Part shown: piece by piece, positions 1 through 64,000 of the stretch
Layout of the letters: each line of letters begins with the position of its first letter
Numbering within the stretch: the stretch's first letter is position 1
Assembly (NCBI GenBank): GCA_013823625.1
Contig: PNMM01000002.1
Span: 496,001 to 560,000, forward strand
DNA: 64,000 nucleotides
DNA from: Microbacterium sp.
Lineage (GTDB): Bacteria > Actinomycetota > Actinomycetes > Actinomycetales > Microbacteriaceae
Direction: 5' to 3'
The notes under the pieces: model-generated
What the model was told of the DNA's origin: nothing
Seen by the model: the letters and a program-made list of their open reading frames with translations, nothing else
The model's database searches: none
Made by a program: the position numbers and the translations under genes

Positions 1-44
1 ACCGCGCCGGGGTTGCGCCGCGCGACGTGCGCGGGGTCGCTCAT
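1..44 (-). CDS. N-terminal fragment of a probable ABC sugar permease
   Basis: An ATG at 42-44 on the minus strand opens a frame (MSDPAHVARRNPGA) that runs off the left edge. It begins 93 bases downstream of the stop of the binding-protein gene at 138-1370, on the same strand. This is where the first permease of a sugar ABC importer normally sits. Only 14 codons are visible, so the permease identity rests on position alone. The upstream ribosome binding site is weak. An intergenic coincidence cannot be excluded. Confidence 0.4.
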   Translation of the reverse strand, partial: MSDPAHVARRNPGA

Positions 45-137
45 TGTCGTCGGAACTCGACATCGATACATCAGCAAGCTGGGTCACGAGTTGACCTCCG
101 TCTCGAGATTTCTGGGTCGCCGGGCGCGAAGAGTCGT

Positions 138-1370
138 TTAGTCACCGAAGAGGATTACGTTCGCGCGCTCATTCGCGTCGGTCAACACCGCATCGGGGTC
201 GCCGCCTGAGACGAAGATCGAGTCAAGCGCTGATCCGATGACCTCGTCGTTCACCTTGAGCCACTCGGTGAGCGTGGGTCGTGGAATCGCGCTCTGCAGC
301 TGGAGTTCGAAAACGCCCAAGAGCGGATCAGCCGAATAGTTCAGGGCGGCCGCAGCCTCGAGGTTCGTCGCGAAGTTGCCCGTAACCCCGGCCATGACCT
401 GCATGTTTTCGGCGTTCGTCAAGAACTCGACAAAGGCGTAGGCGATCTCTTGCTTCGTTGAGTTCTCGAAGACGACAAGGTTCTCGCCTCCGATGTTCGA
501 GGTCGGAGCGAAGCCCTCGCGTGCAGGCAGCGGCGCAACACCGAACTCGAGGTTCGGGAAGTTCTTGCTGAGTGCGTCGATTTCCCACGGCCCGGAGACC
601 TTGTAGGCAACGAGCCCGTTGCCGAAAGCGTTCTCGCTTTGGCGAACTGCCTGGTCAGAGTACCTTTGCAGCTCTACCAGGAACGACGCCGCTTCGATTC
701 CCGCCTCATTTCCGAACGTGGCCTCATCGCCTGAGGGAGACACCATGGTGCCGCCGCCACTGTGCACGAAGGCCGGGAACAACCAGGCTCCCCACCCGCC
801 TCCCCCGATTCCCTCGAAGGCCGCGGTGGTGTTCGGAACGTAGACATCGCGAGCTGAATCAAGCCATTCGTCCCACGTGGTGGGAGCTTGCTCAACAAGA
901 GCCTTGTTGTAGTACAAGGCCACCGTCGTCATCGACAGGGGCACACCATAGGCGCGCCCGTCGACGATGTTCGTCTCCATCGCGGCCGGCAAGAAGCTGT
1001 CAGCACCGATCCCTGCGGCGAGCTGATCAGTCACGTCGAGCAGCAATCCATCAGCGGCAAAGCGCGGAGTCAGCGGTTGGTCAAGGTACGACACGTCAGG
1101 GTTGCGACCCACGGCGATCGACGAATTGAGCTTCGTGTTGAAGCTGTCTTTCGGAATGTAGGTGACCTTGACGTCGATGTCGTTCGCCGTCTCGAACTCG
1201 ACGATCAGCTCGTCGAGAGCCTCTTTCTGAGAGAGGGAGTTCGGCTCGTACGCCCAGAACTCCAGTGCGTTCGAGTCGCCGGCGGCCCCGCCCCCTGCGC
1301 AGCCCGTGACGATCACTGCCATCGCGGCGAGCGCCGCCACACCGACTTTGCGTTGCGTCGAAAACACCAT
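138..1370 (-). CDS. Sugar ABC transporter substrate-binding lipoprotein (family 1)
   Basis: A 410-residue extracellular solute-binding protein of a carbohydrate ABC importer. Residues 1-24 form a lipoprotein signal: a basic start, a hydrophobic stretch, then the lipobox VTGC with Cys24 as the likely lipidated residue. The mature part has the usual family features: an early LEFWAYEP strand, the FETANDIDVKV segment and a late stretch with the AYAFVEFLT motif. The length is typical for the family. A GGAG ribosome site precedes the ATG. The gene is divergent from a ROK regulator at 1516, which probably controls it. The permeases should lie beyond the left edge. The substrate cannot be read from the sequence. 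Confidence 0.9.
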   Translation of the reverse strand: MVFSTQRKVGVAALAAMAVIVTGCAGGGAAGDSNALEFWAYEPNSLSQKEALDELIVEFETANDIDVKVTYIPKDSFNTKLNSSIAVGRNPDVSYLDQPLTPRFAADGLLLDVTDQLAAGIGADSFLPAAMETNIVDGRAYGVPLSMTTVALYYNKALVEQAPTTWDEWLDSARDVYVPNTTAAFEGIGGGGWGAWLFPAFVHSGGGTMVSPSGDEATFGNEAGIEAASFLVELQRYSDQAVRQSENAFGNGLVAYKVSGPWEIDALSKNFPNLEFGVAPLPAREGFAPTSNIGGENLVVFENSTKQEIAYAFVEFLTNAENMQVMAGVTGNFATNLEAAAALNYSADPLLGVFELQLQSAIPRPTLTEWLKVNDEVIGSALDSIFVSGGDPDAVLTDANERANVILFGD

Positions 1371-1445
1371 TGTCTCCTCATGTCACTCACTACTGTCGCG
1401 TCAGCGGATGACTGACCCGAGGTCACAGCATAACCTGGTTTGTAA

Positions 1446-1467
1446 GAAAAATGAACTAATTATTTTC
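1446..1467. promoter_or_regulatory. AT-rich imperfect inverted repeat between divergent genes, possible ROK operator
   Basis: The 144-bp gap between the divergent binding-protein and ROK genes contains a strikingly AT-rich patch. It includes an inverted repeat with arms GAAAA and TTTTC separated by 12 bases. ROK regulators commonly bind AT-rich palindromes near their own promoter, so this is a candidate operator for the gene at 1516. The arms are short and the assignment is tentative. Confidence 0.35.
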
Positions 1468-1515
1468 CGAGTGATCTAGACTGGAGTCTCATCGTTCAAG
1501 CTGGGGGTTTGCACC

Positions 1516-2751
1516 GTGAAAGACGAGCCGCAGGCACGGTCTTCGACACGAGGGCTCACTCGACTCAAGCGGGTCAACCTCGCTGCGTTGATGCGTCTGG
1601 TGCACTATGGCCGAGAGGTGTCACGAAGCCAACTTGCCGATAGAGCCCGCATCACTCGGTCATCCGTACTGGGGTTGCTCAACGAGCTCGAGAACCGTCG
1701 GCTCGTTGATCAAGTCATTGGTTCAGCAACGGGCGAGGTGGGGCGCCCGAGCACGATGGTGCGGGCATCCCTTGACATCGTCTGCTTCTCGGTCGTGCCG
1801 CTGTACGACTCTCTCTTGGTTGCAACAGTCGGACTCTCAGGACGAATCATTCGTCGCACGAGTCACGAGTTCGATGCACTCCCCACGCCCGCTCAGGTGG
1901 CCGAAAAGACGGCAGAGCTCATTGCTGAGCAACGTCAGAGCCTGCCGCCCACGAACCTGATCTCCGGGATCGGCATTGCGATTCCCGGCCATGTCCGCGT
2001 CGACGACGGCGTTGTTGACTCCGCCTACTCGCTCGGCTGGGGTGCCGTTCCCCTGGCGTCACTCGTCAATGAACTCACCCACCTGCCGGTGTGGGTCGAC
2101 AATGATGCGTCTCTTGCCAGCCTTGCCGAACAGCGTTTTGGCATTGCGCGCGAGCTTCGCAACCTCATTCTGCTGTTCGGCGCTGTCGGCGGCATCGGCG
2201 GCGGTCTCGTCGTCGAGGGCCAATTGATGCGTGGGCGCGATGGGTTTGCAGGCGAGCTGGGGCACATCGCGGTGTCCGACGAAGTGCGAGCTGACTACGG
2301 CGGAATTCCGGGCAGCCTCGACTCGGTCGTCAACAGGCTCGACCTTCTTCAAGCGCTCGGGCTCTCTCGCGCCGACGATGACACGCTCGCTCGGGCGATT
2401 CGCCAGCACCCGCCCGGAGCAATCGACGCATTGCTCGACCGGCAGGCGCACTCACTAGGGCGGGCCATCGGAATGTTGATGAACATGCTCAACCCTGAGG
2501 CCGTGGTGCTGACGGGGTTTCTTCGCGTCATCTTTGAGTGCCGTCGATCAGAGGTTGATGAGGCGGTGCGGCGCTATGCGCTCGAGTCGCACTCGAGTCG
2601 CTGCCCCGTGCTGCTGGGCACGCTTGGCTCTGACGTGCTCTTAGTCGGTGCCGCAGAACTCGCCTTCGCCTCGCTGCTGAGTGACCCTCTCGAGTCGCCT
2701 CTGCACCCCGCGGGCACGATCGAGCAGATCGCCCACAACGCCGCGAGCTGA
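1516..2751 (+). CDS. ROK-family transcriptional regulator (NagC/XylR type)
   Basis: A 411-residue regulator with an N-terminal winged helix-turn-helix (about residues 15-75; SRSQLADRARITRSSVLGLLNEL region). It is followed by the ROK sugar-kinase-like domain, with GIGIAIPGH near residue 155, VDNDASLASL near 195 and GGIGGGLVVEG near 225. The GTG start at 1516 is used because the helix-turn-helix begins shortly after it. The usual zinc-binding CxCGxxGC motif of catalytic ROK proteins is not seen. That region instead reads ADYGGIPGSLDSVV, so this is a regulator rather than a kinase. It diverges from the sugar-binding protein gene at 138-1370 and probably represses that operon until its sugar is present. 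Confidence 0.9.
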   Translation: MKDEPQARSSTRGLTRLKRVNLAALMRLVHYGREVSRSQLADRARITRSSVLGLLNELENRRLVDQVIGSATGEVGRPSTMVRASLDIVCFSVVPLYDSLLVATVGLSGRIIRRTSHEFDALPTPAQVAEKTAELIAEQRQSLPPTNLISGIGIAIPGHVRVDDGVVDSAYSLGWGAVPLASLVNELTHLPVWVDNDASLASLAEQRFGIARELRNLILLFGAVGGIGGGLVVEGQLMRGRDGFAGELGHIAVSDEVRADYGGIPGSLDSVVNRLDLLQALGLSRADDDTLARAIRQHPPGAIDALLDRQAHSLGRAIGMLMNMLNPEAVVLTGFLRVIFECRRSEVDEAVRRYALESHSSRCPVLLGTLGSDVLLVGAAELAFASLLSDPLESPLHPAGTIEQIAHNAAS

Positions 2752-2753
2752 CC

Positions 2754-3647
2754 TCAGCGCGAAAGAACTGGGCGTCCGCCCGGCTGCGTGACGGCAATGC
2801 CTGCCGCACGCACGCCCTCGTGCGCCGCGGCCACGAGGTCGGCGCCGCTGAGCAGAGCTGCGACGAGTCCGGCCGTGAACGCATCGCCCGCGCCGGTCGG
2901 GTCAACGGCGGCGCGCGCCTCAACGGCCACCTCGACCGACTGCTCGCCGCGTCGAGCGACCAACACCGACGATGAACCGCCCGTGATGACGACAGCCGGG
3001 CAATAACCAACGAGGGCGGCCGCCACCGCGTCACGATCGTGTTCGCCCGAAAGCAGGCGACCCTCGTCGAGATTGGGGAGCAAGACGTCGATGTCTGCGA
3101 GCGCCGCACGAAAGCTCTCGACACCGTAGTCGGCGATGAATCCTGTCGACCCCGGATCGAAGGTCACGAGCACTCCAGCGGCCCGCGCCCGGGCCACGAG
3201 CGCGTGCAGGTCGTCACGCGTGAACGCGTCGAAGAGGCTGTAGCCGGTGAGGTGCAGCACGCCCGCGTGCGCGAGCAGGGCATCCGTCACCGCGTTGACC
3301 GACAGCGTCGCATTCGCGCCGCGGTCGGTCAGCATCGTGCGGGTTTCGCCATCAACGACGATGACGATCGTGCCGGTGGGCAGCGTGGCGTCTTCGCTGA
3401 GGTGCGCATCGACTCCGGATGCCCGCAGCGCGTCTGCGTGCCGTTCGGCGTCGCCCGTTCCGACCCGCCCCACGAGGTCGACACCGGCCCCGAGCCAGCC
3501 CAGCCAGGCCGCGGTGTTACACGCTGATCCGCCGGGGTGGCGGGTGATGCTCGCCGCCGTGTCGGTGTCGGTGCGAATCGGCCCGCGCGGAACCACGATG
3601 ATGTCGTCGATGACGTCACCGACAACGACGGCTCGACGCGTGTTCAC
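2754..3647 (-). CDS. psuK: Pseudouridine kinase, PfkB family
   Basis: A ribokinase-like (PfkB) sugar kinase of 297 residues. The frame stays open upstream into psuG, but the GTG at 3645-3647 is preferred: the conserved first strand (RRAVVVGDVIDDIIV) follows it directly and this avoids overlap with psuG. Visible motifs are the GGSACNTAAWLG sugar-binding glycine signature near residue 35 and the C-terminal DPTGAGDAFTAGL signature with the catalytic Asp. It lies 28 bases downstream of psuG on the same strand. That pairing is the basis for calling pseudouridine as substrate; by domain alone it could be a ribokinase or another nucleoside kinase. In the family pathway it makes pseudouridine 5'-phosphate. 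Confidence 0.8.
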   Translation of the reverse strand: MNTRRAVVVGDVIDDIIVVPRGPIRTDTDTAASITRHPGGSACNTAAWLGWLGAGVDLVGRVGTGDAERHADALRASGVDAHLSEDATLPTGTIVIVVDGETRTMLTDRGANATLSVNAVTDALLAHAGVLHLTGYSLFDAFTRDDLHALVARARAAGVLVTFDPGSTGFIADYGVESFRAALADIDVLLPNLDEGRLLSGEHDRDAVAAALVGYCPAVVITGGSSSVLVARRGEQSVEVAVEARAAVDPTGAGDAFTAGLVAALLSGADLVAAAHEGVRAAGIAVTQPGGRPVLSR

Positions 3648-3675
3648 GCGCGGCGGCCGCTCGGCACCGCCCGCA

Positions 3676-4587
3676 TCAGCTGCGCGCCGACCATGCGGTC
3701 GCGATGCGGCCGGCAACCCGAACGTTGTTGCGCGCGAGATCAAGGTTGACCTCGAGGCTGCGGCCCTCGCTCAACTCGACGATGCGGCCCAGCAAGAACG
3801 GGGTCACGGCCTTTCCGCGGATGCCTTGCGCCGCCGCCTCGGCGAACGCGGTGGCGAGCACGCGGTCGTGTTCCTCGCGATCCCATGCTTGGTCAGCGGG
3901 GATCGGGTTGGCCACGACGATGCCCTGGGTGTGACCGAGCGCGTCGTGGGCTGCCATGACGTCGGCAACCTGCTCAGGGCTGTCGACCGCCCAGTCGAGC
4001 GTGTAGGCGCTCTCGCGCAACCAGAAGCTCGGAAACACTGTGGTGCCCAGACCGACCACGGGCACCGAGTACGTCTCGAGCCGCTCGAGGGTGGCCGCGA
4101 TGTCGAGCACGCTCTTGACGCCCGCCGAGACAACCGTGATGGGCGTGACGGCGAGCGTCGACAAGTCAGCTGACTCATCAAACGTTTCGCTGGCGCCGCG
4201 GTGAACGCCTCCGAGGCCACCCGTCGCAAAGACGCGGATTCCCGCCTTTGCCGCGAGATGCGCCGTGGCTGCAACGGTCGTGGCCCCGCTGGCGCCGCGG
4301 GCCGCAAGGATCGGCAGGTCGCGCACGCTTGCCTTCGCAAGATCCTCTTCGGCAATGCGCCGCACACCGTCGGCGTCAAGGCCGATGCGGGGCACGCCGT
4401 CGAGTACAGCGATTGTCGCCGGCGTGACACCGGCATCGCGCAGAATGCTCTCGAACTCGATTGCGGCCGCGTGATTGCGGGGTCGCGGCAAGCCGTGGCT
4501 GATGATGGTCGATTCGAGGGCGACGACGGGGCGGCCGACCGACAGAGCGGCAGCGACCTCATCAGAGAGATGCAGGGCGGAGTTCAC
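3676..4587 (-). CDS. psuG: Pseudouridine-5'-phosphate glycosidase
   Basis: A 303-residue PsuG-family enzyme. It splits pseudouridine 5'-phosphate into uracil and ribose 5-phosphate by breaking a C-C glycosidic bond. Family landmarks are the early VALESTIISHGLPRP segment, the FATGGLGGVHRG glycine loop near residue 140, the KSVLDIAATLERLET segment and NPIPADQAWD near residue 235. The length matches the family. The start is a GTG at 4585-4587. A TAGCCT box lies 6 bases upstream (4594-4599), suggesting a leaderless transcript. It forms a two-gene unit with the PfkB kinase downstream. No dedicated pseudouridine transporter is visible nearby. Confidence 0.93.
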   Translation of the reverse strand: MNSALHLSDEVAAALSVGRPVVALESTIISHGLPRPRNHAAAIEFESILRDAGVTPATIAVLDGVPRIGLDADGVRRIAEEDLAKASVRDLPILAARGASGATTVAATAHLAAKAGIRVFATGGLGGVHRGASETFDESADLSTLAVTPITVVSAGVKSVLDIAATLERLETYSVPVVGLGTTVFPSFWLRESAYTLDWAVDSPEQVADVMAAHDALGHTQGIVVANPIPADQAWDREEHDRVLATAFAEAAAQGIRGKAVTPFLLGRIVELSEGRSLEVNLDLARNNVRVAGRIATAWSARS

Positions 4588-4593
4588 GCCTCA

Positions 4594-4599
4594 AGGCTA
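4594..4599 (-). promoter_or_regulatory. -10 box of leaderless psuG
   Basis: On the minus strand TAGCCT ends 6 bases before the GTG start of psuG, and there is no ribosome site between them. This matches the actinobacterial leaderless arrangement in which transcription starts at or next to the start codon. Confidence 0.5.
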
Positions 4600-4610
4600 C
4601 TCGCGAACAC

Positions 4611-4638
4611 AAAAGCCCCCCACCGTGGGTGGGGGGCT
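4611..4638 (-). terminator. Rho-independent terminator after tRNA-Arg
   Basis: A perfect 11-bp stem (arms 4614-4624 and 4628-4638, GC-rich) with a 3-base loop is followed on the minus strand by a short T run (4611-4614). It starts 6 bases beyond the 3' end of tRNA-Arg and should end the tRNA-Ser/tRNA-Arg transcript. Confidence 0.85.
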
Positions 4639-4643
4639 GCTGG

Positions 4644-4716
4644 CGCGCCCGGAGAGACTCGAACTCCCAACCTTCTGATCCGTAGTCAGATGCTCTATCC
4701 ATTGAGCTACGGGCGC
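4644..4716 (-). tRNA. tRNA-Arg(ACG)
   Basis: The minus strand folds into a complete cloverleaf of 73 nt: acceptor GCGCCCG/CGGGCGC, anticodon stem TCTGA/TCAGA around the loop CTACGGA (anticodon ACG), and T-arm GGGAG-TTCGAGT-CTCTC. No CCA is encoded. The ACG anticodon is the one normally converted to ICG to read CGN codons. It is probably cotranscribed with the tRNA-Ser upstream. Confidence 0.97.
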
Positions 4717-4774
4717 ATGTCGCGCTGAACGCGAACCGAGCAAGCTTATCAGTCATGAACTGCGGCTTGCTTCG

Positions 4775-4863
4775 CGGAGACGGCGGGATTTGAACCCGCG
4801 GTCCCCTTGCGGGGACTCCACCTTAGCAGGGTGGTGCACTAGGCCGAACTATGCGACGTCTCC
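4775..4863 (-). tRNA. tRNA-Ser(GCT)
   Basis: An 89-nt cloverleaf with acceptor GGAGACG/CGTCTCC, anticodon stem CCACC/GGTGG around CTGCTAA (anticodon GCT), and a long variable arm GTCCCC-GCAA-GGGGAC typical of serine tRNAs. It reads AGC/AGT codons. It lies between the LCP gene and tRNA-Arg on the same strand. Confidence 0.97.
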
Positions 4864-4913
4864 TAGTAGAGCGTGGTCAACTATACCGGCCACAGCGGGC
4901 CGCCGGGCACGGT

Positions 4914-6218
4914 CTAGTTGGAGACCGAGCAGGTACGATCGGCCGCCGTCTGACCCTCAACGCCAGGCAAGACCTCGACGGGTTCGGTCGGAGCCACGGG
5001 TTCGAGCGTGGGCTCGACCTCGGGAACGATCTTGCCGTTCTTGGGCACCGCCACCTCAGTGGGAGTGGGCTCCGGTGTCGGCTCAACGGCAGGGGCATTG
5101 GGGTCAAGGGTTGAGCCTCGACCGGTGTTGCCCTCTTCGAGCGCGAATCGCTCATCAGCCCGAATGCGCTCAAAGAGTGCCGTGGCTGCAGAGGTGATCG
5201 GCTGCACTTTGCCCGAGTACACGCCCGTGCCGCCGGTGCGGCTTGGGTACTGCACAAAAACGATGTTTTCCGTTGGAACGTTGCGCAGTGCTTGCGCCAT
5301 CGACACCATCGTGTCGAGGCTGACCAAGCTTTCTGTCAACTTCATCGATGACGTGGCGACCACGGCAATGCCGTACAGCTTTGTGACGTCAGTGAGCACG
5401 CCCTCGTTTTGCACCTTGCGCATGAGCGACGACATGTAGACCTGCTGGTTGCTGATGCGGCCAAGGTCACTGCCATCGCCGACGCCATAGCGGGTTCGCA
5501 AGAACGCCAACGCGGTTCCGCCGACGAGCGTGTGGGTGCCTGCTCCAGAGAGGTCGAGGCCCGTGTAGGGGTCTTTGATCGAGCCGTCGATGCAGACGTC
5601 GACGCCTCCCACTGCGGTCGACAGCTGCGCGACACCGTTGAACGAGATGGCGCCCGCGTAGGGAATGGTCAAGCCCGTGAGAGCTTCGACCGTCAGCACC
5701 ACACAGTTCAGGCCGCCATACGACCATGCGACGTTGATGGGTTGCGCCGACATCGCGAACGATGCCCCTTCGCCGTCGGGGTCAGGGCACGACGGGATCG
5801 GCACGACCATGTCTCGCGGAATGCTCACGGCCACGGCCGACTGCTGGTCTTCGGCGACGTGAATCAAGATATTGACGTCATTGAGCGTCGCCGAACCCCG
5901 GTCACGCGAATCAGCTTGACCAGGCTCATTGTCGATGCCAACGAGGAGAACGTTGAAGCCACCTTCCCACTTGCCCACCGTGGGAATGATGCGCTCTTCT
6001 TGACCCTCGAGTACCTCAAGCTTGACGACGTCGATGTTCGAGTTGATCTGCGCAAGGGTGATCGCCCCGACCGACACCGTGCTGACGAGAACGACAGCCA
6101 TCGACGCCGCGATGGTCGCAAAGATCGTCTTCCACGCTCGCGAACGGCGCAGGCGACCGTGCCGAACGTGGGCGGTCGGCAACGAGCGGCTTCCGCGATC
6201 GCGCACCGGTTCACTCAT
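4914..6218 (-). CDS. LytR-CpsA-Psr (LCP) family cell-wall glycopolymer ligase
   Basis: A 434-residue membrane-anchored LCP protein. The family attaches wall polymers such as teichoic or teichuronic acids or other glycopolymers to peptidoglycan. After a basic cytoplasmic start there is one transmembrane helix (about residues 30-55) and then the extracellular LCP domain. That domain shows FNVLLVGIDN, the AVSIPRDMVV active-site arginine motif, the DLSGAGTHTLVGGTALAFLRTRYG segment and DLGRISNQQ. The C-terminus is a Pro/Glu/Thr-rich tail ending in CSVSN. The ATG at 6218 is chosen because AAGGGGGAC lies just upstream; a longer in-frame extension would run into the neighbouring tRNA-Ser. The gene is framed by serine tRNAs on both sides. 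Confidence 0.92.
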   Translation of the reverse strand: MSEPVRDRGSRSLPTAHVRHGRLRRSRAWKTIFATIAASMAVVLVSTVSVGAITLAQINSNIDVVKLEVLEGQEERIIPTVGKWEGGFNVLLVGIDNEPGQADSRDRGSATLNDVNILIHVAEDQQSAVAVSIPRDMVVPIPSCPDPDGEGASFAMSAQPINVAWSYGGLNCVVLTVEALTGLTIPYAGAISFNGVAQLSTAVGGVDVCIDGSIKDPYTGLDLSGAGTHTLVGGTALAFLRTRYGVGDGSDLGRISNQQVYMSSLMRKVQNEGVLTDVTKLYGIAVVATSSMKLTESLVSLDTMVSMAQALRNVPTENIVFVQYPSRTGGTGVYSGKVQPITSAATALFERIRADERFALEEGNTGRGSTLDPNAPAVEPTPEPTPTEVAVPKNGKIVPEVEPTLEPVAPTEPVEVLPGVEGQTAADRTCSVSN

Positions 6219-6253
6219 GATGTCCCCCTTGGGCATCTGCAGACCTGAACGAG

Positions 6254-6338
6254 CGGAGGGCGTGGGATTCGAACCCACGAGACATTGCTGCCCACCAGTT
6301 TTCAAGACTGGCTCCATCGGCCGCTCGGACAGCCCTCC
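6254..6338 (-). tRNA. tRNA-Ser(TGA)
   Basis: An 85-nt class II tRNA with acceptor GGAGGGC/GCCCTCC, anticodon stem CCAGT/ACTGG around CTTGAAA (anticodon TGA), and a variable arm. It reads TCA and related TCN codons. The LCP gene starts 35 bases downstream on the same strand, so the two may share a primary transcript. Confidence 0.97.
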
Positions 6339-6429
6339 TTGGATATCAGTCTTCCATGCTAACCGACGTGTTCGCAGAACCCCTGATCGGGGCGGCTATG
6401 CATCTCCTCCGAGTGAGGGAGTCGGCCGC

Positions 6430-7239
6430 TCAGAGCGTCGCGAGAGCCTTCGCGAGTCCGTCCTCGGTGTCGCGCGCCGTGACCTCGGACGCTGCCGCGA
6501 CGACCTCATCAGGGGCTTGACCCATCGCGATTCCGCGCCCACCGTGCGCGGCCGCCCAGCCCAGCATCTCAATGTCATTGCGGCCGTCGCCCACCGTCAC
6601 GACGTGCTCGCCTGCAATGCCCAGGGCATCCCGAACCCGCTCGAGGGCCGTCGACTTGTTGACGCCATCGGGCGCGATATCGAGCCACGCGGTCCAGCCG
6701 ACGTTGTAGCTCACCTGGTGCAAGCCCATGAGCTCGACGACGGCGAGAAACTCTTCCATCGCGTGACCGGGCGAGATGACGACCACGCGCGTGGCAGGCT
6801 CGCTGCACAGTTGCTCGAAGGGCACCTCGTGGCTCACGGCTCCCAGCGCTCCGTCAGGAAACCAGCCGGTGTAGCGGTACACGCCGGTCTCGTCTTCGAC
6901 GGCGTAATTGGCCTGCGTGAGGTGCGGGCGGATGCGCGTCAGAACCTCGGTCGGATCAAACGTCTCGACGTGGTGACGCCGGTAGCCCGTGGGGGCATCA
7001 GCGTCTCGCTTGAGAAGAATCGCCCCGTTCGAGGCGACGACATAGGCGGGCGTGATGTCGAGCCGATCGAGCACCGGCAGCGTCATCGCGACCGAACGGC
7101 CCGTCGCGAGCATGACTTCGTGGCCAGCGTCGCGAAGCCGGTGCACTTGCTCGAGTGCAGCAGCCGGCAACGTGCCGTCTTCGTGCAACACCGTGCCGTC
7201 GATGTCGAGGGCGATGAGCAAGCGCGGGTCGGCGGTCAT
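6430..7239 (-). CDS. HAD-superfamily hydrolase, Cof type
   Basis: A 269-residue haloacid-dehalogenase-like phosphatase of the Cof/IIB type. The first strand carries the catalytic [12 protein letters not shown] motif (DxDGT, near residues 6-16). Next come a Ser/Thr motif (MLATGRS) and a large cap domain. A C-terminal motif has Lys near NKSTALERV and [13 protein letters not shown], the metal-binding acidic loop. The start at 7237-7239 overlaps the serS stop as ATGA, so it is translationally coupled to serS. Family members act on sugar phosphates, nucleotides or FMN. The specific substrate is not readable. Confidence 0.9.
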
Positions 7240-8501
7240 GCCACGGGCTCCAGAACCTCGAGGCCGCGCAGGTAGGGCCGCAACGGTTCGGGCACGAGCA
7301 CCGAGCCATCGGCCTGCTGGTGCGTTTCGAGCAAGGCCACGAGCCATCGCGTCGTCGCCAGCGTGCCGTTGAGGGTCGCGACCGGGGCCGTCTTGCCGCT
7401 CTCGCCGCGGTGGCGAATATCGAGGCGACGCGACTGATACGTCGTGCAGTTGCTCGTGCTCGTCAACTCGCGGTAAGCGCCCTGCGTCGGTACCCAGGCT
7501 TCAACGTCGAACTTACGTGCGGCGCTCGAGCCGAGGTCACCAGCCGCGGTGTCGATGACGCGATACGCGAGGCCGAGTGAGCGCAGCATCCCCTCTTGCA
7601 TCGCCAACAGCCGCTCGTGTTCTGCTTCGGCGTCGGCCGGGTCGATGTAGCTGAACATCTCGAGCTTCTGAAACTGGTGCACGCGAATGATGCCCTTGGT
7701 GTCTTTGCCATAGCTGCCCGCCTCGCGGCGGTAGCAGGTTGACCAGCCGGCGTAGCGCAGCGGGCCGTTCGACACGTCGATGATCTCGTCGGCGTGATAG
7801 CCCGCGAGGGCCACCTCACTCGTGCCGGTGAGATAAAGGTCGTCGGCCGGCAGGTAGTAGATCTCGTCGGCGTGAGCACCGAGAAAGCCCGTGCCGCTCA
7901 TGACCTCGGGCTTCACGAGCGTCGGCGTAATGAGCGGTGTGAATCCCGCGTCGAGCGCGGTATCGAGCGCGTAGGTCATGAGGGCGAGCTCAAGGCGCGC
8001 ACCCACGCCCTTCAAGAAGTAGAAGCGCGAGCCCGAGACTTTGACGCCGCGCGGCATGTCGATGGCATCGAGCAGTTCGCCGATGGCGAGGTGATCGCGC
8101 GGTTCGAAGTCGAACGTGGGCTTCACGCCCACTTCACGCAGCGTGATGAAGTCGTCTTCGCCCCCTTCGGGCACGCCATCGATGATGACGTTCTGGATGC
8201 TCCCCGCAACCCGCGCGAAGCGCTCTTCAGCCTCGCCCGCCACGAGTTGGGCTGCCTTCACATCAGAAGCGAGCTGTTGAGCCTGCTGCACGAGCGCGGG
8301 CTTTTCGTCTTTCGGCGCCGCCGCAACGAGCTTGCCGAAGGCATTCTGCTCGGCCCGCAGGGCCTCAAAAGCGGTAATCGCGTCACGCCGCTCGCGGTCG
8401 GCAGCAATGGCCTCGTCGACGAGCTCAACGCTCGAGCGTCGCGCCTGCTGTGAGCGTCGGACGAGGTCGGGGTCATCACGCAGCAACTGGGGGTCGATCA
8501 C
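7236..8501 (-). CDS. serS: Seryl-tRNA synthetase
   Basis: A class II aminoacyl-tRNA synthetase of 421 residues that charges tRNA-Ser with serine. The N-terminal helical arm (about residues 1-110, starting [16 protein letters not shown]) would bind the long variable arm of tRNA-Ser. The catalytic core follows, with motif 2 ([17 protein letters not shown] region), the TSEVAL and EMFSYI segments, [14 protein letters not shown] and a motif 3 stretch [15 protein letters not shown]. The GTG at 8499-8501 is chosen because the family starts at VIDP; an upstream ATG would add a non-conserved tail. Two tRNA-Ser genes lie within 4 kb downstream on the same strand. Confidence 0.97.
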
Positions 8502-8561
8502 GCTTCTAGTCTGGCACGCACGGGTTAACACAAGCCCCCCGTGGCTCATGGGTCGATGCTC

Positions 8562-8567
8562 TACTCT
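8562..8567 (+). promoter_or_regulatory. -10 box of leaderless lipid kinase gene
   Basis: TACTCT ends 6 bases before the ATG at 8574, with no ribosome site in between. This is the same TANNNT-N6/7-start arrangement seen at many genes in this window. Confidence 0.5.
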
Positions 8568-8573
8568 GACCGC

Positions 8574-9581
8574 ATGAGCACCCCGGGGGCTGCCGACGTC
8601 GATCTGCCCGCCGCGGCCGACCGCGGCCGCGTGGCGATCATCGCCAACCCCACCAAGGTCGACATGGCGGCGCTACGCGCGGCTGTGGCCGACGCTGAAT
8701 CCGCCGCCGGGTGGCAGCCGTCGTTGTGGCTCGAGACGACAGTGGCCGACCCAGGTCAAGGGCAGGCGCGCGCGGCCATCGAGGCACGCGTCACGGCGGT
8801 GCTCGCGGCGGGTGGCGACGGCACCGTGCGGGCTGTGGCCGAAGGGATGCTCGACTCGGGCATCCCCCTGGTGCTGTTGCCCGCCGGCACCGGAAACCTG
8901 CTCGCCCGCAACCTCGGACTCTCACTCGGCAAGATCAGCGACGCGCTCTCGACCGCGGTTTCAGGGGTCGACCACGCGATCGACGTCGGCATCGCCGAGC
9001 TCACGCGCGACGATGGCCACGTTGAACGACACGCCTTCGTCGTCATGATCGGCATCGGTCTCGACGCCAAGATGATCGCCGCGACGAACCCCGAACTCAA
9101 GCGACGCGTCGGGTGGCTCGCCTATATCGAGGCGACCGCGCGCATCGTGCGCGACGTCGACGCTGTGCGGTTGCACTACTCGCTCGACGGCGCGCCCGAG
9201 CGCTCGACCACCGTGCACACCCTGTTGATCGGCAACTGTGGCGCCTTGCCCGGCGGGGTGCTGCTCTTGCCCGATGCGCAAATCGACGACGGGCTTCTCG
9301 ACGTCGTCGCGATGCGTCCCAAAAACCTGTGGGGCTGGATGCGCGTGAGCTACGCCGTGGTCTGGGAGAACGGCGTGTTGCAGAAGAGCAAGATCGGCAA
9401 GCGCATCCTTGCCGCCGACAAAAGCGTGCGGGCATTGCGGTACTTTCAGGGCCGCCGCATGACGCTCGCGTTCGATCGGCCCGAAGAGTTTGAGATAGAC
9501 GGCGAAGAGATGGGCCTCGTGACGCGCCTCGACGTGCGCGTCGCGCCCGCCTCGCTCATCGTTCGTATTCCGCGCGACTGA
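8574..9581 (+). CDS. Diacylglycerol/lipid kinase family protein
   Basis: A 335-residue protein of the DAGK catalytic-domain family, the NAD-kinase-like fold seen in DgkB/YegS. Motifs are [11 protein letters not shown] near residue 20, the nucleotide-binding [14 protein letters not shown] near residue 80 and [15 protein letters not shown] near residue 103. A C-terminal beta domain holds FEIDGEEMG, the metal-site region of the family. It would phosphorylate diacylglycerol or another lipid at the membrane. The ATG at 8574 is preferred to one 33 bases upstream because a TACTCT box is correctly placed for a leaderless start. It is divergent from serS and converges on pheA. Confidence 0.9.
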
Positions 9582-9605
9582 GCCTCTCGCAGCAGCGTCG
9601 GCGCA

Positions 9606-10562
9606 CTAGCGCGTGTCGGGCTCGCCGCTCAGAATCGCGCGCAACCAGTCGCGGGCGTCGGTGAAGACGTCGTCGCCGTATTGCGAAACGACCTCGATCT
9701 GACGCGCATCCGCCCGAGGGTATGACCCCAAGAAAATGACGCTCGGGCTGAAACGGCGCAGGCCCAACAGGGCGTCGGCGACGCGCTCGTCATGCACGTG
9801 CCCGTCGAGGTCGATGACGAAGCGGTAGCGGCCGAGGGCATCGCCGATGGGCCGCGACTCGATGAGGCTCATGTTGACGCCGCGCGTGGCGAACTGCTCG
9901 AGCATCTCGAGCAATCGACCGGGGGCGTCATCGGGCAGTTCAGCGATGACGCTCGTCTTGTCGGCGCCCGTGCGCGCGGGCAGCTCACGACTGCGGCTCA
10001 CGAGCACGAAGCGCGTGACGGCGTGCGGGTTGTCGCCGATGAGGTCGCCGAGCACGACGAGGTCGTGGTGCTCGGTGATTCCCGGAGGGGCGACCGCTGC
10101 CTGCGCGGGCGAGCCCGGCTCGAGCAGCGACGTGGCAGCAGCAACGTTCGAGGCGGCCGGAATGTGCCCGTGTGTCGGCAGCGTTCGCTCGAGCCAGCCG
10201 CGGCACTGGGCATAGGCAACGGGATGCGCGGCAACCACCCGCACGTCATCAAGGGTGACTCCCGGCCGGGCCACGAGCACGAAGTTCACAGCGACCAGGT
10301 ATTCGCCCACAATGCGCAGACCCGGGATCGTCGCGAGCGCATCTTGCGTGGCACTCACTCCGCCCTCGACCGAGTTTTCGACCGCGATCATGGCGCCGAC
10401 GCTGCGGCCCGAGACCACGTCGTCGAGGGCCTCACCGACATTGCTCACGCTGCGCCACTCGGCCCCGACGGCCTCGGGCACTTGCCCGAGCGCCTGCCAG
10501 GTAAACGTGCCGGCCGGGCCCAGATAGCTGTAGGTCGGCGCGGTAGCGGGCGGCTGGTTCAT
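9606..10562 (-). CDS. pheA: Prephenate dehydratase
   Basis: A stand-alone monofunctional PheA of 318 residues that converts prephenate to phenylpyruvate in phenylalanine synthesis. The periplasmic-binding-protein-like catalytic half begins YSYLGPAGTFTWQAL and includes GAMIAVENSVEGGV and the HAVTRFVLVSR catalytic TRF motif. The C-terminal ACT domain (about residues 200-280) contains the ESRP motif (NMSLIESRPIG), which binds phenylalanine for feedback control. The ATG at 10562 fits the family start. TAGACT sits 7 bases upstream on the minus strand (10570-10575), so it is probably leaderless. It is divergent from pgm. Confidence 0.96.
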   Translation of the reverse strand: MNQPPATAPTYSYLGPAGTFTWQALGQVPEAVGAEWRSVSNVGEALDDVVSGRSVGAMIAVENSVEGGVSATQDALATIPGLRIVGEYLVAVNFVLVARPGVTLDDVRVVAAHPVAYAQCRGWLERTLPTHGHIPAASNVAAATSLLEPGSPAQAAVAPPGITEHHDLVVLGDLIGDNPHAVTRFVLVSRSRELPARTGADKTSVIAELPDDAPGRLLEMLEQFATRGVNMSLIESRPIGDALGRYRFVIDLDGHVHDERVADALLGLRRFSPSVIFLGSYPRADARQIEVVSQYGDDVFTDARDWLRAILSGEPDTR

Positions 10563-10626
10563 GCTCGGCAGTCTAAGGCCGCGCATCCGCCCACTCCTTC
10601 GCGGGCGACGGTGGTTGGATGGCCTC

Positions 10627-12237
10627 ATGAGCCGCGCCGCCACCCCCGCCCAGCCCGCCGACCTTGTTGACCTCACCGCCCTGCTGGCGGCGTATGCCGA
10701 TCGGGTGCCCGATCTCGACGACCCGGCGCAGCGCGTGGTATTTGGTACGAGCGGCCACCGCGGGTCGAGCCTTGACGGCGCGTTCAATGACACCCACATT
10801 GCGGCCATCACGCAGGCGATCGTGGAGTACCGCGCGAGCCAGGGCACGACAGGGCCGGTCTTTGTCGGTGCCGACACCCACGCGCTGAGCGCTCCCGCAA
10901 TGCAGACGGCGCTCGAAGTGCTGGCCGCCAACGGGATCACGGCCCTCATCGACGCGAACGAAGACTTCGTGCCGACCCCCGCGCTCAGCCACGCGATCAT
11001 CCGCTACAACCGCGACGCAACGGCGAAAGCCGATGGCATCGTCATCACGCCGAGCCACAATCCTCCGCGCGATGGCGGCTTCAAGTACAACCCTCCGCAC
11101 GGCGGCCCCGCCGATAGCGATGCGACCTCGTGGATCGCGGCACGCGCGAACACACTGATTGCCGAGGGCAACCGCGAGGTGCGCCGACAGGCCACCCTGC
11201 TCACCGAGCCCTACGACTACCGCCTGCACTACGTCGCCGACCTCGCGAGCATTCTCGACCTCGACGCCATTCGCGGCAGTGGCTTGCGCATCGGCGCCGA
11301 CCCACTGGGCGGCGCGAGCGTGAACTACTGGGCGCTCATCGCCGAGCACTATGGGCTCAACCTCACGGTCGTCAACCCGAGCGTCGACCCGCAGTGGGGG
11401 TTCATGACGCTCGACTGGGACGAGAAGATTCGCATGGACCCGTCGAGCCCCAGCGCGATGGCGAGCGTGGTCGCCCGGCGCCACGACTTCGACCTGCTGA
11501 CAGGCAACGACGCCGACGCCGACCGCCACGGCATCGTCACGCCCGACGCCGGCCTCATGAACCCCAACCACTACTTGGCTGTCGCCATCGAGTACCTCTA
11601 CACGCACCGCCCCGACTGGCGCCCCGACGCGGCGATCGGCAAGACCCTCGTGAGCTCGACCATGATCGACCACGTCGCGGCCGGCCTCGGGCGTCGCTTG
11701 TGGGAGGTGCCCGTGGGCTTCAAGTGGTTCGTGCCGGGCCTCATCGACGGCTCGGTCGCGTTCGGCGGAGAAGAGAGTGCGGGCGCGAGTTTCGTGCGCC
11801 GCGATGGCAGCGCGTGGACCACCGATAAAGACGGCATTTTGCTCGCCCTGCTGGCATCCGAAATCACGGCGGTCACGGGCCGCACACCCTCGGCCCTGTA
11901 TGGCGACCTCACCGAGCGCTTCGGCGCCCCGGTGTATGAACGCGTGGATGCTGCGGCCAGCCCCGAACAGAAGGCAAAGCTCGGCAAGCTCACCGGCGCA
12001 GCCATCACGGCCACCCACCTCGCGGGCGACCCCATCACGGCTCGGCTGAGCGAGGCGCCCGGCAATAGCGCGGCGGTCGGCGGCGTCAAGGTTGTCACCG
12101 AACGCGCGTGGTTCGCCGCGCGCCCGAGCGGCACCGAGAACGTCTACAAGATCTACGCCGAATCGTTCGTGGGCGACGACCACTTGCGTCAGGTGCAGGC
12201 CGAGGCGAAGGAGATTGTGGATGGCGCCCTCGCCTGA
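10627..12237 (+). CDS. pgm: Phosphoglucomutase (alpha-D-glucose phosphate-specific)
   Basis: A 536-residue alpha-D-phosphohexomutase that interconverts glucose 1-phosphate and glucose 6-phosphate. Domain landmarks are VVFGTSGHRGSSLDGAFN near residue 40, the phosphoserine loop IVITPSHNPPRDGG near residue 138, the metal site TGNDADADRHG near residue 295, the sugar-binding FGGEESAGASF near residue 378 and the C-terminal phosphate-binding ARPSGTENVYKIY. The ATG at 10627 follows directly on the end of the pheA control region. The stop overlaps the start of the next gene by 17 bases, so the two are translationally coupled. Confidence 0.96.
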   Translation: MSRAATPAQPADLVDLTALLAAYADRVPDLDDPAQRVVFGTSGHRGSSLDGAFNDTHIAAITQAIVEYRASQGTTGPVFVGADTHALSAPAMQTALEVLAANGITALIDANEDFVPTPALSHAIIRYNRDATAKADGIVITPSHNPPRDGGFKYNPPHGGPADSDATSWIAARANTLIAEGNREVRRQATLLTEPYDYRLHYVADLASILDLDAIRGSGLRIGADPLGGASVNYWALIAEHYGLNLTVVNPSVDPQWGFMTLDWDEKIRMDPSSPSAMASVVARRHDFDLLTGNDADADRHGIVTPDAGLMNPNHYLAVAIEYLYTHRPDWRPDAAIGKTLVSSTMIDHVAAGLGRRLWEVPVGFKWFVPGLIDGSVAFGGEESAGASFVRRDGSAWTTDKDGILLALLASEITAVTGRTPSALYGDLTERFGAPVYERVDAAASPEQKAKLGKLTGAAITATHLAGDPITARLSEAPGNSAAVGGVKVVTERAWFAARPSGTENVYKIYAESFVGDDHLRQVQAEAKEIVDGALA

Positions 12238-13414
12238 GTCGCTCGACCGCGACGCGCTGTTTGCGTCGTGGGATGCGATCACCCCCGAGCAGTTGCGCGC
12301 AGCGGGCAGCATGAAGTGGACCCTCTTTCCGAACACGATCGGCGCGTGGGTTGCCGAGAGTGATCTCGGCACGGCCCCCGCTGTCACGCGCGCGTTGCAC
12401 GCCGCGATTGACGGCGACGTGCTCGGATACTTGCCCCGAGCCGTCGGCTCTGAGATGGGCAAGGCCACGGCCGAGTGGATGCTTGACCGCTTTGATTGGC
12501 GCATCTCGGCGGGTCGCGTGCACCCCGTTCCTGATGTCATCACCGGGCTCGTCATGGCGATGGACTACTTCTCGCGCCCCGGCTCAGCCGTCATCGTTCC
12601 GACCCCCGCGTACATGCCCTTCTTGACTGTGCCCGGGCTGCGCAACCGCGAGGTGATCGAAGTGCCGATGGTGGTCGACGGCGGTCGCGAGACGCTCGAC
12701 CTCGAGGCGATCGAGCGCGAGCTTGCGGCGGGGGCCGGGCTCGTCGTGCTGTGTAATCCCCTCAACCCGGGAGGGCGCGTGTTTGAGCGCGCCGAGCTCG
12801 AGGCGCTCAGCGAGGTTGTCGAGCGGCACGGCGCGCGGGTGTTTGCCGACGAAGTGCACGCGCCGATTGTGTTCGGGGATGCGCGGCACGTTCCCTATGC
12901 GAGTGTCAGCGCCGCGGCATCCGCCCACAGCATCACGACCACGAGCGCCTCGAAGGCCTGGAACCTGCCCGGCGCCAAGGCGGCCCAGCTGATCACGACG
13001 AACGACGCCGACGAGCAGGCGTGGCAGGCCATCGGCCCCATGGCGAGCCACGGTGCGAGCACGCTCGGCGTCATCGCCAACACCGCGGCCTACCGCGAGG
13101 GGCGCGAGTGGCTCGACGCGACGATCGCCTACTACGACGCCAACCGTCGGCTGCTCGGCGAACTACTCGCCGACCGCCTCCCCGAGGTCGGCTACCGGAT
13201 GCCCGAGGGCACCTACATCGCCTGGCTCGACGTCTCGCGGCTCGGCCTCGGAGACGACCCGGCCGCGACGCTGCGCGAGCGCGCCGGCCTTGCCGTGACC
13301 AACGGGCGCGCGTGTGGTGCCGCGGGGGCGGGGCACATTCGGGTCATCCTCGCGACGCCGCGGCCCATCGTCGAGCAGATCGTCGATCGCCTCGTCGCGG
13401 CCGCGCGCGGCTAA
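12221..13414 (+). CDS. MalY/PatB-type PLP aminotransferase or C-S lyase
   Basis: A 397-residue fold-type I PLP enzyme of the MalY/PatB group. Members either transaminate or cleave cystathionine and related C-S bonds. Seen in order: the FPNTIGAWVAESD start typical of the group, the VLCNPLNPGGRVF loop, the VFADEVHAPIVF cofactor-pyridine Asp motif, and TTTSASKAWNLPGAK containing the PLP-binding lysine. A C-terminal Arg segment completes the domain. The start inside the pgm 3' end places the NxxNPHNPxG-like and other motifs at family positions. Whether it acts as a cystathionine beta-lyase or an aminotransferase cannot be decided from sequence. Confidence 0.85.
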   Translation: MAPSPESLDRDALFASWDAITPEQLRAAGSMKWTLFPNTIGAWVAESDLGTAPAVTRALHAAIDGDVLGYLPRAVGSEMGKATAEWMLDRFDWRISAGRVHPVPDVITGLVMAMDYFSRPGSAVIVPTPAYMPFLTVPGLRNREVIEVPMVVDGGRETLDLEAIERELAAGAGLVVLCNPLNPGGRVFERAELEALSEVVERHGARVFADEVHAPIVFGDARHVPYASVSAAASAHSITTTSASKAWNLPGAKAAQLITTNDADEQAWQAIGPMASHGASTLGVIANTAAYREGREWLDATIAYYDANRRLLGELLADRLPEVGYRMPEGTYIAWLDVSRLGLGDDPAATLRERAGLAVTNGRACGAAGAGHIRVILATPRPIVEQIVDRLVAAARG

Positions 13415-13864
13415 CTAGGGCGTTGTGCCGAGTCGCTTCTCGACAAAGCCCTTGTAGATGCGCAGCGACTTCTGGGTCTCGTGCGGAAAAGCGTTGCGAA
13501 ACAGCACCCCGACGATGCGCATCATTCCGCTGAGGCGAAAGACGTTGCGCTGCTCGACGAGCGTCGTGTGAGCATCCACCGCGACAAATCGGGTGTCGCA
13601 GATGTTGTGGATGCCCGGCGCTTCGTACACGGCGTTCCAGGTGCCCGGCAGGTCGCTGAGCGAGATGCTCTCGGTCATGACCATCGTGCCGCGCCCGCGT
13701 CGATAGGTCAGTCGGGAGCGCCCGCCCGTGGCCGGAGGCGCACCCTCGAGCACCTCAACGCTCAGCAACTCGGGCTGCCACTCAGGCCACAGCGCCATGT
13801 CGACGTAGAGAGACGCGACCTGATCAATCGGGCCAGCGACGTTGATGCTGCGTACGTATTCCAT
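13415..13864 (-). CDS. SRPBCC (START-like) family protein
   Basis: A 149-residue protein with a SRPBCC/polyketide-cyclase-like beta-alpha fold. It starts MEYVRSINVAGPIDQVASLYVDMALWPEWQPELL, where the first strand, helix and WPEW segment are typical of small ligand-binding START-like domains. The function is unknown; members bind hydrophobic ligands. Its stop immediately abuts the stop of the convergent MalY-like gene. TAGCGT lies 6 bases upstream of the ATG on the minus strand (13871-13876), indicating a leaderless gene. Confidence 0.8.
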   Translation of the reverse strand: MEYVRSINVAGPIDQVASLYVDMALWPEWQPELLSVEVLEGAPPATGGRSRLTYRRGRGTMVMTESISLSDLPGTWNAVYEAPGIHNICDTRFVAVDAHTTLVEQRNVFRLSGMMRIVGVLFRNAFPHETQKSLRIYKGFVEKRLGTTP

Positions 13865-13910
13865 GGGCGCACGCTAGTGGTCGCCATAGCCGCGCGACAA
13901 GGGTCGAGGC

Positions 13911-14678
13911 TCAGCCCGCGTAGGTCGGCGCCGGTGGCAGCCCAAAGAACTCTTCGAGCGTGGGGTTGCCGAGCGAGTTCAGCTCGGCGGCAAGCTCGAC
14001 CCCGACGTAGCGGTAGTGCCATGGCTCAAACTCGTAGCCTGTCGTCGCGGTCAAGCCGTTCTGGTAGCGCAGTGTGAAACCAAATCGGTAAGCGTTTGCG
14101 GCGAGCCACTGACCGTGGGGCGTGTCGGCGAAACACTGATCGAGTGAGCACGAGGCCGGTGATGCCCCAATGTCGATGGCGAAGCCCGTCTGGTGCTCGC
14201 TGTGCCCGGGGCGCGCGCTCGTGAGGTCGGCGCCGGCCTGACCGAGGCTGTTGACGAAGCCGTTGTAGATGCGCGTCTGGCTGTCGAAACTGCGATAGGC
14301 GCTCTCGAGCCGCAGGGTGAGTCCCGCTTCGTTGAGTGCTGCAGCGAACATCGCCTCGGCAGCCACCGCCGTCTCGGCCCGCATGAGCATGTCTTGCGTG
14401 GCGGGAACGTTCGCTTGCACGAGGTCACCCGGCACGTACGTTGTGGGGTTGAGCGGGCGCAGCTTGTTGACGACCACCCAGAGGCTCGTGGGGTCGTCGA
14501 TCGAGTAGAGCGCGGTGTCGAACGTCGGCGTCGGCGTCGGGGTCGGCGTGGGGGTCGGGGTCGCCGTTGCGGTGGGCGTAGGGTCGAGCGCGAGCGGCTC
14601 ACGCGCGACGGCGCAGCCCCCCAACACGAGGGTTACTGCCATGCCGAGCACGACAGCAGAGAGAGCAACACGAGTCAC
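13911..14678 (-). CDS. VanY-like D-alanyl-D-alanine carboxypeptidase lipoprotein (M15)
   Basis: A 255-residue secreted lipoprotein. The lipobox LGGC (Cys22) is followed by a long Thr-Pro repeat linker (about residues 33-53) and then an M15 peptidase domain. Zinc-binding landmarks are the SEHQTGFAIDIG motif (His and Asp ligands) and EPWHYRYVG with the catalytic Glu and final His. The family trims the last D-Ala from peptidoglycan stem peptides. The start is a GTG at 14676-14678. TAGGCT lies 6 bases upstream (14685-14690), another leaderless signature. The repeat linker is coded by a near-tandem hexamer tract at 14521-14580. Confidence 0.92.
   Translation of the reverse strand: MTRVALSAVVLGMAVTLVLGGCAVAREPLALDPTPTATATPTPTPTPTPTPTFDTALYSIDDPTSLWVVVNKLRPLNPTTYVPGDLVQANVPATQDMLMRAETAVAAEAMFAAALNEAGLTLRLESAYRSFDSQTRIYNGFVNSLGQAGADLTSARPGHSEHQTGFAIDIGASPASCSLDQCFADTPHGQWLAANAYRFGFTLRYQNGLTATTGYEFEPWHYRYVGVELAAELNSLGNPTLEEFFGLPPAPTYAG
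14521..14580 (-). repeat. Short tandem tract coding the Thr-Pro linker
   Basis: Degenerate 6-base units encode alternating Thr and Pro residues in the carboxypeptidase linker. The tract is low-complexity coding sequence. Slippage could vary the linker length, but the units are imperfect. Confidence 0.7.
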
Positions 14679-14790
14679 AGAGCGAGCCTACTGGGCAGTT
14701 GTTGGGCCGGCGTGCCGAGCATCCGTGCCCTCTCTCGGCTCCACGCACATGCTCTCTGACCAGCCATTTCATATTTTTCTGGAACCGTCG

Positions 14791-14820
14791 TTGACATTGC
14801 GGACCCAACGTGCGTAGTGT
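14791..14820 (+). promoter_or_regulatory. Sigma-70-type promoter of the beta-glucoside operon
   Basis: TTGACA (14791-14796) and TAGTGT (14815-14820) are separated by 18 bases. Transcription would begin near 14827, just ahead of two operator palindromes. This is one of the clearest -35/-10 pairs in the window and serves the binding-protein gene at 14906. Confidence 0.75.
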
Positions 14821-14830
14821 TCGACCAAAC

Positions 14831-14846
14831 GTGAGAGCGCTCTCAC
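14831..14846. promoter_or_regulatory. LacI/CebR-type operator 1
   Basis: A perfect palindrome, TGAGAGCGCTCTCA at 14832-14845, extended by one more G/C pair on each side. It lies just downstream of the -10 box. The core resembles the known CebR operator (TGGGAGCGCTCCCA) of cellobiose regulons in streptomycetes, differing at two symmetric positions. Confidence 0.85.
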
Positions 14847-14855
14847 AACCACCAC

Positions 14856-14871
14856 ATGAGAGCGCTCTCAT
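14856..14871. promoter_or_regulatory. LacI/CebR-type operator 2
   Basis: A second identical TGAGAGCGCTCTCA palindrome at 14857-14870, with its centre 25 bp from the first. It lies in the 5' leader of the binding-protein mRNA. The repressor gene at 19580 is the probable ligand. Confidence 0.85.
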
Positions 14872-14905
14872 ATACCATCACACCCACGCACACAAAGGAG
14901 TGACC

Positions 14906-16180
14906 GTGAATCTTTCACGACGCAGCACTGCGGCAGCCGCCATTGCGGGCGCCGCAGCATTCGCCCTTCTCGCCTCGGGCTGCAGCTCGACCGAGACCCC
15001 TGAGGCCGGGGGTGACATCACCCTCACGGTCGCCACGTTCAACGACTTCGGCTACACCGACGAGATGTTCGCGCAGTACGAGGCCGAGAACCCCGGCGTC
15101 ACGATCGTGCACAACCGCGCGGCAACGTCGGGCGAGGCCCGCGACAACTTCTTCACGAAGTTGGGCGCTGGCAGCGGCCTGGCCGACGTCGAAGCCGTTG
15201 AGGTCGACTGGTTCGCCGAGATGATGCAGTACAGCGACAAGCTGGCCGACCTGAGCGACCCTGAGATCGCGGACCGCTGGGTCGACTGGAAGTCAGCAGC
15301 GGCGACGGATGCTGACGGCCGCCTGGTCGCGTACGGCACCGACATCGGCCCCGAGGCCGTCTGCTACCGCTCTGACCTGTTCGCCGCGGCCGGTCTGCCG
15401 ACCGACCGCGAAGAGGTCGCTGCGCTGCTTGAGGGCGACTGGGACACCTACTTCGAGGTCGGCCAGCAGTACGTCGACGCCACGGGCGCTCCGTGGTTCG
15501 ACTCGGCCGGCGCCACGTACCAGGGCATGATCAACCAGGTCGAGTTCGCCTACGAAGAGGCCGACGGAACCGTCATCGCCACGGAAAACCCCGAGGTTGA
15601 GCAGATCTTCACCGACGTGCTCACGGCCAGCAGCACCCTCTCGGCGAACCTCGGCCAGTGGAGCGACGACTGGTTCGCCGGTCTCTCGAACGGCGCGTTC
15701 GCCACGATGCTCTGCCCCGGCTGGATGCTCGGCGTCATCTCGGGCAACGCTCCTGACGTGACCGGCTGGGACGTTGCCAACGTCTTCCCCGGTGGCGGCG
15801 GAAACTGGGGCGGTTCGTACCTGACCGTTCCCGCCCAGGGCGAGAACATCGAGGCCGCGAAGAAGCTCGCCGCCTGGCTGACCGCTCCGGAGCAGCAGCT
15901 CTCGGCGTTCGCCGCGGCTGGCACCTTCCCGAGCCAGGTTGAGGCCTACGAGTCGGAGGAGCTGCTCAGCGCCACCAACGAGTACTTCAACAACGCACCG
16001 GTCGGCGAGATTCTCATCGAGCGTTCGCAGGCCATCGAGGTCGCGCCGTTCAAGAGCGTCAAGTACTTCCCGATCAACGACGCACTGCAGAAGGCGCTGA
16101 CCCGCGTCGACGTGGATGGCACGCAGAGCATCCAAGAGTCGTGGGATCAGTTCGTCGCTGACGTCGCGGCGCTCGGCTAG
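14906..16180 (+). CDS. Beta-glucoside/oligosaccharide ABC transporter binding lipoprotein (CebE-like)
   Basis: A 424-residue family 1 solute-binding lipoprotein. The GTG at 14906 is chosen because AAAGGAG lies 5 bases upstream (14894-14900). The signal peptide runs to the lipobox LASGC, with Cys27 or nearby lipidated. The mature part has DITLTVATFNDFGYTDEMFAQYEAENPG, an AVEVDWFAEM segment and WMLGVISGNAPDVTGWDV near residue 280. It is the first gene of the operon and is expressed from the operator-controlled promoter at 14791. The following hairpin (16197-16234) should favour its higher expression relative to the permeases. Cellobiose or another beta-glucoside is inferred as ligand from the GH1 gene and CebR-like operators. 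Confidence 0.88.
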   Translation: MNLSRRSTAAAAIAGAAAFALLASGCSSTETPEAGGDITLTVATFNDFGYTDEMFAQYEAENPGVTIVHNRAATSGEARDNFFTKLGAGSGLADVEAVEVDWFAEMMQYSDKLADLSDPEIADRWVDWKSAAATDADGRLVAYGTDIGPEAVCYRSDLFAAAGLPTDREEVAALLEGDWDTYFEVGQQYVDATGAPWFDSAGATYQGMINQVEFAYEEADGTVIATENPEVEQIFTDVLTASSTLSANLGQWSDDWFAGLSNGAFATMLCPGWMLGVISGNAPDVTGWDVANVFPGGGGNWGGSYLTVPAQGENIEAAKKLAAWLTAPEQQLSAFAAAGTFPSQVEAYESEELLSATNEYFNNAPVGEILIERSQAIEVAPFKSVKYFPINDALQKALTRVDVDGTQSIQESWDQFVADVAALG

Positions 16181-16196
16181 CCACACCCTGCACCAC

Positions 16197-16234
16197 CCGG
16201 GGCCGCTCTCCTCCTCCAAGGCGAGCGGCCCCGG
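16197..16234 (+). terminator. Stable hairpin after the binding-protein gene (partial terminator or mRNA stabiliser)
   Basis: A perfect 12-bp stem (16197-16208 with 16223-16234, arm CCGGGGCCGCTC) and a 14-base loop lie between the binding-protein gene and the first permease. It has no T run, so it is more likely a 3'-end stabiliser or attenuator than a full terminator. Confidence 0.65.
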
Positions 16235-16281
16235 CCACACCATCCCCCTTGATGACCACCGTCGTTCACAGGAGAACCACC

Positions 16282-17244
16282 ATGTCGAAGACCGCCGCCT
16301 GGCCAGTCGCGCCGCCGAAAGATGAGCGCTCGGTTCGCCGCATCGCCTTCTCGCAGACCCTGTCGCGGTGGGACGTCAAGATCTCGCCCTACCTCTACAT
16401 CTCGCCGTTCTTCATCTTGTTTGCCATCACCGGAATGTTCCCGCTCGCCTACACGGCGTGGGTCTCGGTGCACGAGTGGAACCTCATCGGCGGCCAGGGC
16501 GACTTCGTCTGGTTCGACAACTACGCCTTCGTGCTTTCGCAGCCTCCGTTCTGGATCGCGCTGCGCAACACGTTCTCGATCTTCCTCATCTCGGCTGTGC
16601 CGCAGATCGCGTTCGCTCTCTTGATCGCCGCCGTGCTCGACCGCAACCTGCGGGCCAAAACCTTCTGGCGCATGGGCGTTCTCTTGCCCTACGTCGTCGC
16701 TCCCGTTGCCGTCACCCTGATCTTCAGCAACATGTTCGGCGACCAGTACGGCCTCATCAACAACCTGCTGGGCAACCTTGGTATCGAGCCGATCGGCTGG
16801 CACTCGGACGTGCTCGCCAGCCACATTGCCATTGCCACCATGGTCAACTTTCGCTGGACGGGCTACACCGCGCTCATCTTGCTCGCGGCCATGCAGGCTA
16901 TTCCGCGCGACTACTACGAAGCGTCGATGATCGACGGCGCCGGAATGGTGCGGCAGTTCTTCTCCATCACGATCCCCCAACTTCGGCCGACCCTCATCTT
17001 CGTGATTGTCACGTCGACCATCGGTGGCCTGCAGATCTTCGATGAGCCTCGCCTCTACGACTCGGTTGGCCAGGGCGGCGCGAGCAGCCAGTGGATGACC
17101 ATCACGATCTACCTCTACAACCTCGGCTGGGGCCAGTTAAACTTCGGCCGCGCCGCCGCTGTGGCCTGGCTGCTCTTTCTCATCATCGTTCTCGTTGGCT
17201 TGATCAACGTGGCCATCACTCGATCGATTGCGAAGGCATCATGA
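16282..17244 (+). CDS. ABC transporter permease, MalF type (CebF-like)
   Basis: A 320-residue carbohydrate ABC permease. The ATG at 16282 is supported by AGGAG (about 16271-16275) upstream. About six transmembrane helices are visible from residue 35 on, for example YLYISPFFILFAITGMFPLAYTAW broken by short loops. The EAA loop for the ATPase contact reads YYEASMIDGAGMVRQF. Its stop overlaps the next permease start by ATGA. It pairs with the gene at 17241 to form the membrane channel of the beta-glucoside importer. No ATPase gene is present in the operon, so a shared MsiK-type ATPase elsewhere is likely. Confidence 0.93.
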   Translation: MSKTAAWPVAPPKDERSVRRIAFSQTLSRWDVKISPYLYISPFFILFAITGMFPLAYTAWVSVHEWNLIGGQGDFVWFDNYAFVLSQPPFWIALRNTFSIFLISAVPQIAFALLIAAVLDRNLRAKTFWRMGVLLPYVVAPVAVTLIFSNMFGDQYGLINNLLGNLGIEPIGWHSDVLASHIAIATMVNFRWTGYTALILLAAMQAIPRDYYEASMIDGAGMVRQFFSITIPQLRPTLIFVIVTSTIGGLQIFDEPRLYDSVGQGGASSQWMTITIYLYNLGWGQLNFGRAAAVAWLLFLIIVLVGLINVAITRSIAKAS

Positions 17245-18116
17245 CCGGCACCGGATTCCTCGAACGGCGCCCCCGGCGTCGCAGGCTCGTCAATGGGCAG
17301 CGCCCCGGCTGGATGGCCTACGGCTTCCTTACGGCCGTCATGCTCGGCTCGATGTTTCCGATCTACTGGTCGTTTCTCATCGGTTCGGGTGACGCCTCCA
17401 CCATCAACCAGCAAGACATCGTCTGGTGGCCGGGGGGCAACTTCCTGACCAACGCGGCGGCCGTGCTCGAGAGCGACAGCGTCAACTTCTGGCGCGCGAT
17501 CGGCAACTCGATTCTCGTCTCGACGGTGGTGTCAGCATCCGTCGTCTTGTTCTCGACGCTTGCGGGCTACACCTTCGCCAAGCTGCGGTTTCGTGGCCGC
17601 GATGGCCTGCTGATCTTCGTCATCGCGACCATGGCCGTGCCGACGCAACTGGGCGTCGTGCCGCTCTTCATCGCCATGAGCCAGCTGCAGCTCGCGGGCA
17701 CGCTGTGGGCCGTCATCTTGCCCGCCGTCGTCAGCGCCTTCGGTGTGTTCTGGATGACGCAGTACCTCGCGCAGGCCCTGCCCTACGAGCTCATCGAAGC
17801 CGCGCGCGTTGACGGCGCCAGCATGATTCGCACGTTCTGGTCGGTCGCCCTGCCGGCGGCCCGGCCGGCGGCAGCCATGCTCGCGCTCTTCACCTTCATC
17901 GCCACGTGGACCAACTTCTTCTGGCCGTTCATCGTTCTTGACCGGCAGAACCCCACGCTCCCCGTAGCGCTATCGCTGTTGCAAAGCAACTACTTCGTCG
18001 ACTACTCGGTCGTCATGGCGGGCGTGATTTTGAGCACGATCCCCCTTCTGATTTTGTTCGTCGTCGCTGGCCGTCAACTCGTCAGTGGCATCATGCAAGG
18101 AGCTGTCAAGGGATGA
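17241..18116 (+). CDS. ABC transporter permease, MalG type (CebG-like)
   Basis: A 291-residue second carbohydrate permease. The start at 17241 shares ATGA with the preceding stop. After a basic cytoplasmic head (RRPRRRRLVNG) come about six membrane helices, including AYGFLTAVMLGSMFPIYWSF and LILFVVAGRQLVSG. The EAA loop reads ALPYELIEAARVDGASMIRTF. It is the partner of the MalF-type protein. Its stop again overlaps the GH1 start by ATGA, so the four structural genes are tightly coupled. Confidence 0.93.
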   Translation: MTGTGFLERRPRRRRLVNGQRPGWMAYGFLTAVMLGSMFPIYWSFLIGSGDASTINQQDIVWWPGGNFLTNAAAVLESDSVNFWRAIGNSILVSTVVSASVVLFSTLAGYTFAKLRFRGRDGLLIFVIATMAVPTQLGVVPLFIAMSQLQLAGTLWAVILPAVVSAFGVFWMTQYLAQALPYELIEAARVDGASMIRTFWSVALPAARPAAAMLALFTFIATWTNFFWPFIVLDRQNPTLPVALSLLQSNYFVDYSVVMAGVILSTIPLLILFVVAGRQLVSGIMQGAVKG

Positions 18117-19570
18117 CCGCCCAGACGTCTGCGTCGCTCTCGACGCACACATCATCGCGCCCGATTCCGGCCGATTTTCGACTCGGGGTCGCCACCGCTG
18201 CCTACCAAATCGAAGGTGCCGCGCACCGCGACGGCCGAGCCGACTCGATCTGGGATGCCTTCTGCCGCGTTCCTGGGGCCGTCGTGGGCGGCGACAACGG
18301 AGACCGCGCGTGCGAGCACTACGACCGCTACCGCGACGACGTGGCGCTCATGCGCGACCTCGGCGTGCAGGTGTACCGCTTCAGCACGTCGTGGGCACGC
18401 GTGCAGCCCGACGGCCGCACCGCGAACGCCGCGGGCCTCGACTTCTATAGCCGCCTGGTCGACGAGCTTCTCGGGGCGGGCATTACGCCGTGGCTCACGC
18501 TCTACCACTGGGATCTTCCGCAAGCCCTCGAAGAGACCGGCGGCTGGCCCGCGCGCGACACGGCCCTGCGGTTCGCTGACTACGCGGCCGATGTGCACAG
18601 CGTGCTGGGCGACCGCATCGTCAACTGGACGACGCTCAACGAGCCCTGGTGTTCGGCGTTCTTGGGATATTTGAGCGGGGAACATGCGCCGGGCATCCAG
18701 AACCCGCAAGCGTCACTCGACGCAGCGCACCACTTGCTGCTCGGCCACGGCCTGGCAACGCAGCGACTGCGCGAACTCGGCCCCGACTTGAGCCTCGGCA
18801 TCACGCTCAACATGACCGTGGCCGACCCGGTCGACCCGACGAGTGCGGGCGATGTTGACGCGGCCCGCCGCATCGACGCGCAGCACAACCGGCTGTTTCT
18901 CGACCCGATCTTCCGTGGCGAATACCCCGCCGATCTGTTGGCCGATCTGGATGCGCGCGGGCTGCACCTGCCGGTGCTCGACGGCGACCTCGCCACGATC
19001 GCAACCCCCATCGACGCTCTGGGCATCAACTACTACAACGGCCAAGCCGTGAGCGTTGTGCCGCCGAGCGCAACGCCGCTCAACCACACGGCGCCGTCGG
19101 AGCGCGTCAAGCTCTCCCCGTTCCCGGCCGGCGACGGCATCTTCACGCACCCGCGCGGCCTGCCGACCACGGTCATGAACTGGGAAGTACAGCCCGATGG
19201 GCTCACGCGTCTGCTCGTGCGCATCGATGAGGAGTACACGCGCGATGCCGGCGTGACGCTCTACGTCACGGAGAACGGCGCTGCCTACACGGACGAGGTA
19301 GAGGCCGATGGCTCGGTCGACGACACCGAGCGCGCCGAGTTCTTGCGGCTGCACGTCGACGCCATTCTCGACGCGATCGACGCCGGAGTGAACGTCAAGG
19401 GCTACTTCTACTGGTCGCTCATGGACAACTTCGAGTGGGCGTGGGGCTATGACAAACGGTTCGGCCTCGTGCGCGTCGATTACGAGTCGCAAGAGCGCAC
19501 TGTCAAGTCAAGCGGACGGCTGTATCAGTCGATGATCGCGTCGCGCAGCGTGCCGCGGCACGCTGGTTAG
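18113..19570 (+). CDS. Beta-glucosidase, glycoside hydrolase family 1
   Basis: A 485-residue cytoplasmic GH1 enzyme with no signal peptide. It would hydrolyse imported cellobiose or other beta-glucosides. Conserved features are FRLGVATAAYQIEGA near residue 22, HYDRYRDDVALM, YHWDLPQALEE with the catalytic-site His/Trp, TLNEPW near residue 176 (acid/base Glu) and YVTENG near residue 386 (nucleophile Glu). GYFYWSLMDNFEWAWGY near residue 430 follows. It is the last structural gene of the importer operon. Its TAG stop (19568-19570) also forms the start of a -10 box for the LacI-type gene that follows. Confidence 0.95.
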   Translation: MTAQTSASLSTHTSSRPIPADFRLGVATAAYQIEGAAHRDGRADSIWDAFCRVPGAVVGGDNGDRACEHYDRYRDDVALMRDLGVQVYRFSTSWARVQPDGRTANAAGLDFYSRLVDELLGAGITPWLTLYHWDLPQALEETGGWPARDTALRFADYAADVHSVLGDRIVNWTTLNEPWCSAFLGYLSGEHAPGIQNPQASLDAAHHLLLGHGLATQRLRELGPDLSLGITLNMTVADPVDPTSAGDVDAARRIDAQHNRLFLDPIFRGEYPADLLADLDARGLHLPVLDGDLATIATPIDALGINYYNGQAVSVVPPSATPLNHTAPSERVKLSPFPAGDGIFTHPRGLPTTVMNWEVQPDGLTRLLVRIDEEYTRDAGVTLYVTENGAAYTDEVEADGSVDDTERAEFLRLHVDAILDAIDAGVNVKGYFYWSLMDNFEWAWGYDKRFGLVRVDYESQERTVKSSGRLYQSMIASRSVPRHAG

Positions 19571-19573
19571 GAT
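19568..19573 (+). promoter_or_regulatory. -10 box of leaderless CebR-like gene, overlapping the GH1 stop codon
   Basis: TAGGAT includes the TAG stop of the GH1 gene and ends 6 bases before the regulator ATG. Stop codon and promoter element would share bases, giving the repressor its own transcript besides operon read-through. Confidence 0.5.
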
Positions 19574-19579
19574 TCAGCC

Positions 19580-20605
19580 ATGACGGCCGAAGGTTCGAGC
19601 GGGCGCGTCGCCCCCACGCTCGAGATGGTCGCTGAGCGCGCGGGCGTCTCGCGAGCGACTGTGTCGCGCGTGGTGAATGGTTCGCCGCGCGTGAGCGATG
19701 ACACGGTGGCTGCCGTGACGGCGGCCATCGACGCCTTGCACTACACGCCCAATCGCGCCGCGCGGTCGTTGGCCAACCGGCGCTCGATGGCGATCGCGCT
19801 CGTGATTCCCGAAGAGACGAGCCGCTTCTTCGGCGACCCCTACTTCGCGGCCATCGTGCAGGGCATCTCAACCGTGCTCGACGAAACGGGCTACGTGCTC
19901 AATCTGCACCTCGCGAGTTCGAGCGGATCCTTCGACAAGACCGTGGCGTACCTGCAAGGCGGAAATGCCGACGGCGCGCTTGTCGTGTCTCACCACACGG
20001 GTGACCACGTGCTGTCGCAACTGGGCGCGAGCATCCCTGTCGTCTTTGGTGGCCGGCCCCTCGACCCGCAAGCGACCACGAGCTATTTCGTCGACGTTGA
20101 CAACACCCTCGCAGCTCGCGCGGGCACGCAGTATTTGCTCGACCAGGGTCGGCGCCGCATCGGCACGATCGCCGGGCCCGACGACATGCCCGCGGGCATC
20201 GACCGATTGGCCGGCTGGCGCGGCGCGCTGACGGATGCGGGGCTTACCACTGAGGCGGTCGTGCACGGTGACTTCTCTCTCGCCGGAGGGGTGCACGCCG
20301 CGCGCGAGCTGCTCGATGCCCACCCCGACCTCGACGCGATCTTTGTCGCGAGTGACCTCATGGCCCTCGGAGCCATTTCCGTGCTCCGCGAGCGCGGCAT
20401 TGCCGTGCCCGAGCAGGTTGCGGTTATGGGCTTCGACGATTCACCGGCCGCGCTCGCGAGCGAGATTCCGCTCACGACCGTGCGGCAACCCTCGGTTGAG
20501 CAAGGCGAGCGCATGGCACGGATCTTGCTCGGCTTGCTCGAGGGCGAGAACTTTCCGCGTCGGCACATCATGCCAACCGAGATTGTCGTTCGCGCGAGCG
20601 CCTAG
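19580..20605 (+). CDS. LacI-family repressor, CebR-like
   Basis: A 341-residue regulator. The helix-turn-helix (about residues 10-55) reads TLEMVAERAGVSRATVSRVVNG. It is followed by a hinge and a periplasmic-binding-protein-like sugar-sensing domain ending in VVRAS. It is encoded directly after the GH1 gene, 9 bases from its stop, and has no ribosome site. The TAGGAT box suggests leaderless expression. Two perfect TGAGAGCGCTCTCA palindromes at the operon promoter are the likely binding sites. In the CebR family cellobiose or a related disaccharide is the inducer. That assignment here is by similarity of operator and context. Confidence 0.9.
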   Translation: MTAEGSSGRVAPTLEMVAERAGVSRATVSRVVNGSPRVSDDTVAAVTAAIDALHYTPNRAARSLANRRSMAIALVIPEETSRFFGDPYFAAIVQGISTVLDETGYVLNLHLASSSGSFDKTVAYLQGGNADGALVVSHHTGDHVLSQLGASIPVVFGGRPLDPQATTSYFVDVDNTLAARAGTQYLLDQGRRRIGTIAGPDDMPAGIDRLAGWRGALTDAGLTTEAVVHGDFSLAGGVHAARELLDAHPDLDAIFVASDLMALGAISVLRERGIAVPEQVAVMGFDDSPAALASEIPLTTVRQPSVEQGERMARILLGLLEGENFPRRHIMPTEIVVRASA

Positions 20606-20628
20606 GCACGGCGGCTACCCTGGTAGCC

Positions 20629-20904
20629 ATGAACCGCGGACGCGCCATTCTCTCGTCGGTGCTCGTCGCGCTCGGGGCGCTCGCCTACGGCGCATCGCCG
20701 ATCGACATCATTCCTGAGCTGCTGACAGGCCCTCTCGGCCTGACGGACGACCTCGCCGTCTGGATCGGCGCGGGCTTCGCCATCTGGAAGCTCCTGTCGG
20801 GAAGCAAAGCCGGGCCGGGCACTCCGCCGCCCGCCGCGGGCCAGTCGGCCCCTGAGCAGCCCGCGGCCGAACAGCCGCGGTGGGAGCAGAAGGCGCCAGA
20901 GTAG
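20629..20904 (+). CDS. DUF1232 (YkvA-like) small membrane protein
   Basis: A 91-residue protein. An initial membrane segment (about residues 7-25) ends in the ASPIDIIPELL motif that defines DUF1232/YkvA proteins. A second hydrophobic stretch with the AVWIGAGFAIWKLLSG segment is followed by a Pro/Ala/Glu-rich tail. The function is unknown; the family is small membrane proteins. The ATG directly follows the hairpin GGCTAC-CCTG-GTAGCC. TACCCT within it is placed 7 bases before the start (20616-20621), fitting a leaderless mRNA. Its TAG stop forms part of the -10 of the next gene. Confidence 0.75.
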   Translation: MNRGRAILSSVLVALGALAYGASPIDIIPELLTGPLGLTDDLAVWIGAGFAIWKLLSGSKAGPGTPPPAAGQSAPEQPAAEQPRWEQKAPE

Positions 20905-20907
20905 GGT
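20902..20907 (+). promoter_or_regulatory. -10 box of leaderless GNAT gene, overlapping a stop codon
   Basis: TAGGGT begins with the TAG stop of the DUF1232 gene and ends 6 bases before the ATG at 20914. It is the same stop/promoter overlap as at 19568. Confidence 0.5.
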
Positions 20908-20913
20908 TCGACC

Positions 20914-21198
20914 ATGAGCCTCACGGTCACGCACGAGCCCGATGCCGAGCGTTACGCCGCCTACGAGGGCGATGAGCTTCAGGGTTGGATCGTTTACGAC
21001 CGGGTCGGAACGACCATGCGACTGTTGCACGCGGAGGTTCCGCCCGTCATGCGCAACAAGGGCGTCGGCGGCGAGGTCGTGCGCGCAATTCTCGACGACC
21101 TGCGAGTTTCGACGACCGACCGGGTTCAGCCGGTGTGCGGATTCGTCGTCATGTGGATGCGCCGGCATCCCGAATACGCCGACCTCACGACGCGCTAG
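20914..21198 (+). CDS. GNAT-like N-acetyltransferase, YjdJ/COG2388 type
   Basis: A 94-residue single-domain protein of the small YidJ/YjdJ acetyltransferase-like group. Landmarks are ELQGWIVYDRVGTTMRLLHAEVPPVMRNKGVGGEVVRAILDD, where the R-N-K-G-V-G segment is the acetyl-CoA loop, and VCGFVVMWMRRHPEYADL near the C-terminus. It is shorter than full GNAT enzymes, as usual for this group, and its acceptor is unknown. It is leaderless by position of TAGGGT. The stop overlaps the convergent gene 21185-21796 by 14 bases. Confidence 0.8.
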   Translation: MSLTVTHEPDAERYAAYEGDELQGWIVYDRVGTTMRLLHAEVPPVMRNKGVGGEVVRAILDDLRVSTTDRVQPVCGFVVMWMRRHPEYADLTTR

Positions 21199-21796
21199 GC
21201 ACGTCCAGAGTCGCCCGGCACACGTCATCGGTCCATTGGAAGTTCAGCGGTATGCGCTGAACGTAGGCGAGTTCTCCCCACGCCCAGTCGAGGGTCACTT
21301 CAGAAAGGTGTATTCCGTCGCGTGGAGCGGTGCGGGTGAGTTCAACCACAAGAACTGTTGGCTCGAACCCCACAACCGCGCTGGAACCGTTCGCTGCAAG
21401 TAGTGCGGTGAGCGACCGTTGTTCTTCGCGACTCAGCGACGCGATCGACTCGCCCTCGATTGAGGCGACGGCCGCTATCGACATGGCTTCGCTCTCCAGG
21501 GGCTCAACGCCCACGTAGGTTTCTTCGTCGATCGCGGAAAGCTGAACTTCGAGGAGTGCGCTGCTCGACCCCGACGGTGACGTACAACTCACCGACGTGA
21601 TCGTGAAGCCGTCGGCCGACTTCGGCGACAACAGAAGGACGACGCCGCTCGACACGGCGACGTACAGCGCCCAGATAACGAGAAGAGGGATGGCCACAAT
21701 CGCAACCACAGAGACCACGACAACGACCGCCTGAGCGCCACGACTGCGAGCTGTGGCAGTGCTGACGACATCGACGGGCGTGTCGAAGAGGTCCAT
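21185..21796 (-). CDS. Uncharacterised single-pass membrane protein
   Basis: I do not recognise the family. The 203-residue protein begins at the ATG 21794-21796, with a short polar head then one membrane helix (about residues 22-45, AVVVVVSVVAIVAIPLLVIW). A predicted extracellular domain of about 150 residues follows, with no clear motif, rich in Ser, Thr, Val and acidic residues. A weak ribosome site lies upstream. It converges on the GNAT gene. A longer frame upstream adds only about 12 codons. Confidence 0.55.
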   Translation of the reverse strand: MDLFDTPVDVVSTATARSRGAQAVVVVVSVVAIVAIPLLVIWALYVAVSSGVVLLLSPKSADGFTITSVSCTSPSGSSSALLEVQLSAIDEETYVGVEPLESEAMSIAAVASIEGESIASLSREEQRSLTALLAANGSSAVVGFEPTVLVVELTRTAPRDGIHLSEVTLDWAWGELAYVQRIPLNFQWTDDVCRATLDVPSAS

Positions 21797-21864
21797 GACC
21801 CGACTCTCGCAGATGATCGGCGCGGTCGTCACAGTTGTTTCGTGATCGTGATGCCCGGTAGCGC

Positions 21865-22167
21865 CTACAGGCGAATGCTGCCTCGATAGCGGTCGTCAGC
21901 ATCCGGGTCGCGGTCGGTCTGCAGCACGCCGAGGTCGCCGTCGCCGGGGATCGGCGCGGGGGCGGGCAGCGAGCTTTGGCGGTCGAGCTCGAGCGCGGCT
22001 TCGTGCCGCGTCGGGTTGAAGACCTCATCGCCGATGCCGACGAGGCCGCCGCCTGAACCACCGCGCCGGCCGTTGCCGCGCAGGTCGATGAGACCGAGCC
22101 GCTGGGCGACCGCGCCCAGTACGACGACAGTTGCCGCAATCAGCAGCCAGCCCCACCACGCGATCAC
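21865..22167 (-). CDS. Small uncharacterised membrane protein with acidic tail
   Basis: A 100-residue protein: an N-terminal hydrophobic helix (MIAWWGWLLIAATVVVLGAV) and a cytoplasmic or extracellular hydrophilic tail rich in Gly, Arg, Asp and Pro. The GTG start at 22165-22167 is supported by TAGGCT 6 bases upstream (22174-22179). No family is recognised. It lies between two minus-strand units and may be transcribed on its own. Confidence 0.5.
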   Translation of the reverse strand: MIAWWGWLLIAATVVVLGAVAQRLGLIDLRGNGRRGGSGGGLVGIGDEVFNPTRHEAALELDRQSSLPAPAPIPGDGDLGVLQTDRDPDADDRYRGSIRL

Positions 22168-22201
22168 GGTGTGAGCCTAGCCGCCGAGCGCCGCGGTGCG
22201 G

Positions 22202-22984
22202 TCAGTCGCGCAGCGGCAAGACAATCGGGCGGTCGGATGCTCCCAGGCGGTGAATCTGCACGTCGAGCCCGTAGACCCGCCCGACGCGGTCGGCCGTCAT
22301 GACCTCGTGCGGGGTTCCGACGGCGTCGAGCCGGCCATGGTCGAGCAGCGCGATGCGATCGGCGTAGGCGCCCGCGAGCGAGAGATCATGCACGACGACG
22401 ACGACCGCGCGGCCGTCGGCGGCCAACCGGCGCGCGAGCCTCATGACGTCTTCTTGGTGGCGCAAGTCGAGGGCAGCGGTCGGCTCATCGAGAAACACGA
22501 TCGGTGTCGTCTGGGCGAGCACGCGCGCGAGCGAGACGCGCGCCTGCTCGCCGCCACTCAGGCTCGTGAAGCGACGCCCCAGGAGATGCGTGATGTCGGT
22601 AGCCTCGATGGCCTCGGTGACGGCACGTTGGTCGTCGGCGAGCTCGGCGCTGCGCATCCATGGGCTCCGCCCCATCTGAACGATCTCGATGACGCGAAAC
22701 GGAAAGCTCACGGTGTTCGCTTGCGAGAGCACCGCGCGGCGACGCGCGAGTTCGAGCGGGCGATACGTGTGCACGGCGCGGCCCATGACCTCGACCGTGC
22801 CCTCGCTAGGGCGCTGGTCGCCGCTCAGTACCGAGAGCAACGTCGACTTTCCGGCGCCGTTGGGCCCGACGAGCGCGAGCACCTCACCACTGCGCACCTC
22901 GAGGTCGACGGCCGCGAGAATCTCGCGATCGTCGCGGCTCACGTGCACGCCGCGTGCGGCAATCACGACGGACGACGTGCTCAT
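22202..22984 (-). CDS. hmuV: Haem/iron ABC transporter ATP-binding protein
   Basis: A 260-residue ABC ATPase. It shows the Walker A GPNGAGKSTLLS near residue 40, a signature loop LSGGEQARVSLARVL near 145, Walker B IVFLDEPTAALDLRHQ near 165 and the switch His (VVVVVHDLSLAGAYADRI) near 195. The RAVLSQANTVSFPFRVIEIVQMGRSPW stretch matches the HmuV/BtuD iron-chelate and haem group. The start at 22984 overlaps the permease stop by ATGA. It forms a unit with the FecCD permease and the ligase-like gene upstream. The binding protein is not found beside it. Confidence 0.9.
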   Translation of the reverse strand: MSTSSVVIAARGVHVSRDDREILAAVDLEVRSGEVLALVGPNGAGKSTLLSVLSGDQRPSEGTVEVMGRAVHTYRPLELARRRAVLSQANTVSFPFRVIEIVQMGRSPWMRSAELADDQRAVTEAIEATDITHLLGRRFTSLSGGEQARVSLARVLAQTTPIVFLDEPTAALDLRHQEDVMRLARRLAADGRAVVVVVHDLSLAGAYADRIALLDHGRLDAVGTPHEVMTADRVGRVYGLDVQIHRLGASDRPIVLPLRD

Positions 22985-24021
22985 GCCCACCCCCCGCTGC
23001 GGCGACGCTGGCGGTAAAGCAGCCAGAAGAAGAACGGGCCGCCTACGAGTGACGTGAGCATGCCGATGGGCAACTCGGCTCCGGCAACGAGCGTGCGCGT
23101 GAGCAAGTCGGCGACGACGAGCAGGGCACCGCCGCCGACGGCACTCGCGAGAATGAGGCCGCGGTGGGCGGGGCCGATGATCATGCGAATGAGGTGCGGC
23201 ACGACGAGGCCGACGAACGCGATGATGCCGACGAAAGCGACGGCCGCTCCGGTGAGTAGGGCGACGAGCACGATCGAGACGAGCCGCAGCCGCTCAACGT
23301 CGACGCCGAGGTGCCGCGCATTGCGCTCGCCGAGCGCAAGCAAGTCGTAACGACGCGCGAGCACGAGAGAGATCGCGATGCCCACGGCGGCGACCGCGGC
23401 GACGAGCGCCACCTGGTCCCAGCGCGAACCGGCGAGCGATCCCAGTTGCCAGAAGACGATCTGCTCGCGGCTCGCCGTGTCGGCCGCGAAGAGCACGAAC
23501 GCGATGCCCGCTTGCGCGATGGCATTGACCGCGATGCCCGTGAGCAGCAGCGTCACCACCTCGGTGCGCCCACCCGCGCGTGCAACGGCGTACACGAGCA
23601 AGGTCGCCAACAGGCCACCGATGAACGCGAAGAGGGCCACCCCCGGACCGCCCAGAACGGATGCGCCGAGTGCAATCGCCGCCGACGCCCCGAGCGCGGC
23701 TCCCGACGAGACCCCCACGACACCGGGCTCGGCGAGCGGGTTACCGAAGACGGCCTGCATGACGGCTCCGGCCACGGCGAGGGCCGCGCCCACCGCGAGC
23801 CCCATGACGATGCGCGGAAACCGCACAACCCACAGCGTTGACTCGACGATCGGGTCGGTCGGCGCCCATGTCGTGTTGATGCCCATCGCGCGCAGCAACG
23901 ACCCGGCCACTTCTGTGGGCGTGATCGGCAGTTGCCCCGTGATGGCCGACAGCACAATGCCGCCGACGAGTACGCCGGCGAGCAAGAGGGTGAGGGCAAG
24001 GGCCCGGATGCGCGGACTCAC
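22981..24021 (-). CDS. hmuU: FecCD-family permease, haem/iron chelate uptake
   Basis: A 346-residue permease of the FecCD/BtuC family with about ten membrane helices. Family patterns are the GxxLAVAGAVMQAVFGNPLAEPGVVGVSSGAALG stretch near residue 80, the LGSLAGSRWDQV segment and AFVGIIAFVGLVVPHLIRMI near 275. The GTG at 24019-24021 is chosen because it shares GTGA with the stop of the upstream gene, indicating translational coupling; an earlier GTG at 24039 is possible. Together with the ATPase gene it makes a haem-type importer core. Confidence 0.9.
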   Translation of the reverse strand: MSPRIRALALTLLLAGVLVGGIVLSAITGQLPITPTEVAGSLLRAMGINTTWAPTDPIVESTLWVVRFPRIVMGLAVGAALAVAGAVMQAVFGNPLAEPGVVGVSSGAALGASAAIALGASVLGGPGVALFAFIGGLLATLLVYAVARAGGRTEVVTLLLTGIAVNAIAQAGIAFVLFAADTASREQIVFWQLGSLAGSRWDQVALVAAVAAVGIAISLVLARRYDLLALGERNARHLGVDVERLRLVSIVLVALLTGAAVAFVGIIAFVGLVVPHLIRMIIGPAHRGLILASAVGGGALLVVADLLTRTLVAGAELPIGMLTSLVGGPFFFWLLYRQRRRSGGWA

Positions 24022-25097
24022 GGCACCCGATACAGCCACTCGTGCGTCGAAAACTTCTCGGCCACGAGGCGATTCGCCCGCTCGAGTTCGGCCTCAGTAA
24101 TGGCGCTCTCGGTCAGCCCGTTCTGCGCGCGGAACGTCGCCACGAGTCGATCGATGATCTCCTCGCGCGCGAGGCCCGTTTGCGACTTGAGCGGGTCGAC
24201 GCGCTTATTGGCGCTCGCGATGCCCTTGTCGCTGAGTTTCTCGCGACCGATGCGCAGCACTTCGACCATGCGATCGCCATCCATGTCGTAGGCCATTGTC
24301 ACGTGGTGCAGCACGGCGCCCGAACCGAGACGCTTCTGCGCGGCCCCGCCGATCTTGCCGCTCGGGCTCGTGATGTCGTTGAGAGGTTGGTAGCTCGCCT
24401 CGATGCCGAGGCCGCGCAACGCCACGATCACCCACTCGTCGAGAAACGCGTACGAGTCGGCAAAGCTCATGCCCTGCACGAGAGCCGAGGGTGCATAGAG
24501 CGAGTACGTGATCGCGGATGCTGGCTCGATGAACATCGCGCCTCCCCCCGAAATGCGGCGCACCACCTCGAAGCCGTACTTCTGCGCATTCTCACGGTCG
24601 ACCTCGTTGCGCACGCTCTGGAACGAGCCGATGACGACCGCGGGGCTCGACCACTCCCAGATGCGCAGGGTGGGGCCGCGGCGTCCGTCGCCAACTTCTT
24701 CGGCGAGCACTTGGTCGAGGGCCATCTGCTGCAGGGGAGCCAGGGCTGGCCCGCGCAGTACCTGCCACTCGTAATCGGCGAAGGTCGTGGCGCTCGAGAG
24801 CGCGCGACGCACGGTCGTGGCCACGGCTTCGGGGCTGAAGCCGAGCAGTACGGCGCCGGGCGGAAGGGCATCCCGAACCGCGATCGTCAGCGCTGCGGCA
24901 TCCGTATCGGCGGCAAGCCCGAGCACGGCGGCCTCAATCGCGGGGATGGTCTCGTCGGGTTCGACGAAGAAGTCTCCGGCCAACCGGAACGCGCTGATGC
25001 GACCGTCGGTCACCTCGAGATCGACGACGACGAGCTTGCCGCCGGGAACCTTGAATTCTCCGTGCAGCTCGTCACCGTGCGGCATGTGAGCGGGCAT
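24018..25097 (-). CDS. Lipoate-protein ligase A-like protein with permuted accessory domain
   Basis: A 359-residue protein related to LplA, which attaches lipoate or octanoate to lipoyl domains of 2-oxoacid dehydrogenases and the glycine cleavage system. The first about 85 residues look like the small accessory domain that is C-terminal in E. coli LplA (KVPGGKLVVVDLEVTDG). The catalytic biotin/lipoate-ligase fold follows: RIWEWSSPAVVIGSFQSV, VVRRISGGGAMF and SGKIGGAAQKRLGSGAVLHH. The lysine of SGKIGG is in the family position. The start at 25097 has TAGGCT 6 bases upstream. It is coupled by overlap to the haem-type permease gene. Confidence 0.82.
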   Translation of the reverse strand: MPAHMPHGDELHGEFKVPGGKLVVVDLEVTDGRISAFRLAGDFFVEPDETIPAIEAAVLGLAADTDAAALTIAVRDALPPGAVLLGFSPEAVATTVRRALSSATTFADYEWQVLRGPALAPLQQMALDQVLAEEVGDGRRGPTLRIWEWSSPAVVIGSFQSVRNEVDRENAQKYGFEVVRRISGGGAMFIEPASAITYSLYAPSALVQGMSFADSYAFLDEWVIVALRGLGIEASYQPLNDITSPSGKIGGAAQKRLGSGAVLHHVTMAYDMDGDRMVEVLRIGREKLSDKGIASANKRVDPLKSQTGLAREEIIDRLVATFRAQNGLTESAITEAELERANRLVAEKFSTHEWLYRVP

Positions 25098-25106
25098 AGC
25101 CCCAGC

Positions 25107-26033
25107 CTATTCGCCGGTGGCGAGCGGCCGCGCGGGGTCGGCCGCGTATTGCGACCATGACCCGGGGTAGAGACGCCCGGCGGCGAAGCCGGCGTGCTCG
25201 AGGGTGAGCAGGGTGTGGCACGCGGTGACTCCCGAGCCGCAGTAGCTAATCACCGGGCGGTCGGCGGCGCCGAGCGCCGTCAGGCGGTCGCGCAGAGTGT
25301 CGACGTCGAGCAGCGTTCCGTCGGCGGCCACGTTGTCGCGGCACGAGAGGCTCTGGGCGCCGGGAATGTGCCCTGCGCGCGCATCCACGGGCTCGGTCTC
25401 GCCGCGGTAGCGGTCGATCGTGCGGGCATCGAGCACGAGCGCGGAGCCGTCGGCGGCGGCGCGCTGGGTCTCGTCGATCGAGGCGAGTGCGGCATCCGGC
25501 CACGATCGTGCGGTGAAGGATGCGGGGCGCACCTCGCGCGCACCCCGCTCGAGCTCGGCATCCGGGTGGGCGCGCTGCCAGGCGCCGATGCCGCCATCGA
25601 GCACGGCGGCCTCAACCCCGAGGGTGCGGAGCATCCACACCAACCGCGCCGCAATCACTCCCCCGGCGTCGTCGTACGCCACGACGATCGACGTGTCGCC
25701 GATGCCCGCCGCGCTCATGCCGGTCGCGAAGACTTCCGGCCCGGGCAGCGGGTGGCGGCCTGCCGCAGCCGAGGGCGGCCCCGCGAGCCAGCGATCGAGA
25801 TCAACGAAGACGGCTCCCGGGATGTGCCCGGCGGCGTAAGCCTCAGCAGCCGAGCGGCCGTCGAGGTACCAGCGCGTGTCGGCGATGACGACGCCCCCGG
25901 GCGCGGGCGCCCCCACGCCAGCCTCGCCACCAGCGCCGCCAGCGCCGCGATCAGCGCCCACGCTTTCGGCGCCGCCCTGAGCGCCACGGCGCAGCCGCTC
26001 AAGCTCTACTACATCAATAAACGGGGCGATCAT
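25107..26033 (-). CDS. sseA: Two-domain rhodanese, thiosulfate/3-mercaptopyruvate sulfurtransferase
   Basis: A 308-residue tandem rhodanese. The inactive N-terminal domain starts after a Gly/Ala-rich stretch (about residues 17-46) that is not usual for the family. The C-terminal domain holds the catalytic cysteine loop CGSGVTA near residue 262. The -SGVT- loop points to the mercaptopyruvate type rather than the RGSGT thiosulfate type. It would transfer sulfur to cyanide or thiols in the cytoplasm. The start at 26033 has TACGCT 7 bases upstream (26041-26046), so a leaderless mRNA is likely. It lies 9 bases upstream of the ligase-like gene. Confidence 0.9.
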   Translation of the reverse strand: MIAPFIDVVELERLRRGAQGGAESVGADRGAGGAGGEAGVGAPAPGGVVIADTRWYLDGRSAAEAYAAGHIPGAVFVDLDRWLAGPPSAAAGRHPLPGPEVFATGMSAAGIGDTSIVVAYDDAGGVIAARLVWMLRTLGVEAAVLDGGIGAWQRAHPDAELERGAREVRPASFTARSWPDAALASIDETQRAAADGSALVLDARTIDRYRGETEPVDARAGHIPGAQSLSCRDNVAADGTLLDVDTLRDRLTALGAADRPVISYCGSGVTACHTLLTLEHAGFAAGRLYPGSWSQYAADPARPLATGE

Positions 26034-26351
26034 GGCTCCCAGCGTATGGCGCTACCCGCACTTTCCCGACGCAAACACTGCTTCGGCAGCTCGCCCGCTT
26101 GTCCACTGGCGCACCCTCCTTCCGCACGCTTCAACGGAGTCGGAACAACATGATGATCAGTCGCGAAGTTCCGATTCCGTTGAAGGGAAGCGGGCTAGAT
26201 GCCGCGGCAGGGCGGGCGGGTCGGCTTCGGTGACACAGGCTCGGTCACGCGGTCGGGAGGTGCGAAACCAGGCGACGGGCACACCGAGTCGAGGCCACGG
26301 CTGAACTTCGCACTCGTGAAAGCCGAGCCGAGCCGCGCGCGTCGCTCAGGT
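26034..26351. other. 318-base intergenic region with a long inverted repeat
   Basis: No credible gene is seen between the rhodanese start and the lipase stop. The frames present are short and lack family resemblance. The notable element is the long inverted repeat at 26129-26185, annotated separately. The rhodanese -10 box lies at 26041-26046. Confidence 0.6.
26129..26185. repeat. 18-bp near-perfect inverted repeat
   Basis: Arms at 26129-26146 and 26168-26185 (left arm CTTCAACGGAGTCGGAAC) pair at 17 of 18 positions, the odd one being a G-T wobble. They enclose 21 bases. There is no T run, so a classical terminator is unlikely. It could be a processing or stabilising stem, a DNA-binding site or a remnant of a small mobile unit. 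Confidence 0.75.
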
Positions 26352-27218
26352 CTAGGCGAAGAGCCGATCGTTGATCCACGCGATGAGGTCAGAGCGCACC
26401 TCGGCCTGGTTCGTCTCGTTGAAGACCTCGTGGCGAGCGCCCGGGTACACGATGAGTTCGACGTCGCTGAGGGCACCGCGCTTGAGGTAGGCATCCGCCA
26501 GCTTCTTGGCGCTCTTCTCGCCGCCCAGCGGGTCGTCGTCTCCCACCATGATGAGCAGCGGCACGGGCGGCTGCACGCGCTTCGGGGTTCCGAACAGGCG
26601 CAAGCCGTCGGCGAGGCCGAACAGCTGCAAGACCTTCGCGTCGGTCGTCAGCGGGTCGGCGACGAAGGCCGCCGAGACGGCGGGGTCGCGGCTGAGCCAC
26701 TCGGCACCCGTCGTGCCGAGGTGCTTGTGGCGGTGGTTCAAGTCGCCGCCGTACATGTCCATCGGCGTGCGCAGCGCGGTGCCCGTGAGCACGACGGCGT
26801 TCCAGGGATGCTCGCCCGCGTTGAGCAGGTTCTGCACCATGAGCGAGCCCCACGAGTGGCCGAGCATCGTGAAGGGGAGGCCGGGGTACTCGGCCTTTGC
26901 GAGTTCCGTCAGGTCGAGCAGGTTCTGCTGCGTCGCGCGCAGGCCGCCCACACCGAGCTTGCCGATCTTCGAGAGGTCACCCTTCCAGTATTCGACGCCC
27001 GTCGCTCCGTGGCCGCGGTGGTCATCGGCGTAGACGGCGTAGCCCGCGGCAACGAGGTCTTGCGCGAGCAACTCGTAGCGCAGCGCGTGCTCGCCGACGC
27101 CGTGCGCGATCTGCACAATGCCCTTGGGCTTACCGGGCGCCCACACATAGAAGTGCACCGAGACCCCGTGGGTGTCGGTGAAGGTGCGGTGTTGACGCTC
27201 GGCAGTAATCTTCGGCAT
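26352..27218 (-). CDS. Alpha/beta hydrolase, monoacylglycerol lipase-like
   Basis: A 288-residue serine hydrolase with monoglyceride lipase features. Motifs are GIVQIAHGVGEHALRYE (oxyanion region), YADDHRGHGATG, TMLGHSWGSLMVQ (nucleophile Ser in GxSxG) and a lid region. Catalytic Asp falls near LLIMVGDDDPLGG and His near YPGARHEVFNE. The ATG at 27218 has AGGAGG (about 27226) upstream; an upstream start is possible. It lies 48 bases downstream of the transglutaminase-like gene on the same strand and could be read through. Confidence 0.88.
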   Translation of the reverse strand: MPKITAERQHRTFTDTHGVSVHFYVWAPGKPKGIVQIAHGVGEHALRYELLAQDLVAAGYAVYADDHRGHGATGVEYWKGDLSKIGKLGVGGLRATQQNLLDLTELAKAEYPGLPFTMLGHSWGSLMVQNLLNAGEHPWNAVVLTGTALRTPMDMYGGDLNHRHKHLGTTGAEWLSRDPAVSAAFVADPLTTDAKVLQLFGLADGLRLFGTPKRVQPPVPLLIMVGDDDPLGGEKSAKKLADAYLKRGALSDVELIVYPGARHEVFNETNQAEVRSDLIAWINDRLFA

Positions 27219-27266
27219 TGAAGGCCTCCTGGGCTCGATCTTAGGAGCAGCGCGACCGCGCCGCAC

Positions 27267-28112
27267 TCACGCTTCGCGCGTGATCTCGACCGTCACGAAC
27301 AGCTTCGAACTCGAGGTGCCCGCGTAGACACCGCGCAGTGGCGGAACGTCGCGGTAGTCGCGGCCGCGGCCCACGATGACGTGGCGGTCGCGAATCTCGA
27401 GCATGTTGGTGGGGTCGAAACCATGCCACTCGCCGTCGAACCACTCGACCCAGGCGTGTGACTCACCGGCGATGGTCTCGCCAATCTGGGGCTCGCGCGA
27501 GGGGTGCAGGTAACCGCTGACGTACCGGGCCGGGATTCCGATCGACCGCAGCGCCCCGAGGGCGAGGTGCGTGATGTCTTGGCAGACACCCTTCTTGTGC
27601 ATCCACGCCTCAGCAGCCGTCGTGTGCACACCGGTGATTCCTGACATGTACTGCACTTCGTCGTAAATCCACTGGCAGATGTTGAGAGCGGCGGCCTCGG
27701 GGTCGGCGGCAGCGGCAGCGAACTCGCGCGCGCGATCAGCAACCTCGGCGGGCGGCGCCGTGAGCTTTGTCTGCACGGTGTTCTCGACCGAGCTCACGGT
27801 CTTCTCCACCGCAACCGCGAGGTCGGCCCAACTGATCGAGCCCTCGGTCGAGCCGCGCGGGCGCAACTCAACGAGGCTGTCGGCCGTGAGCGACAGTTCT
27901 TGGTGTTGCTCGAGCTGCTCAAAGGCCGCGACGCGTGTGCCGAAATAGTCGACGTAGTGGTGCTGCGACGAGCTCGGGCTGATGGCGAGATGCGAGTGCA
28001 GCACGACCTGGCCGTCAGAGCTCGCGGGCAGCATGCGCGCCTCGTTGTACGACGCCGTGGCGTTGCCTTTGTAGTGGTAGCCGGTGATGTGCCGGATGCG
28101 CAGCCGGTTCAT
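27267..28112 (-). CDS. Transglutaminase-like superfamily protein
   Basis: A 281-residue protein with an N-terminal beta domain (MNRLRIRHITGYHYKGNATASYNE, a common head of this group) and a C-terminal transglutaminase core. The core motif AWMHKKGVCQDITHLALGALR holds the putative nucleophile Cys. ESHAWVEWFDGEWHGFDPTN carries the His and Asp. The group is usually encoded with alpha-E and ATP-grasp proteins, as here. It is thought to work on peptides, with an unknown substrate. The start at 28112 shares ATGA with the alpha-E stop. It is the last of three overlapping genes transcribed leftward. Confidence 0.9.
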   Translation of the reverse strand: MNRLRIRHITGYHYKGNATASYNEARMLPASSDGQVVLHSHLAISPSSSQHHYVDYFGTRVAAFEQLEQHQELSLTADSLVELRPRGSTEGSISWADLAVAVEKTVSSVENTVQTKLTAPPAEVADRAREFAAAAADPEAAALNICQWIYDEVQYMSGITGVHTTAAEAWMHKKGVCQDITHLALGALRSIGIPARYVSGYLHPSREPQIGETIAGESHAWVEWFDGEWHGFDPTNMLEIRDRHVIVGRGRDYRDVPPLRGVYAGTSSSKLFVTVEITREA

Positions 28113-29038
28113 GTTTTCTCCGCCACCCAACTCGGCGCCGCGTTCGTCGGAAAGTACCGGTGCCGCACCGCTTCGCTCGTGGCGCTCGTCGCCAATTGCA
28201 CAGCATCCATGTGGCGTTGCAAGTCGTCGAGAATCTCGGCGATCGGTCGGTACTCGAGCTCGCTGCGAATCTGACCCAATTGCCGCAGGGCCTGGTCGCC
28301 GATACCGGCGCGATCGCTGCGCGGTTCGATGTCGCGCAAGCACTGCTCGGCGCGCGTGACCGCAAAGAGAATCGAGCGCGGAAACAACCGGTCGAGCAGC
28401 AAGAATTCGGCGGCGTTCTTGGCGCTCGGCACGCCGCGGTACGTGCGCAGGTAGGCCTCGTAGGCACCGACGCTGCGCAGAATCGTGGTCCACGAGGGGC
28501 CGGACGCCTCGGTGAGCGAGCGTGTCGCCAGCAAGCGGGCGGTCATGTCGGCACGTTCGAGCGAGCGGCCGAGAGTGAAGAACGAGTAGGCCTCGTCGCG
28601 GCTCGTCGCCGACTCGACGATGCCCACGGCGAGCGCCGAACGCTCGCGCACCCAGCCGAAGAACTCGTGCACTTTTTCGGGAGCAACCTTGCGCGGCATG
28701 CGTGCGCGCGTGGTGTTGAGTACCTCCCACAACTCGGTGCTCACGACCTCGCGCGCGCGTCGTGCGTTCTCACGAGCCGCACCCAGCGAGTAGGCGATCG
28801 ATGCTGCGTGCGAGCGGTCGACGGCAAGAATCGCGAGCACGTCGGCCCGCGTGATCGCGTGGCCGGGCTCGACGTCGCTGCCCATGACACTCAAGAGCGA
28901 ACGGCACGCGGTGTCTTCGTCGATCCAGGGGTCTTCGAGCAGCAACTGCAAGTGCACGTCAAGAATGCGGGCTGTGCCGTCAGAGCGCTCGACATAGCGC
29001 CCGATCCAGAACAGGCTTTCGGCGATCCGGCTCAGCAT
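28109..29038 (-). CDS. Alpha-E domain protein (DUF403)
   Basis: A 309-residue all-helical protein beginning MLSRIAESLFWIGRYVERSDGTARILDVHLQLL. It has the ESLFWIGRYVER motif of the alpha-E family and a length of about 310 residues, as usual. The family almost always occurs with the ATP-grasp and transglutaminase-like partners found here, but its biochemical role is unknown. The start overlaps the ATP-grasp stop by 7 bases and its stop overlaps the transglutaminase start. Confidence 0.93.
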   Translation of the reverse strand: MLSRIAESLFWIGRYVERSDGTARILDVHLQLLLEDPWIDEDTACRSLLSVMGSDVEPGHAITRADVLAILAVDRSHAASIAYSLGAARENARRAREVVSTELWEVLNTTRARMPRKVAPEKVHEFFGWVRERSALAVGIVESATSRDEAYSFFTLGRSLERADMTARLLATRSLTEASGPSWTTILRSVGAYEAYLRTYRGVPSAKNAAEFLLLDRLFPRSILFAVTRAEQCLRDIEPRSDRAGIGDQALRQLGQIRSELEYRPIAEILDDLQRHMDAVQLATSATSEAVRHRYFPTNAAPSWVAEKT

Positions 29039-30708
29039 TTGTTGACCCCCCGCGAGGATGCGAGAGCGCCGTTGCTCGACGGTGTGACAGAAAACATGGA
29101 CTGTTGTTGTTGTTCTTGCTGCGACCGACGCGGATCGTCTTGAGGGTTGTGGTCAACCTCGTGCGCGGTCGCGTCAAGAATGATCGGAATCGCCTGCGTC
29201 ACGGTCGCTTGCTCGGCCACGATTCCTTGCACGTCGTGGCTGTCGGCGACCATGGGCAGTTGGCCCACGACCCAGGTGTCTTTCGAGCCACCACCCTGGC
29301 TCGAGTTGACGACGAGCTGTCCCTCGGGCAACGCGACCCGGGTTAGGCCGCCGGGAAGCACCCACACCTCGCGGCCATCGTTGACAGCGAAGGGCCGCAG
29401 GTCAGCGTGCCGAGGGCGCATGCCATCTTCGACGAGCGTGGGGATGGTCGAGAGCTGAACGACCGGCTGCGCGATCCACCCGCGGGGGTCTTCTTGCAGG
29501 CGCATCCGCAGTTCGTCGAGTTCGTCGGTGCTCGCCGCTGGGCCGACGACGAGGCCCTTGCCACCCGAGCCGTCAACGGGCTTGACGACGAGCTCGTGCA
29601 GTCGGTCGAGCACCTCTTCGAGCGAGTCGGGCTCTTCGAGACGCCACGTGTCGACGTTGGGAATGATGGGCTCTTCGTTGAGGAAGTAGCGCACGAGGTC
29701 AGGCAAGTAGGTGTAGACGAGCTTGTCGTCGGCGACGCCGTTGCCCACGGCGTTGGTGATCGTTACATTGCCGAGACGCGCGGCGAGCATGAGGCCCGGC
29801 GTGCCGAGCATCGAGTCGGCGCGGAACGTCAACGGGTCGAGAAACTCATCGTCGACGCGGCGGTAAATGACGTCGACGCGCTGCGGCCCCGCGGTGGTGC
29901 GCATGAAGACGCGCCCGCCCGAGCAGTAGAGGTCGCGGCCCTCGACCAGCTCGACGCCCATGAGGCGCGCGAGCAGCGTGTGCTCGAAGTAGGCCGAGTT
30001 GTAGACACCGGGCGTGAGAACGACGACGGTCGGGTCATCAACGCCAGCGGGGGCGGATGCTCGCAAAGCGTCAAGCAATCGCGTCGGGTAATCGCCCACG
30101 GGGCGCACGCGCATCGACACGAAAAGCTCGGGCAGCGTCTGCGCCATGACGCGGCGGTTCGAGATGACGTAGCTCACGCCACTCGGAACGCGCACGTTGT
30201 CTTCGAGCACGCGCCAGGTGCCGTGCTCGTCACGGATGAGGTCGATACCCGAGACCTGAATGCGCACGCCGTTGGCACTCTCGATGCCCGCGGCGGAGCG
30301 GTGGTAGTGGCTCGAGCTCGAGATGAGCCGCGCGGGAATCACGCCATCGGCAATGCAGCGTTGCGGCCCGTAGACGTCGGTGAGAAAGGCTTCGAGCGCG
30401 CGCACGCGCTGGGCAACTCCCGACTCGAGGTGGCTCCACTCGGCGCGTTCGATGACGCGCGGCACAGCATCCAGCGGAAACGGCCGCTCTTCACCGGCGA
30501 AGTCGAACGTGACACCTTGCGCAAGGTAGCTCGACGCGAGCGCCTCGGTGCGACCGCGCAGTTCTTCTTGCGACATTTGCGCGAGGGCCGCGTGAATCTG
30601 CCGGTAGGGCATGCGCACGTCGCTGTCGGGCGTGAACATCTCGTCAAAGGCGACGGCCGTTCCCGTACGGGCGGCGGTCGCCGCATACCCGTCGAAGAGG
30701 TCGGCCAT
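29032..30708 (-). CDS. Circularly permuted ATP-grasp protein (DUF404/DUF407)
   Basis: A 558-residue ATP-grasp protein with a permuted order (type 2). Landmarks are the PYRQIHAAL helix near residue 35, the DVYGPQRCIADGVIPARLI region near 110 and the VLEDNVRVPSGVSYVISNRR segment near 165. KPVDGSGGKGLVVGP near 380 is the nucleotide-binding loop. The family is predicted to ligate amino acids or peptides with ATP. An unusual C-terminal tail is rich in Asp, Gln and Ser (QQEQQQQS). The start at 30708 has TAGGCT 6 bases upstream on the minus strand (30715-30720). It heads the three-gene unit with alpha-E and transglutaminase-like genes. Confidence 0.92.
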   Translation of the reverse strand: MADLFDGYAATAARTGTAVAFDEMFTPDSDVRMPYRQIHAALAQMSQEELRGRTEALASSYLAQGVTFDFAGEERPFPLDAVPRVIERAEWSHLESGVAQRVRALEAFLTDVYGPQRCIADGVIPARLISSSSHYHRSAAGIESANGVRIQVSGIDLIRDEHGTWRVLEDNVRVPSGVSYVISNRRVMAQTLPELFVSMRVRPVGDYPTRLLDALRASAPAGVDDPTVVVLTPGVYNSAYFEHTLLARLMGVELVEGRDLYCSGGRVFMRTTAGPQRVDVIYRRVDDEFLDPLTFRADSMLGTPGLMLAARLGNVTITNAVGNGVADDKLVYTYLPDLVRYFLNEEPIIPNVDTWRLEEPDSLEEVLDRLHELVVKPVDGSGGKGLVVGPAASTDELDELRMRLQEDPRGWIAQPVVQLSTIPTLVEDGMRPRHADLRPFAVNDGREVWVLPGGLTRVALPEGQLVVNSSQGGGSKDTWVVGQLPMVADSHDVQGIVAEQATVTQAIPIILDATAHEVDHNPQDDPRRSQQEQQQQSMFSVTPSSNGALASSRGVNKC

Positions 30709-30714
30709 GACGAG

Positions 30715-30720
30715 AGCCTA
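30715..30720 (-). promoter_or_regulatory. -10 box of leaderless ATP-grasp gene
   Basis: On the minus strand TAGGCT ends 6 bases before the ATG at 30708. It is the probable promoter of the ATP-grasp/alpha-E/transglutaminase unit. Confidence 0.5.
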
Positions 30721-30799
30721 GTCGCGGCGTGTTGCGGCGATGTTTCGCAGGATGCTCGCCGCGCCCTGCCCGCTGCCGTCTGGTTCTCCGACCCGTCGC

Positions 30800-31774
30800 C
30801 TAGGCAGTTGCCGCGGCAGCGAGGTCGCGCTCAAACTGCTCGACGACGTCGCGGTGGCAGAGCTCGGTGGCCTCGGTCGTGGCGGTCGCCGCTCCCGCTG
30901 CCACGCCCGCCCGGAACGCCGCCGCGAGGTCGTGACCCTGGGCAAGGCGCAGCACCATCGCGGCAAGAAAGCTGTCGCCCGCGCCGACGGTTGACCGCAC
31001 CGTGATGGGCGGCGAGGCGAGGCGCGTGACCGAGTCGGCCGTCACGAGAACGGCGCCATCGCCTCCGAGCGTGAGCGCGACGACCTCGACGCGGCCGCGG
31101 CCCACGAGTTCGCGCGCGGCTTCGATCTTCTCGTCGATCGTGAGCGTGGGTGCTCCCACGAGCTCGCCGAGCTCGCGGCCCGAGGGCTTCACGAGATAGA
31201 CGCCCTCGGCGACGGCGGTAGCGAGCGCCGCGCCCGAGGCATCAACGACGCATCGCACGCCGAGCTCGCGGGCGCGCCGCGCGATGCGCGCGTAGAAGTC
31301 GTCGGGCACCCCGGGCGCGAGTGAACCACTCGGCACGACGTAGCCGCCGAGGTGCATCGCGGACTCGGTGGCGCTGACGCACTGCTGCCACTCGGTGTCG
31401 CTGAGCGTCGGGCCCTGCAGCACGAAGCGAAACTGCTGGCCCGTCGAGGTCTCGTCGATCGTGATGTTCTCGCGCGTCGACCCCTCGATCGCGATGGCCC
31501 GCCCGATGATTCCCTCGGCCTCAAGCAATTGGCGATAGGCCTGACCCGTGGCGCCGCCAACCGCATAGATGGCCGTCGAGTGACCGCCAAGCCGTTCGAT
31601 CACGCGGCTGACATTGACGCCGCCGCCACCCGCGTCGACACGGCTCGGGCCGCAGCGCATCTTGTGCTCGGGCTGCACCGCCTCGGTGCTCGTGCTGACG
31701 TCGAGCGCGGGGTTCACGGTGAGCGTGACGATGGGGGCCGGGTGAGCGGCGGATGCTGCAGGGCTGTGCGCCAT
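30800..31774 (-). CDS. pfkB: 6-phosphofructokinase II-like sugar kinase (PfkB)
   Basis: A 324-residue PfkB-family kinase very like E. coli phosphofructokinase II. It shows ITLTVNPALDVST-type N-terminal strand, DAGGGGVNVSRVIERLG near residue 47, GSTREN...TGQQFRFVLQGP, GVRCVVDASGAALATAV, LVKPSGRELGELV and the catalytic STVGAGDSFLAAMVLRLA near 265. It would phosphorylate fructose 6-phosphate; related members act on tagatose 6-phosphate or fructose 1-phosphate. It starts 10 bases past the xylB stop, whose TAG is reused in its -10 box (TAGCCT at 31781-31786). It is therefore placed as the third gene of the xylose unit. Confidence 0.85.
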   Translation of the reverse strand: MAHSPAASAAHPAPIVTLTVNPALDVSTSTEAVQPEHKMRCGPSRVDAGGGGVNVSRVIERLGGHSTAIYAVGGATGQAYRQLLEAEGIIGRAIAIEGSTRENITIDETSTGQQFRFVLQGPTLSDTEWQQCVSATESAMHLGGYVVPSGSLAPGVPDDFYARIARRARELGVRCVVDASGAALATAVAEGVYLVKPSGRELGELVGAPTLTIDEKIEAARELVGRGRVEVVALTLGGDGAVLVTADSVTRLASPPITVRSTVGAGDSFLAAMVLRLAQGHDLAAAFRAGVAAGAATATTEATELCHRDVVEQFERDLAAAATA

Positions 31775-31780
31775 GCCCTC

Positions 31781-31786
31781 AGGCTA
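31781..31786 (-). promoter_or_regulatory. -10 box of leaderless pfkB, overlapping the xylB stop codon
   Basis: Minus-strand TAGCCT begins with the xylB TAG stop (31784-31786) and ends 6 bases before the pfkB ATG. It is a third case of stop and -10 sharing bases. Confidence 0.5.
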
Positions 31787-33262
31787 GTGACCGCTGCGCG
31801 CAAACGCCGCGGCAAAGGCGGCGCGAACATGGGGCTGAGGCGGATGCTCGACCGAAGCATGCAGCGCGAGCGGCCACTCGGGGCGGGCGCCGAGCAGCAC
31901 TCCGGCCGCTTGCCGCGCGGCCCCGCGAGCCACGTACTCCCCCGGCTCGGGCACCACGACCGGAAGACCGAGCACGGCCGACGCGATCGCGGGCACCGCC
32001 CGCGATCGGGCCGCGCCGCCCACGAGCAACAGGCGACGGGGTTGCAGGCCGTGGCGTGCAATGGCGTCGAGTCCGTCGGCGAGGCCGCACAGCATCCCTT
32101 CGATCGCGGCACGCGCGAGGTTTTCGCGGGTCGTCGACGCGAGCGTGAGGCCGCTGAGAGACGCGGTCGCGTCGGGCAGGTTGGGGGTGCGCTCGCCTTC
32201 GAAGTAGGGCAGCAGCACGACTCCGCCGGCGCCGGGCTCGGCGGCGAGCGCGAGGTCGGCGAGGCCGTCGTGGTCGACGCCGAGCAGCCCCGCGACCGAG
32301 TCGAGCACGCGCGCGGCGTTGAGCGTGGCGATGAGGGGCAAATAGTCGCCCGCGGCATCGGCGAAGCCCGCGACCGTGCCCGACTCGTCGATGACGGGCT
32401 CGGGGCTCACGGCAAAAACCGTTCCGCTCGTGCCGATCGAGATGACAACGTCGCCAGGGCCGGTGCCGAGGCCGAACGCCGCGGCGGCGTTGTCTCCTGC
32501 ACCGGGGCCGACGAGCACGCCCGCGCGTGAGCCGCGCAGCGCTGAGTTCGCCGCGTCGACCATGGTCGACTCGGTGGGCTGGAACACTCGGGGCAGAATC
32601 ACCGCGTCATCGTTCGGGGCCGCGTGCGGGTCGGCCTCGCGCGCCGGGCGACCCAGCGCCAGCGCGAAGAGCTCGAGGTCGTATTCGCCCGAGGTCGGCG
32701 ACCAGTAGCCCGTACCGCTCGCATCCGAGCGGTCGGTCACGAGCTGCTCGAGCTGCGGACCCAGCGGGCTCTCGCCGAGGGGCCCGTAACCGCGCAGTCG
32801 CCAGGTCAGCCAGTCGTGGGGCAGGGCGACGGCCGCGATCGTAGGCACGAGGTGCGGCTCGTGGTCGCGCATCCACCGCAGCTTCGTTGCCGTGAACGAG
32901 GCGACGGGCACGGATCCGCTGCGCGCGGCGAGGGCAGCTGCGCCCACCTCGGCGACGAGGTCGGCGGCAGCACCGGCCGAGCGCGTGTCGTTCCACAGCA
33001 GGGCATCGCGAACGACGCGGCCCTCGGCATCGAGCGCCACGAGCCCGTGCTGCTGGCCGCCGACCGCGATCGCGTCGACATCGGCAAGGCCACCTGCCTC
33101 GTCAACCGCGGCGATGAACGCGGCCCACCACGCGGCGGGGTCGACCGCCGTGCCCTCGGGATGCGGAGCGCGCCCCTCACGCACAGTCGCCCCCGTCGCG
33201 GCGTCGACGATCAGCACCTTGCAGCTCTGCGTCGAGGAGTCGACGCCCGCGACCAGCGGCAT
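31784..33262 (-). CDS. xylB: Xylulokinase
   Basis: A 492-residue FGGY kinase phosphorylating D-xylulose to xylulose 5-phosphate. The actin-like fold shows [19 protein letters not shown] at the start, [12 protein letters not shown] near residue 68, the ALLWNDTRS segment and [11 protein letters not shown]. The C-terminal ATPase half contains [16 protein letters not shown], the [14 protein letters not shown] phosphate loop and [15 protein letters not shown]. Length is typical. The ATG at 33262 is 2 bases past the xylA stop, so the two are coupled. Confidence 0.95.
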
Positions 33263-33264
33263 TG

Positions 33265-34455
33265 CTACCGGGCGCCCATGAGGTGCTCGGTCGCGAGCTG
33301 CTGAAGGTGCACGAAGCCGAAGCCGCGACCGTTGAAGTACGAGCCGGCGTCGAAGTTCTCGTACGCCGTAGCGTCGGCGAGCAGGTCGTCGACGGTCTCG
33401 CCCGCGCCGAGCGTCGGCTGCGCGAGCTCGTCGACACGGGCCGCGGCGAGCGCCGCCTGTACCTCGGGGTCGGCGCGGAAGGCCTTAGCGCGCTCCTTGA
33501 GCAACAGGTAGGTGCGCATGTTCGCGGCGGCCGAGGCCCACACGCCGGTCTCGTCTTCGGTGCGGCTGGGCTTGTAGTCGAAGTGGCGGGGGCCGTCGTA
33601 GGCGCGGCCACCACCCGGCCCGCCGTTCTCGAGCAAGTCGACGAGCGAGAACGCGTTGTGCAGGTCGCCGTGGCCGAAGACGAGGTCTTGGTCGTACTTG
33701 ATGCCGCGCTGACCATTGAGGTCAATGTGGAAGAGCTTGCCCGCCTCGAGCGCTTGGGCGATGCCGGCCGTGAAGTTCAGCCCGGCCATCTGCTCGTGGC
33801 CGACCTCGGGGTTAAGGCCCACAAGCTCAGGGTGCTCAAGCGTCTCGATGAACGCCATGGCGTGGCCCACGGTTGGTAGAAGAATGTCGCCGCGCGGCTC
33901 GTTGGGCTTGGGCTCAATGGCGAAGCGGATGCCGTAGCCCTTATCTGTCACGTACTGCGTCAGCAGGTTGACGGCCTCGCGGTAGCGCGCGATCGCCGAG
34001 CGCACGTCTTTCGCGGCGTCATACTCGGCGCCCTCGCGACCGCCCCACATGACGAAGGTGTGCGCGCCGAGCTCGGCGGCGAGGTCGAGGTTGCGCAGCA
34101 CCTTGCGCAGCGCGAAGCGGCGCACGGCACGGTCGTTCGAGGTGAAGCCGCCGTCTTTGAACACGGGCGCGCTGAACAGGTTGGTCGTGATCATGGGCAC
34201 CTTGAGGCCCGTGGATGCCGTGGCCGCGATCAAGCGATCAATCTGCGTGCGCCGCTCGGCGTCCGTCGAGCCGAACGCGAAGAGGTCGTCGTCGTGCAGA
34301 GTGAGGCCGTAGGCACCGAGCTCGGTGAGCTTCTCGACGACGTGCACGACATCGAGCGCGGCTCGCGTGGGCCCGCCGAAGGGGTCGGCGCCGTTGTAGC
34401 CGACGGTCCAGAGGCCGAAGGTGAAGTGGTCGGCGGGAGTCGGAGTGAGGGCCAT
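33265..34455 (-). CDS. xylA: Xylose isomerase
   Basis: A 396-residue class I xylose isomerase (actinobacterial type) converting D-xylose to D-xylulose. Landmarks are [20 protein letters not shown] at the start, the active-site [10 protein letters not shown] segment with His54-like residue, [29 protein letters not shown] with metal-binding Glu, [16 protein letters not shown] and [15 protein letters not shown] with metal ligands. The start at 34453-34455 is preceded by AGAAAGAAG. It heads the xylA-xylB-pfkB unit and is divergent from the xylR gene, sharing an 82-bp control region. Confidence 0.97.
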
Positions 34456-34482
34456 GAGCGACTTCTTTCTGCGCTGAAAGGT

Positions 34483-34505
34483 ATATGTTGTGAAGCACAA
34501 CGTAT
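34483..34505. promoter_or_regulatory. Putative XylR (ROK) operator
   Basis: A palindrome with 10-base arms (34483-34492 and 34496-34505) around AAG; its core GTTGTG-AAG-CACAAC is perfect and one outer pair is mismatched. It sits between the divergent xylA and xylR genes and overlaps a TATACC box of xylA (34480-34485, minus strand). Binding would therefore block xylA. Confidence 0.7.
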
Positions 34506-34537
34506 CACCCGAGGGCGGGGCGCGCCAGACTGGATGC

Positions 34538-35704
34538 ATGGTGACCTCACGAGCGGCGACAGATGCCGGCCGAGTGCGCCAGCGCAACCTTGCGGCGGTG
34601 CTCCAGCTCGTGCACCACAGTCGTGGAGTCACGCGCGCCGACCTCACCCGCGCGCTCGGCCTCAACCGCTCGACCATCGGCGATCTCGTCGCGGCCCTTG
34701 CCGAAGCGCACTGGGTCGACGAGGTCGACGATGCGCCGCGCGAAGGTGTGGGCCGGCCGAGCCCGCGCGTTGTGCCGAGAAGCGACCGACTCGTCGCGGC
34801 GATCAACCCCGAACTCGATGCCGTCGACGTCGCGCTCGTCGCGCTCGGGGGCCGCGTGGTCGCGCGGCAGCGAGTGGTGATCGACTCGCCCACGGTCGAC
34901 CAGGGCGTGAGCATTGCGGCACGCGTTGTCGGTGAGCTTGCGAGCGAGCATCCGTCATCGCGAGTGGTGGCGGCCGCCGCGGCGATTCCCGGCCTCGTGC
35001 GTACCGACGACGGAGTCGTGCGGTTCGCCCCGCACCTGGGCTGGCGCGAAGAAGCTTTTGCCGAACCCCTCGCGCGCGCGCTCGGCGTGCCGGCTTTCGC
35101 CGCCAACGACGCGCAATTGGGCTGCCGTGCCGAGCTCGCGTTCGGCGCTGGCCTCGGCGCGCGAACCATGGTCTATCTCAACGGCGGCGCGAGTGGCATC
35201 GGCGGCGGCATCGTCATGAGCGGCCAGCTTGTCGAGGGTCGGGATGGCCACGCCGGCGAATTCGGCCACCTCAGCGTCGACCCGCTCGGGCCCGTGTGCG
35301 CGTGCGGTGCCCACGGGTGCCTCGAAGCCGTCGTCTCGCGCGCGCACCTCATGGCGACTCTCGGCCTCGAGCACCCCGACGATGCCGAACTCGAGGCCGC
35401 CCTCAGCGCGGCGGATTCCTCGGCCACCGACCCCATCGTGGCCACCCAGTTCGCGGCGCTGCGCGTCGCGCTGCGCACGATCGCGACGATGGTCAACCCC
35501 GAACTCATCGTGCTCGGCGGGTATCTCGCCACGCTGTGGGCCGCTGCGTCGACGGATGACCGTCGCACCGTGCTCGCCGAGGCGTTGCCCGCGATCGCGG
35601 CCGGAGTGCGGGTTGAACCGGCAGCTCTCGGTTCATCACGCCTGTTGATCGGAGCGGGCGAGCTCGCATGGGCCCACGTCGTGGGCGATCCCCTCGCGGG
35701 GTAA
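34538..35704 (+). CDS. xylR: ROK-family regulator, XylR
   Basis: A 388-residue ROK repressor. The N-terminal HTH (about residues 10-65) reads [29 protein letters not shown]. The ROK domain follows, with [32 protein letters not shown] near 190, [15 protein letters not shown] near 210, [10 protein letters not shown] and the zinc cluster CACGAHGC near 260. All three cysteines of the ROK zinc motif are seen, unlike the regulator at 1516. The ATG at 34538 is chosen over a GTG inside the palindrome. It faces xylA and is expected to respond to xylose. Confidence 0.9.
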
Positions 35705-35719
35705 GCAGCCGCGACGTCG

Positions 35720-36562
35720 CTAGACGGCAACCCCGCGCGACTCGAGATCACCCAAGAGCGCGTCGCGCAACTCGTCGTCGATGGGCTCTGACATCGCGGC
35801 GACGGCATCGCGCACCGACTCGACGCGCGTCGACCCGATGACGGGCCAGTAGCCGGGCAACACGGCGAGCATGACCTCGAGCACGAGGCGATGCACCGAG
35901 GTTCCGCGCTGCGTTGCGAGCGCGGCGACGTGCGGAACCCGCGTGGCGAGCGGCGCGGCTCGCGGGCCCCCGAACGGCGCGTACCCGAAGAAATCGATAC
36001 CCGCCTCGCGGCAGTGTCGGTACTCGGCAAACGAATCGACCCCCAGGCCAAGTCGGTTCTGCACGGCATCGATTGGCGCCACGGCGAGGGCGCGGTCGAT
36101 GAGCTCGACGGAGGCGTTTGAGAGTCCGATGGCGCGAACGAGTCCTTCGTCGCGGAGGGCCGCCAGCGTCGCGACCGACTGCTCGAGGTCGTCCACCCGA
36201 TCGGCTCGGTGCAACAAGAGCAGGTCGACGGGGGCGCCGAGCAACTCGACGCTGCGGGCGGCGTCGGAGCGTATCCGTTCGACGCTGCCGTCGGAGTGCC
36301 ACGCCGATGCCCCCGCGCGATAGTGGCCCGCCTTCGTGATGATCGGCAGCCCGGGGCGACGCTCCCGACCCTCGGCAGCGAGTCGCTCGCCGACCCCGTC
36401 ATCGTCGATGCGCGCGTAGGCGCGCGCCGTATCGAGGGCGACGACGCCTTCATCGACCGCCGCCGCAATTACCTCCCGCGCGTTCTCGTCAGTCGCCCCC
36501 TCATTGAGCACGAGGGCTGCGATGCCGAGCACGATGCCGGGGCGGTCGAGCACGTGGGTCAC
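35720..36562 (-). CDS. Aldo/keto reductase family oxidoreductase
   Basis: A 280-residue (beta/alpha)8 NADPH-type oxidoreductase. The AKR tetrad is visible: Asp in ALDTARAY, Tyr in the same motif, Lys in PIITKAGHY and His in LLLLHRAD. NAD(P)-binding elements are WPVIGSTRVESV near residue 230. The GTG at 36560-36562 is chosen. TACGCT lies 6 bases upstream (36569-36574), again leaderless. It lies 32 bases downstream of rhaB and could act on a sugar or lactaldehyde. It might equally be an aldose 1-dehydrogenase of the same fold. The substrate is not known. Confidence 0.83.
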   Translation of the reverse strand: MTHVLDRPGIVLGIAALVLNEGATDENAREVIAAAVDEGVVALDTARAYARIDDDGVGERLAAEGRERRPGLPIITKAGHYRAGASAWHSDGSVERIRSDAARSVELLGAPVDLLLLHRADRVDDLEQSVATLAALRDEGLVRAIGLSNASVELIDRALAVAPIDAVQNRLGLGVDSFAEYRHCREAGIDFFGYAPFGGPRAAPLATRVPHVAALATQRGTSVHRLVLEVMLAVLPGYWPVIGSTRVESVRDAVAAMSEPIDDELRDALLGDLESRGVAV

Positions 36563-36594
36563 TCTTCGAGCGTAGGGGTTCGGGGTGGAATGCG

Positions 36595-38007
36595 TCAGCC
36601 GCGCGGCTTGTATCTCTGTGGTGGGTATACCTCGGCAACGAGGGCTCGCAACTGCTTGAGCGAACCGCCGAGGCCGAGTGCGCGCGCTTGCACGAGCACG
36701 TTGCCGAGAGCCGTGGCTTCCACGGGGCCGGCGAGCACGGGCATCCCGGAGCGATCGGCGACTAGCTGGCACAAGAGGCTGTTGAGCGCCCCTCCCCCCA
36801 CGAGGTGAATGACCCCAACCTCGCGGTTGGCGAGTCGGGCGGCATCGCGCACCGCATCGGCGAACGCGACGGCCAGGCTCTCGAGAATGCAGCGCGCCAT
36901 CGCGGCGGGCGTAGCCGGCACGGCGTCACCCTGTTCGACGAGTACCGCCGCTATGCGACCGGGCATGTCGCCCGGCGGCAAGAAGCGTTCGTCGTTGGCA
37001 TCGAAGAGGGGCACCGGTGAGCTGACCGCGGCCGCGTCGACGAGTAGCCGGCCCAAGTCGAAGGGGCCCGATTCTGCCTCCCAGGAGCGGATTGTCTCGC
37101 TCAGCAACCACAACCCCATGACGTTGTGCAAGAAGCGCACACGGCCGTCGACGCCACCCTCGTTCGTGAAGTTGGCCTCGCGGCTGGCGTCGGTGATCAC
37201 GGGATGCTCAAGCTCCAGCCCCACGAGCCCCCACGTGCCGCAACTGATGTAGGCCGCGTCGGGCCGCGTCATGGGCACACCCACGACTGCCGAGGCCGTG
37301 TCGTGGGATCCGACGGCCGTGACCCTCACTCCCTCAGGCGCGGCCAGGTCGGCGGCCATCGCGGGCGTCAACGGCCCCCGGTCATCGCCCGGGCGCACGA
37401 GCTCGGGGAAGATGCGGCGCGGCAGCCCCACCCGCGCGATGAGCGCGTCGTTCCACTCGCCCGTGCGCGGGTCGAGCAACCCCGTGGTGGAGGCGTTGGT
37501 CGCCTCAGCGACCGAGCGACCCGTGAGCCAATAAGCGACGAGGTCGGGAATGAGCAAGAACCGCTCGGCAGCGGCGAGCGCGTCGCCCTCGGCCGCGAGC
37601 TGAAACACCGTGTTGAACGGCAAGTGCTGCAGGCCGGAGGCGGCGTAGAGCTCGTCGGGCGGCACCACGGCGTGCACGGCGGCGACGCCGCGAGCCGTGC
37701 GATCGTCGCGGTAGTGAAAGGGGGTGCCGAGCATCCGGTCGCCCGCCATGAGCGCGTAGTCGACCGCCCACGAGTCAATGCCAATGCTCGTGATGAGCGG
37801 GTCTTCGGCGAGCGCCGCGCGCAGCCCCGCGATGATGTGCCCGCGCAGCGCGTCAATATCCCAGTGCAGCCCGCCGGCGCGCTTGACGGGCCCGTTCGGA
37901 AAGCGTGCGACCTCAACGAGGTCAAGCCGATCGAGGCCCACCACGGCGCGCATGACGCGGCCGCTCGTGGCGCCGAGGTCCACCGCGGCAACGTGATACT
38001 CGGTCAC
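36595..38007 (-). CDS. rhaB: Rhamnulokinase
   Basis: A 470-residue FGGY kinase phosphorylating L-rhamnulose to L-rhamnulose 1-phosphate. The N-terminal strand YHVAAVDLGATSGRVMRA is typical of rhamnulokinase. Other landmarks are ITSIGIDSWAVDYALM near residue 75, HYRDDRTARGV, the FQLAAEGDALAAAERFLLIPDLVAYWLTG region, SHDTASAVVGVPM and IHLVGGGALNSLLCQL. Its start shares ATGA with the stop of the aldolase-dehydrogenase gene. It is the last gene of the rhamnose unit read from 41537 leftward. Confidence 0.95.
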   Translation of the reverse strand: MTEYHVAAVDLGATSGRVMRAVVGLDRLDLVEVARFPNGPVKRAGGLHWDIDALRGHIIAGLRAALAEDPLITSIGIDSWAVDYALMAGDRMLGTPFHYRDDRTARGVAAVHAVVPPDELYAASGLQHLPFNTVFQLAAEGDALAAAERFLLIPDLVAYWLTGRSVAEATNASTTGLLDPRTGEWNDALIARVGLPRRIFPELVRPGDDRGPLTPAMAADLAAPEGVRVTAVGSHDTASAVVGVPMTRPDAAYISCGTWGLVGLELEHPVITDASREANFTNEGGVDGRVRFLHNVMGLWLLSETIRSWEAESGPFDLGRLLVDAAAVSSPVPLFDANDERFLPPGDMPGRIAAVLVEQGDAVPATPAAMARCILESLAVAFADAVRDAARLANREVGVIHLVGGGALNSLLCQLVADRSGMPVLAGPVEATALGNVLVQARALGLGGSLKQLRALVAEVYPPQRYKPRG

Positions 38008-40034
38008 CGCAGAAACGCCGCCGCGACACCCGCGTCGACGGGAATGTGCAAGCCGGTCGTGTGCGAGAGGTCGGGGCCCGTGAGCACCGCGACCGCGTTG
38101 GCCACGTGCTCGGGCAGTACCTCGCGCTTGAGAATCGTGCGCTGGGCGTAGAACTTTCCGAGGTCGTCTTCGGCCACGCCGTAGGTTGCGGCGCGGTTGG
38201 CTCCCCAGCCCGAAGCGAAGATGCCCGAGCCGCGTACGACGCCATCGGGGTTGATGCCGTTGACCTTCACGCCGTGCTCGCCGAGCTCGACTGCGAGCAG
38301 TCGAACCTGGTGCGCTTGGTCGGCCTTCGTCGCCGAGTAGGCAATGTTGTTGGGCCCGGCGAACACCGAGTTCTTGCTCGAGATGTAGATGACGTCGCCG
38401 CCCATGCCCTGATCGATGAGCACGCGCGCGGCGACTTTCGACACCAAGAACGACCCCTTAGCCATGACGTCGTGCTGCAGATCCCAGTCGGCCTCGGTCG
38501 TCTCGAGCAGCGGCTTGCTGAGCGACAGCCCCGCGTTGTTGACGACGATGTCGATGCCGCCGAACGCGAGCACCGCATCCTGGATGCCCCGCTCGATCTG
38601 CGCCTGTTCGGTCACGTTGACCTGCACGCCGATCGCGACGTCGGTCGAGCCGAGCTCGGCCGCGGCGGCCTGCGCCTTCGCAAGGTCGAGGTCGGCGATG
38701 ACGACGCACGCACCCTCGGCAGCGAGCCGCGTGGCGATGGCCTTGCCGATGCCGCTCGCCGCACCCGTGACGAAGGCGACGCGGGTCGCGTGACTCTTCG
38801 GCTTCGGCATGCGCTGCAGCTTCGCCTCTTCGAGAGCCCAGTACTCAATGCGGAACTTCTCGGCGTCGCTGATGGGCGTGTAGGTGCTGACCGCCTCGGC
38901 ACCGCGCATGACGTTGATGGCATTGAGGTAGAACTCGCCAGCGACACGGGCGGTCTGCTTGTTCGCGCCGAAGCTGAACATGCCGACGCCAGGCACGAGC
39001 ACGATGAGCGGGTCGGCGCCCCTGATCGCCGGCGAGTCGGCGTCGGCGTGCGCCTTGTAGTACGCCGTGTAGTCGGCGCGGTACTGCTCGTGCAGTTCAC
39101 GCAGCCGCTGGATGCTCGCCTCAACACTCGCGCCCGCCGGCAGGTCGAGCAGCAGCGGCTTGACCTTGGTGCGCAAGAAGTGGTCGGGGCAACTGGTGCC
39201 AAGCTCGGCCAGGGCCGGGGCCTTCGCCGAGGCGATGAAGTCGAGCACCCGCACGTCGTCGCTCAAGTGCCCGACCATGGGGCGGTCATGGCTCGCAATG
39301 CCGCGGATGGTTGGCGCGAGCGCGGCGGCCTTCGCACGGCGCTCCTCGGCCGGCAGTGCCACGAACTTCGCGCGCGGCTTGCCGAACGGCGCCTTCTTGC
39401 CCTTCGCGTCGAGATAGGCCTGCGCGGTGTCGATGATCCAGCGGCTGTTCTTCTCGCACTGTGCGCTCGTGTCGGCCCACGCCGTGATGCCGTGCCCACC
39501 CAGGATGCAGCCGATGGCGGTCGGGTTCGCGGCCTTGATGGCGGCGATGTCGAGCCCGAGCTGGAAGCCGGGACGGCGCCAGGGCACCCACACGACCGTG
39601 TCGCCGAAGATCTTCTTGGTCAGCTTTTCGCCGTCTTTCGCCGTGGCGAGCGCGATTCCCGCGTCGGGGTGCAGGTGGTCCACGTGGGGCGCATCCACGA
39701 GCCCGTGCATGGCGGTGTCGATGCTGGGGGCCGCGCCACCCGTGCCGTGCAGGCAGTAGTCGAAGGCCGTTACCATCTCGTCTTCGCGATCAAGACCCGG
39801 GTAGACGTCGACGAGTGCACGCATGCGGTCCAGGCGCAAGACCGCGAGGCCCCTTTCGGTCAACGTGCCGAGGTCGCCACCCGAGCCTTTGACCCACAGC
39901 AACTCGACCGGCTCGCCCGTAACGGGGTCAGTCGCGGTGCCCTTCGCCGAGGTGTTACCCCCGGCGTAATTGGTGATGTGCGGCTCGGCGCCCAGGCGGT
40001 TGCTGCGGGCAACGAGGTCTGTCATGGCAGTCAT
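38004..40034 (-). CDS. Bifunctional rhamnulose-1-phosphate aldolase / short-chain dehydrogenase
   Basis: A 676-residue fusion (RhaE/RhaEW type). The N-terminal part, residues 1 to about 415, is a class II (zinc) aldolase with NYAGGNTSAKG, DHLHPDAGIALATA (zinc His), CILGGHGITAW and LVPGVGMFSFG. It splits rhamnulose 1-phosphate into DHAP and lactaldehyde. The C-terminal part, from about residue 425, is an SDR with the cofactor loop AFVTGAASGIGKAIATRL, NNAGLS, and the catalytic Tyr-Lys pair in AYSATKADQAH. It is expected to oxidise lactaldehyde, although that activity is assigned by family. It overlaps rhaB by 4 bases and follows rhaM by 4 bases. Confidence 0.93.
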   Translation of the reverse strand: MTAMTDLVARSNRLGAEPHITNYAGGNTSAKGTATDPVTGEPVELLWVKGSGGDLGTLTERGLAVLRLDRMRALVDVYPGLDREDEMVTAFDYCLHGTGGAAPSIDTAMHGLVDAPHVDHLHPDAGIALATAKDGEKLTKKIFGDTVVWVPWRRPGFQLGLDIAAIKAANPTAIGCILGGHGITAWADTSAQCEKNSRWIIDTAQAYLDAKGKKAPFGKPRAKFVALPAEERRAKAAALAPTIRGIASHDRPMVGHLSDDVRVLDFIASAKAPALAELGTSCPDHFLRTKVKPLLLDLPAGASVEASIQRLRELHEQYRADYTAYYKAHADADSPAIRGADPLIVLVPGVGMFSFGANKQTARVAGEFYLNAINVMRGAEAVSTYTPISDAEKFRIEYWALEEAKLQRMPKPKSHATRVAFVTGAASGIGKAIATRLAAEGACVVIADLDLAKAQAAAAELGSTDVAIGVQVNVTEQAQIERGIQDAVLAFGGIDIVVNNAGLSLSKPLLETTEADWDLQHDVMAKGSFLVSKVAARVLIDQGMGGDVIYISSKNSVFAGPNNIAYSATKADQAHQVRLLAVELGEHGVKVNGINPDGVVRGSGIFASGWGANRAATYGVAEDDLGKFYAQRTILKREVLPEHVANAVAVLTGPDLSHTTGLHIPVDAGVAAAFLR

Positions 40035-40038
40035 GGAA

Positions 40039-40383
40039 TCAGGAGCTTTCGAGTTGGTCGGTCATGTTAAACACTTCTGGCAGGTGCCGGGCTGCCTGAT
40101 CGGCCCGACCGTCGAGCGCCACAAAGAAGCGGGCCATCTCGGCCTCCCACTGGGTCGCTGTATCGCTCGCGGCGAGCGATGACTGCGCAACCTCGTCATC
40201 GTCGACCTCGTAGTACCCGAAGAGCGTGCCGTCGGTCTCGTCGAGAAAGAGCGAGTAGTTGTGCCGGCCGCTCGCGGCGATCGCCTCGAGCATCTCGCGA
40301 CGCACGGGTGAGTGCACCGCGCGATACTCGTCAAGCAGCTCGGTGTGCACCTGCACACGGAAGGCGACTCTCACGCGTTCCAT
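40039..40383 (-). CDS. rhaM: L-rhamnose mutarotase
   Basis: A 114-residue protein of the RhaM (DUF718) family that speeds anomer exchange of L-rhamnose. It shows ERVRVAFRVQVHTELLDEYRAVHSPV (His in the active site), the NYSLFLDETDGTLFGYYEV segment and ARFFVALDG near residue 84. The ATG at 40383 overlaps the end of rhaI by 13 bases; a downstream GTG (VRVAF) is an alternative. The short size and position between isomerase and aldolase are typical of the rhamnose cluster. Confidence 0.93.
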   Translation of the reverse strand: MERVRVAFRVQVHTELLDEYRAVHSPVRREMLEAIAASGRHNYSLFLDETDGTLFGYYEVDDDEVAQSSLAASDTATQWEAEMARFFVALDGRADQAARHLPEVFNMTDQLESS

Positions 40384-41537
40384 CCCGCTTGAGTGCCGCC
40401 CACCCGCTCGGCCACGATGCGCTCGTGGTGGCCGCTCGTGGCATAAGCGGTCAGCGGGTCGGCAGGCAGGCCGCGCGACTCGCGCCAGGCGGCGAGGTCG
40501 GGGCGAACATCCGTGTAGAAGGCATTCATCAGGATGCCGTTCGCCGTCAGCACGTCGTTGGCGCGCTGGGCGGCGTCGAGGGCCTCGCGATCGATGAGCA
40601 AGGCCCGCGCCGTCATTTCTTGCACGTTGAGCACGCTGCGGATCTGGCCCGGAATCTTCTCTTCGATGTTGTGGCACTGGTCGAGCATGAAGCCGACATC
40701 GCTGCCCTCGTCATAGCCGCCACCGCGAACCACCTCGACCATGATGCGGAAGAGCTGGAACGGGTCGGCCGCGCCGACGATGAGGTCATCGTCGGCGTAG
40801 AAGCGCGAGTTGAAGTCAAACGAGCCGAGCTTTCCGAGACGCTGCAGCTGCATGACGATGAACTCGATGTTGGTGCCCGGCGCGTGGTGCCCGGTGTCGA
40901 GGCACACCATCGCACGGTCTCCCAACGCGGCGACCTGCGCGTACGCCGTTCCCCAGTCGGGAACATCGGTGTGGTAGAAAGCGGGCTCAAAGAACTTGTA
41001 CTCGAGCACCAGGCGCTGGTCGTCGCCGATGCGCTCATAGATCGTCGCGAGGCTCTCGGCGAGGGCGTCTTGCCGACGCCGCATGTCGTCTTGACCGGGG
41101 TAGTTCGTGCCATCGGCGAGCCAGATCTTGAGGTCGCGCGAGCCCGTCTTGTGCATGATGTCGATGCACTCAAAGTGGTGATCGATCGCGCGCTGGCGGG
41201 CGACCGGATCGCTCGCGGCGAGCGAGCCGAACTTGTACTCCTCGTCTTGGAAGGTGTTGGAGTTGATCGTGCCGAGGGCGACGCCGTGCTCGTCGGCGTG
41301 CGCGCGCAGGGCCGCGTAGTCGTCGACCTTGTCCCACGGGATGTGCAGCGCCACGGTCGGGGCAAGCCCCGTGTGCGCGTGCACCTGGGCCGCATCCGCG
41401 ATCTTCTCGAAGGGGTCGCGCGGCGTGCCAGGCGTGCCGAAGACGCGGAAGCGCGTGCCCGAGTTGCCGAAAGCCCAGGAGGGCAGCTCGATGGCCTGGC
41501 GTCCGAGGTGTGGGGCGATGGAGGCGAAGGTCGTCAT
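40371..41537 (-). CDS. rhaI: L-rhamnose isomerase
   Basis: A 388-residue TIM-barrel isomerase of the RhaI group (Pseudomonas stutzeri-like), converting L-rhamnose to L-rhamnulose. Landmarks are IELPSWAFGNSGTRF, PTVALHIPWDKVDDY, GTINSNTFQDEEYKFGSL, LVLEYKFFEPAFY (metal Glu region), CLDTGHHAPGTNIE and the HHERIVAERVGG end. It is the first gene of the rhaI-rhaM-aldolase-rhaB unit. Its promoter carries two operators for the divergent LacI regulator. Confidence 0.95.
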   Translation of the reverse strand: MTTFASIAPHLGRQAIELPSWAFGNSGTRFRVFGTPGTPRDPFEKIADAAQVHAHTGLAPTVALHIPWDKVDDYAALRAHADEHGVALGTINSNTFQDEEYKFGSLAASDPVARQRAIDHHFECIDIMHKTGSRDLKIWLADGTNYPGQDDMRRRQDALAESLATIYERIGDDQRLVLEYKFFEPAFYHTDVPDWGTAYAQVAALGDRAMVCLDTGHHAPGTNIEFIVMQLQRLGKLGSFDFNSRFYADDDLIVGAADPFQLFRIMVEVVRGGGYDEGSDVGFMLDQCHNIEEKIPGQIRSVLNVQEMTARALLIDREALDAAQRANDVLTANGILMNAFYTDVRPDLAAWRESRGLPADPLTAYATSGHHERIVAERVGGTQAGWNA

Positions 41538-41567
41538 GAACGGTTGTTGCCCTTTCGCGAAGGTGAT

Positions 41568-41579
41568 TGAATCGTTTCA
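41568..41579. promoter_or_regulatory. Operator 1 of the rhamnose LacI repressor
   Basis: TGAATCGTTTCA, an imperfect palindrome with a central CG typical of LacI-type sites. It covers the region expected to be the rhaI transcription start. Confidence 0.7.
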
Positions 41580-41580
41580 C

Positions 41581-41610
41581 AGATTAGCTCTCGTTGAATC
41601 ACATCGTCAA
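41581..41610 (-). promoter_or_regulatory. Promoter of the rhamnose operon
   Basis: On the minus strand -35 TTGACG (41605-41610) and -10 TAATCT (41581-41586) are separated by 18 bases. The operators flank it on both sides, at 41568 and 41612. Confidence 0.75.
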
Positions 41611-41611
41611 A

Positions 41612-41623
41612 TGAACCGATTCG
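41612..41623. promoter_or_regulatory. Operator 2 of the rhamnose LacI repressor
   Basis: TGAACCGATTCG, similar to operator 1 in the opposite orientation, abuts the upstream side of the rhaI -35 and lies just ahead of the regulator's own -10 (TAGCCT at 41626-41631). Confidence 0.65.
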
Positions 41624-41637
41624 ACTAGCCTCACCTC

Positions 41638-42660
41638 ATGGTGACCATGAGCATTAGAGACGTCGCGCGACTGGCTGGCGTCTCGGTCGGCACCGTATCG
41701 AACGTGCTCAATAGGTCCGACCGTGTCAGCGCCGAGACGGCGGCCCGCGTTCGATCGGCGATCGATGAGCTCGGCTTCGTGCCCAATAGCGCTGCTCGTC
41801 AATTGCGAGTCGGGCACAGTTCGACGCTCGGGTTCGTAATGCTTGACATGGGAAACCCCTTCTTCGCCGAAGTCGGCCGCGGTGCCAATGATGCAGCGGC
41901 ACTTGCCGGCCTGTCGGTGCTCCTCGGCGCCAGCGATCAAAACAGCTCGCGAGAAGGCGACTATCTAGATCTCTTCGAAGAGCAACGCGTGCGCGGGGTA
42001 CTCATCTCGCCGATTGGCGACGTCACCCCTCACCTGCGGCGCATCCGGGAGCGCGGAATCGGCTCGGTACTAGTGGACCGCAATGGGACTGGAACGGGTT
42101 TCTCATCGGTCTCCGTTGATGATGTCGCCGGCGGCTACGCCGCAGCGAGGCATTTGCTCGATCAGGGCAGGCGTCGCATCGCCTACCTCGGTGCTCAATT
42201 CGAGATCCAACAGGTCACAGACCGCCTAAAAGGAGCTCGCCGGGCAATTGCCGACGTTGGTGGTGCTACTTTCGAGGTGATCTCCGCCCGCGGGCTCACG
42301 GTTTCCGACGGCCGCGACGTCGGCAAGAGCCTGGGCAAGAGAGCCGTGCGAAGTTGGCCCGACGCGATCTTCGCGTCCAATGATCTCCTCGCCATTGGGC
42401 TAGTGCAGGCGCTCATCTTGACGGGAACGGCGCGGGTGCCTGACGACATAGCGATCGTGGGCTACGACGACAATGAGTTCGCATCGGCTGCGATCATTCC
42501 CCTGACCACTGTGCGTCAACCCAGCCGACTGCTGGGAACGACCGCTGTGCAGATCCTTCTCGAGGAAGCGGCGGACTCCAAGCTTGAACCGCGAAATGTG
42601 CAATTCCAGCCACAACTGGTCGTTCGCCAGACAAGCATGGTGGAGTCCGGTGCCTCCTGA
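41638..42660 (+). CDS. LacI-family repressor of the rhamnose operon
   Basis: A 340-residue LacI protein. The HTH reads SIRDVARLAGVSVGTVSNVLNRSD near residue 5-30, and the sugar-sensing domain begins STLGFVMLDMGNPFFAEV. It contains GASDQNSSREGDYLDLFEEQRVRG and ends with VVRQTSM. It is divergent from rhaI across a 100-bp region with two TGAAtCGnTTCa-type sites. The ATG at 41638 is 6 bases past TAGCCT, so the mRNA should be leaderless. The inferred inducer is L-rhamnose or L-rhamnulose, from position only. Confidence 0.88.
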   Translation: MVTMSIRDVARLAGVSVGTVSNVLNRSDRVSAETAARVRSAIDELGFVPNSAARQLRVGHSSTLGFVMLDMGNPFFAEVGRGANDAAALAGLSVLLGASDQNSSREGDYLDLFEEQRVRGVLISPIGDVTPHLRRIRERGIGSVLVDRNGTGTGFSSVSVDDVAGGYAAARHLLDQGRRRIAYLGAQFEIQQVTDRLKGARRAIADVGGATFEVISARGLTVSDGRDVGKSLGKRAVRSWPDAIFASNDLLAIGLVQALILTGTARVPDDIAIVGYDDNEFASAAIIPLTTVRQPSRLLGTTAVQILLEEAADSKLEPRNVQFQPQLVVRQTSMVESGAS

Positions 42661-42679
42661 AGATTAGTCCGCGCCGGGA

Positions 42680-42712
42680 GTGGGCTGCGCCGCTGATGCC
42701 GACACAGCCCAC
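42680..42712. terminator. Hairpin between convergent genes, possible bidirectional terminator
   Basis: An 8-bp stem (arms 42680-42687 and 42705-42712, GTGGGCTG) with a 17-base loop between the stops of the LacI gene and the FG-GAP protein gene. No good T run follows on either strand, so the call is tentative. Confidence 0.4.
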
Positions 42713-42720
42713 CCATCGGC

Positions 42721-45210
42721 TCATTGATAGATGACGTTCATGTCCCACTCGGTGGTGTCGTGAGCGGAGGTCGAGTTCGCAGCGGTAACGAACTGGACAC
42801 GGTCGCCGGCGCACAGAGTCAAAGCAAACCGGAAGGGAACCGCCGACACGCTTGACAGCGCGTGTGACCCTCCGCCGCTCGGCCAGACCTGTGTACCGTT
42901 TCGCATGATCCGGACCAGGACGCCGTCACCTCCCGCTTGGAGTTTCTCCGCACGGCCCGTGACGATCACGTTTCCGGCCCGGGGCGCGACAAAGGTTCTC
43001 ACCGATTCTGCGCCGACGTCCGGATGCTGCCAGCTGGAAGCCGATTGAGCCCAGGTTGATGTCCCTTGCCACCGCGACGACCCAAGGCTCCAATTCATCG
43101 GGGCGATGGTGCGCACCCCGCCGGGATAGGTCCACTGTTCATAGTGCCATCCACCTGATCCCTGCGTACTTGAGAACGAACGCCGCGCGTTGAAACTGTC
43201 GGCAGGGTACTTGAACTGCCGAACGTAGTCGCGCGTCATGTTCCAGAACACGTCGTCTTGGATCTCGCCCGCGGCGTTGTACCACCGCTCCCACGTGCCA
43301 GGCACGAGAAGGCTCGTGTCTGCGACCTCCGTCGCTGTACCCTCTGCGAACTCGTTGAAGGAGTTGATGATTACCGTATTTGTGCGAGGCGATCGGTCCA
43401 GGATCACATCCCAGACCTTCTTGGAGTAGTAGTTGGTGTTGTCACGCAAGACTGGAGGGTATCCAGGCACTTGGTTTGACCACCCCGGCATCGCGACCAT
43501 CGCGCGATCATCGCTAACGGTTCCGGACTGTGGAAGCTGCCATCCATACTCCCCTGGGAGGGCAACCCACGCAAAGCGAACCGTGAAGTTGTTGGTTGCT
43601 GACTTATCGCCACCGTATGCCATCCATGCGTCCTGGTTGGCCTTGGTGGTGTACACAACCAAGAGAGGTTTGCCGTTGACGTGGTAATTGAGCGCAGGAC
43701 CACCGTAAGCGGGATTGTTAGTGAACTCATCCCATACCTGACGGGCCTCCTGCTCGATGGTCTGTGGATCGTTCGTCCATTGAACACGACCGACAGCAAT
43801 TGCGTACTTGAGGTCGCGATTAGCGGGATTCTGGTTCCAGGTTGCCATCCGAGATGCGACAGTCGCGGCGCGATTGAGGATCGCCCCACCGACATTGTTC
43901 AGTCCGTTGGTTTCGTCCAACAACAGAAAGTCGATATGAGCACTCGAAATTTCAGAGAAATGCTCGTCGATAACCGCTGCGTCTCCACTGTCGTATTGCT
44001 GATATGCCCCAAGAACATGGGGTCGGTAGTTGATTGGCGGCTTCCCAGGAAATCCAGCCCACGTATTGACCGAAACCGAGTCCGCTGCAAGGTACCGTTC
44101 GACTTTCCAGGTGCCGCCGTTGAGGTTCGGGTAGAAAGCTATCGAGTCCCTCCAGTTGTAGGCGTCTCCACTCACACGTGCCTGAAAGACACTTGCAGCG
44201 CCAGCACCGAATCCGGAGTGCACGAGATAGTCGCCCTGCGGGTCTATCGAACGCAACGCCCGGTCATAGTGACGCGTGACGGTGTCACCCGGCTTGCCGT
44301 CGGCTGGTATAACCCCACCGATTGCCATGTCTCCGCTGAAGAAGACGTAGGGCTCTGCGAATCCATCGCCGTTGCCGTCTGCTACGTATTGACGAACCGA
44401 GCCGACTCCGTGGCCGGTCGTCCATAAGGTTGAGTCGCCGAAGGCGTTGCCTCCGGACATCGCTGCGTACCAACTGCCGTCAGCGGCGGTGTAATAAATT
44501 GCATCCAGCCGCCCATCCGCATTGGCATCGTCGATGAACTGTTCTGTAGAACCTGAACCGAATTGAGTGCGCCACGTTGTAACGGTGCCAAAACTGGTTC
44601 CCATTGACGGGGTCACAGCCCAATGGCCCCCCAGATCTGGCGTGAAGAAGCTCACAAGGTCCGCGCGTCCGTCTCCGGTAACGTCACCCACGAAACGCTT
44701 ATCAGCGTTGCTGCCAGACCCAGACTTCCAAAGTTGATACGGCGCAAACGCTTGGCCCGTGGAATTCGCTACGTACCAGTCCCCAGCGAGCGAGTCTCCG
44801 GAGATATCCGTATTGAAGAACGCGATCGCGTCCGCTCGCCCGTCTCCACTGACGTCGGCAAGGAACTGCTCGTCTGAGCCGACGCCGTGGCCACTTACCC
44901 ACGTCTGGACCGCCCCAAAGGCAGACCCCGTTGAGCGCGCAACTTGCCACGCACCCGCCCCATAAGTGACGGCGTCCCCGTATCCATCACCGTCAACGTC
45001 GGCTACAAACTGTTTGGTGCTCGCAGCCCCGAAACCAGACTTCCACTCTAGGTTTACCATCTGGCGCTTTGAGTACCAGGTCGAATACCAAATTCCGACG
45101 TCCCCCGCGGTCTCCGCGGCCGCCGGCGGACTTGGCATCGGGCTCAATACCGAACCAGCGACGATTGCCGCCGATGCGGCAACTGCAACCAGTGAACGTC
45201 TCACTTTCAT
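42721..45210 (-). CDS. Secreted FG-GAP repeat protein with GH99/GH71-like catalytic domain
   Basis: An 829-residue exported protein. The signal peptide (residues 1 to about 32) ends at APAAAETA-like sequence. A GIWYSTWY strand follows at 39-46. Then come about six FG-GAP/VCBS-like repeats (roughly 50-380), with calcium-loop-type motifs DVDGDGYGD 71-79, DVSGDGRAD 119-127, DVTGDGRAD 176-184, DANADGRLD 228-236 and DGNGDGFAE 278-286. The rest looks like a GH99/GH71/WbsX-type barrel (about 395-660): YDSGD, IDFLLLDETNGL 426-437, and NSFNEFAEGT 616-625. A beta-sandwich domain, possibly carbohydrate binding, ends the protein. The start has GGAGAAACC upstream. Specific glycan activity is inferred from position in the rhamnoside island. 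Confidence 0.75.
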   Translation of the reverse strand: MKVRRSLVAVAASAAIVAGSVLSPMPSPPAAAETAGDVGIWYSTWYSKRQMVNLEWKSGFGAASTKQFVADVDGDGYGDAVTYGAGAWQVARSTGSAFGAVQTWVSGHGVGSDEQFLADVSGDGRADAIAFFNTDISGDSLAGDWYVANSTGQAFAPYQLWKSGSGSNADKRFVGDVTGDGRADLVSFFTPDLGGHWAVTPSMGTSFGTVTTWRTQFGSGSTEQFIDDANADGRLDAIYYTAADGSWYAAMSGGNAFGDSTLWTTGHGVGSVRQYVADGNGDGFAEPYVFFSGDMAIGGVIPADGKPGDTVTRHYDRALRSIDPQGDYLVHSGFGAGAASVFQARVSGDAYNWRDSIAFYPNLNGGTWKVERYLAADSVSVNTWAGFPGKPPINYRPHVLGAYQQYDSGDAAVIDEHFSEISSAHIDFLLLDETNGLNNVGGAILNRAATVASRMATWNQNPANRDLKYAIAVGRVQWTNDPQTIEQEARQVWDEFTNNPAYGGPALNYHVNGKPLLVVYTTKANQDAWMAYGGDKSATNNFTVRFAWVALPGEYGWQLPQSGTVSDDRAMVAMPGWSNQVPGYPPVLRDNTNYYSKKVWDVILDRSPRTNTVIINSFNEFAEGTATEVADTSLLVPGTWERWYNAAGEIQDDVFWNMTRDYVRQFKYPADSFNARRSFSSTQGSGGWHYEQWTYPGGVRTIAPMNWSLGSSRWQGTSTWAQSASSWQHPDVGAESVRTFVAPRAGNVIVTGRAEKLQAGGDGVLVRIMRNGTQVWPSGGGSHALSSVSAVPFRFALTLCAGDRVQFVTAANSTSAHDTTEWDMNVIYQ

Positions 45211-45233
45211 GGTTTCTCCTCAGGAAGCACTTC

Positions 45234-45250
45234 ATTGGGACTTTCCCAAT
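45234..45250. promoter_or_regulatory. Perfect inverted repeat upstream of the FG-GAP/GH protein
   Basis: ATTGGGA-CTT-TCCCAAT, a perfect 7-bp palindrome with a 3-base centre, lies 24 bases upstream of the start codon at 45210. It may be an operator in the 153-bp gap between this gene and the GH127-like gene. No regulator is assigned. Confidence 0.5.
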
Positions 45251-45363
45251 CCGAGTAAACAATGCTCGAGCCCGCGGGCGTTCCGATCTGCCAGTCTTGT
45301 GCTAGAAATGACGAATTTTGTCCTGATCTCGAGCTGTCATCATGAGGATTGGACGCCTTTGTG

Positions 45364-46875
45364 CTATTCCTGCAAAGGTGGTGACGCAAGGTTTACGCTC
45401 TCTGGACCGTCCGCTCCGTGTGCGCCGGTCACGCTGGCCAACGAGGCGACGCGAGGGCCGGGCGGTGTCTCTACCAGAACCTCAAGGACCGGACCTCTCC
45501 GGCTGAGCGTGATGCCGTCGATGTGTTCCGTCGTAATCGGAAAGCTCCACGCCATAGCAGCGGAACTCCCAGGGAACGGTTCGAGCTGTATTGCCGCTGC
45601 CGAGTCTTCGATTGAGATCTCGACACTGAGCGGCGATGCGCCAAGTGGGGCCGACACAGTCTCCAGAGTGATTGATGCCGGTGACCACAGACTCACCCGC
45701 TGCGCGATCTGCCACTCTCCTGCTTCTGTGGTGATCCAATGCCAACCGGGGTAGAGATCTGAGATCACAAAGACGGATTCTTCGAGTCGCGCCGAGGTCT
45801 CGCGAGCTTCGAGCAGACCGAGGGCGCCGCGCATCGTGCAACACCAATGTGCGTCGTGCGTGAGTGCTCGAAGTGTCGGCGACTCTGGCGTGGCAATACT
45901 GTCGAGCCCGAAGCTTCCGTCAGCTCGCTCCGCGTATTCGAGACCGTTTCGGGCAATGCGCGTCGCATCTCGTCGAAAACTCTCATCCCCCGTCAATTGG
46001 TAGAGGGCTGTAGCGGCACCGAGGGAGTCGACGATAGCGCAGGGCTCCGTCCAGGAATCCGCTCGCCCAAACCAGTTGAACGTCGCATGGTTGAGTGTTC
46101 GACCTGCGCGGACATAGTCACGATAGAGCGACTCGGCAACAGCAGCCGCGCGCGGGTGTCCGGTCGCTTGCGCCCAGTCGCCGAAGTTTCGGCACGCAGC
46201 GAGGACCGCGTGGAGTTGCGCCCCTGCAGACACGACATCCAGGGATGCTGCTTTTTCGACGAAGTCGTTGATCATGGAGGCGAGATCCGCACGCCTCGTC
46301 TCCAGGGCCGCCGGCACTAGCCCGTTGAGCGTGAGAAGTACGCACCAGACGTCGGTCGATAGCGTCCAACCATCGACTTCCTCCACCGACGTGCCCGATG
46401 GCCCGCCCGCATCCGTACTTCGCACCGCCGACCACGGGTACTCGGTTTTCAACAGCGCAGGCACTACAAGTTCGTCGATAACTCTCAGCGCGGCGGTTCT
46501 CGAGCGAACGTCACCGGTCACGTAGAAGTACTGCAGCAGACCCGAGACAACCCATCCATGGCACGCGACCTGCTGCTCATCAATGACCTCACCAAGGGGC
46601 TCCCCAAGGTAGCCACGTGCCTCGAGCGCGTCGAGCAGTCCCGCGTTCAGCTCCTCGGCGCGAGCTCGGGTCGGCAATCCAGCTCGCGCGAATCTGCTGA
46701 GCGACAGGAGAAGCCTCCCGGCCAAGTCTCCGGGCCACGGATCGGTCACCGTGCGAGCAATGACCTCTGATGGGTCGTAGTCGTTACGCAGAAGTCGCTC
46801 CACCGAGGCGCTAAGCCTCTCATCTGCACTCAGGTCAGGTTCAAACAGGCAAGGTTCAGGCCTTACGTCGGTCAC
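45364..46875 (-). CDS. Putative GH127-like (alpha/alpha)6-barrel glycoside hydrolase
   Basis: A 503-residue cytoplasmic protein with no signal peptide. It has a helical first half with repeated VSGLLQYFYVTGD-like elements, characteristic of (alpha/alpha)6 barrels. A Cys-Cys pair in HDAHWCCTMRG (about residues 340-350) recalls the DUF1680/GH127 zinc/cysteine site. A beta domain follows (LEVLVETPPG). The resemblance is weak and the family call tentative; a polysaccharide lyase or an unrelated barrel is possible. Its start overlaps the GH78 stop by 4 bases and it lies in the rhamnoside operon, so it probably works on the same substrate. Confidence 0.55.
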   Translation of the reverse strand: MTDVRPEPCLFEPDLSADERLSASVERLLRNDYDPSEVIARTVTDPWPGDLAGRLLLSLSRFARAGLPTRARAEELNAGLLDALEARGYLGEPLGEVIDEQQVACHGWVVSGLLQYFYVTGDVRSRTAALRVIDELVVPALLKTEYPWSAVRSTDAGGPSGTSVEEVDGWTLSTDVWCVLLTLNGLVPAALETRRADLASMINDFVEKAASLDVVSAGAQLHAVLAACRNFGDWAQATGHPRAAAVAESLYRDYVRAGRTLNHATFNWFGRADSWTEPCAIVDSLGAATALYQLTGDESFRRDATRIARNGLEYAERADGSFGLDSIATPESPTLRALTHDAHWCCTMRGALGLLEARETSARLEESVFVISDLYPGWHWITTEAGEWQIAQRVSLWSPASITLETVSAPLGASPLSVEISIEDSAAAIQLEPFPGSSAAMAWSFPITTEHIDGITLSRRGPVLEVLVETPPGPRVASLASVTGAHGADGPESVNLASPPLQE

Positions 46876-49424
46876 CCGTCTCTCCTCACTTCGATCGGCT
46901 GCTCGCGGTGGACACGGGCGTGGCTGTGGAAGATGTGATTGCCAGACCCCACCATCACCGGGAGTTCACCCGGGAGGAGGATCTCGGCGGCCCCCTCAAG
47001 TGGAACGTCGACAACGATTTCGACTCGCCCGTCGTCGGACCGGCACCACCTAGTCGCGTAAGTGCCGCGCGGTGAGGAATGTCGAGTCGATGCTGAGGCC
47101 ACGTCATGCAGAAAGACGGGTTCTACTACCGCAGTTGCCCACCCGATTGAATCTCCTCTTTGGCGAAGCCCTGCTACACGACCCTGCAGCCAGTGGTCAA
47201 TCATTCCCAGCATGAAGTGATTGTGAGAGCCTTCTCCGACCTCTAGCCTCTGGGCCGACCACGTTTCCGCAAGGGCGGTCACACCTCGAGCAAGCTGCAT
47301 ACCGTAACCGGGGACATCTGTGCGCGTGATGATTCTGTAGACGAGATCAGCCATGTCATGCTGTGTGAGGGCGTCAACCAGCTCTTCGAACGTCACCTCG
47401 CCCACAGTGAAGCGCCATCCGTCTTGCTCAATGCGGGCGACCAGCCTGCGAAGAAACTCCTTGGCGCTTGCATCATCACCTCGCCGCTCAGCGAGCGACA
47501 TCCTGATGGTCAGTTCTGACTGCGACGCCGACGGTGAAAATGTCAACTGCTCGATAGCAGCCAAGACCCTGTTCCGCCGCTGGAGCGTGTGACTTGCCCA
47601 GGTTGAATCTCCCATGATTCCCGCTATTTCCTGGGCAGCCTCAAGCAAGCGGACATAGCCGAACGACGCCACCAATACGCGGGGTGTCGAGACATCGAGT
47701 GCAATCCAGTCACCCAATCCGACATCGATCAGACAGTTGGATTCGATATCGCTGAGGTGTCGGAGGTACGCCTTCATTGCAGGGAGGTTGTCCTCCAGTA
47801 CGCGTCGGTCTCCGTACTGGCGATAGTGCTTCAGAGGTAGGTGAAGGATCGCAGATCCCCAATTAACATCAAACCGGAACGCGTCGGGGTCCCCTTCATA
47901 CGCGTGCCCTGTGAAATCGACGAACTCAGGGGCGATATTTGGGATGGCTCCATTCGGAAGCTGCGCCCGGCGTATGTGGTGAAGTGAGTCGCGGAGGTGA
48001 GCTTCGCAGTCGAAGTTCCGAACGAGCAAGTCGAAACAGAGATACAGCTGCTCGATCCAGCCGAGCTTCTCACGATGAGGGCAGTCCGTGAAGACGCTGA
48101 ACATATTGCCCTGCACCGCGCGGACACTCACGTCGTGCAGTGCCGCGAGAAACGCGTCCGAGCTCGTGAACTCCCCGACGCTTGCGTTCGACGCACGAAC
48201 CACCATTGCCTTCACGCCGACGTCATCCGCACCCTGAAGTTCGACGTATCGGAATCCGTGATACGTGAATCGAGGGTGCCAATCTCCACTCGTCGCTGGT
48301 GGAATCACCAGGCTGTCGTAGATGGGGCTACCCGTGCTGTCTTGATCGACTCCAATGGGCGTCGCTTGTTCGGCCGGAAGCAAACGCACCTGGCGTTCAT
48401 GCGGGCTCGAGCTCCAATGAACGAGTGGCCAGCCGGCAATGTTGGTGCCAAAGTCGATGAGCCGGCCCGCCGGCACGGTCACCGCACGCGTCTCGTCAAG
48501 TACGTCAACGACGCGCAAGGGCGGATACTCAGGCCACCAAATCTCTGGGGGACTCCAGGGCGCCCGGGCCGCGGGCAGGGAATCGATTTCAGACCAAGGC
48601 TCGGGCAATCTAGCGTCGAAGTCCTCCCCGCCGTACCAGTGCGTCAGCACGGTCGCTCCCCGTCCACACTGGGTCTCCCCGGCCGACGTGAGCGAGATTC
48701 GAGATGACTCTCCCAGTTGCTCGAGAATCGCGATCAGGGCGAGCGGTCGGCTCTCCGCCGTGAACTTCGCGTATCGATCAGCGTTTGGCGGCAGCCAATA
48801 TGGTCCTGATGCGATCTCAATGGTGAGCGTGTGCGCGCCCTCCGCCAAGGAGCCGAGGTCGTAGGTCGATGCGGCTACTTCAGTCACAAGATCGCTGTAG
48901 CCGGGGCCGAGCAGGCGGTCGGTAAGTTCGCGTCCATCGACCCGTAGCTCGACGACGCCAGACGCGGCGAGATGCACAAGCGTTCTCGTGTCGGACGTCT
49001 GACTGTGGAACGGCATCGCGAACCAGACCGATCCTGCACGATGATCTGAGCCCGGCGCCGCAAGTTCAGGATGGGTGATCCATTCGGCGCCTGAAGACTC
49101 CAGGTCCGGCGCAACAGTGAACCGGCTGACCTCACTCCAGGTCGTCTGGTCCCCTCGACGTGCTCCAACGGCCCAGTACACGGTCCGCCATGGGGGCGTA
49201 CTGACGGTGATCTCCCTCGAAGAGGGCGGTAGTTCAACCGTCAGATTCTCACGCTCGTCACCTCCGGACACGGACCGACGTTGGGGGCCGAGAGAGACAA
49301 TGATTTGATCACTCGATCCCGCGCCGTCGTCGCCGGCGTGCCACGTCAAGCGAGTCCGACGACTGGCCACCGACAGCGGATCGTGCAAGCCGTTCGCGCG
49401 AAGTGTAGTAAAGGGTGCGTACAT
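46872..49424 (-). CDS. Alpha-L-rhamnosidase, glycoside hydrolase family 78
   Basis: An 850-residue GH78-type enzyme that would remove terminal alpha-L-rhamnose. It has two N-terminal beta domains (residues 1 to about 320), then the (alpha/alpha)6 catalytic domain. The GH78 hallmark lies near residues 440-455 (TDCPHREKLGWIEQ), followed by helices with CFDLLVRNF and GDWIALDVS. There is no signal peptide, so it is likely to act on imported rhamnosides. The start follows a hairpin after the binding-protein gene. It sits between the ABC importer genes and the GH127-like gene, consistent with a single transcription unit. Confidence 0.9.
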   Translation of the reverse strand: MYAPFTTLRANGLHDPLSVASRRTRLTWHAGDDGAGSSDQIIVSLGPQRRSVSGGDERENLTVELPPSSREITVSTPPWRTVYWAVGARRGDQTTWSEVSRFTVAPDLESSGAEWITHPELAAPGSDHRAGSVWFAMPFHSQTSDTRTLVHLAASGVVELRVDGRELTDRLLGPGYSDLVTEVAASTYDLGSLAEGAHTLTIEIASGPYWLPPNADRYAKFTAESRPLALIAILEQLGESSRISLTSAGETQCGRGATVLTHWYGGEDFDARLPEPWSEIDSLPAARAPWSPPEIWWPEYPPLRVVDVLDETRAVTVPAGRLIDFGTNIAGWPLVHWSSSPHERQVRLLPAEQATPIGVDQDSTGSPIYDSLVIPPATSGDWHPRFTYHGFRYVELQGADDVGVKAMVVRASNASVGEFTSSDAFLAALHDVSVRAVQGNMFSVFTDCPHREKLGWIEQLYLCFDLLVRNFDCEAHLRDSLHHIRRAQLPNGAIPNIAPEFVDFTGHAYEGDPDAFRFDVNWGSAILHLPLKHYRQYGDRRVLEDNLPAMKAYLRHLSDIESNCLIDVGLGDWIALDVSTPRVLVASFGYVRLLEAAQEIAGIMGDSTWASHTLQRRNRVLAAIEQLTFSPSASQSELTIRMSLAERRGDDASAKEFLRRLVARIEQDGWRFTVGEVTFEELVDALTQHDMADLVYRIITRTDVPGYGMQLARGVTALAETWSAQRLEVGEGSHNHFMLGMIDHWLQGRVAGLRQRGDSIGWATAVVEPVFLHDVASASTRHSSPRGTYATRWCRSDDGRVEIVVDVPLEGAAEILLPGELPVMVGSGNHIFHSHARVHREQPIEVRRDG

Positions 49425-49497
49425 TTGTCCCGATCACTGTGAAGGGCGCACCCAGCGAGCTGCCCGATAGACGAAGAGTGGTCACGCCGAAAAGGTG

Positions 49498-49529
49498 GGG
49501 TGGCGGACCGCTGCAACGGCCCGCCACCC
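49498..49529 (-). terminator. Strong hairpin after the binding-protein gene
   Basis: On the minus strand a 13-bp stem (one G-T wobble; arms 49498-49510 and 49517-49529) with a 6-base loop lies between the binding-protein stop and the GH78 gene. CCTTTT follows a few bases later. It may attenuate transcription into the downstream glycosidases or protect the binding-protein mRNA. Confidence 0.7.
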
Positions 49530-49536
49530 GTTTCAT

Positions 49537-50796
49537 CTACTGCGCTTGCCGATCTGCCTCGAAGGCCGCGTCCAGCTTCTCCGCCGCAGAGCCAGGCGTG
49601 TCGCTGCCCAGCAGGATCGACTGAGACACCTCATTGAGTGCGTCCTGCGTCTTACTGCCCAGCCAGCCCTGGTCGGGCCACGGCCCGGTCTTGCCGGAGC
49701 TCACGAAGCCGAGAACAACCAGCTGGTTCGGGCTGTCAGCCTCGAACGAGTCGTTCGGCAGCGAGGGGGCCCCCTTCGCGGCCGTCGCGTACGCGTTCTG
49801 CGCTTCCGCGGTTGCCAGGAAGTCGATGAACAGACGCGCGTTGTCCTGGTTCTCCGACGCCGCATTGATGCCGAACCCGGACGAGTCAGCGACTGCCATG
49901 TAGTTGTCGCCCGAATCGTCCGTCGGGAAGGCAGCGATGCTGAAGCTGGCTCCCTCCTCGGCCAATGACTCGATGTACGAGGTGTCGGAGAACGCGAACG
50001 TCGCGAGCGCGCTTCCGCCGATCAACTGTTCGAACGCCACGTTGAAGTCCGTACCGGTCGGCCCTTCGTTGAAGCAGCCGGCCTCGCTCATCTCCTGCTG
50101 AATCTCGAAAGCGCGCTCCCATCCGGAGCCCGCGAACGTCTCGTTGCCGGCGATCTGCTCGGAGGTGAAGGCGGGGTTTGGTCCGTAGACAAGCGAGGCC
50201 ACCATCGCATAAGTGGGAACGGCGCTGCCACCCTGAAGGAACAGCGAGTACGCAGCGATGCCCGCGGCCTTCGCATCCGCGCACAGCTCGAGCACCTCAG
50301 AGTAGGTCTCCGGAATCGAGAGTCCAAGTTCGGCCAGAGTGTCGTCGTTGTAGACCGGACCAAGACCAAGCGCGCCGATCGGGACGGACACCAGCTTGCC
50401 GTCGTTCGCAAACAGGTTGCTCTGCGTTTGCGAGAGCTCCCCGGCCCAGGTGGCGTCAGAGAGGTCGACAAGCTGGCCCGCCTCATCGAGCTGAACAACG
50501 CCCAGAGCGTTACCGGCACCCGGGAAGGTGCGAATCACGTCCGCCGCAGTCCCCGCGGCCAGTGCTGTGCGAATGAACGTCGGGTAGTCGGACCCGCCGT
50601 CGACGATTTCGACGTCGATGTCCGGGTACTCAGTCTCGAACGCGGCGACAGCCGCCTCGAGGGGAGCAATGTTGTCGGTAGCAACCGTGAGGGTTCCCTC
50701 CGCTGCCGGCTCTTCTGTCGCGGTCGAACAACCGCTCAGGACAAGGGCGGTGAGCGCGATTCCGCTCGCCGCCACCATTGCACTACGTCGTGACAT
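49537..50796 (-). CDS. Rhamnoside ABC transporter binding lipoprotein
   Basis: A 419-residue family 1 solute-binding protein. Signal and lipobox: a basic start, ALTALVLSGC with Cys23 lipidated. The mature part has GTLTVATDNIAPLEAAVAAFETEYPDIDVEIV and a GPVYNDDTLAELGL segment, then the WPDQGWLGSKTQDAL segment near the C-terminus. It is third in the ABC unit with the two permeases upstream at 50843 and 51670. The inferred ligand, a rhamnose-containing oligosaccharide, follows from the neighbouring GH78 gene and the AraC regulator, not from the sequence. Confidence 0.88.
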   Translation of the reverse strand: MSRRSAMVAASGIALTALVLSGCSTATEEPAAEGTLTVATDNIAPLEAAVAAFETEYPDIDVEIVDGGSDYPTFIRTALAAGTAADVIRTFPGAGNALGVVQLDEAGQLVDLSDATWAGELSQTQSNLFANDGKLVSVPIGALGLGPVYNDDTLAELGLSIPETYSEVLELCADAKAAGIAAYSLFLQGGSAVPTYAMVASLVYGPNPAFTSEQIAGNETFAGSGWERAFEIQQEMSEAGCFNEGPTGTDFNVAFEQLIGGSALATFAFSDTSYIESLAEEGASFSIAAFPTDDSGDNYMAVADSSGFGINAASENQDNARLFIDFLATAEAQNAYATAAKGAPSLPNDSFEADSPNQLVVLGFVSSGKTGPWPDQGWLGSKTQDALNEVSQSILLGSDTPGSAAEKLDAAFEADRQAQ

Positions 50797-50842
50797 GGGT
50801 GTACCTCTTCTCTTGATGGGGTGGGTGGGATGGCTGAGAGAT

Positions 50843-51667
50843 TCAGCCCTTCAAGCCGCCTGCAAAGCCTTGAATGATGTACTTCTGCAGGGCGAAGTAG
50901 GCGACGAGAATCGGTGCCGCAGAGATGACGAGGGCTGCGAACACGGCCGGCCAGTCTGCGGTGTAGGTGCGAACGAATCCGCTGATGCGGACCGGAAGGG
51001 TTTCATTGCCAGTTCCAGAAAGAAACAGCAGCGGCACGAAGAAGCTGTTCCAGATCGAGATCCCAGCCAAGATGGCGACCGTGCCGAGAGCCGGCCGCAT
51101 GAGCGGAACCACGATGTACCAGAAGATCCGAATCGGGCCGCATCCGTCGAGCGCGGCGGCATCTTCGAAGTCGAGGGGGCTCTCGCGGAGAAACATTGTG
51201 ATCACGAAGACCGCGAACGGGATCGAATGACCGGCGCCGACGAGGATGACCGCCAGAATGCTTCCGTTTAGTCCAATGTCCCGCATGCTGATAAAGAGCG
51301 GTAGTACTCCCAACTGCAAAGGGATCACGAGCCCCAACATGAAGACGTAGAACAAGCCCCTCGACCACCCGGCCGTGATGCGCGCCAGCATGTACGACGC
51401 AAGCGACGCAACGAGAAGAACAATGAGGACGCTGGCGACCAGGACCACGATGCTGTTAACCAGAGCAGGGCCGAGCTTGCCGTCAACCCACGCCCTCGCG
51501 AAGTTCTCGAGACTGTACTCGCCTTCTATCGTGAGAGCGCCCGTGGAGTTGCGGGGTGCCTTCAATGCAAGGTTGACGAGTGCAAACAGCGGGACGACGA
51601 ACGCGGCCGCTGCGATCCAGAGTGTTACTTCCAAGACGAAGGTTCGGCCCGTGTATCGGTTGATCAC
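50843..51667 (-). CDS. ABC transporter permease, MalG type
   Basis: A 274-residue sugar permease with about six helices. Visible elements are LWIAAAAFVVPLFALVNLAL, the LVASLASYMLARI segment, FYVFMLGLVIPLQLGVLPLFI, the coupling loop PLDFEDAAALDGCGPIRIF and a C-terminal tail ending IIQGFAGGLKG. It follows the MalF-type gene by 2 bases. Together they form the channel of the rhamnoside importer. No ATPase gene is nearby. Confidence 0.93.
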   Translation of the reverse strand: MINRYTGRTFVLEVTLWIAAAAFVVPLFALVNLALKAPRNSTGALTIEGEYSLENFARAWVDGKLGPALVNSIVVLVASVLIVLLVASLASYMLARITAGWSRGLFYVFMLGLVIPLQLGVLPLFISMRDIGLNGSILAVILVGAGHSIPFAVFVITMFLRESPLDFEDAAALDGCGPIRIFWYIVVPLMRPALGTVAILAGISIWNSFFVPLLFLSGTGNETLPVRISGFVRTYTADWPAVFAALVISAAPILVAYFALQKYIIQGFAGGLKG

Positions 51668-51669
51668 GA

Positions 51670-52605
51670 CTAGTCCTTCCTCGCCGCAGTTCGGTACTGA
51701 ATAGTTGCCAGCGAAGCGACAACCACTGCCATGACGGTCGCGAGCGCCGTCGCGTATGGCAGGTCTCCACCCTGGAAACCGACCTTGAACACCACGGTCG
51801 AAATGGTCTCTGTTGCTCGAAGGGGCCCGCCCTCGGTCATTGCGTAGACCTGATCGAACTGGCCCATTCCGTTGATCAACGTGAGCACGAGCGTGATCAC
51901 GACGGCACCGTTGATGAGGGGAAACACGATGGAGACGAATCGCCGTACCGGTCCGGCACCGTCAATGATCGCGGCCTCGATAACCTCGGAGGGAAGGGCC
52001 TTGAGCCCGGCCAGGTAGATCACCATCGAGAAGCCGGTGAATTGCCACAAGTAAGCAACCGACACCGCCCCGAGGGCAAACTGCGGATCGCCCAGCCAAT
52101 TCTGTCGGAGAGCGTCGAGCCCGACGCTCGTGAGGAATGTGTTCACGGCACCCGTCGGTGCGAGCAGGTAGCTCCAGATGTATCCGCAGACTAGGGGCGT
52201 GAGCACGACCGGTGCGAAGAAGATGGTTTGCAGCACACCGGAAGACTTGATGACCGTGTTCAAGGCAAGCGCGAGAACGAGGCCCAGGGCGTTCTGCAGA
52301 ATCATCGTGATGAGCGCGAACGTGAAAGTGTTGCCGAGTGCCGCAAGTGCGAGCGGGTCGGTGAAGATCCGGACATAGTTCTCGAAACCAACAAGGTTGA
52401 AGTCCTCGCTGAAGCCGTTCCAGTCCGAAAATCCGTACAGACCACCTCGCGCCGACGGAACAAGAGTGACGAATCCGTACACGGCCAGCGCGGGGAGTAC
52501 GAACCAGAACGGCACACGCCGAGTTGTGAAACCACGACCCGGCCGAGCTGAAACCTTTCTCGCGCGCTGCCAGACAGCGGGAGAGATCGTCAGTGATCGC
52601 GACAT
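51670..52605 (-). CDS. ABC transporter permease, MalF type
   Basis: A 311-residue sugar permease. After a basic head come about six helices, starting PFWFVLPALAVYGFVTLVPS. The conserved loop LPSEVIEAAIIDGAGPVRRF sits before a membrane segment, with the GQFDQVYAMTEGGP periplasmic segment later. It is the first gene of the importer unit, downstream of the AraC-controlled intergenic region. The ATG at 52605 has GGAG about 8-12 bases upstream. Confidence 0.93.
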   Translation of the reverse strand: MSRSLTISPAVWQRARKVSARPGRGFTTRRVPFWFVLPALAVYGFVTLVPSARGGLYGFSDWNGFSEDFNLVGFENYVRIFTDPLALAALGNTFTFALITMILQNALGLVLALALNTVIKSSGVLQTIFFAPVVLTPLVCGYIWSYLLAPTGAVNTFLTSVGLDALRQNWLGDPQFALGAVSVAYLWQFTGFSMVIYLAGLKALPSEVIEAAIIDGAGPVRRFVSIVFPLINGAVVITLVLTLINGMGQFDQVYAMTEGGPLRATETISTVVFKVGFQGGDLPYATALATVMAVVVASLATIQYRTAARKD

Positions 52606-52683
52606 GCTTACTCGGCTCCGTTTTCAACACCCGGGATGGAGAGGGGGTTTGCTAAGCATGCGCCGACTCTGCGGAGAGCCAAA

Positions 52684-52717
52684 AGCACGATTATCCGAAG
52701 TGATAGCACGATTCTCC
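52684..52717. promoter_or_regulatory. AraC-type direct repeats
   Basis: AGCACGATTATCC (52684-52696) is repeated as AGCACGATTCTCC (52705-52717) with one difference. The repeats are offset by 21 bases, two helical turns, so both face the same side of DNA. This is the typical layout of AraC-family binding half-sites. It lies in the 165-bp region shared by the importer operon and the araC-like gene. Confidence 0.7.
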
Positions 52718-52770
52718 CCGATGTAGCGGCGTATTCTTGCGACGCTGGCAAAGTATTGAGGGTGACCACC

Positions 52771-53610
52771 ATGCATCAACGCTCGATCAGACGCTCTGAG
52801 GTGTTCCGGCGTGGATCGATTCCGATCGCGGCGAAAGACGTACCAGCTCTTTCTGGCATACCTGAGCACACGCACGACTACCTGGAGATCGCGGTCGTCT
52901 CTCACGGAGAAGGCACTCACGTTACCGGCGATGGGCGGCACCCGATCCGGCGTGGTTCCGTCATTCTCATCCGCCCAGGCACGGCCCACTCTTACCAGGA
53001 GCCAAGGGAACTCTCGACCTTCAACCTGTATTTGGCACCGGAACTGCTCCACCGAGAGCTTGCGTGGGTAGTCGAACATCCCCCGCTGGCACGAGCGCTC
53101 CTGGGTGGGCAACCCAATGCCGGTGTTCTCGATCGCGAGAGTTGCGACCGCGTCATCAATTGGCTCGAACAAATAGAGCAGTTCGCCGGAACTTCCCACC
53201 GCGCTGCGCTTGTCGGTCTCACGTCGTGTGTTCTTGACGCGTTCACCCAGATCGCCGAAAAGACGGAGTCTTCGGCGGATAGTACGATCGCGCACAGCGT
53301 CATCACGATGATGTCTCTCATGATGAAAGATCTCAGCTATGCCTGGTCGATAGCCGATCTCACCCGTGCCGCCAACGCTTCTGCAAGCGTTGTCCACCGA
53401 GCGTTCACCGCTCATGTCGGAACCTCCCCGATGAGCTGGCTCAGCCGAGCGCGAGCCGAGAGGTTTGCGACCGAACTCGTGCTCACGGGGGATCCGATCG
53501 CTAGCATAGGCAGGCTCGTCGGCTGGGATGACCCCAACTACGCGAGCCGGAGATTCAGGGCAGAATTCGGAATGACTCCAACGGAGTACCGGCGCAGGTT
53601 CACCCACTAG
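52771..53610 (+). CDS. AraC-family transcriptional regulator
   Basis: A 279-residue regulator. An N-terminal cupin (HTHDYLEIAVVSHGEGTHVT, residues about 30-100, metal or sugar pocket) is joined to a C-terminal DNA-binding domain with two HTH elements (SYAWSIADLTRAANASASVVHRAF and DPIASIGRLVGWDDPNYASRRFR). The ATG at 52771 is chosen, with GAGG upstream; an in-frame GTG at 52762 is possible. It is divergent from the sugar importer and has direct repeats in the shared upstream region. It is expected to activate the rhamnoside unit when its ligand is present. Confidence 0.9.
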   Translation: MHQRSIRRSEVFRRGSIPIAAKDVPALSGIPEHTHDYLEIAVVSHGEGTHVTGDGRHPIRRGSVILIRPGTAHSYQEPRELSTFNLYLAPELLHRELAWVVEHPPLARALLGGQPNAGVLDRESCDRVINWLEQIEQFAGTSHRAALVGLTSCVLDAFTQIAEKTESSADSTIAHSVITMMSLMMKDLSYAWSIADLTRAANASASVVHRAFTAHVGTSPMSWLSRARAERFATELVLTGDPIASIGRLVGWDDPNYASRRFRAEFGMTPTEYRRRFTH

Positions 53611-53667
53611 GAAAGAAAGGCGAGGCTGCACCTCGGCCGAGCGCCAACGAAGTTCAGTCTCGTGTAC

Positions 53668-53678
53668 TTGTATAACAA
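53668..53678. promoter_or_regulatory. GntR/FadR-type operator
   Basis: A palindrome TTGT-ATA-ACAA just upstream of the gntR -10 box (TACTGT, 53684-53689), placed in the promoter spacer. It probably permits autoregulation of the gene at 53697. Confidence 0.6.
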
Positions 53679-53683
53679 TCTGC

Positions 53684-53689
53684 TACTGT
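53684..53689 (+). promoter_or_regulatory. -10 box of leaderless gntR
   Basis: TACTGT ends 7 bases before the ATG at 53697 with no ribosome site. It is directly downstream of the TTGTATAACAA palindrome. Confidence 0.5.
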
Positions 53690-53696
53690 CGCCGAC

Positions 53697-54392
53697 ATGA
53701 GCAGTGACGCCCTCGCCGTGACCCGCGTGCCCGATGCGGTGTACGAGGCGCTACGCGAGAGCATCCTGAGCCAGCGCGAAGCGCCCGGGTCGGCCGTGAC
53801 CGAGCAGGCGATCGCCGATCGTTTCGGGGTTGCCCGCCCAACCGCCAAGGTCGCGCTCGAACGACTCGTGGCCGACGGACTGCTGCGGCGCGAGGCCCAC
53901 AAGACCGCGCGCGTTCCCGAGCTGACGCGCGTCGACATCGTTGACCTCTACGCCAACCGAGCCATCGTTGAAGAGGCTGCGCTGCGCACGCTCGCCTCCG
54001 ACGGCGTTGTGCCGATCGCGGCGATCTCGGCGCAGCGGATGCTCGTCGACGCGGCCTCGGACGCATCGACCGCTGACCGCTCAGGGCCTTTGGCCCGAGC
54101 TGACATCGCGTTTCACCGGGCTCTCGTCGAGGCGCAGCGCTCTCCGCGGCTCGCGCGCTTGCACGCGTTTCTCATGGGCGAGATCGAACTGTGCACAGGC
54201 CAAGTGCAGGCCCACCGACTGCTCGCGCTCGACGACGTCGTCGCTCAGCACCAGGGCATTCTCGACGCCGTTGCCGCGGGCGAGCCCGAGCTCGCCGGCC
54301 AGCTCACGCGCGCCCACATCGAGGGCGCACGCGACCGACTGCTCGCCCGCTACGACGCGCAGCACACTCAAGACACCCACGCAGAGGACTAA
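53697..54392 (+). CDS. GntR-family regulator, FadR/FCD type
   Basis: A 231-residue regulator. It has an N-terminal winged HTH (residues 10-70, SEQ: AVTEQAIADRFGVARPTAKVALERL). The C-terminal helical FCD domain contains VDIVDLYANRAIVEEAALR, DIAFHRALVEAQRS with metal-type His, and QHQGILDAVAAGEPELAGQLTRAHIEGARD. FCD regulators sense carboxylates such as lactate, fitting the LldD-like gene 3 bases downstream. The two are likely one unit, both driven by the gntR promoter. Confidence 0.9.
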   Translation: MSSDALAVTRVPDAVYEALRESILSQREAPGSAVTEQAIADRFGVARPTAKVALERLVADGLLRREAHKTARVPELTRVDIVDLYANRAIVEEAALRTLASDGVVPIAAISAQRMLVDAASDASTADRSGPLARADIAFHRALVEAQRSPRLARLHAFLMGEIELCTGQVQAHRLLALDDVVAQHQGILDAVAAGEPELAGQLTRAHIEGARDRLLARYDAQHTQDTHAED

Positions 54393-54395
54393 CCC

Positions 54396-55628
54396 ATGGT
54401 GAAACGCCGCTTTCCGCGCCCGAAAGAGCTCGCGCCGCTCATGCGCTTCAAGAAGCCCGAGCTCAAGGCGAAGAAGCGCCGCCTGCAGGGCGCGCTGACG
54501 ATTCACGATCTGCGCGCGATCGCGCAGCGCCGCACGCCGAAGGCTCCCTTCGACTACACCGAGGGCGCGGCCGAAGCCGAGCTGAGCCTCGCGCGAGCGC
54601 GGCAGGCCTTCGACGACATCGAGTTTCACCCCGCGATTCTGCGCGACGTGAGCCAGGTCGACACAGGTTGGGACGTTCTCGGCAAGCGCGTCGAGCTGCC
54701 CTTCGGCATTGCGCCCACGGGCTTTACGCGCATGATGCACACGGAGGGCGAGGTGGCGGGGGCGTCCGCGGCCGCCGCGGCGGGCATCCCGTTCTCGCTG
54801 TCGACGATGGGAACGACGAGCATCGAGGGCGTGCGGGATGCGGCGCCCGACGGCCGCAACTGGTTTCAGCTCTACATGTGGAAAGACCGCGAGCGCTCGA
54901 TGCAACTCGTCGAGCGTGCGGCAGCTGCGGGCTTCGACACGCTGCTCGTCACGGTCGATGTGCCCGTCGCGGGAGCGCGCTTGCGCGACAAGCGCAACGG
55001 CTTCTCGATCCCCCCGGCGCTCACGATGGGCACGATTGTCAACGCGATCCCCCGACCGTGGTGGTGGTGGGACTTCCTGACCACCGAGCCCCTCGCCTTC
55101 GCGAGCCTCTCGAGCTGGAACGGCACGGTCGGCGAGCTGCTCGACGCCATGTTCGACCCCACGGTCACCTACGACGACCTGCGCTGGATCAAGGAGCAGT
55201 GGCCCGGCAAGCTCGTCGTCAAGGGCGTGCAGACGGTGGATGACGCCAAGCGCCTCACGGCGCTCGGCGTTGACGGCATCACGCTCTCGAACCACGGCGG
55301 TCGGCAGCTCGACCGCGCGCCCATCCCGTTCCACCTGCTGCCCGAGGTCGTCCGCGAGGTCGGCAAAGACACTGAGGTGCACCTCGACACGGGCATCATG
55401 TCGGGCGCCGATATCGTCGCCTCGGTCGCCCTCGGTGCGCGCTTCACGCTCATCGGTCGCGCCTACCTCTACGGACTCATGGCCGGCGGGCGCGAGGGCG
55501 TTGATCGCGCCATCGAGATTCTTGGCTCGCAAGTTGCGCGCACGATGCGCCTGCTGGGCGTAAAGTCGCTGCACGAGCTAGAGCCAAGTCACGTGACGCA
55601 GCTGCAGCGGTTGATTCCGCGCGGCTAG
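54396..55628 (+). CDS. FMN-dependent alpha-hydroxyacid oxidase / L-lactate dehydrogenase (LldD type)
   Basis: A 410-residue FMN enzyme with a TIM barrel. Landmarks are [34 protein letters not shown] near residue 105, [62 protein letters not shown] near 298 (catalytic His) and [13 protein letters not shown]. The enzyme oxidises L-lactate (or a similar acid) to the 2-oxoacid at the membrane. It follows gntR by 3 bases and has AGAGGAC upstream. L-lactate is a plausible product of the neighbouring deoxyhexose enzymes. Confidence 0.9.
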
Positions 55629-55645
55629 CGCCACTCACGGGCTGG

Positions 55646-55683
55646 GCCCCGTCGCGAGGCTGTGGTGGTCTTCGCGGCGGGGC
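55646..55683. terminator. Bidirectional terminator hairpin between convergent genes
   Basis: A 14-bp stem (arms 55646-55659 and 55670-55683) with two G-U wobbles in the plus-strand RNA and a 10-base loop. It lies between the stops of the lldD-like gene and the FAH gene. TCGTTCT follows on the plus strand. Confidence 0.55.
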
Positions 55684-55698
55684 TCGTTCTGCGTTTGG

Positions 55699-56571
55699 CT
55701 ACCGCGGTGCGATGACCGTCTGCCGCTGTTCGCCCAGCCCGTCAATGCCGAGCGTCATTACGTCGCCCACCTGCAAGTACGTCGGCGGCGTCATCCCGAG
55801 TCCGACGCCGGGAGGCGTGCCCGTGTTGATGAGGTCGCCCGGTTCAAGCACGAGAAACTGGCTGAGGTAGTGCACGATGAACCACGGGTCGAAGACCATC
55901 GTCGAGGTCGTGCCCGTCTGACGGCGCTGGCCGTTGACGTCGAGCCACATGCCGAGATTCATCACGTCGTCGAGCTCGTCGGCCGTGGCCAGCCACGGCC
56001 CCGTCGGGTTGAACGTCTCGGCCGACTTGCCCTTCGACCACTGCCCGCCGCGCTCGATCTGAAAGGCGCGTTCGCTCACATCATTCGCGACGACGTAGCC
56101 CGCAATGTGGTCGCGCGCCTGCTCGGGTGAGTCAAGGTAGCTCGTGCGCTTTCCGATGACGATGCCCAGCTCGACCTCCCAGTCGAGCTTCGTCGCGCCG
56201 CGGGGCATGCGCACATCGTCGTTCGGGCCCACGAGCGTGTTGGGGCTCTTCGTGAACAAGATCGGCTCGTCGGGCACCGGCATGCCCGACTCGGCAGCGT
56301 GATCCGAATAGTTGAGGCCGATGCACAAGATCTGGTGGGGGCGAGCGATGGGGGCGCCAATGCGCTGGTCGCCGAACGGATGCACGGCGCCGGCCGCGAT
56401 GCGCTCAGCGACGACGGCCTCGAGGCCAGGCATCCCGCCGCCGTGCTCAGAAGCAGCGAAGAACGCCTCATTGAAGTCGGGGGTGAGGTCGGAGACATCG
56501 ACGTACGTGTTCTCGTCGACGCGCACGACGGGCTTTTCGTGGCCCGCCGGGCCGAGGCGCATGAGCTTCAT
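55699..56571 (-). CDS. Fumarylacetoacetate-hydrolase-family protein, possible 2,4-diketo-3-deoxy-L-fuconate/rhamnonate hydrolase
   Basis: A 290-residue FAH-fold enzyme. The conserved core CIGLNYSDHAAESGM (catalytic-region His), ILFTKSPNTLVGPNDDVRMP, DWEVELGIVIGK (metal-binding Glu), GYVVANDVSERAFQIERGGQWSKGKSAETFNPTGPW, GTPPGVGLGM and the GLGEQRQTV end are those of the group often called ureidoglycolate lyase. Some members of that group cleave 2,4-diketo-3-deoxy-sugar acids into pyruvate and L-lactate. The metal ligands are present. It is coupled to the SDR gene, 13 bases downstream of it. Confidence 0.85.
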   Translation of the reverse strand: MKLMRLGPAGHEKPVVRVDENTYVDVSDLTPDFNEAFFAASEHGGGMPGLEAVVAERIAAGAVHPFGDQRIGAPIARPHQILCIGLNYSDHAAESGMPVPDEPILFTKSPNTLVGPNDDVRMPRGATKLDWEVELGIVIGKRTSYLDSPEQARDHIAGYVVANDVSERAFQIERGGQWSKGKSAETFNPTGPWLATADELDDVMNLGMWLDVNGQRRQTGTTSTMVFDPWFIVHYLSQFLVLEPGDLINTGTPPGVGLGMTPPTYLQVGDVMTLGIDGLGEQRQTVIAPR

Positions 56572-56584
56572 CGGTGAGGCCCTT

Positions 56585-57262
56585 CTAGTAGGTGGCGCGG
56601 CCGCCGCTGAGGTCGTACACGGCTCCGGTCGAGAAGCTCAACCGGTCTGAGGTGAGAAACGCCACAAGCTCGGCGAACTCATCGGGCCGGCCCACGCGCT
56701 TCATGGGGATGAGGTCGGTGATGTACTTCAGCACCGCGGGGTCGGTCTTGGCGTTCATGGGGGTGTCGATGACCGCGGGCGCGATGACATTGACGAGCAC
56801 GCCCGACTGGGCGAGTTCTTTGCCCACCGACTTCGTGAGCGCGATGACCGCGCCCTTCGTGGCCGAGTACGCGGCGAGGTTGGGGTTGCCGTCTTTGCCC
56901 GCCATCGAGGCGACGTTGACGATGCGCCCCCAGCCCTTCGCGACCATGCCCGGGGCGAAGGCGCGAATCGTCGCGACCGTTCCCATGACGTTGACGTCGA
57001 TCGTGCGACGCCACTCGTCGGCGGTCGTGTCGATGAGCGGCTTATTGGGCCCGACGATGCCCGCGCAGTTCACGAGAATGTCGATGGCGCCCACCTCGGC
57101 AGCCACCGCGGCGACTGCGGCGTCATCACTGATGTCGAGCTGAAAGTCAGCCCCCTCGGCAACATCAAGCGTGATGACGCGGATGCCGTCAGCCGCAAGG
57201 CGCTCGGCCGTCGCGGCGCCGAGGCCGCTCAGCCCTCCAGTGACGATCGCGGTGCGGGTCAT
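56585..57262 (-). CDS. Short-chain dehydrogenase/reductase, possible 2-keto-3-deoxy-sugar-acid dehydrogenase
   Basis: A 225-residue classical SDR. The cofactor loop is TAIVTGGLSGLGAATAERL, NCAGIVG follows, and the catalytic Ser-Tyr-Lys are in NVASMAGKDGNPNLAAYSATKGAVIAL. C-terminal end TGAVYDLSGGRATY. The Asp at the end of the second strand (ITLDVAEG) favours NAD+. It is immediately upstream of the FAH gene. The pair fits C4 oxidation then cleavage of a 2-keto-3-deoxy-6-deoxyhexonate, an inference. TATGAT lies 7 bases upstream (57270-57275), so the mRNA is leaderless. Confidence 0.85.
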   Translation of the reverse strand: MTRTAIVTGGLSGLGAATAERLAADGIRVITLDVAEGADFQLDISDDAAVAAVAAEVGAIDILVNCAGIVGPNKPLIDTTADEWRRTIDVNVMGTVATIRAFAPGMVAKGWGRIVNVASMAGKDGNPNLAAYSATKGAVIALTKSVGKELAQSGVLVNVIAPAVIDTPMNAKTDPAVLKYITDLIPMKRVGRPDEFAELVAFLTSDRLSFSTGAVYDLSGGRATY

Positions 57263-57269
57263 GGCTTAG

Positions 57270-57275
57270 ATCATA
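57270..57275 (-). promoter_or_regulatory. -10 box of the SDR/FAH unit
   Basis: Minus-strand TATGAT, close to consensus, ends 7 bases before the ATG at 57262. No ribosome site intervenes. Confidence 0.55.
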
Positions 57276-57276
57276 C

Positions 57277-58428
57277 CTATGACGGCACGCGAACGCTCAC
57301 GCGAGCAAAGCGTTCGAGAGCCGTAAAGGCCTCGTCGCCCTCACCCTCGGTGGACCACTCAATCTCGGGTTCCCCGTCGAATTGCCAGCCGGGCCACTCA
57401 TCGAGCAGAACGGTGAGAAAGGCCTTCGCCTCGTACTCCGTGATGTTCATGCCCATGCACGAGTGGCGCCCGAAGCCGAACGCCAAGTGCGGCTTGCGGT
57501 CGCGGCGAATGTCGAGCACGTCGGCATCGGGCCAGATCGTGCGGTCGTGGTTGGCCGAGAGGTAGTTGAGCAGCACGTAGCGCCGCGGGTCGCGCTCGGC
57601 GATGGGCGTCTCGCGGTCCGCCGCGAGCACGCGCTCGATCTTGGGCAACGGGGTCAAGAAGCGCACGAGCTCGGCGATCGTGGCGGAGAAAGCAGTGCGG
57701 TTCTCGGTGAGGTGTTGCCGGTCATCCGGATTCGCCATGAGGTGCCAGGTGAGGCCCGTGACGAGCTTGATGACGGTGTCGCGGCCGCCGGCCAGCAAGA
57801 CGTTGGCGATGCCAAACATCTCGTCGCGCGAGAGGCGCTCGCCGTCGATCTCGAGCCCGGCAATCCAGTCCCAGACGTCGGTCGTGGCCGGGTCGGCACC
57901 CGGCGACGGGGTCGCCGCGTCGAACACGCGCTCGAGGTACTGCTGCAATACGTCGCCACTGCGCAGACTCGGCCCGGTGAACGAGCGCTCGCGCGCGGCA
58001 CGGCGCGACTCGGGCGTCACGAGGCCCTGGCGGTAGGCATCCGCCGTCCAGACATCGGGGCCCCACGAGACCCACTCGTCGAGGTCTTGTGGGCGGTTGT
58101 AGATGACGGTGAGGCAGCCCATGACATAGGGCAACGCAAGGTCGGCCGCGAGGTCGCCGCCGCCGCGCGCGCTGATGCCCTGAATGAGCTCGCGAGCGAT
58201 GCGTTCGAACTGCGGCGCCTTGGGTTCGATGTTCTGGCTCATGAAGAGCGGGTTCACGGCATCGCGAAAACGCGTGTGCCGCGGCGGGTCGTACTCAAGC
58301 GGCACTTGCTTGTACGCGCGCGTATCGCGATCGCCGATGAGGTCGCTCGAATAGGCCTCGAAGTCTTTCGCGGCAGCACGCACCGCCTGGTATCCGCGAA
58401 CTTCATCGCGCTCGTGAGTTTCTCGCAC
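57277..58428 (-). CDS. Cytochrome P450
   Basis: A 383-residue bacterial P450. The GTG at 58426-58428 is chosen because GGAGG lies 7 bases upstream. An upstream ATG would add 19 codons that overlap the divergent gene. Landmarks are PPRHTRFRDAVNPLF, the I-helix oxygen groove NVLLAGGRDTVIKLVTG near residue 210, the RVLAADRETPIAERD region and the haem loop FGFGRHSCMGMNI near 325, with the thiolate Cys. Redox partner genes are not seen nearby. The substrate is unknown. Confidence 0.9.
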   Translation of the reverse strand: MRETHERDEVRGYQAVRAAAKDFEAYSSDLIGDRDTRAYKQVPLEYDPPRHTRFRDAVNPLFMSQNIEPKAPQFERIARELIQGISARGGGDLAADLALPYVMGCLTVIYNRPQDLDEWVSWGPDVWTADAYRQGLVTPESRRAARERSFTGPSLRSGDVLQQYLERVFDAATPSPGADPATTDVWDWIAGLEIDGERLSRDEMFGIANVLLAGGRDTVIKLVTGLTWHLMANPDDRQHLTENRTAFSATIAELVRFLTPLPKIERVLAADRETPIAERDPRRYVLLNYLSANHDRTIWPDADVLDIRRDRKPHLAFGFGRHSCMGMNITEYEAKAFLTVLLDEWPGWQFDGEPEIEWSTEGEGDEAFTALERFARVSVRVPS

Positions 58429-58453
58429 GTAGGGCCTCCGACGTTCACCATCG

Positions 58454-58459
58454 TAGGCT
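58454..58459 (+). promoter_or_regulatory. -10 box of leaderless LLM-class gene
   Basis: TAGGCT ends 6 bases before the ATG at 58466 and lies in the 37-bp gap from the divergent P450 gene. Confidence 0.5.
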
Positions 58460-58465
58460 CGAGCA

Positions 58466-59389
58466 ATGCAGTACTGCATCTTCACCGAGCCCCAGCAGGG
58501 CGCCAGTTACGACACGATCGTCGCGCACGCTCAGCGCGCCGAAGCCCTGGGCTTTCACGCCTGGTTTCGCAGCGACCACTACTTCGTCATGGGCGACGGC
58601 GACGGGCTACCCGGCCCGACCGACGCGTGGACGACTCTCGCCGCCCTCGCCCGCGAGACCAGCACGATTCGTCTCGGCACCCTCGTCAGTTCGGCGACGC
58701 ACCGCCACCCGGGCATCCTCGCCGTGCAGGTTGCTCAAGTCGACCAGATGTCGGGCGGACGCGTCGAGTTCGGCCTCGGCACCGGCTGGTACGAGCGGGA
58801 GCACGAGGCTTTCGGCATCCCGTTTCCGGCCAAGCGGTTCGGGATGCTCGAAGAACAGCTCGCCATCGTGACCGGCTACTGGGCCACCCCCGACGGCGCG
58901 ACCTTCTCGTTCGAGGGCGACCACTACCGGCTCGTCGACGTGCCTGCCCTGCCCAAGATCGTGCAAGAGCGCATGCCCGTCATCGTGGGCGGTGGTGGAC
59001 CGCGCAAAACGCCCCAGCTCGCCGCCCGCTACGCGACCGAGTTCAACATCGGCTTTCGCACACTCGAGAGCTTTGCCGAGGTGCTCGCGAACGTGCGCGC
59101 GATCTGCGTCGAAGAAGAGCGCGACCCCACAACGCTAAAGATGTCGGCTGCCTGGCCCACGGTCGTCGGCCGTGACGCAGCCGAGATCGCGCGGCGCTGC
59201 GAAGCCGTCGAGATTGACCCAGCGAGCGACCACGGCGAGCGCCTCGTCGGCACTCCGTCGCAGGTGGTCGATCGGCTCGGCGCGCTGCGCGAGCTCGGGG
59301 TCGACCGCGTCTACCTCCAGACGGTCGACATGACCGACCTCGACCACCTTGAGCTGATTGCGGCCGAGGTTCTGCCGCAGCTGACCTGA
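58466..59389 (+). CDS. LLM-class F420-dependent oxidoreductase
   Basis: A 307-residue luciferase-like TIM-barrel protein. Landmarks are ALGFHAWFRSDHYF near residue 35, TSTIRLGTLVSSATHRHPGILAVQVAQVDQMSGGRVEFGLGTGWYEREHEAFG near residue 70-110 (the F420-type signature), and MPVIVGGGGPRKTPQLAARYATEFNI near 170. F420-dependent members are common in Actinobacteria; FMN-dependent use is possible. The substrate is not known. It is divergent from the P450 gene, which suggests related regulation. Confidence 0.88.
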   Translation: MQYCIFTEPQQGASYDTIVAHAQRAEALGFHAWFRSDHYFVMGDGDGLPGPTDAWTTLAALARETSTIRLGTLVSSATHRHPGILAVQVAQVDQMSGGRVEFGLGTGWYEREHEAFGIPFPAKRFGMLEEQLAIVTGYWATPDGATFSFEGDHYRLVDVPALPKIVQERMPVIVGGGGPRKTPQLAARYATEFNIGFRTLESFAEVLANVRAICVEEERDPTTLKMSAAWPTVVGRDAAEIARRCEAVEIDPASDHGERLVGTPSQVVDRLGALRELGVDRVYLQTVDMTDLDHLELIAAEVLPQLT

Positions 59390-59417
59390 GCCATCCCTCA
59401 ACCGCAACGGAGCATCC

Positions 59418-60431
59418 ATGACCATCACCGCATTCGGCGCCGCCGCCGACTGGACCCGACGCCAAGTTGACGTGGGCCGCCTGCCGGTCGGCGTGATCGG
59501 CGTCGTTGACGCCACGGGCGTGGTCGACGTGGCCGCGTTCGGCACAGACGCCGTCAGTGGCCGCACCGCACACGTCGACGACCGTTTCTCGCTCTACTCG
59601 ATCACCAAGCCGCTCGTCGCGCTCACGGCGATGCGCGCGGTCGAGCGCGGACTGCTCACGACCGAGACCCCGCTGCGGGATGCTGTGCCCGCGTTCAGCC
59701 ACCCCGGCGTCACCCTGCAGCACCTCTTGAGTCACACGTCGGGCATCGCCGATGTGCGTCTCGAGGATGACGGGCCCGTGCGCTCGCACGGTCGCGCAAC
59801 CACGCTGCGCGAAGCTCTCGAGCGCGCGCCGATCGAGTTTGTTCCGGGCACCGCGCGGCGGTACGCGAACCTCTCGTGGGAGGGCGTTGCGGCGCTCGTC
59901 GAGCACGCCACGGGCAACGCCTTCGCTGACGAGTTCGCCGCCATGGCGGCCACGGTCGGCGCGAACCACCTCTCGTTCGACGCCGAGGGCGCGCACCATG
60001 TGCACGGCTTCGAGCGCTACGACCACGACCCCACGTTGTTGCCTCCCCTGCGCCACCCCGCCGCGGGAGCCGTGGCGAACGCCGCCGACCTGCTCGCGAT
60101 CGCCCGCTCACTGCTCATCAACGACGGGGCGATCGTGTCGCCCGCCACTCTCGCCGCGATGCAGCAGTCGCGCACCGCGGGGCTCTACGTCATCGACGCC
60201 GAACCGCTCAAGCGCTTCGAGCAGTTCGGGCTCGGGTTCTTGCTGCCCCGAGGCCCTGGCCTGCTCGACCACAGTGTCTACGGACACTCCGGCTGGACCA
60301 ACACTCAGCTGTGGGTCTCCCCCGCCGCAGGCCGCGCGGTCGTGCTGCTGACCAACCGACTCGACGCGAACGAGCCCGACGTGGGCATGAAGGTCGACGA
60401 GTTGCTCAACGCGGTGTTCTTGGCAGCATGA
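59418..60431 (+). CDS. Serine hydrolase of the beta-lactamase/class C family
   Basis: A 337-residue penicillin-binding-like serine hydrolase, with no signal peptide. Catalytic motifs are SITK near residue 58 (Ser and Lys), RYANLSWEG near 146 (Tyr-x-Asn) and a late HSGWT stretch in place of the KTG motif. Members are esterases or peptidases, rarely true beta-lactamases. ACGGAG precedes the ATG at 59418. Its stop overlaps the next gene by 4 bases, so the two hydrolases are coupled. Confidence 0.87.
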   Translation: MTITAFGAAADWTRRQVDVGRLPVGVIGVVDATGVVDVAAFGTDAVSGRTAHVDDRFSLYSITKPLVALTAMRAVERGLLTTETPLRDAVPAFSHPGVTLQHLLSHTSGIADVRLEDDGPVRSHGRATTLREALERAPIEFVPGTARRYANLSWEGVAALVEHATGNAFADEFAAMAATVGANHLSFDAEGAHHVHGFERYDHDPTLLPPLRHPAAGAVANAADLLAIARSLLINDGAIVSPATLAAMQQSRTAGLYVIDAEPLKRFEQFGLGFLLPRGPGLLDHSVYGHSGWTNTQLWVSPAAGRAVVLLTNRLDANEPDVGMKVDELLNAVFLAA

Positions 60432-61078
60432 CCGCACGCTCGCACGTCATTGTTTTGCCGGGTGGCGGTTACGCCTTCCGCTCCGACTATGAGGGCGAAC
60501 CCGTCGCCGAGTGGTTGCGCAGTCTCGGCCTTGAGGCGAGCGTGTTCGACTACCCCGTGCAGACGCGTCACCCCGGCCCGATCAATGCGGTGCGGATGCG
60601 CGTCGCCGAGCTGCGGGCCACCGGCGTCGAGCGGCTCGGCGTGCTGGGGTTCTCGGCCGGCGGTCACCTCGCGGGCCACGCCGCGGCGCTCGGCCTCGTC
60701 GATGCGGCGGTGCTGTGTTACCCCGTCGTCTCGATGATGACACCCACTCACGGTGGCTCGCGGCGCGAGCTCCTCGGGCGCTGGGCAACGCGGCGGGCGC
60801 GGGCCGCGACCTCGGTCGAGCGGCTCGTCACCTCAAGCATGCCTCCGACCTTCGTGTGGCACACCGCCGAAGACGATGCGGTGCCGGTCGAGCATCCGTA
60901 CCTGCTCGGTCAGGCTCTCGCCCGGCACGGTGTTCCGCATGCGCTGCACGTCTACCCCCGCGGCGAGCACGGGCTCGGTCTCGTGACCGGCGTTGAGGGG
61001 GGCGAGCTCGCGGGCACGGCCGCGAACTGGACGCGCGATTGCGAAGAGTGGCTGCGCGAGCTCGGCTGGATCGACTGA
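60428..61078 (+). CDS. Alpha/beta hydrolase, esterase-like
   Basis: A 216-residue small alpha/beta hydrolase. IVLPGGGYAFRSDYEGEPVAEWL carries the HGGG-type oxyanion region. The nucleophile is in LGFSAGGHLAGH (GxSxG), the Asp in WHTAEDDAVPV and the His in YPRGEHGLGLV. The ATG at 60428 shares ATGA with the preceding stop. The carboxylesterase/acetylesterase group is likely. Its substrate may be an acylated sugar or a compound linked to the beta-lactamase-like gene. Confidence 0.88.
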   Translation: MTARSHVIVLPGGGYAFRSDYEGEPVAEWLRSLGLEASVFDYPVQTRHPGPINAVRMRVAELRATGVERLGVLGFSAGGHLAGHAAALGLVDAAVLCYPVVSMMTPTHGGSRRELLGRWATRRARAATSVERLVTSSMPPTFVWHTAEDDAVPVEHPYLLGQALARHGVPHALHVYPRGEHGLGLVTGVEGGELAGTAANWTRDCEEWLRELGWID

Positions 61079-61095
61079 ACGCGGAATTGCCGCGA

Positions 61096-62499
61096 CTACT
61101 GATCGGGCGTGATTGCGGCGGTTTCGGCCTCGGCCTTTTCGGCGAGCGCTTCGATCGAACGGATGCCCTCCGGGCGCCCGGCGCGCACCCACAGGATCCA
61201 CAGCGCGCCGGCGATGAGTGCCGCGGCCACGAGGCTCAGAATCGGCCAGCCGCGCGCCAGGTTCACGACGAGCGTGAACGCCACGACGATTGACCCGAAC
61301 AGGTTGAGGGCGAAACGCCCCCACTGTCGGGATTGCTGCGTGAACCGCGTCATCGCGAGCAGGCCCGACAAGAAGCTCAAGAAGACGGCGACGGCGTAGA
61401 ACAGCACGAGCGTCTGGTCATCGGCGCCGGCCGCGGCAACCACGAGCATCGAGAGCACGGCGAAGAGCACGAGACCCCAGTAGGGCGTGTGCCGGCTGTT
61501 CACGCGGCCGAAGGCGGCGGGCAGGATTCCCACGGAGTTGGCCTTCGAGGGGTGAATCGCGAGCGCCTTGAGTAGCCCCGGCCCGGCCTGGAACGACGAG
61601 CTCGCGGCGGCGAGCAGCAGCAGCGCCGTCATGAGTTGGAAGAGCGCGAAAACGGGAGCGGGGGCGACGTGCCGCGCGAAGTCGGCGATGAGCGTCGAGC
61701 CCTCGTCGGGCAGCCCGACCCCGAGTCGTGCGGCCTGCGTCGCGAGCCCGAGGGTGATGACGCCGACGATGCCGAGCGTGAGCCACAGGGTCAGCTGGCC
61801 GAAGCGGCGGCGGCCATCGTCATCCAACTCGCCGAGTTGTGCGATCGCCGTGGAGGGCGCTTCGACACCCGTGGCGAGGGCCATCGCCACGGGGAAGGCG
61901 AGCACGACCGCGATGAGCCCGGCGAGCATCCCGGGATCGGCGCCCGTGCCCGCCGACGCGACCGCGGCCTCGCCGGTGACCGGCGCCGCAAACGCGCTAA
62001 ACACGAGCACGGTGCCCGCGATGAGCACGAAGACAATCGTCATGAGGGCGAAGACGATGCGCCCGAGGTGACCGAACCAGCACATGCCGCCGACCACGAG
62101 GACGAGCACGAGAGCAATGAGTAAGCGCCACGGTTCGAGCGCGGGAAAGTAGGCGATGACGGCCGAGGCCGCCGCCGCGACGCTGATGGCGATTGTGAGC
62201 ACGAAGTCGACGACGAGCGAGCCGACGGGAACGAACGACCAGCCGTCTCCGAAGGCTTCGCCCACGGCAGCGGATGCGCCGCCACCCTCGGGGTAGCGAG
62301 CAATCAGCGCGCGGTAGTTGATGATCACGAGCGCGATGATGATCACGACGAGGCCCATCGTGGCGACGAGCAGATCGAGTCGGCCGTCGAGAGCGTGGAG
62401 CGCGGCTTCAACCGCGTAGGCGACCGATGAGACCGGGTCGGCCATAACGGCGAAGGCAAAGGCGAGAAACAAAACAACGCGCGAGCGCAAGATGACCAC
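61096..62499 (-). CDS. APC-superfamily amino acid permease
   Basis: A 467-residue membrane protein with about 12 transmembrane helices. Typical helix 1 starts LFLAFAFAVMADPVSSVAYAVEAAL. The helix with YPEGGGASAAVGEAFGDGWSFVPVGSLVVDFVLT (near 70-105) follows. It is an amino acid or cation transporter of the APC type with no sign of a substrate. The GTG start at 62497-62499 has TAATGT 6 bases upstream (62506-62511), a strong -10 for a leaderless transcript. It is convergent with the esterase gene. Confidence 0.88.
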   Translation of the reverse strand: MVILRSRVVLFLAFAFAVMADPVSSVAYAVEAALHALDGRLDLLVATMGLVVIIIALVIINYRALIARYPEGGGASAAVGEAFGDGWSFVPVGSLVVDFVLTIAISVAAAASAVIAYFPALEPWRLLIALVLVLVVGGMCWFGHLGRIVFALMTIVFVLIAGTVLVFSAFAAPVTGEAAVASAGTGADPGMLAGLIAVVLAFPVAMALATGVEAPSTAIAQLGELDDDGRRRFGQLTLWLTLGIVGVITLGLATQAARLGVGLPDEGSTLIADFARHVAPAPVFALFQLMTALLLLAAASSSFQAGPGLLKALAIHPSKANSVGILPAAFGRVNSRHTPYWGLVLFAVLSMLVVAAAGADDQTLVLFYAVAVFLSFLSGLLAMTRFTQQSRQWGRFALNLFGSIVVAFTLVVNLARGWPILSLVAAALIAGALWILWVRAGRPEGIRSIEALAEKAEAETAAITPDQ

Positions 62500-62505
62500 G
62501 CGCAG

Positions 62506-62511
62506 ACATTA
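62506..62511 (-). promoter_or_regulatory. -10 box of leaderless APC permease gene
   Basis: Minus-strand TAATGT ends 6 bases before the GTG at 62499. It is the -10 sequence nearest to TATAAT among the leaderless boxes here. Confidence 0.5.
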
Positions 62512-62524
62512 CTCCTGCGGCGGG

Positions 62525-63376
62525 CTAGCGCTGCACGTGAGCGGCGAGCCACCGCAGCGCGTCGTCGGCGCCGTGGTGCTCGGCGGCGAGCGCCGAGATG
62601 TGACTCTCGCCCTCGGCGAGCCAGAGTTCGGCGCCCGCGATGTGCGCCGCGAGCCACGTCGAGTGGCTCGCCGGAACGACGTGGTCATCGGCGCCGTGCA
62701 CGAGCAACACGGGCGCGGCGATGTGCGACAGCTCGACGCCCCACGGCGTGACGTAGGCCACGTCGTCGTCGACGAGCGGGTCAAGCCCCGATGCCATGCC
62801 CGTGCCGGCCACCTCGCCGAGCCAACCCCACGGGCCTTCGAGCGCACGCCAGTCGCGGGCCGTGAAGTCGATCGGCGCGTCAGCGTTCTGCTCTTCATGG
62901 GCGCGCTTACTGTCGACGTCTCCGAGGGCGGCGCTCAGCGAGGCGTGGCTCGTGGGCCCCATGCCCGCGAACCAGTCGAGGCCCTCGGCGGCGAGCGGCG
63001 CGAGACCGGCAACGCTGACGACCCCGAGCACGCGCTCGGGGTGCCGCGCCGCGCACGCGAGGGCGTGCGGTCCCCCGCCTGAGTGACCCATGACCGCGAA
63101 GCGGTCAAGCTGCAGCGCATCGGCGAATGCCGCGGCGTCGGCCGCCACGCTCGCAATCGTGCGGCCGGGGTGCGCTGTCGAGCCGCCGTAGCCCGGGCGG
63201 TCGAACGAGACCCACCGCAGGCCCAGCTCGTCGGCGAGAGCGAGCAGCGGGCGGGGCGGCTCGCCCGTGTTGGGCGTGCCGTGGTGCCACATGATGGGCA
63301 CGCCGTCGCCGCCCGTGTCGTAGCCGTGCAGCGTACGACCGTCGGGCAGCGTGACGTCGACCTCCCGCACGCTCAC
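62525..63376 (-). CDS. Alpha/beta hydrolase
   Basis: A 283-residue alpha/beta-fold hydrolase. Early MWHHGTPNTGEPPRPLLALADE contains the HG oxyanion motif, RFAVMGHSGGGPHALACAAR the nucleophile Ser, and LLVHGADDHVVPASHS the catalytic Asp. The His is in GESHISALAAE. The GTG at 63374-63376 is used because it shares GTGA with the stop of the acyl-CoA dehydrogenase gene. The substrate is unknown, possibly an ester related to the dehydrogenase. Confidence 0.87.
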   Translation of the reverse strand: MSVREVDVTLPDGRTLHGYDTGGDGVPIMWHHGTPNTGEPPRPLLALADELGLRWVSFDRPGYGGSTAHPGRTIASVAADAAAFADALQLDRFAVMGHSGGGPHALACAARHPERVLGVVSVAGLAPLAAEGLDWFAGMGPTSHASLSAALGDVDSKRAHEEQNADAPIDFTARDWRALEGPWGWLGEVAGTGMASGLDPLVDDDVAYVTPWGVELSHIAAPVLLVHGADDHVVPASHSTWLAAHIAGAELWLAEGESHISALAAEHHGADDALRWLAAHVQR

Positions 63377-64000
63377 GGCAGAGGCCCGAGCAGGTCGGTG
63401 GCTACGGTCGCGTGCACGGCCTCGGTGTCGCTCGGGTGGTAGATGCCCGCGAGCACATCGCGCTGCAGGCGGCTGAGCTCGGCCGACGAGCGGTAGGCCC
63501 CACCGCCCGCAATGCGCATCGCCTGGTCGACGACGTGCCGCGCGGTTTCGACGCTGCGGTGCTTGAGGCCCGCCAGGTCGCGGAACCACTGGGTTCCCCG
63601 ATCCACACCCTGGTCGCGATCGCGCGCGACCGTCTGCAGTTGCGGAGCGAGCGCGTCGAGGGCGAGCGCGGCATCCGCGATGCGCCAGCGAATGTCAGGG
63701 TCGTGCGCCTGGGGCGCCCCGTCATTGCGCAGGCTCGTGCGGCGCTGGGCGCTCTCGACCGCGAGCTCAAGCGCGCGATCCGCGATGCCGGCGTAGACAC
63801 TCGCGATGAGCGTGTGAAAGTTCGCGGCGATCGCGAGCGTGTACACATCACCGCTGGGACCGACGGGCAGGATGCGCGCCACGCGTTTGTCGGCCACCAC
63901 CGCGCCGTCGAGCCGGGTCGTGTGGCTCTGCGTCGCGCGCATGCCGAGGGTGTTCCAGTCGGGGGTGATCGTGACGCCGGCGGCGTCGCCGCCGAACTCG
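63373..64000 (-). CDS. Acyl-CoA dehydrogenase family protein, truncated by the window edge
   Basis: The visible 208 codons are the C-terminal part of a flavoprotein of the acyl-CoA dehydrogenase type. DWNTLGMRATQSHTTRLDG and the middle beta-domain segment VVADKRVARILPVGP are seen, then the C-terminal helical domain with VYAGIADRALELAVESAQRR and AMRIAGGGAYRSSAELSRLQRD. The frame is open at the right edge, so the N-terminus and start lie outside. Members oxidise acyl-CoAs or are flavin hydroxylases of the same fold. It is coupled to the hydrolase downstream. Confidence 0.85.
   Translation of the reverse strand, partial: EFGGDAAGVTITPDWNTLGMRATQSHTTRLDGAVVADKRVARILPVGPSGDVYTLAIAANFHTLIASVYAGIADRALELAVESAQRRTSLRNDGAPQAHDPDIRWRIADAALALDALAPQLQTVARDRDQGVDRGTQWFRDLAGLKHRSVETARHVVDQAMRIAGGGAYRSSAELSRLQRDVLAGIYHPSDTEAVHATVATDLLGPLP

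Follow-up and report, generated by a model that had tools for sequence, protein, structure and literature searches.

Our analyses of a window of DNA from Microbacterium sp. (viz. the whole stretch of 64,000 nucleotides analysed) point to a secreted protein with a nested architecture, in which a propeller is quite probably inserted after the first strand of a glycoside hydrolase barrel, in its beta1-alpha1 loop. The protein is encoded by an intact ORF of 829 amino acids (aa), along which a signal peptide is followed by the motif GIWYSTWY, an FG-GAP propeller, the remainder of a GH99/GH71-like barrel and a C-terminal module (Table 1). GIWYSTWY is found at residues 39–46, YDSGD at residues 406–410, IDFLLLDETNGL at residues 426–437 and NSFNEFAEGT at residues 616–625; an earlier note on this DNA had reported GIWYSTWY, the FG-GAP repeats, YDSGD and NSFNEFAEGT, and all of these are present in the ORF as it described them.

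Table 1. Parts of the propeller-glycosidase gene and neighboring genes, with positions in the window
Feature	Position	Strand	Basis
L-rhamnose catabolism: rhaI, aldolase/dehydrogenase fusion, FGGY kinase	36595..41537	-	NCBIfam
LacI-family regulator	41638..42660	+	Pfam/NCBIfam
Secreted propeller-glycosidase, whole gene, 829 aa	42721..45210	-	ORF and translation
C-terminal module, residues 668–829, also in other secreted-looking proteins	42724..43209	-	Genome searches
GH99/GH71-like barrel remainder, residues 403–667	43210..44004	-	Pfam, profiles, alignment
E620-F-A-E623, predicted catalytic pair E-x-x-E	43342..43353	-	Invariant in 3 members; aligned with GH99 NEWHE, including PDB 4acy
Residues 374–402, proposed rest of beta1-alpha1 loop	44005..44091	-	Profile and MAFFT alignment
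FG-GAP/VCBS-type propeller, residues 51–373	44092..45060	-	Pfam; AlphaFold strands; Foldseek
GIWYSTWY, residues 39–46, proposed beta1 of barrel	45073..45096	-	Conservation, matrix, alignment, profile, segregation
Signal peptide, approximately residues 1–32	45115..45210	-	Judged by eye
alpha-L-rhamnosidase (Bac_rhamnosid)	46872..49424	-	Pfam
ABC transporter, sugar-type: solute-binding protein and two permeases	49537..52605	-	Pfam/NCBIfam

The Pfam family FG-GAP_3 matches the 829 aa protein at 30.4 bits (cut-off 26.9), the calcium-loop motif D-x-x-x-D-G is found in five of the six repeats, and the protein qualifies for Pfam PF13517. The Pfam family GH99 matches the whole protein at 25.1 bits over residues 589–667, under its cut-off of 33, and no GH71 family is among the Pfam matches at E 0.1, nor is there any NCBIfam match at that threshold. 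The only PDB sequences matched by the protein are four of PVL-type lectins, all of them in the propeller, and the barrel alone has no PDB match at E 1. The C-terminal module (~160 aa) has no Pfam match. Among 299 genomes of the family it recurs in 4, within secreted-looking proteins and as a tandem pair in two, and among 396 genomes from the phylum one gave a partial match, in a 3040 aa frame.

Relatives were sought with residues 391–669 alone, a query blind to both GIWYSTWY and the propeller, in the collection genome_contigs, which by the description of the tool holds one genome per species for 84,980 species; the search was seeded with six peptide patterns, so that distant relatives may escape it. 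Two of the 13 candidate stretches encode relatives, both from Bacteroidota, viz. a Cytophagales MAG (L013, 42%) and a Paludibacteraceae MAG (L014, 40%). Both ORFs carry a signal peptide (judged by eye), an identical GIWYSTWY, FG-GAP repeats and a barrel with TYQQYDSGD, and they end with PKD and a C-terminal sorting domain; the order GIWYSTWY, propeller, barrel is thereby shared by all three family members found. Among Bacteroidota-side genomes, matches occurred in 2 of 395, 1 of 178 and 1 of 148, each count including the starting genome, and the sole addition was the genome G736, from the phylum of L013, whose protein (L045:1686-4496 (+)) matches at E 2.7e-10. Its FG-GAP propeller and GH99-like barrel, the latter with the motif NEWSE, stand in tandem and GIWYSTWY is absent; the barrel is probably self-contained, and the protein is a possible un-nested counterpart of the nested one. 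On the Microbacterium side, sets of 60, 299 and 396 genomes were drawn, the organism's own being part of each (the last set was searched with residues 391–829). No other genome in them gave a full-length or barrel match; six more of the 299 and one of the 396 matched, but solely in the C-terminal module or the propeller. No relative was found in viral_contigs or among phages, and the plasmid records gave seven matches to the whole protein, all in the propeller, and none to the barrel. The nested family is rare in the genomes searched.

The motif GIWYSTWY is invariant in all eight of its columns in the alignment of the three members, compared with none of the four ungapped columns before it and none of the seven columns of the linker after it; invariant columns make up 191/579 overall, 83/277 in the propeller and 96/256 in the barrel. 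A run of eight invariant columns arose somewhere in 942/20000 permutations, so that the run by itself is modest evidence and the weight rests on the place of GIWYSTWY and its likeness to the GH99 first strand. A matrix of this strand, built from seven GH99 proteins, has its best place at GIWYSTWY in every member, scoring 18.5 bits in the Microbacterium protein (VGIWYSTWYS; 0/1000 shuffles as high), 10.0 bits in L013 (47/1000) and 10.4 bits in L014 (81/1000).

A wider comparison employed 15 GH99-like proteins from 19 loci (L015–L033), four of which (viz. L028, L030, L031, and L033) were dropped because the script's pattern did not detect the first-strand motif and the glutamate pair together in them. 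When the barrels alone were aligned with these proteins by MAFFT, the FYYP columns, which form the first-strand core, remained empty in 3/3 members, the tryptophan following the propeller fell on the GH99 loop tryptophan, and two linker residues, SY in L013 and GY in L014, took up the motif's WY columns. W384 and PP391–392 of the Microbacterium protein align with the GH99 loop W-x-H-W ... PP. In rows from which only the propeller was removed, IWYSTWY occupies the FYYPWY columns in 3/3, a placement that is weaker evidence and partly forced because the motif was set at the front. Rejoining the strand to the barrel of the Microbacterium protein raised its score from 23.6 to 31.8 bits (+8.2) against a seven-sequence profile (0/200 decoys and 0/200 shuffles as high) and from 43.8 to 46.4 bits (+2.6) against a 15-sequence profile (0/300 decoys, 3/300 shuffles). 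The same step brought little gain for L014 (25.7 to 25.9 bits, with 42/200 decoys and 95/200 shuffles as high; 43.1 to 43.9 bits, with 5/300 and 8/300) and none for L013 (26.9 to 26.8 bits, 6/200 decoys and 103/200 shuffles; 48.5 to 47.4 bits, 300/300 and 286/300), nor did the Pfam GH99 score of the Microbacterium protein without its propeller gain from the strand (29.3 bits for the barrel alone, 28.6 rejoined). The placement of the strand is consistent in all three sequences, and the scores are convincing for the Microbacterium protein only.

Structures were predicted with AlphaFold in two runs of three rows each, one on the alignment of the Microbacterium protein and one with trimmed L014 on top, giving a mean pLDDT of 45.5 and 57.8, respectively. 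In both runs the propeller was modeled well, and the barrel and residues 37–48 were placed at low confidence. The Microbacterium propeller is confident over approximately residues 54–298 (ten-residue means mostly 66–93), falls below 50 at residues 299–328 and 348–352, and reaches 62–75 across most of the last blade; ten-residue means over the L014 propeller are 76–94. Values below 50 cover residues 1–53 and nearly all of 373–829 in the Microbacterium protein, and residues 1–19 and most of 307–597 in trimmed L014. Helices and strands alternate within the low-confidence barrel region, as a barrel would give, and neither model has a strand at GIWYSTWY, where, as in most of the barrel and the N-terminus, pLDDT is mostly below 50.

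This missing strand agrees with an unlikely alternative, in which the propeller is simply N-terminal to a self-contained barrel in tandem, beta1 is supplied by the segment after the propeller (SVSVNTW, residues 378–384, in the Microbacterium protein and LLLNLWDAW in L014), and GIWYSTWY is a conserved tail with another job. The segment is hydrophobic and includes the invariant residues N382 and W384, the protein of G736 shows just such an order with no N-terminal motif, and L013 derives no benefit from the addition of GIWYSTWY. However, the barrel-only alignment assigns the segment to the loop tryptophan, with the FYYP columns unfilled in every member, the barrel-only profile path of the Microbacterium protein begins after beta1 (at profile position 31), AlphaFold places no strand in the segment either, at low confidence, and a mere tail would hardly be conserved in 8/8 columns and resemble FYYPWY. 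The nested reading, with GIWYSTWY packing in the barrel as beta1, is therefore the one that we prefer on the comparisons of sequence.

In the barrel, NSFNEFAEG aligns with TSFNEWHEG of GH99, so that E620 and E623 lie opposite NEWHE, and a profile–profile comparison aligned only residues 572–631, around this pair (probability 60.3 and 80.1). The E-x-x-E pair of GH99 is kept after the last strand, and the WH/WG between its glutamates is not. According to PMC11025385, human MANEA has E404 and E407 as its catalytic residues, which lie within EW[H/G]E and are identical to those of bacterial GH99; PMC12394665 describes a D/E-x-x-E pair shared by GH71 and GH99, whose mechanisms differ. Two further motifs, SWWG and HxEPY, which are invariant in 7/7 GH99 rows, are missing from the Microbacterium protein, where LLLDETN and YAIAVG stand instead; hence its sugar site differs and the specificity of GH99 cannot be transferred to it. 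Their loss, together with the Pfam GH99 score under the cut-off, would also suit a catalytically dead barrel serving for sugar binding or as a scaffold, whatever the nesting, a reading that we hold to be unlikely; both glutamates are nevertheless invariant in all three members and have a counterpart in NEWSE of G736, and the gene adjoins the rhamnosidase and transporter region.

The strand lists of both models open with a single strand (residues 51–58 in the Microbacterium protein), continue with five groups of four strands and close with a group of three (residues 340–373). These lists, rather than distances, suggest a six-bladed propeller whose last blade would be completed by strand 51–58; seven blades were considered and set aside, as the strand count gives six. 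Foldseek gave propeller proteins as its leading matches: PVL-type lectins with the first model and, with the L014 model, a chain of the Streptomyces griseus UmbA4 complex, KICSTOR chains and PLL/PHL lectins. In PVL and tachylectin, according to PMC8023676, sugar pockets are tied to the GW motif; this motif is absent from residues 51–373, so that sugar binding by the propeller is not predicted by way of it.

Propellers that lack the barrel allow the association of GIWYSTWY to be followed. The gene next to the nested one in L014 (L014:6349-9135 (+)) encodes a propeller that shows 59.5% identity across 296 aa and begins at the closing strand, with no GIWYSTWY and no match to the GH99 profile; since so similar a propeller has neither barrel nor motif, the motif goes with the barrel. 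This neighbor is perhaps a copy of the propeller turned to another use. A search of 332 ORFs of at least 200 aa in the loci, with two propellers as queries and with overlapping loci counted more than once, yielded eight distinct barrel-less propeller proteins (viz. the L014 neighbor, L004, the protein of L008/L011/L012, and L051–L055), five of which came from five of the seven plasmid records (H1 and H3–H6; H2 and H7 were left out). GIWYSTWY occurs in none of the eight in the parts covered, several of the ORFs running off the end of their stretch, and the 15-sequence GH99-like profile scores them at no more than 0.6 bits or leaves them unlisted, compared with 34.2 bits for the 829 aa protein. 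That GIWYSTWY belongs to the propeller, as an extra edge strand or cap, is very improbable: its position directly before the first propeller strand would suit this, but the similar propeller next door in L014 and the other barrel-less propellers lack it in the parts covered, and the strand count is complete in its absence. The proposal of the earlier note that the propeller is nested in the barrel is thus likely from the sequences, being upheld by the shared order in three of three members, the absence of the motif from the similar barrel-less propeller next door in L014 and the empty first-strand core columns, whereas AlphaFold, in leaving the barrel and residues 37–48 below confidence, gave it no backing.

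Under the preferred nested arrangement, the catalytic domain of this secreted glycoside hydrolase would be a (beta/alpha)8 barrel of GH99/GH71 type; GIWYSTWY, as the mature chain's first element, would form its strand one, the whole FG-GAP/VCBS propeller would follow immediately, and the chain would then return to complete the barrel. Such an insertion would be geometrically easy because the two ends of the propeller would form one hairpin, if strand 51–58 joins blade 340–373. GH71 and GH99 differ most in a beta1-alpha1 region of ~50 residues, which AnGH71C lacks and which in GH99 curls around the cleft on one side, as set out in PMC12394665; the propeller is therefore expected next to the cleft, where it may act as a built-in, substrate-binding wall, with cleavage by E620 and E623 as the predicted pair.

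Glycosidases usually carry their binding modules in a row along the chain, like beads on a string. A closed propeller plugged into the loop that builds the cleft would, if the architecture is real, join binding and cutting in one rigid unit, and the barrel would tolerate an insertion of its own size directly behind beta1. Among the open-access literature matches listed, no paper deals with a GH99/GH71 barrel that has a propeller nested in it.

The genes of the rhamnose island named in the earlier note are present, in that rhaI (TIGR02635, 628.8 bits versus a cut-off of 531.35), an aldolase/dehydrogenase fusion, a kinase, a rhamnosidase and a transporter are all encoded nearby. The rhamnosidase is one which we take to belong to the CAZy family GH78. 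On the same strand, the ABC transporter is followed by the rhamnosidase, a 503 aa protein and the propeller-glycosidase gene. The uncharacterized 503 aa protein (45364-46875), for which searches of Pfam, NCBIfam and PDB sequences gave no match, is perhaps another glycoside hydrolase. A 335 aa ORF (52624-53631) at the head of the presumed operon, likewise with no Pfam or NCBIfam match, has the lowest GC3 measured (0.60). Third-position GC is 0.60–0.80 in the eight genes that run from the LacI regulator up to this ORF (41638-53631) and 0.82–0.89 in the six others measured, and 25 genomes drawn from the same genus, some of them incomplete, contain no match to the rhamnosidase at E 1e-50; the propeller enzyme has none at E 1e-5 in the same-genus genomes drawn, again some incomplete. 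This region is likely an acquired island for glycan use. Among plasmid records, one rhamnose gene of the window has its best match in Frondihabitans (77.5%), with six more actinobacterial records behind it, and the ATP-grasp gene has its best in Tsukamurella (62.7%), matches that suit a source in Actinomycetota. No rhamnose genes were seen by eye in the ORF lists around L013 and L014, so the link to rhamnose comes from the Microbacterium locus alone.

Within this locus, the propeller enzyme is a candidate to begin rhamnoside use outside the cell: it would cut a rhamnose-containing glycan, presumably in an endo fashion, and the resulting oligosaccharides would be taken up by the ABC transporter, trimmed by the rhamnosidase and degraded by the Rha enzymes. 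That its substrate is a rhamnose-containing glycan is a real possibility, although we put it at somewhat under even; sugar binding or wall attachment by the propeller, and a rhamnan or rhamnogalacturonan as the glycan, are inferences of the earlier note that we would retain as such. More tentative still is the broader suggestion of a new glycoside hydrolase family, found in an Actinomycetota lineage and in Bacteroidota, in which the propeller replaces the cleft-wall loop of GH99 and reads the polymer, so that a rhamnose glycan is cleaved by a nested lectin-enzyme.

Several known systems resemble the protein in part. The VCBS/FG-GAP propellers (PF13517; the PVL lectin 2bwm, the Agrocybe lectin 4tqm, and PLL/PHL) are of the same repeat family and are matched by Foldseek; unlike the PVL-type lectins, which have seven blades and GW, the Microbacterium propeller has six by strand count, lacks GW and is apparently nested in another domain. 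The protein of G736 combines an FG-GAP propeller with a GH99-like barrel bearing NEWSE and differs in its tandem order and in the absence of GIWYSTWY. GH71, as represented by AnGH71C, has a related barrel and a D/E-x-x-E pair, a likeness drawn from the published description only, but it lacks the beta1-alpha1 region altogether by that account (PMC12394665), whereas the Microbacterium protein has its propeller there. GH99 (PF16317; endo-alpha-1,2-mannosidase/mannanase; PDB 4acy, 4ad1, 6zdc) shares the order of barrel elements, the aromatic beta1 motif, Y-x-S-x-D before alpha1 and NE-x-x-E after the last strand. The Microbacterium protein departs from it in scoring below the Pfam cut-off and in carrying a propeller of ~320 residues in place of a loop given as ~50 residues in that account (PMC12394665), and whereas FYYPWY of GH99 is contiguous with its barrel, IWYSTWY sits ~355 residues before YQQYDSGD.
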